Source of the DNA: Candidatus Methylomirabilota bacterium
GTDB taxonomy: Bacteria; Methylomirabilota; Methylomirabilia; Methylomirabilales; Methylomirabilaceae
Reading direction: 5' to 3'
DNA length: 41,830 nucleotides
Assembly: GCA_023249055.1 (NCBI GenBank)
Contig: JAHFDH010000003.1
Coordinates: 1-41,830, forward strand
The position numbers and the translations under genes were made by a program. Shown piece after piece: positions 1-41,830 of this stretch (within the stretch, counting starts at the first letter, position 1; each line of letters begins with the position of its first letter). Under the pieces are notes generated by a model. It searched no databases. It was given only the letters and a program-made list of their open reading frames with translations, and was not told the origin of the DNA.

Positions 1-1221
1 GTTCACATCGCATCCCAATGAGAAGACTACCGTGTCTACCTCATCGATAAAATACTCGCCGGTAGGAAGCGGCTTTCTTCTGCCGGACTCATCCGGCTCC
101 GACAGCTTCATCACCTCGCATTTGATAGCCTTGACGAAGTGACGCTCGTCGCCGATGAACTCCACAGGGTTGGAGAGCCACTTGAACTCGACGAACTCCT
201 GTTCGGCATGCTCCAGCTCCTCCGTCCTGGCCGGGGCCTCCTCGTGGGAGCGGCGGTAGTAACAGGTGACATCCGCCCCAAGCCTTTTCCCGGTGCGGAG
301 TACGTCCATAGCGGTGTTGCCGGCGCCGATGACCGCCATCCTCTTGCCTTGGTAGAGAGGCGTGGGAGCGTGGGGAAACTCGTTGGCGTGCATCAGGTAG
401 ATTCTGGTGAGATATTCATTGGCGGAATAGATGCCGTTCAGATTCTCGCCGGGGATACCCAGCATTTTTGGCAGGCCCGCGCCGGTGCCAATGAACACTG
501 CATCGAACCCTTCCTTTTCCAGCAGGTCATCGATGGTGAGGATCTTGCCGATGACCATATTGTAGACGAACTCAACCCCCATATCTTCAAGCAGCTTGAG
601 ATCTTCGTCGATGACCTCCAGCGGCAGGCGGAACCGCGGGATACCGTAGACCATCACGCCCCCGCCCCGGTGGAACGCCTCAAACACCGTCACCTCATGG
701 CCGCGAGTACGAAGCTCGTAGGCGCAGGTCATCCCCGCAGGACCGGAGCCGATGATGGCGACCCGCTTGCCGGTCGAGGGCGGCATCTCCGGAATACGGT
801 CCAGCTTGTGCTCCCGCTCGTAGTCCGCCACAAACCGCTCCAGATTGCCGATACCGACCGGATCGTTCTTCTTCCCTACCACGCACACCGCTTCGCACTG
901 CTTGTCCTGAGGACAGACGCGGCCGCAGGCGGCTGGCAGGAAGTTGGTTTCACGAATCTTCTTCGCCGCGCCTGCCACATCTCCCTCTTCAACCAATTTG
1001 ATGAAGGCCGGGATGTTGATACCCACAGGGCACGCGGGAACGCATTCAGGCTTCTTGCACTGAATGCACCGGATCGCCTCGTCCATGGCCTGCTCCTGCG
1101 AGTAGCCGACCGGCACCTCTTCCCAGGTATGAATGCGTAACCCTGCCTCATGTAGAGGCATGTAGTTACGCGGCTTCTTCATCCGCTCCTTTGAACTGAG
1201 CCCCTTGCTCACGTCTGCCAT
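1..1221 (-). CDS. NAD(P)-binding glutamate synthase small-chain-like flavoprotein (GltD/NfnB/SudA-like), 3' end outside window
   Basis: Manual minus-strand translation from ATG at 1221: MADVSKGLSSKERMKKPRNYMPLHEAGLRIHTWEEVPVGYSQEQAMDEAIRCIQCKKPECVPACPVGINIPAF...RVAIIGSGPAGMTCAYEL...MAVIGAGNTAMDVLR. Fe-S Cys motifs and two Rossmann GxGxxG motifs. Open to window edge. Confidence 0.9.
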   Translation of the reverse strand, partial: MADVSKGLSSKERMKKPRNYMPLHEAGLRIHTWEEVPVGYSQEQAMDEAIRCIQCKKPECVPACPVGINIPAFIKLVEEGDVAGAAKKIRETNFLPAACGRVCPQDKQCEAVCVVGKKNDPVGIGNLERFVADYEREHKLDRIPEMPPSTGKRVAIIGSGPAGMTCAYELRTRGHEVTVFEAFHRGGGVMVYGIPRFRLPLEVIDEDLKLLEDMGVEFVYNMVIGKILTIDDLLEKEGFDAVFIGTGAGLPKMLGIPGENLNGIYSANEYLTRIYLMHANEFPHAPTPLYQGKRMAVIGAGNTAMDVLRTGKRLGADVTCYYRRSHEEAPARTEELEHAEQEFVEFKWLSNPVEFIGDERHFVKAIKCEVMKLSEPDESGRRKPLPTGEYFIDEVDTVVFSLGCDVN

Positions 1222-1236
1222 ATCGACGCCTCTCCC

Positions 1237-2883
1237 TTATCGCTGCATCGCCTCGAAGGCGATCTTTTCTTGCTCGACGAACATCTGCTGGCGCTTCACC
1301 AGCTCGTTGAAATCCACCTGGTGCGCGTTGAAATCGGGCCCGTGGTAGCAGGCGAACCTGGTTTTCCCGCCCACCGTCACACGGCAGGCCCCGCACATGC
1401 CGGTGCCGTCCACCATGATGGCGTTCAGCGAGACCCATGCCTCGATCCCCTTCCCCTCCGTCATCCTGGCGACAGCCATCATCATCGGCACCGGGCCGAC
1501 CGCCAACACCATGGACACCTTCTCCCGTGCCATGATCTTCTCCAGCGCATGGGTGACGAAGCCTTGAATCCCGACCGACCCGTCATTAGTGGTGACGAAC
1601 ACCTCATCGCACACCGCCTTGAGTTCATCCACCAGGATCAACAGATCCTTCGTGCGGGCACCCACCACGCCGTAGACCTTGTTGCCGAGTGCCCTCAAAT
1701 CACGCGCCGTGGGGATGACGGCGCCCGTGCCGTAGCCGCCGCCGAGCACCACACAGGCGCCCTCGTATTTGGCAACATGCGAGCGCTGGCCCAGAGGCCC
1801 GACCACGTCCTTGAAGCTGTCGCCTACGTTTTTCCGTGTGGCCTCGGTGGATGTCCTGCCCGCGGCCATAATGACGATCTCGATATATCCCTTTTCCCTG
1901 TCCCATCCGGCAATGGAGAGTGGGATGCGCTCGCTGTCGTAGTTGGGACGCATGATGATGAACTGTCCGGCCTGTATCTTTTTGGCGAGGAGCGGTGCGT
2001 TCACCTTAAAGTAGTAGGTGTTGGCGCACAACTCCCGTTTTTCGAGTATCGAAAAATCCTGATGGTACTTGCCCCTGGGCTGGCTCTCGCGTTCATCCAG
2101 GCTATGTTGGCAGTAGTGCACTTGATATTCGGCTTCGCTGCGAACAATAAAGGCATTGTCCCAATCGAAGTGATCCATTCCGAGGATGGCACGGAAGGCG
2201 TTGTGACTCTTTTCCACCTGCTCAGGCGTGAAATAGGAGTTGCGAACCCCTTTCCCGATGGCGCGCACCGCGTGCCTGCGGACAAGGGGCGACGGATCCG
2301 AGAGGCCGGCGAACAGCGTCTCAAACAGCGCAGATCGATCCGCGTCACCGACCGTCTCAGGGGGAATGCGGTTGAAGATCCGCCCCACACAGTAAAAGGC
2401 GGCGGATTTCACCTGTTTATTAGTGGATTCCGCACATCTCAAGGCCTCAGGCAGGATCCTGGTAATAGCCGGATCGGTGAAACGCCCCGCCGCCAATAGC
2501 AGGTTTATCTGCGCGTAGTCGTCGTTCCTGCTCGTGTCGAACCAGGAGCGAAGCAGATCCACGACAGGCGCGCCGATCTGCCCCAAGGCGCCGGCGAAAT
2601 GCTCTGCCGATTCCGCATCAGCCTCAACAAGTTGCTCGATCACCCATTCGGCGACCTCCGGACCCAGGGAGGCCAGGACCGACTCGCTCTGATCGATGAG
2701 TTGAGCCAGTTCCTCATCGCCGGCGTGATCGCGATAAAAAGTGGTGGAGAGCGCCGCCGCCAACTCCTTTTTTTCCTCGGAGGAGAGGTCGGAATGCGTC
2801 GATACGTCCGCTAAAGCGGCCTTCAACTGCTCAGTATTCTGGGAAGAAATTTTGGCTGCAATACTGTTGATTCTATTTGTCAT
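1237..2883 (-). CDS. HEAT-repeat domain fused to ferredoxin-NADP reductase-like electron transfer subunit (NfnA/SudB-like)
   Basis: ORF 1237..2982; likely start MTNRINSIAAK at 2883. N-terminal alpha-helical repeats (DPSPLVRRHAVRAIGKGVRN). C-terminal FAD/NAD-binding region (GGGYGTGAVIPTARDLRALG) and 2Fe-2S-like GTGMCGACRVTVGGKTRFAC. 15 nt upstream of the GltD-like gene. Confidence 0.85.
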   Translation of the reverse strand: MTNRINSIAAKISSQNTEQLKAALADVSTHSDLSSEEKKELAAALSTTFYRDHAGDEELAQLIDQSESVLASLGPEVAEWVIEQLVEADAESAEHFAGALGQIGAPVVDLLRSWFDTSRNDDYAQINLLLAAGRFTDPAITRILPEALRCAESTNKQVKSAAFYCVGRIFNRIPPETVGDADRSALFETLFAGLSDPSPLVRRHAVRAIGKGVRNSYFTPEQVEKSHNAFRAILGMDHFDWDNAFIVRSEAEYQVHYCQHSLDERESQPRGKYHQDFSILEKRELCANTYYFKVNAPLLAKKIQAGQFIIMRPNYDSERIPLSIAGWDREKGYIEIVIMAAGRTSTEATRKNVGDSFKDVVGPLGQRSHVAKYEGACVVLGGGYGTGAVIPTARDLRALGNKVYGVVGARTKDLLILVDELKAVCDEVFVTTNDGSVGIQGFVTHALEKIMAREKVSMVLAVGPVPMMMAVARMTEGKGIEAWVSLNAIMVDGTGMCGACRVTVGGKTRFACYHGPDFNAHQVDFNELVKRQQMFVEQEKIAFEAMQR

Positions 2884-3075
2884 CGGACCATGTTTCCTCC
2901 AAAAAACCTTCAACTCTTGTACTCTTACTCTACTTCGGCAACATGCCGTGTTTAGAATACATGAACTTCCTTCGGTTGACAACCAAATCCGTCATCCCAG
3001 GCGCAAGCCGATTGCTTTGGCGGCAGCGCATGATACGGTCACCCGTCAAACTGCGATCGATATCGGAGAAAGCGC

Positions 3076-3104
3076 TTGACATCCCCCGCGTTCCGCATAG
3101 ATAT
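3076..3104 (+). promoter_or_regulatory. Putative sigma-70 promoter upstream of methyltransferase
   Basis: TTGACA at 3076-3081 with TAGATAT about 16-17 bp downstream, ahead of the 3218 ORF. Confidence 0.35.
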
Positions 3105-3217
3105 TGCAAGTGGCTTATACTTGAAGTCGATGTCCGCCTTTGCAGTGCGTTACAGGTATCGACCACAGCATCGGGCGCGTTTGAGCTTTGCAAATGAGTG
3201 GGCGTGGAGGGTTGAGG

Positions 3218-3934
3218 ATGGGTCATAAGAAGGCAGGGTATGTCCCGGCGCTGGGCTGGGATATCCTCACCCCGCTCTACGATCCCCTGGTTCGCCTTAC
3301 AACGCGCGAGTTGACCTTCAAGGGTCGCCTCCTGGATGAAGCCGGCATCGGCGACACCGCCCGGATCCTGGATGTGGGCTGCGGGACGGGGACGCTGCTC
3401 CTGCTCATGAGACACAAATTAAAATCTTTGTTGGCTATTGGTCTGGATGGTGATATGAACGTGCTGGCCATTGCACGATCAAAAGCTGACAGGCGCAAGG
3501 AGAAGATCGCACTGATTCAGGCGTTTTGCTTTGATATGCCTTTTGCCGAATGCGCGTTCGATCGAGTCTTCTCGAGTCTGATGTTGCATCATCTGACGCG
3601 ATCCGAGAAGATCCGAACGTTGGAAGAGATCTTTCGTGTCCTGCGCCCGGGGGGCGAGTTGCACGTCGCCGACTGGGGTCAACCGCACAACCTGCTGATG
3701 CGCATATTAGCTTTTACTGTATGCCTCGGCGACAGTTTCGCCAGGACCGCCGACAACATACAGGGGCGTTTGCCGGCGCTCTTCCTGAACACCGGGTTTG
3801 AGAAGGTTTCAGAGACGGCCCGGTTTGCGACGCTATTCGGCACATTGTCATTGTATAAAGCGCGTAAGCCAATTACGGCTGTCGACCAGCGGCACGCCGG
3901 CAGCATAGCCGTACAGTCGCTTGCGGGTGTATGA
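3218..3934 (+). CDS. class I SAM-dependent methyltransferase
   Basis: ORF 3188..3934; start MGHKKAGYVPALGWD at 3218 is plausible. ILDVGCGTGTLLLLM motif I; FSSLMLHHLTRSEKIRTLEEIFRVLRPGGELHVADWG. Confidence 0.88.
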   Translation: MGHKKAGYVPALGWDILTPLYDPLVRLTTRELTFKGRLLDEAGIGDTARILDVGCGTGTLLLLMRHKLKSLLAIGLDGDMNVLAIARSKADRRKEKIALIQAFCFDMPFAECAFDRVFSSLMLHHLTRSEKIRTLEEIFRVLRPGGELHVADWGQPHNLLMRILAFTVCLGDSFARTADNIQGRLPALFLNTGFEKVSETARFATLFGTLSLYKARKPITAVDQRHAGSIAVQSLAGV

Positions 3935-4009
3935 GACCGTCGTGCTGGAGTGACCAGCTGAACGCACCGGAGATCGGAACGGCAGGGGCAGGAACCATAG
4001 GAGGTTAAC

Positions 4010-4477
4010 ATGGCTGCGGTAGCCGCTGTCATCTTTGTGGTAATGGCCTTATTTGGTTTGGCTTGGCCTTTTCTCTATACGTACAGGCTCAAGTGGAAAA
4101 GAATCGCCCTGGACAAGGAGATCCAGTACTTCCAGAATCGGGTGGCTATCGCGACATCGGACGCCATTCCCGGCCGGGCGACAGAACAGGTACTGGGTCC
4201 AGTGGCAGGGACCTCCCGCATACCCGCCTCAAACGATGACGAACGGCAACTGGCCGAGCGGGAGGCAATGCACAGTCTGATCAAACAAGCACTCCAGATG
4301 GGCGCCCACGCGGTCGTTGATCTGAAAATGACTACAGACAGTTACCAGCATACGGACCCGAGGAAATTACTCGTCTTCCCTGCTGTCACGTTCACGGCCA
4401 CGAAGATGACATACACGGGAACGGCGGTGAAATTAGTCCTGGCGGACTCTTCAGTGGAGGGGCGAAGGGGCGTTTAA
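4010..4477 (+). CDS. membrane-anchored YbjQ-like (heavy-metal-binding domain) protein
   Basis: N-terminal TM helix, then AEREAMHSLIKQALQMGAHAVVDLKMTTDSYQHTDPRKLLVFPAVTFTATKMTYTGTAVKL, resembling YbjQ/UPF0145. RBS AGGAGG at about 3998. Confidence 0.55.
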   Translation: MAAVAAVIFVVMALFGLAWPFLYTYRLKWKRIALDKEIQYFQNRVAIATSDAIPGRATEQVLGPVAGTSRIPASNDDERQLAEREAMHSLIKQALQMGAHAVVDLKMTTDSYQHTDPRKLLVFPAVTFTATKMTYTGTAVKLVLADSSVEGRRGV

Positions 4478-5739
4478 TGAGAAGGGTGCGTCAGTTCACT
4501 ATCTGGCAACGAATTATCGTCTCCTCGTTGGCTGTAGGGCTGCTGGTCGGGAATGCGGAAGCGGCGGGACCGCTCCGCGATACGATCAGAAATGTGTTTG
4601 GTCCGGATGGCATTATTCTCGATCCCGGCAGAGCCCTGCCCGGTAGCGGCTCACGGGCTGGCGACTTCCAAGCCTCATCGAGACAAGGTCTCGAGCAACT
4701 CAATGATCAGATCTCCTCAACCTTTGGAATAGTCTCGTTTAACTCTTCCGTGACGGGGTTTACTTTCGACCTTGAACGCGGAACTCCGATCCGAACCACT
4801 GAGAGCCTCGGTCCCCTCCTGACCGAGCGGGCGCCTACCTTGGGGGCCCGGCGTCTCGATGTGAACTTTACCTATACCCGAATCGCTTTCACGCAATTCC
4901 AAGGGTCGGACCTGGAGAACGTGCCCTTGATCTTTGCGGCTGAGGACATCAATCAGAATGGCATCATCGATAGGCGCGGTACCTTCAGATCCGAAAGTGA
5001 CCAGGTCCTGGTACGTCTAAAACTTGATATCAGCGAGGACCTCTTCGCCATGATTGCAACCTATGGTGTGACCTCCTCGTGGGACATCGGTGTCGTCGTT
5101 CCGGTGGTCCATCTTCGATTTCGGGCAGACGGCCAGGCCGCTATCGTTGACAAGAACGGAAACCCAGGCGGCACCTTCGTGAACGGGAGTCCTGTCCATC
5201 TCTTTAGGAACGGCTCAAGCTCGCTCACCGCTTCGGGCGGCGGTGATACTACGGGCGTGGGGGACGTGATCATTCGGACAAAATACAACCTGTTTACAAG
5301 CCACTCAGCGCTTCCGGATTTGTCGACTGTGGTGGAGGCGAAGCTTCCAACCGGGAGCAGGGACAACCTGTTGGGAACAGGCGGCACCAATCTCACCGGC
5401 CTGTTGGTGGCGTCCAGGACCTATGGTCGCTGGTTTACCCCACACCTCAACCTGGGGTATGTGAGGGATACCAGGGACACGCGCCAGAGCAAGATCCGCT
5501 ATGCGGGAGGCTTTGACGCGCGCCTTCTGGAACGGTTAACAGTCATAGCCGATATCATGGGATTTTCGAAGCCGAATGGGAACGGAGTAGGCAACAACAT
5601 CGTGGACCTCTCGCTTGGCGCCAAATGGAACCCCATCGGCTCCTGGTTCTTAGGCGCGAACTTTCAGATCCCTCTCAATAAAGGCAGTGGTCTTCGAGCC
5701 GACTTCATTCCAACCTTTGCGGTCGAGTACCTCTTCTAG
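4477..5739 (+). CDS. outer-membrane beta-barrel / transporter-like protein
   Basis: Signal peptide; alternating hydrophobic strands with a C-terminal aromatic (FAVEYLF). Start overlaps upstream stop (TAATG). Confidence 0.65.
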   Translation: MRRVRQFTIWQRIIVSSLAVGLLVGNAEAAGPLRDTIRNVFGPDGIILDPGRALPGSGSRAGDFQASSRQGLEQLNDQISSTFGIVSFNSSVTGFTFDLERGTPIRTTESLGPLLTERAPTLGARRLDVNFTYTRIAFTQFQGSDLENVPLIFAAEDINQNGIIDRRGTFRSESDQVLVRLKLDISEDLFAMIATYGVTSSWDIGVVVPVVHLRFRADGQAAIVDKNGNPGGTFVNGSPVHLFRNGSSSLTASGGGDTTGVGDVIIRTKYNLFTSHSALPDLSTVVEAKLPTGSRDNLLGTGGTNLTGLLVASRTYGRWFTPHLNLGYVRDTRDTRQSKIRYAGGFDARLLERLTVIADIMGFSKPNGNGVGNNIVDLSLGAKWNPIGSWFLGANFQIPLNKGSGLRADFIPTFAVEYLF

Positions 5740-5742
5740 TTC

Positions 5743-6687
5743 ATGGTAATTCAGACAATTCGTATTGGCCACCTCCTCTCATCACTCGCACTCCTCACTG
5801 CAGTTGCGACCTTCCCTTCATTGACAGAGGCAGCGAAGATCATTGCGCTCAAGAGCGCCGATGTCGATGTCTACAATGAAGCGTTGGAGGGATTCAGGAA
5901 CGGTTCGCAGGGGTCTGCTATCATCGAGTACGATATGCAGGGAGATCTCCAGAAAGGCAAGAAGTTTCTAGCGCGACTCAGGTCCGGACCCAAGCCGGAC
6001 CTCATCCTTGCAGTGGGGATCTGGGCCTTGCAGGTTGTGGCTGAGGAGGTACAAGATATCCCGGTCGTCTTTGCCATGGTGTTGAACCCGACCACAGTCA
6101 TCGGACAGGAGGCCCGCAATATTACCGGCGCCAGCATGAATGTTCCGATAGAGCAACAACTCGCCCTGCTGAAAACGATCTCGCCCCACGTCGGAAGAAT
6201 CGGCGTTATCTATGATCCCTCTAAGACCGGCTGGTTGGTGAGGCAAGCTGAGCGGCTCGCCAAAGATCATGGTGTCAGGCTCGTCACCAAGGCTGTTACC
6301 TCGCCAAAGGACTCGTTTGCTGCCCTGGAAGCCATGCAGGACGAGATCGACGCCCTTTGGATTTTACCGGATCTGACCGTTCTGGCGCCGGAATCGGTTC
6401 AGTACATGCTGCTGTTCTCCTTCAGACATAAGATTCCTGTCCTGGGACTCTCGGAGAACCAGGTCCGCATGGGCGCTCTCTTCGGTCTTTCTTTTGAGAG
6501 CGGATGGGATATCGGAAGCCAGGCTGCGGAGTTGGCAAGCGGGATCCTCGCCGGTAAACGCATCGAAGAGATGCCTGTCACAACTGCGAGAAAGCTGCGG
6601 TTAACGGTGAATCTGAAGAGCGCCGGCAAGCTCGGGGTGCACATCCCCAAGGAGATCCTCGACCGGGCTGACGTGGTGATCCGATAG
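5743..6687 (+). CDS. ABC-type substrate-binding protein (ABC_sub_bind / TrpX-like family)
   Basis: Signal peptide; AVGIWALQVVAEEVQDIPVVFAMVLNPTT...NITGASMNVPIEQQLALLKTISPHVGRIGVIYDPSKTG. No permease or ATPase nearby. Confidence 0.82.
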   Translation: MVIQTIRIGHLLSSLALLTAVATFPSLTEAAKIIALKSADVDVYNEALEGFRNGSQGSAIIEYDMQGDLQKGKKFLARLRSGPKPDLILAVGIWALQVVAEEVQDIPVVFAMVLNPTTVIGQEARNITGASMNVPIEQQLALLKTISPHVGRIGVIYDPSKTGWLVRQAERLAKDHGVRLVTKAVTSPKDSFAALEAMQDEIDALWILPDLTVLAPESVQYMLLFSFRHKIPVLGLSENQVRMGALFGLSFESGWDIGSQAAELASGILAGKRIEEMPVTTARKLRLTVNLKSAGKLGVHIPKEILDRADVVIR

Positions 6688-6723
6688 CTCAAGAGGGACC
6701 AGATCGTGGCATAAGGTGAACGG

Positions 6724-8430
6724 ATGAGAATCAGGCGGATAACCAGATTCCGGACAAAGGTTCTGCTGTCGATCATTCCGATGATTCTGGCCCTCTGTGT
6801 CCTCTTCGGCGGGATGTCGCTGTATCAGCATAACAGATTGCTGCACAGCGAGTTTGTGAAACGCGGAAAGGCGCTTGCCAGCAATCTGGCCGCCAGCAGC
6901 GAACTCGGCGTATTCAGCGAGGATGAGCGGCTGTTGAATGCTGCGTTGCGCGGGATTACCGGTGAAGAGGATGTCGCCTACGTTCTTATTTACAACGACA
7001 TTGGGAAGCGTCTGATCGGCGGAGGTAAAGCGTTGGTCCAACCCGGCCTCACCTCGACCACTGAAACCTTGAGTCCCGAGCTCCGCGCACAGATGCTCAC
7101 CGACCGCCAACCGACCAGCACGATCATGAAGGAAGCCGGGACGGAGTCGTTTCTGGAGTTTTATGCGCCGATCCTCTCTACCGAAGTCCGCCTGGTCGAA
7201 GAACAATACTTCGGGATGCCCCAATCGACTCGAGGTCCCGGCGAGAACCGGAGCCGTGTCATTGGATTTGCAAGGGTCGGCCTGTCGATGCGGAATATTG
7301 ATGCCCACTCGGCCTACTTGATCAAACTCTGGGCTATTCTATCCGTCGTCTTTCTGGTCGGCGGCGCGCTCGCCGCGTATGCCCTCTCCCGGAGGATCAC
7401 GCAGCCGATTACTCGGCTGACAGAATCTACCGCACGGATGGCCGAGGGGCAGATCGATCAGGAAATCCCGGTCGATTCTCAGGATGAACTCGGGACATTG
7501 GCGACCACCTACAACGAGATGGCCAAAGCATTAACGCGTACCCTGGATGAACGGGCGAGAGTGGCCATAGAGCTGCGGGACCTGAACCGACACCTGGAGG
7601 ATCGGATTCGCGAACGGACCTCTGAATTGGTAGAAACCAACCGCCAACTCGCGCGGGCAAGTCGCCACAAATCAGAGTTCCTGGCCAATATGAGTCATGA
7701 GTTGCGAACACCCTTAAATGCAATCCTGGGTTTTGCCGAGCTGATCATGGATGGGGTCTATGGTACGGTCCCGGACGAGTTGCGCGAGTCGATTGAAGAC
7801 ATCCATATCAACGGCCGGCACCTGCTCAGGCTGATCAACGATGTCCTGGATCTTTCGAAAATTGAAGCCGGACAGATGCGGTTGAACCTGGGTGAATGCT
7901 CTATTCAATCATTAATCGACTCTACGATCTCAGCAACCCGATCGCTTGCAGCAGAGAAACGGCTGGAGTTGGCCAGTCGCGTTGAGACGGGTCTGCCGCC
8001 CGCGTTGAGCGACAGCAAGCGCATTACTCAGGTCTTAATGAATCTCGTCGGCAATGCCATTAAATTCACCCCCAGAGGCGGTTCCATCACGGTCACCGCA
8101 CGGCGAGCGGCGAGCGGCGAGCGGCGAGCGGCGAGCGTAGAACCCGAACCCCCGACCCCCGACCCCGAGGCCTCGGATTTTATCGAGATCGCCGTTGCGG
8201 ATACGGGAATAGGCATTCCTGCCGAAGAGCTGAAAAGTATTTTCGCCGAATTTCGCCAGGTCGACAGCTCCATCACCAGGGAATACGGTGGAAGCGGTCT
8301 CGGCCTCAGCATCGCCAAACGGTTGGTTGAGATGCATGAGGGCTCCATCTGGGCGGAAAGTCAGGTTGGAAAGGGATCAATCTTCTACTTCCGTATTCCT
8401 CTCCGGACTCAGTCGGGGGGCAGCCTGTGA
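6724..8430 (+). CDS. membrane sensor histidine kinase (periplasmic sensor, HAMP, HisKA, HATPase_c)
   Basis: Two TM segments; HAMP (RRITQPITRLTESTARMAEGQIDQEI); H-box FLANMSHELRTPLNAILGFAEL; N-box NLVGNAIKFTPRGG; G-boxes DTGIGIP and GGSGLGLSIAKRLV. Confidence 0.95.
   Translation: MRIRRITRFRTKVLLSIIPMILALCVLFGGMSLYQHNRLLHSEFVKRGKALASNLAASSELGVFSEDERLLNAALRGITGEEDVAYVLIYNDIGKRLIGGGKALVQPGLTSTTETLSPELRAQMLTDRQPTSTIMKEAGTESFLEFYAPILSTEVRLVEEQYFGMPQSTRGPGENRSRVIGFARVGLSMRNIDAHSAYLIKLWAILSVVFLVGGALAAYALSRRITQPITRLTESTARMAEGQIDQEIPVDSQDELGTLATTYNEMAKALTRTLDERARVAIELRDLNRHLEDRIRERTSELVETNRQLARASRHKSEFLANMSHELRTPLNAILGFAELIMDGVYGTVPDELRESIEDIHINGRHLLRLINDVLDLSKIEAGQMRLNLGECSIQSLIDSTISATRSLAAEKRLELASRVETGLPPALSDSKRITQVLMNLVGNAIKFTPRGGSITVTARRAASGERRAASVEPEPPTPDPEASDFIEIAVADTGIGIPAEELKSIFAEFRQVDSSITREYGGSGLGLSIAKRLVEMHEGSIWAESQVGKGSIFYFRIPLRTQSGGSL
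8101..8135 (+). repeat. 7-bp tandem repeat (CGGCGAG)x5 inside histidine kinase CDS, followed by a C-rich AACCCGAACCCCCGACCCCCGACCCCGAG tract (8141-8169)
   Basis: Directly read: CGGCGAG repeated five times from 8101 to 8135. Confidence 0.95.
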
Positions 8431-8798
8431 GCGGGAAACTGATCTTGCATGTTGAGGACAACCAATACAATCGAAAGATCATCAGGGACCTCCTTTCCAA
8501 ACACAGCTATGAGATCATGGAGGCTCACAATGGAGAGGTAGCGCTCGACGCATTAGCGCGCCGGCGACCTGATCTGATCCTGATGGATGTTCAGTTGCCT
8601 AAGCTTTCCGGCCTTGAAGTGACTCGGAGGGTGAGGGCTGACCCCTCACTTGCCCAGATCCCGATCATCGCCATCACCTCGTTTGCTCTGAGTGGCGATG
8701 ATCGTTTGGCCTTGGACGCGGGTTGCAATGCCTATGTCGCAAAGCCCTTCAGGCCGAGGGATCTCCTGGAGATGATTCGAGGCTTCTTGGGTCCGTGA
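8427..8798 (+). CDS. stand-alone CheY-like response regulator receiver
   Basis: HVEDNQYNRKIIRDLL...PDLILMDVQLPKLSGLEVTRRVR...KPFRPRDLLEMI. GTGA overlap with HK stop. Confidence 0.93.
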   Translation: MSGKLILHVEDNQYNRKIIRDLLSKHSYEIMEAHNGEVALDALARRRPDLILMDVQLPKLSGLEVTRRVRADPSLAQIPIIAITSFALSGDDRLALDAGCNAYVAKPFRPRDLLEMIRGFLGP

Positions 8799-8880
8799 GC
8801 ACATATTTGGGAAGAGATGATAGAAATCGGCAGGATACGGTTGGTGTCAAGCGCAGGAAGAGCCGTATGTCGGAGGAGAG

Positions 8881-10266
8881 ATGGACGCATATCGAACGAA
8901 AGTACTGATCGTTGACGATGATCCATCGGCCAGGAAGATTCTTCAGGGCCGGCTGCGGATCATGAACGTTCAGGCGCTTGTTGCATCCAACGGCTCTGAG
9001 GCCCTCGAACAGGTCCGCGAGGAGGCGCCCGGGGTGGTCCTGCTTGACCTGCAGATGCCGAAGATGTCGGGAATCGACGTTCTCAGATCGTTGAAACGTG
9101 AAGGACTGGAACCGACCGTCATTGTTGTGACCGCGCACGCCACTGTCGAAGCAGCTGTCGAAGCAATGAAAGAGGGCGCCTACGACTTCATCACCAAGCC
9201 TGTTGATTCACAACATCTGGAGATCGTCCTGACAAAGGCATTCGAGCGGGAGTCGTTGCGGGCACACAGTCGCCTCTTGCAGACGGAAATGGAGGACCGT
9301 CTCGTTAAGGTTATAGCGGACAATCCAACCATGAAGCAGCTGCTGCAGCTCGCCCGCCGCGCTGCCGGCAGCAATTCAACCATCCTGCTCCTGGGCGAAA
9401 GCGGAACCGGCAAGGAGGTTCTGGCCAGAAGCATTCACCAGTGGAGTCTTCGGGCGCACTACCCGTTCACTGTCGTGAATTGTGTAGCCATCCCGGAGCA
9501 GTTGCTGGAAAGCGAGCTGTTCGGCCACGAACGGGGAGCCTTCACCGGCGCACATCAGCTCAAAAGAGGCCGGTTCGAGATTGCGGATCGCGGCACGGTT
9601 TTTCTCGACGAAATAGGGGAGGTCCCGATCGGCACCCAGACGAAACTCCTTCGGGTGTTGCAACACCACGAGTTTGAGCGAGTCGGGGGAACCCGTCCGA
9701 TTAAGGCCGACATCCGCGTGATTGCGGCCACCAACAGCGACCTGGAACGGGCAGTGCGAGAGGGCCGCTTTCGGGAAGACCTCTACTATCGGCTGAACGT
9801 CGTCAGCATCAAGCTGCCGCCGTTGAGGGAACGGAAAGAAGATATTCCTGCGTTGGTCGACTACTTCCTGAGAAAGTACGCGGGCGAGCTGAAAAAACCT
9901 TTGAAGCGCCTTGGCCTCGGTGCGGTGGACGACTTGATGGCCTATCATTGGCCGGGAAACGTGCGCGAACTGGAGAATGTGGTTGAACGGGCTATGGTCT
10001 TGAGCATAGGGGATCAGATCGGCTCGGAGGACCTGCCGCTTCAGATCACCACAGGCCCTCGCCGTGAATCGTTCAGAGGAAAGGAATTCCACGAAGCCGT
10101 TAAGGAGTTCAAGCGGTGGGTGATTCAGGATGCGCTCAAGCGTTCGCAGGGTAATCAGACTAAGGCGGCGGAGCTCCTTGGGCTTCAGCGCACCTACCTC
10201 GTCAAACTGGTCCGGTTGCTGGAGGTGAAGGCGGACTCGAACCCCATCAAGAAAGGCGGCTCTTGA
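8881..10266 (+). CDS. NtrC-family sigma-54-dependent response regulator
   Basis: Receiver (LLDLQMPKMSG), AAA+ (GESGTGKE, HERGAFTGAHQ, FLDEIGEV) with GAFTGA intact, Fis-type HTH (NQTKAAELLGLQRTYLVKLVRLL). RBS GGAGGAG. Confidence 0.97.
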   Translation: MDAYRTKVLIVDDDPSARKILQGRLRIMNVQALVASNGSEALEQVREEAPGVVLLDLQMPKMSGIDVLRSLKREGLEPTVIVVTAHATVEAAVEAMKEGAYDFITKPVDSQHLEIVLTKAFERESLRAHSRLLQTEMEDRLVKVIADNPTMKQLLQLARRAAGSNSTILLLGESGTGKEVLARSIHQWSLRAHYPFTVVNCVAIPEQLLESELFGHERGAFTGAHQLKRGRFEIADRGTVFLDEIGEVPIGTQTKLLRVLQHHEFERVGGTRPIKADIRVIAATNSDLERAVREGRFREDLYYRLNVVSIKLPPLRERKEDIPALVDYFLRKYAGELKKPLKRLGLGAVDDLMAYHWPGNVRELENVVERAMVLSIGDQIGSEDLPLQITTGPRRESFRGKEFHEAVKEFKRWVIQDALKRSQGNQTKAAELLGLQRTYLVKLVRLLEVKADSNPIKKGGS

Positions 10267-10457
10267 CGCAGCCATAAGATCGTCGTCTATGTATCTTTTT
10301 CGATCCTATGTTGTATGCGATTAGGTACTATCTTTTAACGCAACGTTAGAACCAGCCGGATCTTCTCCTTTCGTCGGTCTGTCATCGCGCGCTTAAATTC
10401 ACCAGGTTGACCGGCCATCCCCTGAACAAGAGAGAGTTGGGCAGCCGGATTTTGATG

Positions 10458-10472
10458 TGGCACGCTTGTTGC
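10458..10472 (+). promoter_or_regulatory. sigma-54 (-24/-12) promoter
   Basis: TGGCAC-GCTTG-TTGC (TGGCACGCTTGTTGC): matches the consensus TGGCAC-N5-TTGC, about 190 bp downstream of the sigma-54 activator gene. Confidence 0.7.
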
Positions 10473-10483
10473 CTAGTATTATC

Positions 10484-10605
10484 GCAACATCCTTGTCTTT
10501 GGCATGGTCGTTCAACTGACGACCGTTTCCAAAGCTTATGTCGCGTCCAAGGGGCTCCAGAGGAGAGCCTATCCGCTACCCCCCGGAGGGCTCTCCTCTC
10601 TACCC
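10484..10605 (+). ncRNA. candidate sigma-54-dependent structured small RNA (or structured leader)
   Basis: Begins about 12 nt after the -12 element. Hairpin 1 at 10497-10534 (CTTTGG cat GGTCGT ... ACGACC gttt CCAAAG). Hairpin 2 at 10559-10599 (11-bp perfect stem AGAGGAGAGCC/GGCTCTCCTCT). No credible CDS. Boundaries are guesses. Confidence 0.4.
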
Positions 10606-10796
10606 CATCCTCTCAACTATCTGTTGCTTTCTTCTCTCATAGATCCAGCCGGCCGCTGACTGCTCGCTCTGTTAACCTGATCTCTAATTCTCCTTTGACC
10701 CATGTGGCTCAGATTGTTTAAAGTTATCCGGACGTGTTCTGTTGATGGCGGGTTGCCACTTTCGGTTTAAACGAATGCACCTGCCGCGGCGTCTTA

Positions 10797-10816
10797 TTGT
10801 GCATATTATTGTACAA
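10797..10816. promoter_or_regulatory. operator-like imperfect palindrome TTGTGCA-N6-TGTACAA
   Basis: 7-bp half-sites with one mismatch, 108 bp upstream of the small ORF at 10924. Confidence 0.25.
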
Positions 10817-10923
10817 CCGAGGACGTTGTGAATGGTTGGCTTGGTCCCCTTCATGGGCAAACAGCCTTTGCGCGATATAGGCAGACAGAACAGAGACGGC
10901 AGTTAAGACGACGAGGGTAAAAG

Positions 10924-11193
10924 ATGGCGACAATTATCGAATACACTGACCAAAAGAGGCCGGTCAACACTTATCCGAAGCGAATGATCTCACCATCTTC
11001 ACCAGGCCCATGCTGTTACTCTAAGATGGAACAGATCGGGGTGGAACAGCACGAAGAGGGCTGGAGCTTCATCTATAAGCGCTGCAAGAAGTGCGGTTTT
11101 GCCGTCCGTCACGTCACCGCCCGAAATCCGCAACTCCTTGCAACGAAAGGTTCTCGTTTCGAATACCGGGAGTCAATCGGTTTTCACAACTAG
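10924..11193 (+). CDS. hypothetical small Cys-containing (zinc-ribbon-like) protein
   Basis: 89 aa with CC and CKKC motifs (SSPGPCCYSKMEQIG...YKRCKKCGFAVRHV). Plausible RBS (GAGGGT) upstream. Confidence 0.5.
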   Translation: MATIIEYTDQKRPVNTYPKRMISPSSPGPCCYSKMEQIGVEQHEEGWSFIYKRCKKCGFAVRHVTARNPQLLATKGSRFEYRESIGFHN

Positions 11194-11280
11194 AATGGCT
11201 CGAAACTTACCCTCCGCATTTTGCTCCACCTGTGTTATACTCCGTTTTCAAGCAAGCATCCGTACCTGTGGAGCTGACAG

Positions 11281-12243
11281 ATGAAAGTCGGTGGTTTCGT
11301 TGAAGAAAATGAGGTAAGCGCCCTGCTTGATCTCGAAAAAGAGATTAAACGGCTGAAAAAAGAGCTGCATGCAGTCGTCTTAGCGCACTACTACCAGGAC
11401 TCTGAAATTCAGGACGTTGCCGATGTCATCGGCGACAGCCTGCAACTGTCCCAACAGGCTGCAAAAACGAGCGCCAAGGTGATTGTCTTTGCCGGCGTCC
11501 ACTTTATGGCGGAAACGGCGAAAATCCTGAACCCCGCGAAGCAGGTGCTGCTCCCCGATTTAGCGGCCGGTTGTTCGCTGGCGGAAGGATGTCCGGCGCC
11601 ACTCTTCAGCCGCTTTCGAGAAAGATATCCGGACCACATCGTCATCAGCTACATTAATTGTACTGCTGAGATTAAGGCGATGAGCGACATCATCTGCACA
11701 TCGAGCAACGCAGAAAAGATTATCAATCAGATCCCGAAGGAGCAGCCGATTCTTTTTGCGCCCGATCAGAACTTGGGCCGCTACCTGATAAAAAAGACCG
11801 GCCGCGATCTGACGCTGTGGCCCGGCACCTGTGTCGTGCACGAGACGTTCTCTGAAAAGAAACTCGTGCAACTTATGCTGTACCATCCTGACGCGAAGGT
11901 GCTTGCGCATCCCGAGTGCGAAGCAGGCGTGCTTCAGCATGCCGACTACATCGGCTCGACAAGCGGGCTCCTGAATTACGTCCGGCAGAGCACGGACACC
12001 GAGTTCATCATCGCAACCGAGCCCGGCATCATTCACCAGATGGAGAAGGCCTGCTCGGATAAAACATTTATCCCGGCCCCTCCGGACGGGGATTGCGCCT
12101 GCAACCAGTGCCCTCACATGCGACTCAACACCATGGAGAAGCTGTACCTGTGCATGAAACACCGGACCCCGGAAATCACGCTCGATGAAGAGCTGCGACT
12201 CCGTGCCTTGCGGCCGATTCAGCGCATGCTGGATATGAGTTAG
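11281..12243 (+). CDS. nadA: quinolinate synthase
   Basis: [75 protein letters not shown]. Confidence 0.97.
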
Positions 12244-12265
12244 GACTGCCTCTCCTTTTACCCCC

Positions 12266-13129
12266 ATGCCCCTATCCCTCGTTCGGATCAGCCGCCAAGA
12301 GGCCCTCAAGAGCTTTCTTGGGGAAGACATCGGCCAGGGTGATGTCACGACCCTTGCCATTGTGCCGCCGGATCAACAGGCGATCGGACATTTTATCGCC
12401 AAAGCACCTCTCGTGCTGGCCGGGATCGATCTGGCCATCGATGCTCTCACCCTTTTAGATGAAGGTCTGATTGTTGAGAGCCGCCGTCGGGACGGTGACG
12501 AGCTGCGCGAAGGCGATCTGGCGGCGTCCATCCGTGGCCAGGCCAGGGCGCTGCTGGCCGGCGAGCGCGTCGCGACAAACCTGCTCCAGCGACTGTGCGG
12601 AATCGCGACGCTGACGAAACATTTCGTGGCGGCTGTCCGCGGGACGCCGGCCAAAATTCTCGACACACGAAAAACAACGCCGGGGCTGCGGGTGTTTGAG
12701 AAGTATGCGGTGACCGTGGGCGGCGGGATCAACCACCGCTTTGGACTCGACGATGCGATCTTGATCAAGGATAACCATATCAGACTGGCGGGCGGCATCA
12801 GCGCCGCCATCGAAACAGCCCGACAACATGAGAGCCGGCCGCACCGGTTTGAGGTCGAGGTGACGACGCTCGAAGAGCTGCAGGAGGCCCTCCGGTACGC
12901 CCTTGACGCCGTACTCCTCGATAACATGGACCCGGGGACGGTTCGACAGGCGGTGACCTGCGTGCGCGCTCACGAGCGCGGCAATACGATCGTGGTCGAA
13001 GCGTCAGGCGGAATAAACCTCGACAATGTTCGGGCATTCGCAGAGGCCGGAGTCGACTGGATCTCTATTGGAGCCTTGACCCAGGCCGTCCCTGCCGTCG
13101 ATATGAGTTTTAAAATTCATCCCGCATGA
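12266..13129 (+). CDS. nadC: nicotinate-nucleotide diphosphorylase (carboxylating)
   Basis: GEDIGQGDVTT; LQRLCGIATLTKHFV; DTRKTTPGLRVFEKYAVTVGGGINHRFGLDDAILIKDNH; VEASGGINLDNVRAFAEAGVDWISIGALT. Confidence 0.97.
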   Translation: MPLSLVRISRQEALKSFLGEDIGQGDVTTLAIVPPDQQAIGHFIAKAPLVLAGIDLAIDALTLLDEGLIVESRRRDGDELREGDLAASIRGQARALLAGERVATNLLQRLCGIATLTKHFVAAVRGTPAKILDTRKTTPGLRVFEKYAVTVGGGINHRFGLDDAILIKDNHIRLAGGISAAIETARQHESRPHRFEVEVTTLEELQEALRYALDAVLLDNMDPGTVRQAVTCVRAHERGNTIVVEASGGINLDNVRAFAEAGVDWISIGALTQAVPAVDMSFKIHPA

Positions 13130-14679
13130 AGACAGATATCCTGATCATCGGCAGCGGCCTCGCAGGATGTGCCGCGGCGCTGGCGGCCGCGAAACGGGAC
13201 GTCGAGGTCACACTGCTTACGCGGTCACCCCTCCCGGAGGAGAGCAGCACCTTTTGGGCTCAAGGCGGCATCATCTATCAGGGGACGGATGACTCCACTC
13301 AAAAGCTGGTGGCTGATATTATCGCTGCCGGCGCGGGTCTCAGTTCGCCTGATGCGGCATTGCTGGCCAGCCGTGAAGGCCCAAAGCTGGTGAAGGAGAT
13401 TCTCATTGATGAGCTGGGGGTTCCGTTCGACGAATCCTCGAAGGTGTCGACACGATGGGATTTGACCGCTGAGGCCGCGCATTCGCTCCCGCGTATCCTC
13501 CATCATAAGGATCAGACAGGATCGGCGATCCAGCGCGCGTTCATCGAAAGGATAGCCTCATATCCGAAGGTCAAGCTGCTCTGCGCAGCCACCGCCGTCG
13601 ATCTGCTCACGATCTCCCACCACTCGGTGGAACCGCTTGATGTCTACAAACCTCAGACGTGCATTGGGGCGTACGTGTTGGATCAGGCGAGCGGCGAGAT
13701 CTTTCCCATCCTCGCGAAAGAGACGATTCTCGCAACCGGCGGACTTGGACGTGTCTTTCTGCATACCACCAATCCGGCCGGCGCTCGCGGCGACGGCATT
13801 GCGATGGCCTACCGCGCCGGTGCCCGCTGCATCAATATGCAGTACGTTCAGTTCCACCCCACCACACTCTTCCACCCAAGCGGCCGATTCCTCATTTCCG
13901 AAGCGATGCGAGGCGAGGGCGCCCGTCTGGTGGACGGGAGAGACCGGGAATTTATGACCGCGTATCACCCGGATGGATCGCTGGCCCCGCGGGATGTGGT
14001 CGCGCGCGGGATTCACCAGATGATGTTGGAATCGGGTGAGCCCTGCGCGTATCTCGACATGTCGCACAAGCCGGCCGATCAGGTCCGTGAACGGTTTCCC
14101 GGGATTTATGCGCATTGCCTGAAGTACGGAATTGACATCACCACAGAACCCATCCCTGTCGTCCCCGCCGCGCACTACAGTTGCGGCGGCGTTGCCGTCG
14201 ATGAGTGGGGTCGATCGAACCTGCATCGCCTGCGGGCCGTTGGCGAGGTCGCCTGTTCCGGGTTGCATGGCGCCAATCGTCTGGCCAGTACGTCCCTGTT
14301 GGAATGTCTGGTGTGGGGAACCCGGGCCGGCGCTCAGGCCGCAGCGCTCATTGCGGGGAATGAGGAATATTGCTTTCCTCAGATTGAGTCCTGGCGGTAT
14401 GAGCGCGAACCGGTTGATCCGGCGCTGATCGCCCAGGACTGGCTCAGCATCCAACAGACTATGTGGAATTACGTCGGGCTCGTTCGCAGCGCCAAACGGC
14501 TGAATCGAGCCCATGAAATTCTGCGGGAACTGAGTCTCGAGATCCTGAGATTCTATGAGAAGGCCGAAGTCACCGACGCCATGGTCGGTCTGCGCAGCGG
14601 TATTCAGACGGCGCTGGTTATCCTGCTCGCGGCCATGGAGTGCCGGATCAGCCGCGGCTGTCACTACCGCATCGATTAG
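13126..14679 (+). CDS. nadB: L-aspartate oxidase
   Basis: IIGSGLAGCAAALAAAKR; QYVQFHPTTLFHPSGRFLISEAMRGEGARLVD; HYSCGGVAVDEWGRSNLHRLRAVGEVACSGLHGANRLASTSLLECLVWG. ATGA overlap with nadC. Confidence 0.96.
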   Translation: MKTDILIIGSGLAGCAAALAAAKRDVEVTLLTRSPLPEESSTFWAQGGIIYQGTDDSTQKLVADIIAAGAGLSSPDAALLASREGPKLVKEILIDELGVPFDESSKVSTRWDLTAEAAHSLPRILHHKDQTGSAIQRAFIERIASYPKVKLLCAATAVDLLTISHHSVEPLDVYKPQTCIGAYVLDQASGEIFPILAKETILATGGLGRVFLHTTNPAGARGDGIAMAYRAGARCINMQYVQFHPTTLFHPSGRFLISEAMRGEGARLVDGRDREFMTAYHPDGSLAPRDVVARGIHQMMLESGEPCAYLDMSHKPADQVRERFPGIYAHCLKYGIDITTEPIPVVPAAHYSCGGVAVDEWGRSNLHRLRAVGEVACSGLHGANRLASTSLLECLVWGTRAGAQAAALIAGNEEYCFPQIESWRYEREPVDPALIAQDWLSIQQTMWNYVGLVRSAKRLNRAHEILRELSLEILRFYEKAEVTDAMVGLRSGIQTALVILLAAMECRISRGCHYRID

Positions 14680-14752
14680 TTGCGCCTATGACGGGTTTCA
14701 GGTTCCAGGGAGGGCGCAGCGTGACGCCGTTCAGTATCAGGGAGGCCATTCC

Positions 14753-15784
14753 ATGAAAGCCGTACGATTTCATGAGCACGGCGGGCCAGAGGTCCTGAGG
14801 TACGAAGACACCCCCGACCCTGTCATCGCCCCCCAAGAGGTGCTGGTCAAGGTCAAGGCCTGCGCCCTCAATCATCTGGATCTCTGGTGTCGAAAAGGGA
14901 TGCTGGGGATGCAGATCCCCCTACCTCATATTTCCGGTTCGGATATCGCCGGTGAGGTGGCGGCGGTTGGAGGTGGTGCGACCCGCATCACACCCGGTCA
15001 ACGGGTAGTCGTCTCGCCGGGGGTAAGCTGTGGCCAGTGCGCCTCCTGTCTGTCCGGCCGCGACAATCTCTGCCGCTCGTACGAAATCGTAGGCGGCTAC
15101 CGGATCGACGGCGGATACGCGGAGTACGTAAAAGTTCCAGAGGTCAATATTCTGCCGATGCCGGAGGGGATGGGCTTCGAAGCCGCAGCGGCGTTCCCGC
15201 TGACGTTTCTGACCGCCTGGAACATGCTGGTCAATCTCGCGCACGTGAAACGGGGTGATGACGTGCTGGTGATGGGGGCGGGAAGCGGGGTTGGAAGCGC
15301 CGCCATCCAGATCGCCAAGCTGTTCGGCGCTCGCGTCATCGCCGCCGCCGGCACCGATGAGAAGCTTGACAAAGCCAAGACGCTTGGGGCCGATGAGGGG
15401 ATCGACTATACTAGCCAGGATCCGGTCGCCGAGGTGCGGCGCCTCACGGCCAAGCGAGGAGTAGATGTGATCGTCGAGCATGTGGGAGGCGCCGTGTTCG
15501 AAAAGCTGATTCCGGCTCTGGCTGCCGGGGGCCGCCTCGTAACCTGCGGCGCGACCGCAGGCCACCTCGCCCAGACTGATATCCGATACCTGTTCATGCG
15601 GCAGTTGTCGATCATGGGCGGCTTCATGGGCCCCAAGGCCGATCTGTTGCAGATCGTGAAGGAGATAGCACGCGGGACGCTCAAGCCGGTCGTGGATCGG
15701 GTCTTCCCCCTCACAGATGCCGCAGCGGCGCAATGTGCGATGGAGGACCGGAAGCTGTTCGGCAAGCTGGTCCTGGTAGTCTAG
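14753..15784 (+). CDS. zinc-type alcohol dehydrogenase / MDR family oxidoreductase
   Basis: ORF opens at 14555 inside nadB; real start MKAVRFHEHGGPEVLRYED at 14753. HISGSDIAGEVAAVG, CGQCASCLSGRDNLC, GAGSGVGSAAIQIAKLFGARVIA. Confidence 0.92.
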   Translation: MKAVRFHEHGGPEVLRYEDTPDPVIAPQEVLVKVKACALNHLDLWCRKGMLGMQIPLPHISGSDIAGEVAAVGGGATRITPGQRVVVSPGVSCGQCASCLSGRDNLCRSYEIVGGYRIDGGYAEYVKVPEVNILPMPEGMGFEAAAAFPLTFLTAWNMLVNLAHVKRGDDVLVMGAGSGVGSAAIQIAKLFGARVIAAAGTDEKLDKAKTLGADEGIDYTSQDPVAEVRRLTAKRGVDVIVEHVGGAVFEKLIPALAAGGRLVTCGATAGHLAQTDIRYLFMRQLSIMGGFMGPKADLLQIVKEIARGTLKPVVDRVFPLTDAAAAQCAMEDRKLFGKLVLVV

Positions 15785-15788
15785 GGTT

Positions 15789-15857
15789 GTCAGGGTTCAG
15801 CAGTCAGATTTGAACAGATTTAAACAGATCCTTCCTGGCTGACAGCTGATCGCTGAA
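15789..15857. repeat. degenerate intergenic word-repeat region (CAGGGTTCAGCAGTCAG; AGATTTGAACAGATTTAAACAGATC; GGCTGACAGCTGATCGCTGA)
   Basis: Directly read between adh stop and the GTG start at 15889; shares GCTGACAGC words with 33242-33265. Confidence 0.5.
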
Positions 15858-15888
15858 TGCGTACCCTGCTGGCATTAGGAGGAGCACC

Positions 15889-16644
15889 GTGATACTCAAC
15901 GTTGCACATCGAGGAGCCTCGGCGTTTGCGCCAGAGAACACGATGGTCGCCTTTGAAAAGGCGATTGAACTGGGAGCCGACGCCATCGAACTGGATCTGC
16001 ACGTCAGCCGGGAGGGCGAGTTAGTCGTCATCCACGATCAGACGCTGGACCGGTCCACCGACGGCCGGGGAGCGGTCCATGCGCGCAGCGTACAGGAGCT
16101 CAAGCAGCTTGACGCCGGCCGCTGGTTTGACGAGCGCTTTACCGGTCAGCGGATCCCGACCCTCGCCGAGGTCCTCAACCGTTTCGCCGGAAAGATTGTG
16201 CTCGCGCTCGAGGTCAAGGCAGGGTCAGCCTTCTTTCCCGGTATCGAGGAGCGGCTGGTCACAATCCTGCGCGAACATCAGGTGATCTCGCAGGTGGCCG
16301 TCGCGTCGTTCGATCATCACGCGCTGTTCAGACTGAAAGAGCTTGAACCATCCCTTCGAACTGCCGCCTTACTCGTAGGGCGGCCGGTATCGATGCCGAT
16401 GATTGCGGAAGCGTGCAAGGCAGACGCTCTGGCCCTCGAGTGCAACCTTGTCACAAACACAGAGGTTGAGGCCTGCCACGCCGCCGGACTCCAGCTTGTG
16501 GTGTGGGTGGTGAATGAGCCGGCTCAGATGGGCCACTTCATCGATCTGGGGGTTGACGGGATCATCACGGACCGACCCGACCTTTTACGCCAAGCCAAGG
16601 CCGAGCGCAGCGAGTCTCGCCCAATCCTCACGCGCTGGCAGTAA
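15889..16644 (+). CDS. glycerophosphodiester phosphodiesterase
   Basis: GTG start. VAHRGASAFAPENTMVAFEKAIELGADAIELDLHVSREGELVVIHDQTLDRSTDGRG; GVDGIITDRPDLL. Confidence 0.95.
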   Translation: MILNVAHRGASAFAPENTMVAFEKAIELGADAIELDLHVSREGELVVIHDQTLDRSTDGRGAVHARSVQELKQLDAGRWFDERFTGQRIPTLAEVLNRFAGKIVLALEVKAGSAFFPGIEERLVTILREHQVISQVAVASFDHHALFRLKELEPSLRTAALLVGRPVSMPMIAEACKADALALECNLVTNTEVEACHAAGLQLVVWVVNEPAQMGHFIDLGVDGIITDRPDLLRQAKAERSESRPILTRWQ

Positions 16645-16690
16645 GCAGTTGCCTGAGACAACGCTTCATAGTCCTCATCGACGGATAGTC

Positions 16691-16804
16691 ATGGCCTTTG
16701 GTTCAACGCCCAACGATCCGGACCGAACCGCTTGGCCCTTCATTCTCTTAATCGGAGCCATTGCCGCTGTCATCGTCGCCACACTCCTCGTATTTGCCGC
16801 CTGA
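16691..16804 (+). CDS. small single-TM protein (37 aa)
   Basis: MAFGSTPNDPDRTAWPFILLIGAIAAVIVATLLVFAA; hydrophobic C-terminal helix. Short, so uncertain. Confidence 0.4.
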   Translation: MAFGSTPNDPDRTAWPFILLIGAIAAVIVATLLVFAA

Positions 16805-16887
16805 TCGTCACGGCCGGATGCCTGCAACCGGTCTCGCATGCGGTGTTCTGAACCATGCGGTAAGCTATTTCCCGTTGCGAAGCTGCG

Positions 16888-16917
16888 TTGAGATACGCTA
16901 TACTTTAACTCTACAAT
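16888..16917 (+). promoter_or_regulatory. putative sigma-70 promoter for acyl-CoA ligase
   Basis: TTGAGA-N18-TACAAT in an AT-richer intergenic segment. Confidence 0.4.
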
Positions 16918-17105
16918 ATACCAATCCTGACCCCGTCAATATCTGAGCCTGTTGAGGGAGCGGTATGAGTTCAGAACCCGCTGGCCGCTTCTGAGGATCC
17001 TCAGTGTCACCAATAAGGCCTTACGGCGATTCATAGGCGTCATATCTCGAGCGCGGTCATGCCATCAGCAGGCACAGGGACCACTGGAAGTCAAAGGAGT
17101 GCAGA

Positions 17106-18863
17106 ATGGCGAGCGTAGCCGCTCCTGCGAATCAAGGCCTTGACCGCCGCTGGTTCGCCCACTATGACCCGTGGGTTCCCGCACGCCTCGAATATCCGGA
17201 TATCCCGCTCCACCGCTTCTTATCGATCTCCGCACAAAAGTATCCGGATCGAACGGCGATCATCTTCTATGGCACGAAACTGACGTATCGCGCCCTCGAT
17301 GAGGCTGCGACGCGATTTGCAGCCGCCCTTGCTGACCGCGGACTGGCGAAGGGCGACAGGGTCTCGCTCTTCCTGCCGAACTGCCCCCAGATGGTTATCG
17401 CGTACTACGGTACATTGCGAGCCGGAGGACTGGCGGTCTCGACCAGCCCGCTCTACTCGACACGAGAGCTGGAGCACCAGCTGAACGATTCCGGCGCCGA
17501 GACCATCGTTGTGTTGTCGAAACTCTACCCGCTCGTCAAGGAGGTCGCCTCCAAAACCCGCCTGAAGCGGATTATCGTGACCAATATCAAAGAGTATTTC
17601 CCGCCCATACTCCGGCTGCTCTTTACCCTCTTGAAGGAAAAGCCACAGGGACACCGACCTGTAGTGGAGCAAAGCCCGGGAACGGAGTGGTTTTCGGAGC
17701 TGCTGACCTCCGCTCCTGCGACACCCCCCGCAACCACGGTCGGTCCGGATGACCCGGCGCTGCTCCAGTACACCGGGGGTACGACGGGTCTGGCCAAAGG
17801 CGCGATACTCACGCATAGAAATCTGGTGGCCAATACGATACAAACGGGCGCATGGCTGGTAAAGCCCGCCCTGAGCCCTGTCGAGGGGCCCACCCCCAGT
17901 TCCGTCAAAGGACAACACGACGAGGCCGAGGTCTTTCTCGGAGCGATCCCGTTCTTCCATATCTACGGGATGACGGTGGTTATGAATCTCTGCATCTCGC
18001 TGGGCCACACGATGGTACTGTTGCCGCAATTCAAGACGCAGGAAGTCCTGGATACAATCGCCAAGTACCGACCCACCCTCTTCCCGGGCGTTCCAACGAT
18101 GTACGTCGCCATCAACAATTATCCCGATGTCGGCAGGTACGACCTTCGGTCGATCAAGGCCTGCTTGAGCGGGGCTGCGCCATTGCCGCTTGAGGTGGCG
18201 AACCGGTTTGAAGCGTTGACCGGCGCGCGCCTTGTAGAGGGATACGGTCTGACCGAGGCTTCTCCGGTCACGCACGCTAACCCCCTTTTTGGCGCGAGGA
18301 AGGCCGGGGCGATCGGCCTGCCGCTCCCGGATACCGACGCCAGGATCGTAGACCTGGAGACTGGTGAGCGCACGCTGCCGTCGAACGAGACCGGCGAGGT
18401 GGCGGTCAAAGGCCCCCAGGTGATGGCCGGATATTGGAATCAGCCGGGCGAGACCGCCATGGTGCTCCGGGACGGATGGTTGCGCACAGGCGACATCGGC
18501 TATATGGATGAGCAGGGCTACTTCACCATCGTAGACCGGAAAAAGGAGATGATCATCGCGGGCGGCTTTAACATCTATCCCCGGGAGGTTGAAGAACCGC
18601 TGTACGAGCATCCCGGTATCAAAGAGGCCGTGGCCGTGGGCCTGCCTGACCCATACCGGGGAGAGACGGTGAAGGTCTACATCGTTCTGAAAGAGGGAGA
18701 GCGCGCTACCGAGCAGGAGATCATCAACTTCTGCAAGCAGCGGATGGCTAAGTACAAGGTACCCACCCTGGTCGAATTCAGGCACGAGTTGCCGAAAACG
18801 CTTGTGGGGAAGGTGCTCCGTCGTGCCTTGCGCGAAGAGGAGATGGCCAAGCGGACGTCATAG
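17106..18863 (+). CDS. long-chain fatty acid--CoA ligase / AMP-dependent synthetase
   Basis: LLQYTGGTTGLAKGAILTHRNL; GYGLTEASPVTHANP; GWLRTGDIGYMDEQGYFTIVDRKKEMIIAGGFNIYPREVEE; KTLVGKVLRR. Confidence 0.95.
   Translation: MASVAAPANQGLDRRWFAHYDPWVPARLEYPDIPLHRFLSISAQKYPDRTAIIFYGTKLTYRALDEAATRFAAALADRGLAKGDRVSLFLPNCPQMVIAYYGTLRAGGLAVSTSPLYSTRELEHQLNDSGAETIVVLSKLYPLVKEVASKTRLKRIIVTNIKEYFPPILRLLFTLLKEKPQGHRPVVEQSPGTEWFSELLTSAPATPPATTVGPDDPALLQYTGGTTGLAKGAILTHRNLVANTIQTGAWLVKPALSPVEGPTPSSVKGQHDEAEVFLGAIPFFHIYGMTVVMNLCISLGHTMVLLPQFKTQEVLDTIAKYRPTLFPGVPTMYVAINNYPDVGRYDLRSIKACLSGAAPLPLEVANRFEALTGARLVEGYGLTEASPVTHANPLFGARKAGAIGLPLPDTDARIVDLETGERTLPSNETGEVAVKGPQVMAGYWNQPGETAMVLRDGWLRTGDIGYMDEQGYFTIVDRKKEMIIAGGFNIYPREVEEPLYEHPGIKEAVAVGLPDPYRGETVKVYIVLKEGERATEQEIINFCKQRMAKYKVPTLVEFRHELPKTLVGKVLRRALREEEMAKRTS
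17869..17910 (+). repeat. in-frame degenerate repeat insertion (CCCTGAGCCCTGTCGAGGGG...) encoding ALSPVEGPTPSSVKG
   Basis: Near match to the widespread CCTGAGCNTGTCGAAGG-type dispersed word. Disrupts the spacing between IQTGAWL and VFLGAIPFFHIYG. Confidence 0.6.
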
Positions 18864-18920
18864 GACGCCGGAAATAACGTACGCGCTGGAGGGCCGTCCA
18901 GCCAGTTTGTCGAATACGCG

Positions 18921-19559
18921 ATGCAAACCGTTCCACCGCCGATCCGCAGTCTGGAGCTTCGTGACCGACTGAGCGAGCTGTTGAAGGAGGCGCTCCAGAT
19001 GAAAGACCAGGCTGGGCGACTCTATTTGCTCCGCTCGTTCGAGGCTCTGGCGAGCGGGCAGCAACAATCGGCCCTGAGAGATGAGCTGCAAGCGGAACGG
19101 ACGGCCGCAACCAACAGGATCGACGCCTACTGCCGGGTGTTGGAGGATCTGTCGCGGCGGAGGTCTCGAGCAACCGGCTCGGTAGATCGGGCGCTGGAAG
19201 AGGCTGCGTACCTCTTTAATGAGGGCCTCTTTTTCGAGGTCCACGAGATACTCGAGACGGTATGGCTCACCCAACAGGAGGAGAACCGCCTCCTGTTGCA
19301 GGGGCTCATCCAGATCGCTGTCGGCTTTCACCACCTGGCGAACCGCAACCCCATGGGCGCGATTTCTCTTCTGAAAGAAGGAGTTCAAAAGGTTCAGGCT
19401 TGTGATCCGGATCGATCCCTGGTGAGGCTGAATCGGTTTCTGGCGCAGGTCGAGCGCGCTCACCAGTCGATCGCATCACAGGGGAACGCGGCGTGTGACC
19501 AATTCGATCGCCGGATGATCCCGAACATGCCCCTCATTAGAGTACACCGTCTGACGTGA
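18921..19559 (+). CDS. DUF309 domain-containing protein
   Basis: EEAAYLFNEGLFFEVHEILETVWLTQQEENRLLLQGLIQIAVGFHHLANRNPMGAISLLKEG is DUF309-like. Confidence 0.8.
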   Translation: MQTVPPPIRSLELRDRLSELLKEALQMKDQAGRLYLLRSFEALASGQQQSALRDELQAERTAATNRIDAYCRVLEDLSRRRSRATGSVDRALEEAAYLFNEGLFFEVHEILETVWLTQQEENRLLLQGLIQIAVGFHHLANRNPMGAISLLKEGVQKVQACDPDRSLVRLNRFLAQVERAHQSIASQGNAACDQFDRRMIPNMPLIRVHRLT

Positions 19560-19569
19560 GGCTTGCCGG

Positions 19570-22443
19570 ATGAGTCTTCGAAAGTTGCTGTCCCATACAG
19601 TGCTCGCCTACCCCAGGATCGCACTGATCGCCGCCATACTGCTGACGTTGGTCTCGGTCTGGGTCGCGATTGGGCGGCTGAGTTTTACCTCCACCCATCA
19701 GGCGATGTCCTCTCTCAGCGGCAGAGTGGGCCAAGTTCAAGAACGCTACAATCAGGCGTTCGGCGACCCGGACCAAGTCGTGATCGTCGTAGAGGCCGCC
19801 GACCAGGAGCAGGCCAAGCGCTATGCCGCTGTCCTGGCAGGACGGCTGGAGGCGTTGGCGGATATCGAGGAGGTCATCTATCGCTTTGATCTCACATCGT
19901 TGGAAGATCATTTTCTGATGTACTTGACTCCAGAACAGCTCAGCGATCTGCGGAGCAAGCTTGAGGAACATGCCTCGCTCATTAAGGAGCTGTCCGTCAA
20001 GCCAAGCGTGAATCGCCTGTTTCAACTGATCCATCGAGAGATCAGTTCGGCGTTAGTCGGTCGTCTGTTTACCGGCTTCCTGGGCGAAGAGGAAGAGGGC
20101 AAGGTCATACGTCCCGTGGAACTTCAGCCGCTGATCGCGCTACTCACGCAGCTTGAAGCGTGGGCAAGCGGTCCTCGGAGCTACACCTCGCCGTGGAAGC
20201 AGTTCATGGTCGAGGCCGACGAGAACGGCGACCGGGAAGGCTACCTGTGGTCCGACAACAAACAGCTCCTCTTCATCCTGGCTACCGTGAGGGCTGATAC
20301 GACCAGCCTGCTCAAGTTTGAGCGACCGATTCAAAAGATTCGTCAGGAGATTCTGGCGTTGCACACCCGATATCCGGGGGTCAAGGTCGGGGTGACAGGA
20401 AGTCCCGCCCTCGAATACGATGAGGTGACCGCCGCGCAACGGGATTCCGGTCTGATGTCGCTTGTCTCCCTTGGCGGGGTAGCCCTGCTGGTCGTGATAG
20501 TCTTTCGCAGCGTGTTCAGACCTGTCATGGGAATGATTGCGCTGGTTATGGGGGTCTGCTGGGCCTTCGGGTTCGCCGCCGTGACGGTCGGCCATCTGAA
20601 CATGCTGTCGATGGTGTTGGCGCCGATGCTGATCGGAATCGGCATGGACTATGGGATCCATCTTGTGGCCCGGTACGAAGAGGAGCGGGGCGCAGGCCGA
20701 ACCGTTCACGAGTCGTTGGAACAGGCGTTCGAAGGCGCCGGTCCGGGGATTCTGCACGCGGCCATCACGACCTCCGTCGGCCTCTTTACTTTGCTTTTGA
20801 CGGGAGTCAGCATTCTGCAGGAACTGGGTCTGATCACTGGGTGCGGCCTCCTGCTGACGCTGGTTTCGACCTTTGTCGTGTTGCCCCCGCTGCTCTTGTT
20901 GTGGGATAAGCGACCTGCCATGGAGAGTTCGGCGGGGCGCGCCGGCGCGCCCATTGAAAGGCGCTCCATTGAAGTGAAGATCGGTGAGGCTCATTTCCCG
21001 CTGCCACACTTGCCGAAGCCCCCGGATTTTATGGAATTCTGGTATCGGCGGCCCCGCACCGTCCTGCTCCTGTCGGCAATCGTGACGGCGGCGGCTCTCT
21101 ATGCGATGAACCGCATCGAATTCGACGGCAACGTCCTCCACCTTCAGGCGGAAGGAACCGAATCGGTGGACTGGGAGCTGAAGATCATCAGGCAGTCCGA
21201 ACGCTCGACTATCTATGGAGTGATCCTGGCTGAGAGCCTTGAAGAGGTCAGAGCAAAGACGAAAGCCCTCGAAGCCCTCCGCTCGGTGAGTAAGGCGGAG
21301 AGTGTCGCGATGCTCATCCCGGAGGATCAAGAACGCAAGCTCCTGTTGGCTCGTGAACTGACACCGTTCCTGGCCGGGGTGGACCCCTCACAACCCCCCA
21401 AGCCGGAACCGGTTGATCTCGATGATCTGCTGAACACGCTGCACCGGATTAAAGCCAAGATGTTGACAGCCGAGGACGCGAAGAAGTGGACCGGAAAAGA
21501 GAAACCACCCTTCGAGCAGATGGCGCGCGTACGAAGCCTGGTCGATCAATTTGAGCGGCGGCTTCAGCAACGCGGCTCCGCGGAGGTTCTTCGCAGACTG
21601 ACTGTCTTCCAGGATAAACTGTTCAACGATTTCTACGACAAGATGTCGCTCCTCGACAGGGCCGTGGCCTCCGGTCCGGTTAAACTCGATGATATTCCGC
21701 ACGATCTGAAGAAGCAGTTCGTCGGGCGGGACGGTTCATACCTGATTCGGGTATACCCCAAAGGCGACCCGTGGGAGTTTGCCTCGCAGACTGCGTTCGT
21801 GCGCGACCTGAGATCGGTGGATCCTGATGCCGTCGGCGACCCGGTCAAGGGGTACGAGGTCATCTCAGCGATGAAGCGAGGATATCAACAGGTAGGGATC
21901 TATGCGTTGATCGGGGTGGCCGTACTGTTCCTGGTAAATCTGCGCGATCTTCGCTACTTTCTGTTGGCGAAGGTCCCGCTGCTGATCGGCGCCGTCTGGA
22001 TCGCCGGTCTGATGGAGCTCTTCCGGTTGAAGTTTAACCTGGCCAACCTGATTATCATCCCGTTGATTGTAGCGCCCGGAGTAGAAAACGGTCTAATGAT
22101 TATCCATCGTTTCCGAGAAGAAGGTGAGGCCGCCGTGCTGCCAAAGAGCATTGGTAAGGGTGTGACGCTCTCGTCATTGACAACCATGATCGGCTTCGGT
22201 AGTCTTCTCATTGCTCACCACCGCGGCGCATACAGCATCGGTCTTCTGGTCACACTGGGCGTGGGCGCCGTTCTGGTGGTGTCTGTGGTCGTATTGCCGG
22301 CTCTCCTCACTGTTGTTGCGAAACACCCGTTAAAAAAAGCGGTCTTGGGTTCCGGATTCCGGGCTGAACACGTGCCAGGACAGGTTGAGCCGAGCGTTCA
22401 AAATATAGAACGGGAAACGATGTTCAACTCAAAGGAGAAGTGA
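19570..22443 (+). CDS. hpnN: MMPL/RND-family transporter, hopanoid-associated HpnN-like
   Basis: 957 aa with two RND-type TM bundles (VLAPMLIGIGMDYGIHLVARYEEERGAG; LTTMIGFGSLLIAHHRGAYSIG), paired with a Ttg2D/MlaC-like gene. Confidence 0.8.
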   Translation: MSLRKLLSHTVLAYPRIALIAAILLTLVSVWVAIGRLSFTSTHQAMSSLSGRVGQVQERYNQAFGDPDQVVIVVEAADQEQAKRYAAVLAGRLEALADIEEVIYRFDLTSLEDHFLMYLTPEQLSDLRSKLEEHASLIKELSVKPSVNRLFQLIHREISSALVGRLFTGFLGEEEEGKVIRPVELQPLIALLTQLEAWASGPRSYTSPWKQFMVEADENGDREGYLWSDNKQLLFILATVRADTTSLLKFERPIQKIRQEILALHTRYPGVKVGVTGSPALEYDEVTAAQRDSGLMSLVSLGGVALLVVIVFRSVFRPVMGMIALVMGVCWAFGFAAVTVGHLNMLSMVLAPMLIGIGMDYGIHLVARYEEERGAGRTVHESLEQAFEGAGPGILHAAITTSVGLFTLLLTGVSILQELGLITGCGLLLTLVSTFVVLPPLLLLWDKRPAMESSAGRAGAPIERRSIEVKIGEAHFPLPHLPKPPDFMEFWYRRPRTVLLLSAIVTAAALYAMNRIEFDGNVLHLQAEGTESVDWELKIIRQSERSTIYGVILAESLEEVRAKTKALEALRSVSKAESVAMLIPEDQERKLLLARELTPFLAGVDPSQPPKPEPVDLDDLLNTLHRIKAKMLTAEDAKKWTGKEKPPFEQMARVRSLVDQFERRLQQRGSAEVLRRLTVFQDKLFNDFYDKMSLLDRAVASGPVKLDDIPHDLKKQFVGRDGSYLIRVYPKGDPWEFASQTAFVRDLRSVDPDAVGDPVKGYEVISAMKRGYQQVGIYALIGVAVLFLVNLRDLRYFLLAKVPLLIGAVWIAGLMELFRLKFNLANLIIIPLIVAPGVENGLMIIHRFREEGEAAVLPKSIGKGVTLSSLTTMIGFGSLLIAHHRGAYSIGLLVTLGVGAVLVVSVVVLPALLTVVAKHPLKKAVLGSGFRAEHVPGQVEPSVQNIERETMFNSKEK

Positions 22444-22444
22444 C

Positions 22445-23101
22445 ATGGCGAGCGTAATGAGGTTGACCGTACGAACAGGTGTGCTGTGTGGAACTCTCGC
22501 GCTGGGATTGTTGGTCGCTGTAGCGTTCGCCTCCGCGAGCGACACCACCGATCAGGTCAAGACCGAACTGGATCAGCTTACTGCTATCGCGAGGGACCCC
22601 ACCTTACAAGAGAAGGAGAAGGAGCCGGTACGGAAGTCGATGGTCAGGGAGCGGATCTTGCACTGGTTCGACTTGCAGGAGATGGCTCGCCGCTCACTGG
22701 CCAACCACTGGACCAAGCGTTCAGCTCAGGAACGAAAAGAGTTCGTTGAGCTATTCGGGGACCTGTTTGTAGAATCGTACACCACGTTGGTAGTTGATCA
22801 TCTTGGCGATCAGCATGTGACGTATCTCTCGGAACAGATTGATAAGCACGACGCCACCGTCAGAACGAAGTTCCTGTCAAAACGGAACGAGCCGACCTTT
22901 GTTGACTTTGCCCTCCTTCGTCGAGGCAACGCCTGGGTTCCCTACGATGTCGTGATCGACGAGGTCAGCATCGTGGGAAACTACCGAACCCAGTTCGATA
23001 AGGTCATCCGGGATCAGTCGTACGAAGCCCTCGTCAAGAAGATGCGACTCAAGCGAGAGTCGGAAGGGTTGGGATCGACGGCAAAGAAGGGATCGATGTA
23101 A
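22445..23101 (+). CDS. hpnM: MlaC/Ttg2D-like (toluene tolerance, HpnM-like) periplasmic protein
   Basis: Signal peptide; LHWFDLQEMARRSLANHWTKRSAQERKEFVELFGDLFVESYTTLV...VSIVGNYRTQFDKVIRDQSYEALVKKMRLK. Confidence 0.85.
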   Translation: MASVMRLTVRTGVLCGTLALGLLVAVAFASASDTTDQVKTELDQLTAIARDPTLQEKEKEPVRKSMVRERILHWFDLQEMARRSLANHWTKRSAQERKEFVELFGDLFVESYTTLVVDHLGDQHVTYLSEQIDKHDATVRTKFLSKRNEPTFVDFALLRRGNAWVPYDVVIDEVSIVGNYRTQFDKVIRDQSYEALVKKMRLKRESEGLGSTAKKGSM

Positions 23102-23135
23102 CCGCGCCGCCCCTTCGACACAGATCAGAATAGGC

Positions 23136-24509
23136 TCAGGCTCCGCCCATACCTGCTCGATAGGCATCACTGGATTCGTAGTAATCAAGTCCGGAGTGGT
23201 CCAGCACCTCCTCTCCGACCAGGATGCGCAAGGTGTTTGTCAACTTGAGATGCTGGATGAACAGGTCGTGCTCCGGCTTGAGGTCTGGTCGGGCCATAGG
23301 AGACTTGAAATAGAACGAGAGCCACTCCTGAATCCCCGATAACCCGGCCCGTTGGGCCAGGTCCAGAAACAGCGCTAAGTCGAGGGCTACCGGCGCCGCC
23401 AGGATAGAATCCCGACAGAGGAAGTTAATCTTGATCTGCATCGGCTGGCCGAGCCAACCGAAGATATCGATGTTGTCCCATCCCTCCTTGGCGTCGCCGC
23501 GCGGCGGATAGTACTCGATCCGAATCTTGTGGAAGACCTGGCCGTACAGCTCCGGATAGAGCTCGGGCTGCACAATAGCCTCCAGCACGGAGCCCTTGCT
23601 GACCTCCTTGGTCCTGAACGATCCCTGATCATCCAACACCTCGCCGTCCCGGTTCCCAAGGATGTTGGTAGAAAACCAGCCGGTCAGCCCCAGCATCTTG
23701 GCTTTCAGCCCGGGCGCGACTACGGTTTTGAGAAAGGTCTGGCCGGTCTTGAAATCCTTTCCGGCAATCGGAACGTGGCGCTGACGAGCGAATTCAACCA
23801 GCGCCGGGACATCGACCGCCAGATTGGGTGAGCCGTTCGCAAAGGGCACACCGGCTGAAATGGCAGCATAGGCATAGATCATGCTCGATGAGATTTCCGG
23901 GGCGTTCGCCTTCAGGCCGGCCTCAAACGCCTCAATGGTCTCGTGCACCGAAGCCGGCTGCATGAAGACCTCTGTCGATCCGCACCAGATCATCACGGCC
24001 CGCTGGATCCCTTCCCTTTGACGGAAGGCCTCGATATCCTCGATCAGCATGTCCGCCAGGTGCTTCTTGCTCAGGCCCGACTTCAGGTTGGTCCCTGAGA
24101 GCCTGCGCACATACGCTTGATCAAAGACTGCCGGCCACGGTCTCACCGCCTCCAGTTGATCTTTGACCTGATCCAGCATCTCTCTCGGCAGGACTCCGGC
24201 ATGGCACGCGGTCTGATAGGCGTCCTCGGGAAAAATATCCCAGCCGCCGAAGACCAGATTGTTCAGGTCTGCGAGGGGGACGACCTCCTTAATCGGCGCA
24301 TAGCGAGGACTGGTCCGCTTGCCAAGGCGCATCCGCTGCATCTGCGTGAGAGAACCGTACGGTTGAGACAGTCCCTTGTTGATCAAGTGGACTCCCGCAA
24401 TGAGCGTCGTGGCCACCGCCCCCAGCCCGGGGATCAACACGCCCAACTTACCATGAGGGGACGCAATGTCCCGTTTCAATTCAGGATAGAATGAACTCTT
24501 TTGGCTCAT
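23136..24509 (-). CDS. inositol-3-phosphate synthase (myo-inositol-1-phosphate synthase)
   Basis: VLIPGLGAVATTLIAGVHLINKG; GWDIFPEDAYQTA; GKDFKTGQTFLKTVVAPGLKAKMLGLTGWFSTNILGNRDGEVLDDQGSFRTKEVSKGSVL. Confidence 0.95.
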   Translation of the reverse strand: MSQKSSFYPELKRDIASPHGKLGVLIPGLGAVATTLIAGVHLINKGLSQPYGSLTQMQRMRLGKRTSPRYAPIKEVVPLADLNNLVFGGWDIFPEDAYQTACHAGVLPREMLDQVKDQLEAVRPWPAVFDQAYVRRLSGTNLKSGLSKKHLADMLIEDIEAFRQREGIQRAVMIWCGSTEVFMQPASVHETIEAFEAGLKANAPEISSSMIYAYAAISAGVPFANGSPNLAVDVPALVEFARQRHVPIAGKDFKTGQTFLKTVVAPGLKAKMLGLTGWFSTNILGNRDGEVLDDQGSFRTKEVSKGSVLEAIVQPELYPELYGQVFHKIRIEYYPPRGDAKEGWDNIDIFGWLGQPMQIKINFLCRDSILAAPVALDLALFLDLAQRAGLSGIQEWLSFYFKSPMARPDLKPEHDLFIQHLKLTNTLRILVGEEVLDHSGLDYYESSDAYRAGMGGA

Positions 24510-25705
24510 ACCTGCACCCCTTCCCTATATGAGTTCCACAATACGACCGTGAAAAAGATCGGCGCTCCAATCGCCGAGAGAATCAGAAACCAATGCGCTT
24601 TTCCAAACGCCGAGAGGATCACCACAAGGTAGATAAAATCCCGCCTTGCGAGGGCATCGGCAAGAACAGAGAGGCGGGACGGGGCTTCGGAGGTCGTGAT
24701 GGATGTAAAGAGCGGTCCCTCCGAGGTCTTATGCCGCATCGTCTGTTGGTAGACGAATCCCGCCGAGAGGAGGCCTCCCACCGTTGCCGAGCCGGCCATC
24801 AGCAGAGGCAACAGCGCCCTATCGGCCATCCACCATCCCAGACCGATACACACGAATACCGCCGAGTGTACGGCATTATCCCCCCAGAAATCCAGGAGAC
24901 CGCCAAAACGAGATTCCAGATATTTGAGTCTGGCGATCTCCCCATCGCAGCCGTCCAGGATCGAATGCAGCAGGAACAGCAGCGCGCCGATCAGTTGATA
25001 TGCCGGCGCGGATGAGAGGAAAAACAGCGCCCCCACGACACCTATCGTCACGCTCACTGCGGTCATCTGGTTTGGGGTCATATCCGTGTCCACGAGACGC
25101 CGCGTGACGGCCAGCGAGATCTTCCGCTCGACATGCTTCGACATGAAGCCTTCCGTATCTTTGACCAGTCCCTGCAGGAGCCACCGCTCGGCATCAGGAA
25201 GATCCGCTCGGTTCGCAATCCTGACCCAGCACCCCTCATCTGTGGACGCGCTTACTTGGCGGTAGGCTTGCTCCAGTTCGGAGAAGAGGGACAGGTCGTC
25301 GTTCGTGCGCTCGATCATCGACAGAAGGGTGTTGGGGGTAGCCGTTTCGACGGCAGCGATCCCGGCGGTTGGAGCACAGATCGCTTCAGCGTGTAACGGC
25401 ATCTCGGTCAGATACGTGAGCAGCGAGGGATGGGGGAGAAGGTGAACGGTCAACACGAGGATACGGGGGGAGGGTTGATAGCCGGCTAACCTCGCTGGAG
25501 GCAGCAGCACCGCCTTCGTTCCTTCCAGCAGCTTCCCGCACTTAAATGACCCATTATCCACAACCAGGATATCCTGGTAGCCGGCACGAGAGGCTACCAA
25601 CACGATCCGTCGAAGCAATGGGAGACCCAATATCACGGTATCCGGACCGACCTCGCCCGAACCCTTTGAGATCACGATGACGATTGTGGCTGCTTTACGG
25701 ACCAT
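24506..25705 (-). CDS. CDP-alcohol phosphatidyltransferase with degenerate nucleotidyltransferase-like N-terminal domain
   Basis: Complete motif DGCDGEIARLKYLESRFGGLLDFWGDN (D-x2-DG-x2-AR-x8-G-x3-D-x3-D). N-terminus MVRKAATIVIVISKGSGEVGPDTVILGLPLLRRIV. ATGA overlap with Ino1. Confidence 0.88.
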   Translation of the reverse strand: MVRKAATIVIVISKGSGEVGPDTVILGLPLLRRIVLVASRAGYQDILVVDNGSFKCGKLLEGTKAVLLPPARLAGYQPSPRILVLTVHLLPHPSLLTYLTEMPLHAEAICAPTAGIAAVETATPNTLLSMIERTNDDLSLFSELEQAYRQVSASTDEGCWVRIANRADLPDAERWLLQGLVKDTEGFMSKHVERKISLAVTRRLVDTDMTPNQMTAVSVTIGVVGALFFLSSAPAYQLIGALLFLLHSILDGCDGEIARLKYLESRFGGLLDFWGDNAVHSAVFVCIGLGWWMADRALLPLLMAGSATVGGLLSAGFVYQQTMRHKTSEGPLFTSITTSEAPSRLSVLADALARRDFIYLVVILSAFGKAHWFLILSAIGAPIFFTVVLWNSYREGVQV

Positions 25706-25750
25706 TCGTTTACACCACACTATAGGGGGCGCTGTTTGCTGCGCTCTCAT

Positions 25751-25790
25751 GGGCAGGGCGTGCCCTGCCCCTACAAGGCTAACGCCTTGC
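25751..25790 (-). repeat. palindromic dispersed repeat GTAGGGGCAGGGCACGCCCTGCCC plus adjacent hairpin CAAGGC-GTTA-GCCTTG
   Basis: 9-bp arms GGGCAGGGC/GCCCTGCCC (25751-25770); 6-bp arms immediately adjacent. The TAG inside the repeat is the stop codon of the Gfo/Idh ORF. Confidence 0.75.
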
Positions 25791-26805
25791 CTCCTTGGTT
25801 ATCCGATTCCTTGGCGCTATGCAGAAGCTGCACGCAGCGCGACGCCATGGTCAGATTCTCGCCGCCGGGCTCAACAGCCGAAATCTCCAGCAGAAAATCG
25901 TCCCTCACCAGGCGAAACCACTCCGGGTGATGGGAGCCCTGCGAGAGCGGCTGCTCAAACGTCCAGCTCTGCTCGCCCTCTTCGCTTTTCAGTACCAGGG
26001 TACCGTCCTCTATCCGGACGGTCCCGCGGGTTCCTTCGATAACCGCACGATTGCTCCGCGAAGAAGAGGCCCACGTCAAAAGGATTTCGGCCTCGGCTCC
26101 AGACGACTCCAGTCGGACACTCGCCGTATCCTCAACCGGCCACTCCGGATGCCGGCGCTTTTCCAGCGTGGCCGCGATCGTCCGCGGCTCCTCCCCCAGC
26201 CAATCCAACACGATATACAGGGCGTGGTAGCCGTGATCCAGCAGGATGCCGCCGCCTGCCATGGCCGGATCCAACCGCCAGTTATCGCGGGTCGCGCTGT
26301 CGATGCGATTCGGCAACGACTGCACCGCGATCGATGGTTCGCATCTATGAACGTGCCAGCTTATATGCTGTACCGTCCCAATCTGTCCTTGCCGGATCAG
26401 GGCCGTTGCCTGCATGATGATCGGGGCATATCGCCAGTTGTGGACCGTATGGAGAATCCGACCGCTTTCCGCTCTGGCATCTCTTATCAGCCGCAGCTCG
26501 TCGGGGGTGAGCACGAGCGGCTTTTCGCACAGCACATGCAGTCCTCGGCTCAAAGCCAGCTGTATCAGGGATGCGTGGGTTCCAGGGGGTGTGCAGATAT
26601 CGACGAAATCGATGGTGTCGGCAGCCAACATCGCCGACACGTCGGTGTAGAGCCTGGCTTCAGGAAAACGCCATCGCTCCTGCGCGACCCTGGATTCAAG
26701 AGCATCGGCGGCAGCAATAATCCGGGCCCGCCCGCATCCTTCCCATCCCGGCAGATGCCCATTCACCGCCACATTTCCCAAGCCAACGATCGCACCTTTC
26801 AACAT
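25771..26805 (-). CDS. Gfo/Idh/MocA family NAD(P)-dependent oxidoreductase
   Basis: GAIVGLGNVAVNGHLPGW; DFVDICTPPGTHASLIQLALSRGLHVLCEKPLVLTPDE; GGGILLDHGYHALYIVLDWLG. Confidence 0.92.
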   Translation of the reverse strand: MLKGAIVGLGNVAVNGHLPGWEGCGRARIIAAADALESRVAQERWRFPEARLYTDVSAMLAADTIDFVDICTPPGTHASLIQLALSRGLHVLCEKPLVLTPDELRLIRDARAESGRILHTVHNWRYAPIIMQATALIRQGQIGTVQHISWHVHRCEPSIAVQSLPNRIDSATRDNWRLDPAMAGGGILLDHGYHALYIVLDWLGEEPRTIAATLEKRRHPEWPVEDTASVRLESSGAEAEILLTWASSSRSNRAVIEGTRGTVRIEDGTLVLKSEEGEQSWTFEQPLSQGSHHPEWFRLVRDDFLLEISAVEPGGENLTMASRCVQLLHSAKESDNQGGKALAL

Positions 26806-26867
26806 AGCTTAACAACGGGGATTAAAGGTTGGGGGTTGCGGATTAGATATACGAAAGCATTCCTCAA

Positions 26868-26888
26868 TACCCTAACCCCCATACCCTG
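26868..26888 (-). repeat. G-rich motif CAGGGTATGGGGGTTAGGGTAT at aminotransferase stop codon
   Basis: Near-identical 16-mer recurs at 29090-29105 (GGGTATAGGGGTTAGG) at another gene end in the same operon. Confidence 0.6.
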
Positions 26889-28197
26889 TTTTTTTCAATT
26901 CGGCGAACGCCTCATCGAGGATGGCCAGACCGTCCAGCGCCTGCGCCTCGGTGATAACAAGCGGCGGGTTGATCCGGATGTTATGGGAATAGCACATGGC
27001 GAGCAGTCCTCGTTTCATGCAGCTCTGAAACAGCGTCTGGGTGAGGGATTTCGGAAGCGGTTCCTTGGTCTGCCTATCCTTCACCAGTTCGATCCCCAGC
27101 AAGAGTCCTCGACCCCGCACGTCGCCGATAAACGGGTATTTCTCTTTCATCGCTTCCAGTTGCTTCAGCATAGTCGCGCCGACGCGCTTCGCATTCGCAA
27201 CAAGCTGCTCCTTCAGAATCACCTCGAGGGCGGCCAGCCCGGCTGTAGCCGCGAGCGGATTGCCTCCATAGCTCGAGGAACTGCCGCTCGGATTGCTGAA
27301 CGGCTTGTGCGCCATCAGTTCTTGTGTCGAGATAACCCCGCTGACCGGAAATCCTCCGCCTATTCCCTTGCCGACCGTCATCACATCAGGCACAATCGGC
27401 TCGTGATCGCACCCCCACATCGAACCGGTACGGCCGAATCCTGTGAGCATCTCGTCGGCGATCAGCAGGGCGCCATGATCCTTGGCAATCGCCTGCACCG
27501 CGCCCAAGAATCCTGGAGGCGGAATCACGTTGCCCGCGGTTCCCTGGATCGGTTCCACTATGACCGCGGCAATCTCGCCCTGGGTCTGATATCGGATCAC
27601 ATCACGCAAGAAGTCCGCACAGGCGAGGCCGCAATCGGGATACCGGAGCCTCAAGGGGCAGCGATAACAGTTGGCGTACGGGGCGCTGTACAGACCGGGC
27701 ATGTAAGGCCCCAACTGCTTCTTGAAGTCGTCCCCCAACAGCCCAAGGACCGCGCCCGTCTTGCCGTGGAATCCACCCCAAAACCCGACAAACTCGAACC
27801 GCTTCGTCACTGATTTGGCCAGTCGGAACGCGGCCTCGACCGCCTCCGCCCCGCCCGAAAACATCTGGATCCGCTTGAGTCCTCGCGGGGTGATTGACGC
27901 GAGCAGCGTCAGAAATCGGGCCCGGTTCTCGGTGGTAAAGCTGCCGAACGTCAGCCGCTCAATCTGAGCCTTCATCGCCTCGACATAATGCGGGTGCGTG
28001 TGCCCGATGCTTCCCACACCGATTCCCGCCATGAAATCGAGATACCGGTTGCCGTCCTCATCGATCAGGGTGCACCCTTCCCCTCTTGCCATCGCCAACC
28101 CGGAATACAGCGCAATCGACTGCAGCCCAGGGGCCATGTGGCGCGCCTCCCGCTTGACGATCGCCCGTGACCGCTTTCCAGGAATAGTCCGCTTCAT
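26872..28197 (-). CDS. class III (PLP) aminotransferase
   Basis: DEDGNRYLDFMAGIGVGSIGHTHP; MFSGGAEAVEAAFRLAK; LLIADEMLTGFGRTGSMWGCDHEPIVPDVMTVGKGIGGGFPVSGVISTQE. Start MKRTIPGKRSR at 28197. Confidence 0.93.
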   Translation of the reverse strand: MKRTIPGKRSRAIVKREARHMAPGLQSIALYSGLAMARGEGCTLIDEDGNRYLDFMAGIGVGSIGHTHPHYVEAMKAQIERLTFGSFTTENRARFLTLLASITPRGLKRIQMFSGGAEAVEAAFRLAKSVTKRFEFVGFWGGFHGKTGAVLGLLGDDFKKQLGPYMPGLYSAPYANCYRCPLRLRYPDCGLACADFLRDVIRYQTQGEIAAVIVEPIQGTAGNVIPPPGFLGAVQAIAKDHGALLIADEMLTGFGRTGSMWGCDHEPIVPDVMTVGKGIGGGFPVSGVISTQELMAHKPFSNPSGSSSSYGGNPLAATAGLAALEVILKEQLVANAKRVGATMLKQLEAMKEKYPFIGDVRGRGLLLGIELVKDRQTKEPLPKSLTQTLFQSCMKRGLLAMCYSHNIRINPPLVITEAQALDGLAILDEAFAELKKTGYGG

Positions 28198-29057
28198 AGG
28201 AGCGCTTCCTTCCTTACGCAATGCAGCAGCCATGCGGCAATCCGGGACGCGGCCTCCTCGCGGAACAGCGCAAACGAAGGCCAGGCGTTAATGTCGATAA
28301 GAACAATCTTCCCCGCAGGCGTAATAATAGCATCCCCTCCATAGACCTCAAGACCGATAGCGGCGGCCGCCTGTTGCGTGAGGGCTTGTAACGCCTCCTC
28401 CGAGAAGGGATACCGCGCCAACTCCTGATCTCGGTGATAAAACCATCTGAACCATGCGCCCTCCTGACGACCCATACGCGGCTTCCCGATCCCATAGAAC
28501 TTGATCAAATCACCCGGAACGTGCTGCTGCAGAACCACACGGGAGATTCCCCTGTCGTGGAGTACTGCCAGCGCCGCGCGGAGCTGCTCCAGAGACGGCA
28601 CCAGTTCGACATCCCCGGATTGGGTATTATGGACATCCGCCCGCTTGATCCAGATCGGGAACGTATACGACTCCAGTTGTGGCGAAGAATGGGCCGGGCC
28701 AGACGAGTTGCTTGAGATGATCTGACTTCTTGGGATCGAAATCGCTGACCCAACAAGGAGTGGAATCATGCGGTCCCGATAGGTGTTCAGCACAGCCTGC
28801 AGAGGATTGACGTGGGGGATGCCTTTCGTCTCCAACGGTTCAAGCAGGCCGAGGGTTTCGATCCGCTCGCACATCAAAAATATGAGCGCCGGAGACGGGT
28901 CATCGATCCCCCTCAGTTCCTCCGGCATTTTGAGGTGCACCTGATAGCCGGCTGCCTCAACATGTTTCGCGACGAGCCTCAGGATCTCGGCATCATCGAA
29001 TTCTCGACCGGGCGAGTGCTGCCGTTCACGATAAATCCCCCAAAGATGCGGTATCAT
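28194..29057 (-). CDS. ATP-grasp domain protein (RimK/ITPK-like)
   Basis: TFPIWIKRADVHNTQSGDV; VVLQQHVPGDLIKFYGIG; AIGLEVYGGDAIITPAGKIVLIDINAWPSFALFREEAASRIAAWL. ATGA overlap with aminotransferase. Confidence 0.8.
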   Translation of the reverse strand: MIPHLWGIYRERQHSPGREFDDAEILRLVAKHVEAAGYQVHLKMPEELRGIDDPSPALIFLMCERIETLGLLEPLETKGIPHVNPLQAVLNTYRDRMIPLLVGSAISIPRSQIISSNSSGPAHSSPQLESYTFPIWIKRADVHNTQSGDVELVPSLEQLRAALAVLHDRGISRVVLQQHVPGDLIKFYGIGKPRMGRQEGAWFRWFYHRDQELARYPFSEEALQALTQQAAAAIGLEVYGGDAIITPAGKIVLIDINAWPSFALFREEAASRIAAWLLHCVRKEALL

Positions 29058-29083
29058 GAAGCGCTGCCTCCGTTCCTAATAAT

Positions 29084-29107
29084 CCCCATCCTAACCCCTA
29101 TACCCCG
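29084..29107 (-). repeat. G-rich motif GCGGGGTATAGGGGTTAGGATGGGG at nucleotidyltransferase stop codon
   Basis: Directly read; shares GGGTATNGGGGTTAGG with 26868-26888. Confidence 0.6.
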
Positions 29108-29829
29108 CTTTGTAATAAGGTTTCAGCCAACTGGAGGTCCTCCGCGCGATCGACATCGATGACCTGGTCAATGATCGCCCCATAAACCGGCTCTCCACGG
29201 GCGACCAGCCATGCCAAAAAGTCCCGAAGCCGGTTCACCGTATCGGGATGAGGAGCCTCCGCAAAGACCGAACCGGATACAAGGTAGAGTCCGGCCGTTA
29301 CAACGTCACCCGAGGCGCCACCGATGCTTGTGACGCGCCCGGAAGGATCAAGGGTCACCCAAAGCGGCTTCTCGTCAGCAACAAACGGCGTCACGGCTAA
29401 GATAACGGACGCCTGGCGGTAGCGCATGACCTGATCGACAAAGCGGTGAAACGCCGGTTCCGGACAGATCCAGTCTACGGTGGACATGAGGATGAGGCCT
29501 GGACCCGATCGTCTGCCGACCTCCCAGAAGCTTTCATACGATGAGCGCGTCGTTTTCACGATGCAGTGCATGTCGAGATTCGGGAAACGCTCCCGGACAA
29601 ACGTCGCACACTCCCGGTCATTCTCATTGAAGATGATCCGTAGCTGCGTAATACCGGCCTTCACAAAATTACTTACGACCCGCTCGATCAGCGGAACGCC
29701 TGCAACGGGCACCATCGACTTCGGCATCCTCAGACCGTCCCGTTTCAACCGGGACCCTTCCCCCGCTGCGATGATGCCTCCTATCAGAGGTTCGCCAGAG
29801 TCCAGTCGAGGGGTGGTGGGCCGGTTCAC
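29098..29829 (-). CDS. NTP-transferase (sugar/inositol-phosphate cytidylyltransferase-like)
   Basis: GGIIAAGEGSRLKRDGLRMPKSMVPVAGVPLIERVVSNFVKAGITQLRIIFNE; STVDWICPEPAFHRFVDQV. GTG start overlapping HAD stop (GTGA). Confidence 0.9.
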   Translation of the reverse strand: MNRPTTPRLDSGEPLIGGIIAAGEGSRLKRDGLRMPKSMVPVAGVPLIERVVSNFVKAGITQLRIIFNENDRECATFVRERFPNLDMHCIVKTTRSSYESFWEVGRRSGPGLILMSTVDWICPEPAFHRFVDQVMRYRQASVILAVTPFVADEKPLWVTLDPSGRVTSIGGASGDVVTAGLYLVSGSVFAEAPHPDTVNRLRDFLAWLVARGEPVYGAIIDQVIDVDRAEDLQLAETLLQSGV

Positions 29830-30515
29830 AGCAGTATCTCGCGAAGATCCGTCAAGGACTTGATCATAGGGTCATCCGGACAGCAGGGAACGAGAGGGCC
29901 GGAGTGATCTGAGACCAACCAGATATGGGCCATCCCAAGACCCTTCGCCCCCTTCATGTCTCGAGGGAGTGAGTCCCCGACAAAGATCGCCTCTCGCGGG
30001 TCGAGTTGTAACTGTGTCAAGGCAGCCTGAAAGATCCTGGGGTCCGGCTTAATGAACCCGACACGCGCCGAATCGATGAATACACTCATCAATGGGGCCA
30101 GCCCCGTATCGAGACACACCTGTTCGAGATTGCCGTAGAAGTTTGAGACGATACCCAGTCGAAATCGAGTCGATAGTTCACGCAACGTTTCGATATTGGA
30201 ACGAATCTTATCCAGCGAGTCTTGCAGAAACCGGTCGCATAGCCGCAATGCTAACTTTGAATCGGCGATATTCAGCGCCTCAAGCACTCCGGTGACCAGG
30301 AGCAGAAGGCTCTCTCGCAACGAGCAGCCTAAAAGTCTTCGCGCCACCAGTGCGTCATCGGCAGCATAGAACGCTCGATCGTATCGATCCCGGTCTGCCT
30401 CCACATGTTCCGCGAGGTAGAGCGAATAGAATCGGTCTTTCCAGGCAATCCCGTCGGCGTCAAGGGTTCCCCCGTAGTCAAACAGGACTGCCTTCGCCGA
30501 TCCGTTCACCGCCAT
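29826..30515 (-). CDS. HAD-superfamily hydrolase
   Basis: AVLFDYGGTLDADGI; LGIVSNFYGNLEQVCLDTGLAP; GFIKPDPRIFQAALTQLQLDPREAIFVGDSLPRDMKGAKGLGM. Start MAVNGSAKAVLFDYG at 30515. Confidence 0.92.
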   Translation of the reverse strand: MAVNGSAKAVLFDYGGTLDADGIAWKDRFYSLYLAEHVEADRDRYDRAFYAADDALVARRLLGCSLRESLLLLVTGVLEALNIADSKLALRLCDRFLQDSLDKIRSNIETLRELSTRFRLGIVSNFYGNLEQVCLDTGLAPLMSVFIDSARVGFIKPDPRIFQAALTQLQLDPREAIFVGDSLPRDMKGAKGLGMAHIWLVSDHSGPLVPCCPDDPMIKSLTDLREILL

Positions 30516-31570
30516 CAGCCTTCCGCCTGTCTGGGTGCGCCGCCGATCCCCATCTTCATTGCAAGCAGGATGAGAAGTCCGGGAATCGCCCAAGTCACCT
30601 CTCTCCCTCGCCGAATAATACTGTAAACTGCGCCCTGCGCGGCAGGCAGCCCCAAGACCGAAAAGACCGCGACCCGCACCGTTTCAGCGCTCCCAACCCG
30701 ACCCGGGATAAAAAAGATAATGGTATTCAGCACCATCGCCAGACTCTCCACGGCTACTGCCATCTCGATGCTCGGCTTTGCTGACAGCCACTGCAGCACA
30801 ATGTAGGTTTCCAGCAAACCGCCGCACCATCCCACCAGACACAGACACGTCGCCCAATAAAAGACAGGCATACGGGTCTTATAGAAGAGCGCAAGCCATC
30901 GATCCAGTGATGCAGTGGCGTGCCATTCCGGTTTGATCTGCTCCGGCTTGATCCCGATTTTCACCAGCCCGCGGATCAACGTCCCGAAGGCCCCTCTTTT
31001 CAGCGCCCAGAAGGCGGCGACAACGGCGACTCCCATCCCCCCTGCCAGTATCAGTGCGGCGACCCGTAGCCCTGTGGGAAGCGCAAACTGGGTCACAGCA
31101 ATGCTCAAACTCAGACTGAGAAATAAGACCTGCGCCACGATTTCCGCGTGCTTGTGCACCATGATCGAGGTCACCGACCGGCTGAACCCGACCGATCTGC
31201 TCAGTAGATGCGCTTTGACCGGCTCCCCCGCCAAGTTGGCGGGCGGCACAAAATAGTTAACGGAGTCGCCGACGAGGTAGACGCCAAACATTCGCCAGTA
31301 TCCGATCTGTCTGGCCCTGGAACCGATCAGGACCCACCAACCTGTCATGAAAGCCATCTGCGCAAAGAGGTAGAGAACGACCAGCAGAAAGAACCATTGT
31401 CCGATGACTGCAATATTCGCCCGGATAGCCGGCCATCCGATCCTTCCGCAGAGCCAGACGATCCCCAGCAACCCCGCAAGCATGAGCAGGGGCCGCAGCA
31501 CAGCGCTAAACCTTTTGATACCGCTTATCACCATAGACGATCCGGCTGCAGGATGTTCATCCGCATACAC
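30515..31570 (-). CDS. lysylphosphatidylglycerol synthase TM region-like (UPF0104/flippase-like) integral membrane protein
   Basis: Multiple TM helices; GDSVNYFVPPANLAGEPVKAHLLSRSVGFSRSVTSIMVHKHAEIV; FFIPGRVGSAETVRVAVFSVLG. Confidence 0.82.
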   Translation of the reverse strand: MYADEHPAAGSSMVISGIKRFSAVLRPLLMLAGLLGIVWLCGRIGWPAIRANIAVIGQWFFLLVVLYLFAQMAFMTGWWVLIGSRARQIGYWRMFGVYLVGDSVNYFVPPANLAGEPVKAHLLSRSVGFSRSVTSIMVHKHAEIVAQVLFLSLSLSIAVTQFALPTGLRVAALILAGGMGVAVVAAFWALKRGAFGTLIRGLVKIGIKPEQIKPEWHATASLDRWLALFYKTRMPVFYWATCLCLVGWCGGLLETYIVLQWLSAKPSIEMAVAVESLAMVLNTIIFFIPGRVGSAETVRVAVFSVLGLPAAQGAVYSIIRRGREVTWAIPGLLILLAMKMGIGGAPRQAEG

Positions 31571-31573
31571 GGC

Positions 31574-33139
31574 TTACAACTGCTCCATAAAGGACGCGAT
31601 CTCATCGAGTCTGACGTTTCGCACGGCGATCTCGGGCGTATAGATAACCTCGTCGGCCGCCCAGACCAAGGTTCCCTTGACCTCCTTGCCGACCCCGATG
31701 ATGTTGGAGAGGATCGAGAGGATATTGTCGTTGATCCGCACCGTATTCGGTTTCAGCGGCGCGACGATTCGCCCGTCCTTGATGATGTATGAATCGCCAA
31801 CGACTGTACAGGTAAAGTCCCCCGCTCGCAGCCCATTGATCGGATAGGTATACCAGATCCGGCCGACCAGCAGGCCGTCTTTCACGGTGCCGATCAACTC
31901 CTCCAGACTCTGATCTCCACCCTGTACGATAGCATTTGTGGAAGCGATGCCGGGTTGGACGCCGAACTGCCGGCCGCCGCCCGCCCAGAACCGGAACCCG
32001 TTCCGCGGTACAATGGCGCCGCCATGTTCGTTCGGGTCTGCCCCCAGTTTCTCTATGCTCCTGGGATCTCTCAAGATCCGCTGTTGTTCATAATAGCTTG
32101 CAAGCAGCCCGACCAGTTTGCCTCGCTGGATCAGCCGTGTTTTCCCCGTTGGCAGCCCCTCGCAGGTAATCCCCTTGCTGCCCATCAGCCCGCGCTGCGC
32201 GCCGTGGTCATACAGGGTCAACCGACTCGATGCCACGCGCTTGCCGAGCCGTCCCATGAACGGAGAGCTGTCGCTGTAGAAATTGCCGAGACTGAGCGAC
32301 GGCAGAATCAGATTGTTCAGAAAGTCGGCCACCGGCTGACGTCCAAAGATGACCGTATACTTCCCGCCCTTGATCCGCTCCCCGCCGATCGCCGCAAGGG
32401 CGTTCTGTGCGGCCTCTACACCGGCGGCGTCAGTGAACTGATCCAGGCGAGTCCCGGCGGAACAGCCGCTGCCCTTGGAGGCCTTGGCCTCGACCATCGC
32501 GGTGATGAAGGCCATGATCAGCGTCGATTCATCGGTCTGGACCTCCGGCATGGCCGTCGAGGCGATCGCAATACGCTCCTGCTGGATGGTCACGTCGCCG
32601 CCGACGATGAGGCCAAGCTCTTTGATTCGATCCTGGGCGCCCGCCAGTTCCATCAACCTGGGGGAGTTGAGAAATGTTTTCAAGCTCCCCCGCAACACTC
32701 TCCAGCCGACCTCGACCAACTCCTCGTCCCGAATCTTCATCAGCTTCGGATCATGGTAGCGGCGAAGCCTCCGCCGCTCACCCGTCGGTCTCGGCAGCGA
32801 CGAGAACTCAGGATCGGCGACGGCGCCGCGTCTGGCCTTTTCGAGCGCCCTTTTGACTCCATCGAGGCTCAGATCGCTCGGCTCGCTCCCGAACCCGACC
32901 GTGATGCCGGCCTCTGTCTTGAACACCGCCGTGATTCCAAGACCGTACGATTCGCTCGACTTCGGCTCTTCGACGCCATTGCAGGGGATGTGCGAGGTGT
33001 AGTTCAGCCGGGCCAGGAGGTTGCCGTTGCTCGCTGCGAACAGTTCAGCCTCGGTCACCTGCTCGGCCGACCTCAGATACGCCAGCCCCTGTTCAACAGC
33101 CTTCGCGAGTTCAGCAGTTGAGACCATCATAAGCCTCAC
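31574..33139 (-). CDS. TldD/PmbA (TldE) family metallopeptidase subunit
   Basis: AGITVGFGSEPSDLSLDGVKRALEKAR; LTLYDHGAQRGLMGSKGITCEGLPTGKTRLIQRGKLVGLLASYYEQQ; GDFTCTVVGDSYIIKDGRIVAPLKPNTVRINDNI. Confidence 0.87.
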   Translation of the reverse strand: MRLMMVSTAELAKAVEQGLAYLRSAEQVTEAELFAASNGNLLARLNYTSHIPCNGVEEPKSSESYGLGITAVFKTEAGITVGFGSEPSDLSLDGVKRALEKARRGAVADPEFSSLPRPTGERRRLRRYHDPKLMKIRDEELVEVGWRVLRGSLKTFLNSPRLMELAGAQDRIKELGLIVGGDVTIQQERIAIASTAMPEVQTDESTLIMAFITAMVEAKASKGSGCSAGTRLDQFTDAAGVEAAQNALAAIGGERIKGGKYTVIFGRQPVADFLNNLILPSLSLGNFYSDSSPFMGRLGKRVASSRLTLYDHGAQRGLMGSKGITCEGLPTGKTRLIQRGKLVGLLASYYEQQRILRDPRSIEKLGADPNEHGGAIVPRNGFRFWAGGGRQFGVQPGIASTNAIVQGGDQSLEELIGTVKDGLLVGRIWYTYPINGLRAGDFTCTVVGDSYIIKDGRIVAPLKPNTVRINDNILSILSNIIGVGKEVKGTLVWAADEVIYTPEIAVRNVRLDEIASFMEQL

Positions 33140-33142
33140 ATG

Positions 33143-33265
33143 GTTAGCTATCAGCTATTAGCCGTCAGCTTAGATTAGACTCGACGTCGTCCGGTCCATT
33201 CACCAGGGTTACGAACCGCTTGCTCCGCACTCCATGTTCTTGCTGAGCGCTGACGGCTGACAGCC
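33143..33265. repeat. intergenic inverted word-repeat pair (AGCTATCAGCTATTAGCCGTCAGCTTA ... GCTGAGCGCTGACGGCTGACAGCC)
   Basis: Arms at 33143-33172 and 33242-33265 are complementary over an AGCCGTCAGC/GCTGACGGCT core; lies between the tldD stop and the next start. Confidence 0.6.
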
Positions 33266-33275
33266 TGTATTTCGG

Positions 33276-34850
33276 TTACTTGCTGATTCCGGTGAGACGG
33301 GCGCGGCTGCGCATGGTGGGACCCCCGTTGCCAAGCCGCTTGGTCTGCATCGGCTGGCCCTTGCCGCAGTTGGGGATCGGGTAGAGACGGAAGTCGTTTC
33401 CCACGGCATCCACCTTCATGAGGTAGTCTTTGGTGTCGGCCATGATCCCGCCGTTACAGAACAGTTCTCCGATCTGGCCGTTCTTAATCTCGTACACCTT
33501 CATGGCCGTGATTCGGAAATTCTCACGCGATTCAGCAATCGAGGGGGTCCGGTGCCCCACGAGGTAGTAGCCGTGGGGAATCTCCCGGATAATCTCCCCG
33601 GGGTCCCGTTCGCCGGGACCGAACACCGTATTTGACATTCTGATCAAGGGGACCAGTGAGGCGTCGGTCGCCTTATACGACCCATTCGGCGGGACACCCA
33701 AGATCGCAGCGGTCTGCCGGCTGTTCATAAAGCCTGTAAAGATGCCGCGGTCGATGTGCGTGACACGCGTGGCCGGCGTCCCCTCGTGATCGTACTTGTA
33801 GTGGCCATACCCGGGGAGAGAGGGATCGGAGAAGGCTGATACGAGAGGAGAGGCGATCGGCTGGCCCAGTTGATGCTCATGAAGGTTTCGAAATAGCCAG
33901 CTTCGGCCTGCATAGGAGGTTTCCAGCTTCAACGCGCGGTCCAACTCGGTCGGGTGGCCGACAATCTCGTGCGCCGTCAGGGTGTTGTAGTGCGGGTCGG
34001 TCACGACGACAACCTCCCGATCGGTGGCTTTCAGAGGCCTGGCATTGCACAGACTCACGGCATCTTTCGTGAGGTTGGCGCAGAAAGTCCGGAAATCCGG
34101 GAATCGAATGGACTCCTCGTGCACCCCTCGGGTTAAGGCCTCCCATCCGCGCTGGTGGCCCATGTAATCGTACAGCTCCTGCGTGCCCGATGTGCCGTGG
34201 GCGACGATGAAGCAGGTTCCCTGAGTCAGGGCAAAGGTCTGATCGATGTTGGCCCCCTCGGAGCTGCAGAACAGTTCCCGGGTCAACAGGGTAAAGGCCG
34301 AGATGAACGTATACTTGACATGAGGGTCGAGTGCGAGGGTGCGCTTGGAGGTCTCCGTCGTCAGCGCAACGAGTTCGTCTAACGGGACGGTACGCGGGTC
34401 GATCTCGAACTGAGCAGGAACAGTATCCTGATAGATGTCGATGGGGGCGAGGGTCGTACTGCCCAGAGCGTCGGCTAGAGGGCCGAACTCCGCGCGAGCC
34501 GATGTCTTTCGCTCGGCGTTGGCCAGGGCGCGATGATGCGCGTGGCGAAGTCCATCCTTCACCACCCGCTCCATGCTATCCAGGTCGGCTGCGCCGAGCG
34601 AGCGTCCGAAATAGCCCGGCGCAACCACCCCATTACCGGACAAGGCGCGGATACCGATCGCAAAGCCATAATCTCTGGTACTATGCTTACTCCCGCCGTT
34701 CTCCGCGGCAGCCGCCTGCCCTTCATCGACCTGCACCCGAATATCAGCGTAGCGACAGCCACGAAGCGTCTTCCGGTAGCGGGTGGCAAGATCAAAGATC
34801 ATCGGTTGAATCTGATCGATGATCTGGATGGTCATCGGCTGTGCCAGCAT
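33276..34850 (-). CDS. tldD: TldD family metalloprotease
   Basis: HExxxH motif in NTLTAHEIVGHPTELDRAL; C-terminal GHRTPSIAESRENFRITAMKVYEIKNGQIGELFCNGGIMADTKDYLMKVDAVGNDF. Confidence 0.92.
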   Translation of the reverse strand: MLAQPMTIQIIDQIQPMIFDLATRYRKTLRGCRYADIRVQVDEGQAAAAENGGSKHSTRDYGFAIGIRALSGNGVVAPGYFGRSLGAADLDSMERVVKDGLRHAHHRALANAERKTSARAEFGPLADALGSTTLAPIDIYQDTVPAQFEIDPRTVPLDELVALTTETSKRTLALDPHVKYTFISAFTLLTRELFCSSEGANIDQTFALTQGTCFIVAHGTSGTQELYDYMGHQRGWEALTRGVHEESIRFPDFRTFCANLTKDAVSLCNARPLKATDREVVVVTDPHYNTLTAHEIVGHPTELDRALKLETSYAGRSWLFRNLHEHQLGQPIASPLVSAFSDPSLPGYGHYKYDHEGTPATRVTHIDRGIFTGFMNSRQTAAILGVPPNGSYKATDASLVPLIRMSNTVFGPGERDPGEIIREIPHGYYLVGHRTPSIAESRENFRITAMKVYEIKNGQIGELFCNGGIMADTKDYLMKVDAVGNDFRLYPIPNCGKGQPMQTKRLGNGGPTMRSRARLTGISK

Positions 34851-34915
34851 CGCCGCATGTCCCTCCTTATTCCCGTCGTTGATTGTGGTCTCAATAAGAA
34901 CGGCTCAAGTTTTTT

Positions 34916-34921
34916 ATTATA
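34916..34921 (-). promoter_or_regulatory. putative -10 box (TATAAT) of tldD-led operon
   Basis: Perfect TATAAT on minus strand about 66 nt upstream of the tldD start; -35 region weak. Confidence 0.35.
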
Positions 34922-34980
34922 CGTCATCCAGGGGGACCGGGAAAGCACTTTTGCGCGGAATGGCGCTGTTGCAGGGTCTC

Positions 34981-35574
34981 TCAGACAAGCGGAAAACTTT
35001 GCAGGATGGAGTAGCGCGCGCCACCGGCGCTCAGGTTGCTCTTCATCAGCTCGATCCGGTCGAGCACCATCTCGCCCAGCGCTTCGGCGGGCGCCTCAGC
35101 GAGCGCGCGCGCCAACTGCTCTCGGCGCGCGGGACCGCGCACTCGACCCAGCGTCAGATGCGCAGTGAACGGCCGCGCCTCCCGCGCAAATCCAATCGAC
35201 TCAAGCCCCGCCTCAATCCTCGCCTGAAGCGCTGCCAGCGCCTCCGTACCGTGGGAGAGCCCGATCCAGACGATCCGGGCCTCGCGGGGCCTGGGAAACG
35301 CGCCGAGGCCCTGAAAGACCAGGCGAATCGGACCACACCCGCTGGCCGCGGCAGCGATCGCCTCCCCGATGGCGCTCATACGATTGCGCTCGACCTGCCC
35401 CAGAAATTTGAGCGTCAGATGGAGGTTCTCCGGCCGCACCCATCCGACATCGGCTCTGGCGGCCTTCAGCCGGTCCTGCGCCTTGGCCAGAACCGCTTTG
35501 AGGTCGGGGTCCAGATTGGCGGCGATAAAGGCGCGAACTGTTGAGACAGGCTCAGAGTCAGATCGGTCCGGCAT
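34981..35574 (-). CDS. thpR: RNA 2',3'-cyclic phosphodiesterase (LigT/ThpR)
   Basis: RAFIAANLDPDLKAVLAKAQDRL; VRPENLHLTLKFLGQVE; RPFTAHLTLGRVR (two HxTL motifs). Confidence 0.95.
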   Translation of the reverse strand: MPDRSDSEPVSTVRAFIAANLDPDLKAVLAKAQDRLKAARADVGWVRPENLHLTLKFLGQVERNRMSAIGEAIAAAASGCGPIRLVFQGLGAFPRPREARIVWIGLSHGTEALAALQARIEAGLESIGFAREARPFTAHLTLGRVRGPARREQLARALAEAPAEALGEMVLDRIELMKSNLSAGGARYSILQSFPLV

Positions 35575-36901
35575 GTCGGTGCGACAGCAGGTGTCGGCGA
35601 AGGATGTCGAGGGCCTTCTGGGAGGCGAGCAGCTTATTGGTATCCCGATCCGACAGGAACCGGTACTCGCGGCAGGTCACGTCGTCATCTGAGGCCAACG
35701 CGACATAGGTTAAACCCACCGGTTTCGTGGTGGTCCCCCCTCCAGGCCCGGCGATGCCGGTAATGCCCATCGCCAGATCTGTCCCGGCGATCTGCCGCAT
35801 CCCGACCGCCATTGCCAGGGCGACGGGCCGGCTGACGGCGCCATGCTCTGCAATCAGCTCATGCGGCACCCCGAGCAGGCGTTCCTTGACGTCGTTGCTG
35901 TAGACCACCTCGCCGCGAATAAAATAGGCGGAGCTTCCCGGGAGATTGGTCAGTCGGTGACACACCAACCCTCCGGTGCACGACTCAGCGACGGCCACGG
36001 TCGCCTTGGCACCGAGCAAGAGCCGTCCCACGACCTCCTCAAGCCGCTCCTCATCACGACCGAACAGGAACTCGCCCAGCCGCGTGCGAATTGTGGTCTC
36101 AAGATCGTCGAGCAGTCGGTCGCCCTCCAACTCCGATTCGGTCTTCACGGTCAACCGAATGTGGATCTCGTCCGGGTAGGCCAGCACCGCAATCGTCGGG
36201 TTTCGTGAAAGGCGGACCAGGTCGCTGATGGTCTCATCGAGCGCCGATTCCGTAATACCGCACGCTTTCAGGGTGCGCGAGCGAATCCTTGACCTTACGC
36301 CGAACACCTCACGCAGGCGCGGGATCACCTGCTCCTTCAGCATCGGCCGCATCTCCGAGGGGACCCCAGGTACCGCCATCACCATCCTCCCATCCCCCAC
36401 GCGGATGGCAAGACCGGGGGCAGTCCCATGGGGGTTAGGCAACACGGCGGCGTCTTCCGGGATCATGGCCTGTCGCTCGTTGTTACCGGACATGACGAGA
36501 GCGCGCTCGGTGAACCGGCGGCGGATCGACTCCAAGACTGTCTGATCAAGAATCAACGGGCGATCGAGTTCAGCGGCTATGGCCCGACAGGTCAGATCGT
36601 CCTCCGTAGGCCCAAGACCTCCCGTCATGATCACGATCTCGGATCGCGTGAGCGCCGTGCGAAGCGCCTCCCTGATTCGAGCCTCGTGATCCCCAACCGT
36701 ACTCTTCCAATGGACATCGATCCCCGCTGCCGCAAGCGCTTCGCCGATGTAGGCGGCATTGGTATCGATCGTCTGTCCCAGTAGCAACTCTGTGCCGATT
36801 GTGAGGATCTCGACCCGAACCTCTTGCGCTGCGGTATGGCCCTTTCCAGCGGATCGTTCGACGGCTGCCGGCTGATCTCCGAATCGTTGAGATGTCAGCA
36901 T
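35558..36901 (-). CDS. cinA: CinA family protein (competence/damage-inducible; nicotinamide-nucleotide amidase)
   Basis: VEILTIGTELLLGQTIDTNAAYIGEALAAAGIDVHWKSTVGD; GGLGPTEDDLT; VAESCTGGLVCHRLTNLPGSSAYFIRGEVVYSNDVKERLLGV; GITGIAGPGGGTTTKPVGLTYVAL. Start at 36901 uncertain. Confidence 0.95.
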   Translation of the reverse strand: MLTSQRFGDQPAAVERSAGKGHTAAQEVRVEILTIGTELLLGQTIDTNAAYIGEALAAAGIDVHWKSTVGDHEARIREALRTALTRSEIVIMTGGLGPTEDDLTCRAIAAELDRPLILDQTVLESIRRRFTERALVMSGNNERQAMIPEDAAVLPNPHGTAPGLAIRVGDGRMVMAVPGVPSEMRPMLKEQVIPRLREVFGVRSRIRSRTLKACGITESALDETISDLVRLSRNPTIAVLAYPDEIHIRLTVKTESELEGDRLLDDLETTIRTRLGEFLFGRDEERLEEVVGRLLLGAKATVAVAESCTGGLVCHRLTNLPGSSAYFIRGEVVYSNDVKERLLGVPHELIAEHGAVSRPVALAMAVGMRQIAGTDLAMGITGIAGPGGGTTTKPVGLTYVALASDDDVTCREYRFLSDRDTNKLLASQKALDILRRHLLSHRHAGPI

Positions 36902-38157
36902 CCTTGTCCTGAACCCTCCGGAGGGGACGGCAAACCGCACGACTTGGACACCGCAGTCTGGTTGCCGCCGGCAGCTTTCGCGCAATAGAGCGCCTGATCC
37001 GCCGCCCGAACCAGGTCTTCCACTATACCCATGTCGGACCCGAGGCATGCTACGCCGAGGCTCACAGTGAGTCTCTTGCCATCCAGCGTCGCCTGTCCAC
37101 CCGGAGGATCGCGCTCCATTACACAGCGGATCCGTTCCGCCTGCACCCAGGCCTGTCGCGGCTCGGTTTCCGGAAGGATGATACCGAACTCGTCTCCTCC
37201 GTATCGCGCGACTATGTCAGCGCTTCTCGTGCTCTTTTTTAGCCTGGCAGCAATCAGGCGAAGTGCCTCATCGCCGGCCAGATGACCGTGGAGGTCGTTA
37301 TACTGCTTGAAACGATCGACATCCAGCATGATCAGCGAGAGCGGGCGATCGTACCGTTGGGTTCGCTTCAGTTCCTGCTCGAGTTGGCGATAGAACTGAC
37401 GATGGTTAAAGAGACCGGTCAGCTCATCGGTAATAGCCAGCCAGTGGGCCTCTTGAAGCAGGCGTCCGGTTTCGATCGCGACAGCCAACTGCTCGCTCAT
37501 CGGCAACAGGAGGTCGATTTCCAACTCCCCATAACGGTGAGGTGTGATACTGTCCAGACAGAGACCGCCGATCGCTTTCCCCTTTGCGACGAGGGGCAGG
37601 CGAATACAGGATCGGATCCCCGCCTTGAGCAGCGTCTCATCCTCTGAGAATTGTTTCGATTCCGCCAGATCCTGCTCGATATGGGAACGTTGCTGGGACA
37701 TGACCCACTCAACGCCGGTTCCTCCTTCAAGGGTACAGTTACCTTCAGGCCACCCGGTGGCAGGCTGGTCAACGGACAGCCGGAGCGTTCCGAACTCACG
37801 ACTCGCATCATGTTGCAGCAGGAGGACCATCCGGTCGTAATGAATGAGGCGCCCAACCTCTGCAGCGAATGTCTGATAGACCTCGTTCAAATCGAATGAT
37901 GTGCTGATGACTTTACTCAACCGATTGACTGCCGCTAGTTGATCATCCCGCTGCTGCAGCGCCGCAAATGAGTTAGCATTCAGGATCACTAACTCAGCAT
38001 GGCCGATGGTAAGGATATCCAGCGCCTCCTCCTTGGACGAGGCCTGCAGAACTGAGAACCCTCGATGTGTCAACAACTCACAGAGTCTGCGGCTTGAGTC
38101 CGCATTGTCCTCAATGATCAGGACCATCTTACTCCCGCCTTCCCAATGTTCAGGCAT
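36895..38157 (-). CDS. diguanylate cyclase: degenerate N-terminal receiver + GAF + GGDEF
   Basis: VLIIEDNADSSRRLCELLTHRGFSVLQASSKEEALDIL; GAF; DELTGLFNHRQFYRQLEQELKR...DVDRFKQYNDLHGHLAGDEALRLIA...IVARYGGDEFGIILPET. Confidence 0.92.
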   Translation of the reverse strand: MPEHWEGGSKMVLIIEDNADSSRRLCELLTHRGFSVLQASSKEEALDILTIGHAELVILNANSFAALQQRDDQLAAVNRLSKVISTSFDLNEVYQTFAAEVGRLIHYDRMVLLLQHDASREFGTLRLSVDQPATGWPEGNCTLEGGTGVEWVMSQQRSHIEQDLAESKQFSEDETLLKAGIRSCIRLPLVAKGKAIGGLCLDSITPHRYGELEIDLLLPMSEQLAVAIETGRLLQEAHWLAITDELTGLFNHRQFYRQLEQELKRTQRYDRPLSLIMLDVDRFKQYNDLHGHLAGDEALRLIAARLKKSTRSADIVARYGGDEFGIILPETEPRQAWVQAERIRCVMERDPPGGQATLDGKRLTVSLGVACLGSDMGIVEDLVRAADQALYCAKAAGGNQTAVSKSCGLPSPPEGSGQGC

Positions 38158-38251
38158 GTGATCGCTCCACGTTGATAATCCGTTTTTTAAGCATAAATAT
38201 CGCGTAGTTGCAATCGCAGAGTAAGAGAAAAACCGAATGACGACTGTCGCG

Positions 38252-38743
38252 TTACCGATAGTTGCCGAACTGCAGGTCGATGCCGAAATCGCGCGCTCGA
38301 AGCGCCTGGATAACAGCCTGCAGATCATCTTTATTCTTTCCGGACACCCGTATCTGGTCGCCTTGGATCTGCCCGGCCGCCTTGAGCCCGAGTCCCCTGA
38401 TCACCTTGGCAATCTCTTTCGCCTTATCGGCGGGGATACCCTGCTGGAGGGTCGCCCGCTGTCGAACGGCCCCTTTAGCCGCCGATTCGACGGCTTCGTA
38501 GGCAAGCGCCTTCAGCGAGACCTTTCGCCGCACCAGTTTCGATTCCAGCAACTCCACGACAGCCTTGAGCTTATAGGTATCGTCGGCGTAAAGCAGGAGA
38601 CCCTGCTCGTCCCGCGTGACGCGACTGGCGCTTCCCTTGAAATCGAACCGCTGCTGGATCTCTTTCATGACCTGCTGGACGGCATTATCGACTTCCTGCA
38701 GATCAACCGTCGAACTGATATCGAAGGACACCTCATTAGACAC
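38252..38743 (-). CDS. YajQ family (DUF520) nucleotide-binding protein
   Basis: EVSFDISSTVDLQEVDNAVQQVMKEIQQRFDFKGSASRV; KEIAKVIRGLGLKAAGQIQGDQIRVSGKNKDDLQAVIQALRARDFGIDLQFGNYR. Confidence 0.96.
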   Translation of the reverse strand: MSNEVSFDISSTVDLQEVDNAVQQVMKEIQQRFDFKGSASRVTRDEQGLLLYADDTYKLKAVVELLESKLVRRKVSLKALAYEAVESAAKGAVRQRATLQQGIPADKAKEIAKVIRGLGLKAAGQIQGDQIRVSGKNKDDLQAVIQALRARDFGIDLQFGNYR

Positions 38744-38761
38744 GTACGATCTCCTTTCAGC

Positions 38762-39484
38762 TTACGGGACAGTAGGCTTCAGGGGCCTCACGACCTCCGT
38801 CCCTGGCGGTGGCGAGAACCGGAACAGTTCGTCCTTTAGATCGCTGTTGACCGTCTGCTTGGACAGCTCGACCGTGGTCGTATTGCCGTACAGATCAAAC
38901 ACTGTCAGTCGCCTGATGAGGAAGCTTTCCCGATCCACCCCCAGGATCACCCGCTTGAAAGCCAGATCCTTCCCCTTCGGGGTCAACTCCAGGATAGACT
39001 CGGGACTGTCCCTGGTCCCCGCATGCACGACGGGCCGGACCTGGAAGTCTCGCCGGAGGCTGCTCATTCCGAACAGGATGCCGATGGGGGTTGTCGTGAG
39101 CACGCCGCTGACATCTTGCGCCATGGCTTGTCGCTCGGATGGACTGTAGCTCCAGAGGGTCTTGCCGTCGATCAGGAACAGTCTCGATTCCGGCTTCTCA
39201 TACTCCCAACGCATCCTCCCGGGCCACTTGAGGAAGAGCCGGCCTGAGGCCTCTTGGGTCATTCCGCTCAGTTTGTTCGTCGCGCGCTGAAGGAAGACCC
39301 CCTGGAGATCCGAAAATCCCTGGTAGGTCGCCTGGACCTTGTCCGCCACCTCATCTGCTGTGAGCGCGGATACGGCCCCGGGTGGAGGGCGGAGCGTGGA
39401 GGGCGGAGCGCCAAGGGCCACAACGGGTGAACCGCTCAATACAACCGCGCCCACCATGATCAAGATCGAATTACGAATTCGCAT
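38762..39484 (-). CDS. lolA: outer membrane lipoprotein carrier protein LolA
   Basis: Signal peptide; VADKVQATYQGFSDLQGVFLQRATNKLSGMTQEASGRLFLKWPGRMRWEYEKPESRLFLIDGKTLWSYSPSERQAM. Confidence 0.92.
   Translation of the reverse strand: MRIRNSILIMVGAVVLSGSPVVALGAPPSTLRPPPGAVSALTADEVADKVQATYQGFSDLQGVFLQRATNKLSGMTQEASGRLFLKWPGRMRWEYEKPESRLFLIDGKTLWSYSPSERQAMAQDVSGVLTTTPIGILFGMSSLRRDFQVRPVVHAGTRDSPESILELTPKGKDLAFKRVILGVDRESFLIRRLTVFDLYGNTTTVELSKQTVNSDLKDELFRFSPPPGTEVVRPLKPTVP
39382..39409. repeat. two tandem copies of a 14-bp unit (GTGGAGGGCGGAGC) in lolA, just after the signal peptide
   Basis: Directly read on plus strand; encodes APPSTLRPPPGA on minus strand. Confidence 0.85.
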
Positions 39485-41762
39485 TACGCGGCTCAACAAG
39501 GACCTCACGCGGCGCACCCCCTTCGACGCGACTCACAATCCGTTCCTGCTCCATCCGCTCGATCATCCGCGCCGCCCGGTTAAACCCGATCCTGAGCCGC
39601 CGCTGAATCATCGATATTGAAGCCTGGCGGGTCGTGACGACAAGGTCAACCGCCTGTCGGTACAACTCGTCGTCTTCATTCCCGGATGATTCCTGCTCCT
39701 CTTCGGCCGGCAGCAGCGACCACGGAAACTCCTCGGCCTTCCCCTGCGCCTTCAGGAAATCGACGACGCGTTTGATCTCGATATCGGACACAAACGATCC
39801 GTGAATCCGGTGAGGCTTTGAGCTCGAGGGCGGGATAAACAGCATATCGCCGTCGCCCAGCAGTTGCTCGGCGCCGTTCATATCGAGAATCGTTCGGGAA
39901 TCGACCTTCGAGGAGACCTGAAATGCCAGTCTGGCCGGAAAATTAGCCTTGATGATCCCGGTAATCACATCGACCGATGGGCGCTGCGTGGCCACAATCA
40001 GATGAATGCCCACCGCCCGGGCCATCTGGGCCAGCCTGGCAATGGCGCGCTCGACGTCGGCGGCGGCGGTCAGCATCAGATCGGCGAGTTCGTCGATGAC
40101 CACCACCAGATACGGAAGCGGCTGAAACACCTCGCCGCCTCCTTCGCGCCTGGCGATCCGGATCAGCCGGTTGTAGCTGACAATATTTCTGGCGCCGAGC
40201 CTGGCAAACAGTTTGTACCGCCCCTCCATGTGGATCACGAGGCGCTGAAGCCGTTTCGCCGCCTCCTTCGGATCGCAGACCACCCGTTCAGCCAGATGCG
40301 GAATCCCATCATAGATCGATAGCTCCACCCGTTTCGGATCGATCAGCAACACGCGTATGCTTTCGGCTGTGGCCTTGTACAGCAGACTGACAATCAGCGC
40401 ATTCAGACAGACACTCTTGCCCGATCCTGTCGCTCCAGCAATGAGCAGGTGCGGCATCTGCCCCAGATCAACCACATAAGTCTCTCCGGCAATGTCCTTC
40501 CCGAGGGCAAGGGGAAGATGTGCGGCGGATCCCTCAAATGCCCTGGACGCCAGCACCTCGCGCAGGTGCACCACCGCGCGACGGCGGTTCGGGATCTCGA
40601 CACCAACTACCGCTTTCCCGGGAATCGGCGCCACGACGCGCACACTCAGCGCCCGGAGGGCCAGCGCCAAATCGTCCGCTAACGCCACAATCCGATTGAT
40701 CTTGATCCCCGGTCCCGGCTCGATCTCATAGCGGGTAATGACAGGTCCGGGCTGCGCTTGCGTGACCCTCCCCTCGACCCCGAAGTCCAGCAGTTTGCGC
40801 TCGAGAATCGCCGCGTTCGCCTCCCGCTCTTCGTCGGAAAGTCCGCTCTCCGCCACCGTCGGCAGATCAAGCAGGGAGAGCGGCGGAGTGTGAAAGCCCT
40901 CTTCCGGAACCGCAAAAGGAAAGGACGTCTGAGGAGGAAGATCATCGGCTGTTGAGGATTCCAGTTGTCGCAGGGCCGGTTCGCGTACCGCCTCTACTTC
41001 GACAGGCTCGACCACCACTAGAGGAGTTGACCGGCTCTCGATCCGAGGTTCTTCCTCGGCGGGAGGGGTATAGGGCGGCCGGATCCGGCCCGGCAGGTGC
41101 GCCTTCGCCGCTCGCCGTTCCTTCACGCGAGCCGCCACCCGCGCGACAATATTCCGGCATCCAACAGAGAGACCGGAAAGCGGTCGACTGCTCAGACACA
41201 CCACGCCGAGCACGAAGGTTGTCAGTCCCAGCAACGGCAGCCCTACGCGGCCCACCAACGGGCTGAAGATTCGATGGAGCTCCTCGCCGACAAAGCCGCC
41301 TGGGCGTTCCCAGGTTCGGCCAACCGGCAGCCCCATCTCAACAAACAGTTGAGCCAGCAATTCGAGACTCGCCAGAAACAGTATGCACCCGGCCAGTTTC
41401 CAGGCAACACTGGGAGTAGTCTTGGCGCTGAGAAATCTCCAACTGAACAGAACCAGAAACAACGGCAACGCCAGTGCGCCGACCCCCAACAACTCCAACA
41501 GATCACCGGCAAGCTCCGCCCCCCATCGCCCGCCATAGTTCTGCACCTGATGCTCGGGTCCGCCTCCCGAGCTGAAGAACGAGGGATCGAGGGAATCGTA
41601 GGACAAGAGACTTGCCAGCAGAAAGAGGGCTAGCGCAACCCCGAGGACACCCAATACGTCGTGCGTCTTGGGATGTGTGAGGATCTGGGTCCCCGGCGAT
41701 CGATCGCCTCTGCGCGATCCCCCGGGGGTCGGTATCGACTCCGGTGCGCCTTCAGTCGCCAT
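39471..41762 (-). CDS. ftsK: DNA translocase FtsK/SpoIIIE
   Basis: N-terminal TM helices; GATGSGKSVCLNALIVSLLYKA; VVIDELADLMLTAAADVERAIARLAQMARAVGIHLIVATQRPSVDVITG; C-terminal gamma domain VTTRQASISMIQRRLRIGFNRAARMIERMEQERIV. Confidence 0.96.
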   Translation of the reverse strand: MATEGAPESIPTPGGSRRGDRSPGTQILTHPKTHDVLGVLGVALALFLLASLLSYDSLDPSFFSSGGGPEHQVQNYGGRWGAELAGDLLELLGVGALALPLFLVLFSWRFLSAKTTPSVAWKLAGCILFLASLELLAQLFVEMGLPVGRTWERPGGFVGEELHRIFSPLVGRVGLPLLGLTTFVLGVVCLSSRPLSGLSVGCRNIVARVAARVKERRAAKAHLPGRIRPPYTPPAEEEPRIESRSTPLVVVEPVEVEAVREPALRQLESSTADDLPPQTSFPFAVPEEGFHTPPLSLLDLPTVAESGLSDEEREANAAILERKLLDFGVEGRVTQAQPGPVITRYEIEPGPGIKINRIVALADDLALALRALSVRVVAPIPGKAVVGVEIPNRRRAVVHLREVLASRAFEGSAAHLPLALGKDIAGETYVVDLGQMPHLLIAGATGSGKSVCLNALIVSLLYKATAESIRVLLIDPKRVELSIYDGIPHLAERVVCDPKEAAKRLQRLVIHMEGRYKLFARLGARNIVSYNRLIRIARREGGGEVFQPLPYLVVVIDELADLMLTAAADVERAIARLAQMARAVGIHLIVATQRPSVDVITGIIKANFPARLAFQVSSKVDSRTILDMNGAEQLLGDGDMLFIPPSSSKPHRIHGSFVSDIEIKRVVDFLKAQGKAEEFPWSLLPAEEEQESSGNEDDELYRQAVDLVVTTRQASISMIQRRLRIGFNRAARMIERMEQERIVSRVEGGAPREVLVEPRNANS

Positions 41763-41777
41763 CGCCCGCCTCCTTCA

Positions 41778-41830
41778 TTACACCTCCATCATCACCGACA
41801 GGATCATCGGCCGTCGTTCGATCTCTTTCT
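41778..41830 (-). CDS. C-terminal tail of a gene running off the window, possibly ribonuclease J (KEIERRPMILSVMMEV*)
   Basis: Minus-strand open frame to the window edge ending in TAA at 41778; tail resembles the RRPMILPVVMEV terminus of RNase J. Only 16 residues visible. Confidence 0.55.
   Translation of the reverse strand, partial: KEIERRPMILSVMMEV

Follow-up and report, generated by a model that had tools for sequence, protein, structure and literature searches.

Organization of the locus

The window (the whole stretch of DNA analysed, 41,830 nucleotides from the Methylomirabilis-like genome of a Candidatus Methylomirabilota bacterium, contig JAHFDH010000003.1) carries an eight-gene cassette at 23136-31570 on the minus strand. 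Its product is probably a membrane-lipid headgroup that derives from inositol and may resemble an amino sugar. The genes of the cassette are as follows:

30515..31570, minus strand: flippase-like membrane protein, LPG_synthase_TM / HpnL-like (PF03706, TIGR03476)
29826..30515 (start refined from 30593), minus strand: HAD hydrolase, proposed (amino)inositol-phosphate phosphatase (PF00702)
29098..29829, minus strand: MobA/IPCT-like nucleotidyltransferase (NTP), proposed CTP:(amino)inositol-phosphate cytidylyltransferase (PF12804/PF00483)
28194..29057, minus strand: ATP-grasp enzyme, proposed (amino)inositol kinase, alternatively carboxylate ligase (AlphaFold model, Foldseek, weak ITPK match)
26872..28197 (start refined from 28233), minus strand: class III PLP aminotransferase (PF00202)
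25771..26805, minus strand: Gfo/Idh/MocA dehydrogenase, proposed inositol dehydrogenase (PF01408/PF22725)
24506..25750, minus strand: CDP-alcohol phosphotransferase (CDPOH), AF2299/DIPPS type, proposed headgroup transferase (motif, sequence, model)
23136..24509, minus strand: Ino1, myo-inositol-1-phosphate synthase (PF07994, 323.9 bits; PF01658, 103.2 bits)

The ten minus-strand ORFs that the initial annotation had placed between 23136 and 34850 were confirmed from the sequence, and its family assignments were upheld by profile searches with one correction. The protein labelled 'LPGS-TM flippase-like' is indeed flippase-like (PF03706, 90.4 bits), but the closest model is HpnL (TIGR03476), matched at 118.8 bits, under the cut-off of 195.65. 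Counted from the longest-ORF starts, the gaps between the ten ORFs are 136, 3, -79, -4, 40, -40, 66, 20 and -4 nt. Judging from the sequence, both large overlaps (-79 and -40) appear to stem from over-long start calls: the HAD gene probably starts at 30515 rather than 30593, giving a TGATG junction with the flippase-like gene, and the aminotransferase gene probably at 28197 rather than 28233, giving an ATGA junction with the ATP-grasp gene. A scan for internal promoters found 3 promoter-like sites versus 4.4 expected by chance, with no signal above chance.

The other two ORFs, tldD and pmbA, are contiguous with the cassette genes, yet lie outside the conserved unit. Their suggested part in the pathway was not borne out: the pair persists in genomes lacking the cassette (G006, G026), lies on another contig than the cassette in G020, G035, G037 and G086, and occurs near MlaC-HpnN at a natural empty site from which the cassette is absent (L090). 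The empty site and the independent occurrence rule out TldD/PmbA as pathway proteases, and the pair is a neighbour of the cassette, not a member.

Conservation in Methylomirabilota

The gene order HAD, NTP, ATP-grasp, aminotransferase, Gfo/Idh, CDPOH is kept in Methylomirabilis, other Methylomirabilales and Rokubacteria, and this core six-gene order holds phylum-wide. Among 55 ATP-grasp loci, which include several duplicates (one genome in two collections), the aminotransferase is present in all 55, NTP in 53, HAD in 51, Gfo/Idh in 50 and CDPOH in 48, and the loci with missing core genes mostly end at a contig edge. This co-conservation of the core genes is far beyond chance. The aminotransferase is the most conserved core member across the phylum, at 68-77% identity outside the genus, nearest relatives excepted.

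The cassette is present in 53 of 95 Methylomirabilota genomes. Ino1 occurs in 53/53 genomes with the ATP-grasp gene versus 25/42 without it (Fisher p about 1e-7, phylogeny not corrected for). Rokubacteria mostly have an Ino1 of a different, shorter type, which is missed by PF07994 alone and was found by adding a second query. A taxon search with patterns from the ATP-grasp alignment returned Methylomirabilota only, plus one record titled Nitrospirae, a confinement that follows from the lineage specificity of the patterns. Record titles place the hosts in soil, groundwater and freshwater, not in hot environments.

CDP-inositol-type chemistry

A CDP-activated inositol-type headgroup, as envisaged in the initial annotation, is supported by the matches of CDPOH to AF2299 and IPCT-DIPPS, by the Ino1 co-occurrence and by the Bacteroidales homologues described below, and CDP-inositol-type chemistry of the cassette is well supported. 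A CDP-inositol route to lipids has been reported in Rhodothermus. Catalytic motifs are intact in NTP, the aminotransferase, Gfo/Idh and CDPOH. In NTP, the AAGxGxR and PK motifs and Asp118/Asp226 are invariant or nearly so across two phyla; its match to the IPCT model NF041135 is weak (28.6 bits), and we infer its inositol specificity from gene context.

CDPOH retains the motif DxxDGxxARx8GxxxDxxxD and an overall fold matching AF2299/IPCT-DIPPS, with sequence matches to AF2299 (E=1.4e-22) and IPCT-DIPPS (E=1.4e-16), and AF2299 and 4MND as the best PDB matches of its structural model (pLDDT 84.7). It scores 97.9 bits against the IPCT-DIPPS equivalog NF041135, below the curated cut-off of 580, which marks it as a relative and not as the Thermococcales equivalog itself. 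The cassette shares with the IPCT-DIPPS/AF2299 route of hyperthermophiles the CDP-inositol donor logic and the CDPOH fold and motif, but differs in having an apparently active-type, separate NTP, a degenerate nucleotidyltransferase-like domain fused to the N-terminus of CDPOH, and extra amination genes. In a cassette-less relative (L092), Ino1 is followed by a fused IPCT-CDPOH protein, which adjoins squalene-hopene cyclase and resembles 4MND across both domains (E=6e-49).

Homologous clusters in Bacteroidales

An 'alternative' inositol-lipid cluster, consisting of Ino1, NTP, CDPOH, HAD and flippase-like genes, has been proposed in Bacteroides vulgatus and Prevotella (Heaver et al. 2022, PMC9246714), and B. 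vulgatus, reported to have such a cluster, makes phosphoinositol dihydroceramide (PMC9246714). The cassette has the defining genes, Ino1, NTP transferase, CDP-alcohol transferase and HAD, in clustered form. Relatives of its ATP-grasp gene were found by tblastn in four Bacteroidales plasmid records, and in 4/4 they sit inside this cluster, annotated as 'hypothetical protein' and without mention in PMC9246714. The NTP-ATP-grasp-CDPOH-HAD core is homologous in all four records, with Ino1 nearby in 3 and a flippase-like gene in 2 (23-24% identity, in Bacteroides finegoldii and Phocaeicola clusters). Identities to the Bacteroidales proteins are 52-54% for Ino1, 31-35% for ATP-grasp, 28-33% for NTP and 27-32% for HAD. 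The ATP-grasp gene adjoins the NTP gene in 4/4 Bacteroidales records with NTP, as it does in Methylomirabilota loci. HAD has a DxGGT motif without the usual second catalytic Asp in 30/31 Methylomirabilota homologues and 4/4 Bacteroidales ones.

The likeness to the B. vulgatus-type cluster thus extends to Ino1, NTP transferase, CDP-alcohol transferase, HAD, the LPG-synthase-like gene and the common ATP-grasp gene. By contrast, the aminotransferase and Gfo/Idh genes, absent from the Bacteroidales operons, the extra degenerate domain of CDPOH and the hopanoid/Mla neighbourhood set the cassette apart. The description of the pathway as undescribed stands only in part. The subset made up of Ino1, NTP, CDPOH, HAD and the flippase-like gene had been proposed before, and the ATP-grasp gene had gone unmentioned. 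The cassette represents a variant of a known, as yet unproven type of cluster, enlarged by an aminotransferase and a dehydrogenase.

The proposed amination branch

The oxidation and amination steps suggested in the initial annotation draw support from the presence of both genes in the conserved core. The aminotransferase (PF00202, 343.7 bits) conserves the catalytic-lysine motif TVGKG[IVM]GGG, and its best named matches are GABA/ornithine-type, with no inosose-specific match; a search for close relatives in plasmid records found none. An identity with HpnO, the aminobacteriohopanetriol aminotransferase, was considered; the literature describes hpnO as hard to distinguish from other aminotransferases and usually outside hpn clusters. 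The best named matches of Gfo/Idh are D-xylose dehydrogenase Gfo6 (73.2 bits, below cut-off) and glucose-fructose oxidoreductase; it scores 72.4 bits against inositol 2-dehydrogenase (IolG, cut-off 355), and its homologues keep the EKP lysine and D-H-G-[WY]-H.

Hygromycin A biosynthesis provides a precedent, combining in a single cluster the inositol-phosphate synthase (MIPS) Hyg18, phosphatase Hyg25, Gfo/Idh-type (PF01408) dehydrogenase Hyg17 and aminotransferase Hyg8 (PMC10949010), the dehydrogenases being likened by family. This aminocyclitol gene set (Ino1, phosphatase, Gfo/Idh, aminotransferase) is complete in the cassette, assuming HAD to be the phosphatase, and an aminocyclitol product is predicted. 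Compared with aminocyclitol antibiotic pathways, of which that of streptomycin is another, the cassette has a class III aminotransferase, ATP-grasp, CDP activation and a lipid transferase, and antibiotic genes were not seen.

Hopanoid neighbourhood

HpnN and MlaC genes adjoin the cassette, a neighbourhood absent from the initial annotation. Squalene-hopene cyclase lies ~3.5-15.2 kb away in 8 genomes from two families, and the Rokubacteria-type Ino1 lies within 18 kb of the cyclase in 43 of the 58 genomes having both. The links with HpnN, MlaC and squalene-hopene cyclase point to an outer-membrane or hopanoid context. The bacteriohopanetetrol cyclitol ether pathway (HpnI/K/J) resembles the cassette in its hopanoid neighbourhood and cyclitol-like headgroup, but differs in chemistry, the cassette being without HpnI, J and K. 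A role as HpnI/J/K replacement was rejected as a general rule, because HpnI and HpnJ coexist with the cassette in L078.

Proposed pathway and alternatives

In the proposed pathway, Ino1 would form inositol phosphate (well supported), from which HAD may strip the phosphate. A ring hydroxyl may then be converted to an amine by Gfo/Idh together with the class III aminotransferase, so that an inosamine arises, as it does on the way to aminocyclitol antibiotics. The (amino)inositol may next be re-phosphorylated by the ATP-grasp enzyme to yield the NTP substrate. Charging of the inositol-type phosphate with CTP would fall to NTP, and CDPOH, of AF2299 type, would move the phospho-headgroup to a membrane acceptor (both well supported); export of the product may be the task of the flippase-like protein. 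Bacteroidales carry the same HAD and ATP-grasp genes but have neither aminotransferase nor Gfo/Idh in the operon, and by this reasoning their product would be plain phosphoinositol lipids. The model as a whole, an eight-gene lipid-headgroup cassette producing an aminoinositol phospholipid via a kinase ATP-grasp, has in our estimate an even chance of being correct. Weighing against it are the missing second catalytic Asp of HAD, the low IPCT score of NTP, the named matches of Gfo/Idh and the aminotransferase, which are not specific to inositol, and the ranking of ligases before kinases for the ATP-grasp model together with its weak ITPK similarity.

Its kinase step could instead be a carboxylate-amine ligation, adding an amino acid or peptide to the aminated inositol or lipid to form an aminoacyl-inositol lipid, which we consider possible, though doubtful. 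Every one of the best 50 Foldseek matches of the ATP-grasp model (pLDDT 89.3) is an ATP-grasp enzyme (D-Ala-D-Ala ligase, RimK, ArgX/LysX), with ligases ahead of any kinase, by sequence the protein comes closest to 7drm, also an ATP-grasp protein, and to a RimK-type alpha-L-glutamate ligase, and the aminotransferase gene is adjacent, all consistent with a ligase; matches to ITPK are weak (PF05770, 17.4 bits, cut-off 23; PDB ITPKs, E 0.005-0.04). Against this, the enzyme is equally core in the Bacteroidales clusters that lack both amination genes, and its metal motif D-x-N-x-W-P-S-F is ITPK-like (DINAFPGY, DVNVFPSY; common pattern D-x-N-x-[FW]-P-[SG]-[FY]), not the E-x-N of RimK-type ligase. 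Motif and Bacteroides context would fit an inositol-type kinase. A plain CDP-inositol phospholipid pathway, in which the aminotransferase and Gfo/Idh serve to form or recycle some other compound and are merely co-transcribed, is rather unlikely: the Bacteroidales clusters do without both genes, and B. vulgatus produces phosphoinositol ceramide (PMC9246714), but in every sufficiently long Methylomirabilota locus the two lie between ATP-grasp and CDPOH, across families that share only about 50% identity in their ATP-grasp proteins.

Placement of the headgroup on bacteriohopanepolyol, yielding a new phosphocyclitol hopanoid, would account for the HpnL-like flippase, the adjacent HpnN and MlaC and the nearby cyclase, but it is unlikely given that nearly the whole phylum has hopanoid genes versus the cassette in little more than half of the genomes, that a long distance separates the cassette from the cyclase gene in the complete genome G005, and that HpnI and HpnJ coexist with the cassette; moreover, characterised CDPOH relatives use glycerolipid, inositol-phosphate or similar acceptors. 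A soluble di-inositol-phosphate-type compatible solute, with no lipid, has the IPCT-DIPPS/AF2299 affinity of CDPOH in its favour and is nonetheless very improbable in view of the flippase-like gene and lipid-transport neighbours, the hosts' non-hot habitats and the lipid-associated cluster of the Bacteroidales homologues (PMC9246714).

A literature search on Methylomirabilis inositol lipids found nothing informative. The aminoinositol phospholipid model connects the synthesis of inositol lipids with a phylum made up of soil bacteria and nitrite-dependent methane oxidisers, and the predicted aminated cyclitol lipid could be a biomarker. A further-reaching reading, less likely than not, is that the cassette makes a bacterial membrane lipid of a new class. 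This lipid would be an aminodeoxy-inositol phospholipid formed via a CDP-aminocyclitol, and the ATP-grasp cyclitol kinase would also be the enzyme that is missing, so far unrecognised, from the inositol-sphingolipid route of Bacteroides/Prevotella. The ATP-grasp 'hypothetical protein', whose gene is flanked by those for NTP and the CDP-alcohol transferase, is a concrete candidate in the gut Bacteroides/Prevotella clusters thought to make inositol sphingolipids.

Gene content and boundaries of the cassette

All ten minus-strand ORFs of the initial annotation were found at their coordinates, and their broad family labels were upheld by Pfam and NCBIfam profiles:

23136-24509, minus strand, Ino1
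24506-25750, minus strand, CDP-alcohol transferase (CDPOH)
25771-26805, minus strand, Gfo/Idh/MocA dehydrogenase (Gfo)
26872-28197, minus strand, class III aminotransferase (AT)
28194-29057, minus strand, ATP-grasp protein
29098-29829, minus strand, MobA/IPCT-like nucleotidyltransferase (NTP)
29826-30515, minus strand, HAD protein
30515-31570, minus strand, HpnL-like flippase
31574-34850, minus strand, TldD/PmbA pair

The flippase/HAD and ATP-grasp/AT junctions, where longest-ORF starts had made overlaps, read TGATG and ATGA, so that the starts are best set at 30515 (HAD) and 28197 (AT). Between the genes, no promoter-like signals were found above chance level. In G006, a genome lacking the eight-gene cassette, locus L090 contains the same neighbours as the window (TldD-PmbA-methanethiol-oxidase-like gene-MlaC-HpnN-acyl-CoA ligase), which delimits the unit as 23136-31570; the methanethiol-oxidase-like gene (L090:10741-12123) occupies the would-be cassette position. 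The proposal that the TldD/PmbA pair belongs to the pathway is not sustained, the pair being present in the cassette-less G006 and G026, and located on contigs other than that of the cassette in G020, G035, G037 and G086. The pair scores far under the canonical TldD and PmbA models, and most relatives keep both a divergent and a canonical pair.

Conservation across Methylomirabilota

The phylum is Methylomirabilota, of which 95 genomes were searched. Relatives of the window genome include Ca. Methylomirabilis records, and G005 is a complete genome of the same genus (single 2.75-Mb contig); wider cassette loci occur in Ca. Rokuibacteriota and in one record titled Nitrospirae (L047). The order HAD-NTP-ATP-grasp-AT-Gfo-CDPOH is retained from Methylomirabilis to Rokubacteria (55 loci, which include duplicates of the same genome and loci truncated by a contig end). 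The next gene is Ino1 in Methylomirabilales and in L047; most Rokubacteria have no Ino1 at this position and contain a shorter Ino1 (PF01658, ~121 bits) near squalene-hopene cyclase, at most 18 kb away in 43 of the 58 genomes with both genes. Ino1 of either type is present in 53/53 genomes with the ATP-grasp gene, compared with 25/42 without it (Fisher p ~1e-7, uncorrected for phylogeny). In G001, ~3.9 kb separates the flippase and HAD genes (L023:4691-8558), and the corresponding place gives a weak radical-SAM match with the HpnH model.

Relation to putative Bacteroidales inositol-lipid clusters

Four Bacteroidales ATP-grasp homologues were found by tblastn in plasmid records (31-35% identical, with alignments covering 94-98% of the query), in the following neighbourhoods:

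Bacteroides finegoldii (L086): Ino1-NTP-ATP-grasp (annotated as hypothetical)-CDPOH-LPG_TM-HAD
Phocaeicola (L087, unannotated record): same genes, assigned by homology
Parabacteroides distasonis (L088): NTP-ATP-grasp-CDPOH-HAD
Prevotella nigrescens (L089): NTP-ATP-grasp-CDPOH-HAD-Ino1

The ATP-grasp gene adjoins the NTP gene in all four Bacteroidales records with NTP. These neighbourhoods match the 'alternative' inositol-lipid cluster proposed by Heaver et al. (PMC9246714) for the phosphoinositol-dihydroceramide producer B. vulgatus, and the Methylomirabilota cassette is a variant of this already proposed cluster type, the function of which is putative. The B. vulgatus genes named are NTP (BVU_RS13095), Ptrans (BVU_RS13105) and HAD (BVU_RS13115), and the term 'ATP-grasp' appears nowhere in the main text (PMC9246714); locus-tag numbering suggests that BVU_RS13100 is the ATP-grasp homologue. 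The most useful by-product of this analysis is a candidate for a missing component of the Bacteroides/Prevotella route, namely the ATP-grasp gene.

Proposed pathway

The catalytic motif of CDPOH is intact, and among solved proteins both its sequence and its predicted structure place it nearest to AF2299 and the IPCT-DIPPS enzyme. Its N-terminal domain is nucleotidyltransferase-like with the signature lost, and the signature is kept in the separate NTP. In L092 (G023 contig C10, 12086-17809), a cassette-less relative without ATP-grasp, AT or Gfo genes, the genes after squalene-hopene cyclase are Ino1 and then one for a fused IPCT-CDPOH protein (match to 4MND, E=6e-49). That the two domains are naturally joined here supports successive roles for NTP and CDPOH.

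The ATP-grasp AlphaFold model is confident (pLDDT 89.3) and sits among ATP-grasp enzymes in Foldseek, with ligases ranked first; sequence profiles give weak matches to both RimK-type ligases and ITPK inositol kinases. The invariant D-x-N-x-W-P-S-F is closer to the ITPK motif (DINAFPGY, DVNVFPSY) than to the E-x-N of the RimK-type ligase. Because the inositol pathway occurs in two phyla and the Bacteroidales operons contain no aminotransferase, a cyclitol kinase is tentatively favoured, with a ligase only slightly less likely.

Gene content and its conservation, the intactness of the motifs and the homology with the Bacteroidales cluster are directly observed, and every substrate, the step order and the acceptor lipid are putative. 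In the proposed scheme, HAD would strip the phosphate put on by Ino1, and the ATP-grasp kinase would re-add one where NTP requires it. In Methylomirabilota, Gfo and AT would come in between and use the free cyclitol as substrate, by analogy with the hygromycin A pathway, so that CDP-aminoinositol and then an aminoinositol phospholipid would be formed. In both phyla, members of the HAD family (window and L086-L089) share a DxGGT motif I in which the usual second Asp is missing, and this may indicate unusual chemistry.

Hopanoid gene neighbourhood

HpnN and MlaC adjoin the window cassette convergently, and the flippase-like protein is related to HpnL with a score under the model cut-off. In eight genomes of two families, the distance between squalene-hopene cyclase and ATP-grasp is ~3.5-15.2 kb, against a chance expectation of <1 case (roughly estimated from genome sizes; the eight genomes share descent). 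Because hopanoid genes are almost universal in the phylum, the link is one of location, not strict co-occurrence. In L078 (G071 contig C198), HpnJ and HpnI, each above cut-off, lie between the cyclase and the cassette (7350-9913), placing cyclitol-ether and CDP-inositol genes in a single locus. In the Rokubacterium locus L080 (G037 contig C39), the corresponding interval (7811-12121) contains PEP mutase, phosphonopyruvate decarboxylase and an NTP transferase, a candidate phosphonolipid pathway within the cassette locus; the overlapping L074 has a CDP-alcohol-transferase match near this gene group. Beside the cyclase in G005, the HpnH match is split into two adjacent, slightly overlapping pieces (C1:37461-38398), which suggests a frameshift or sequencing error.
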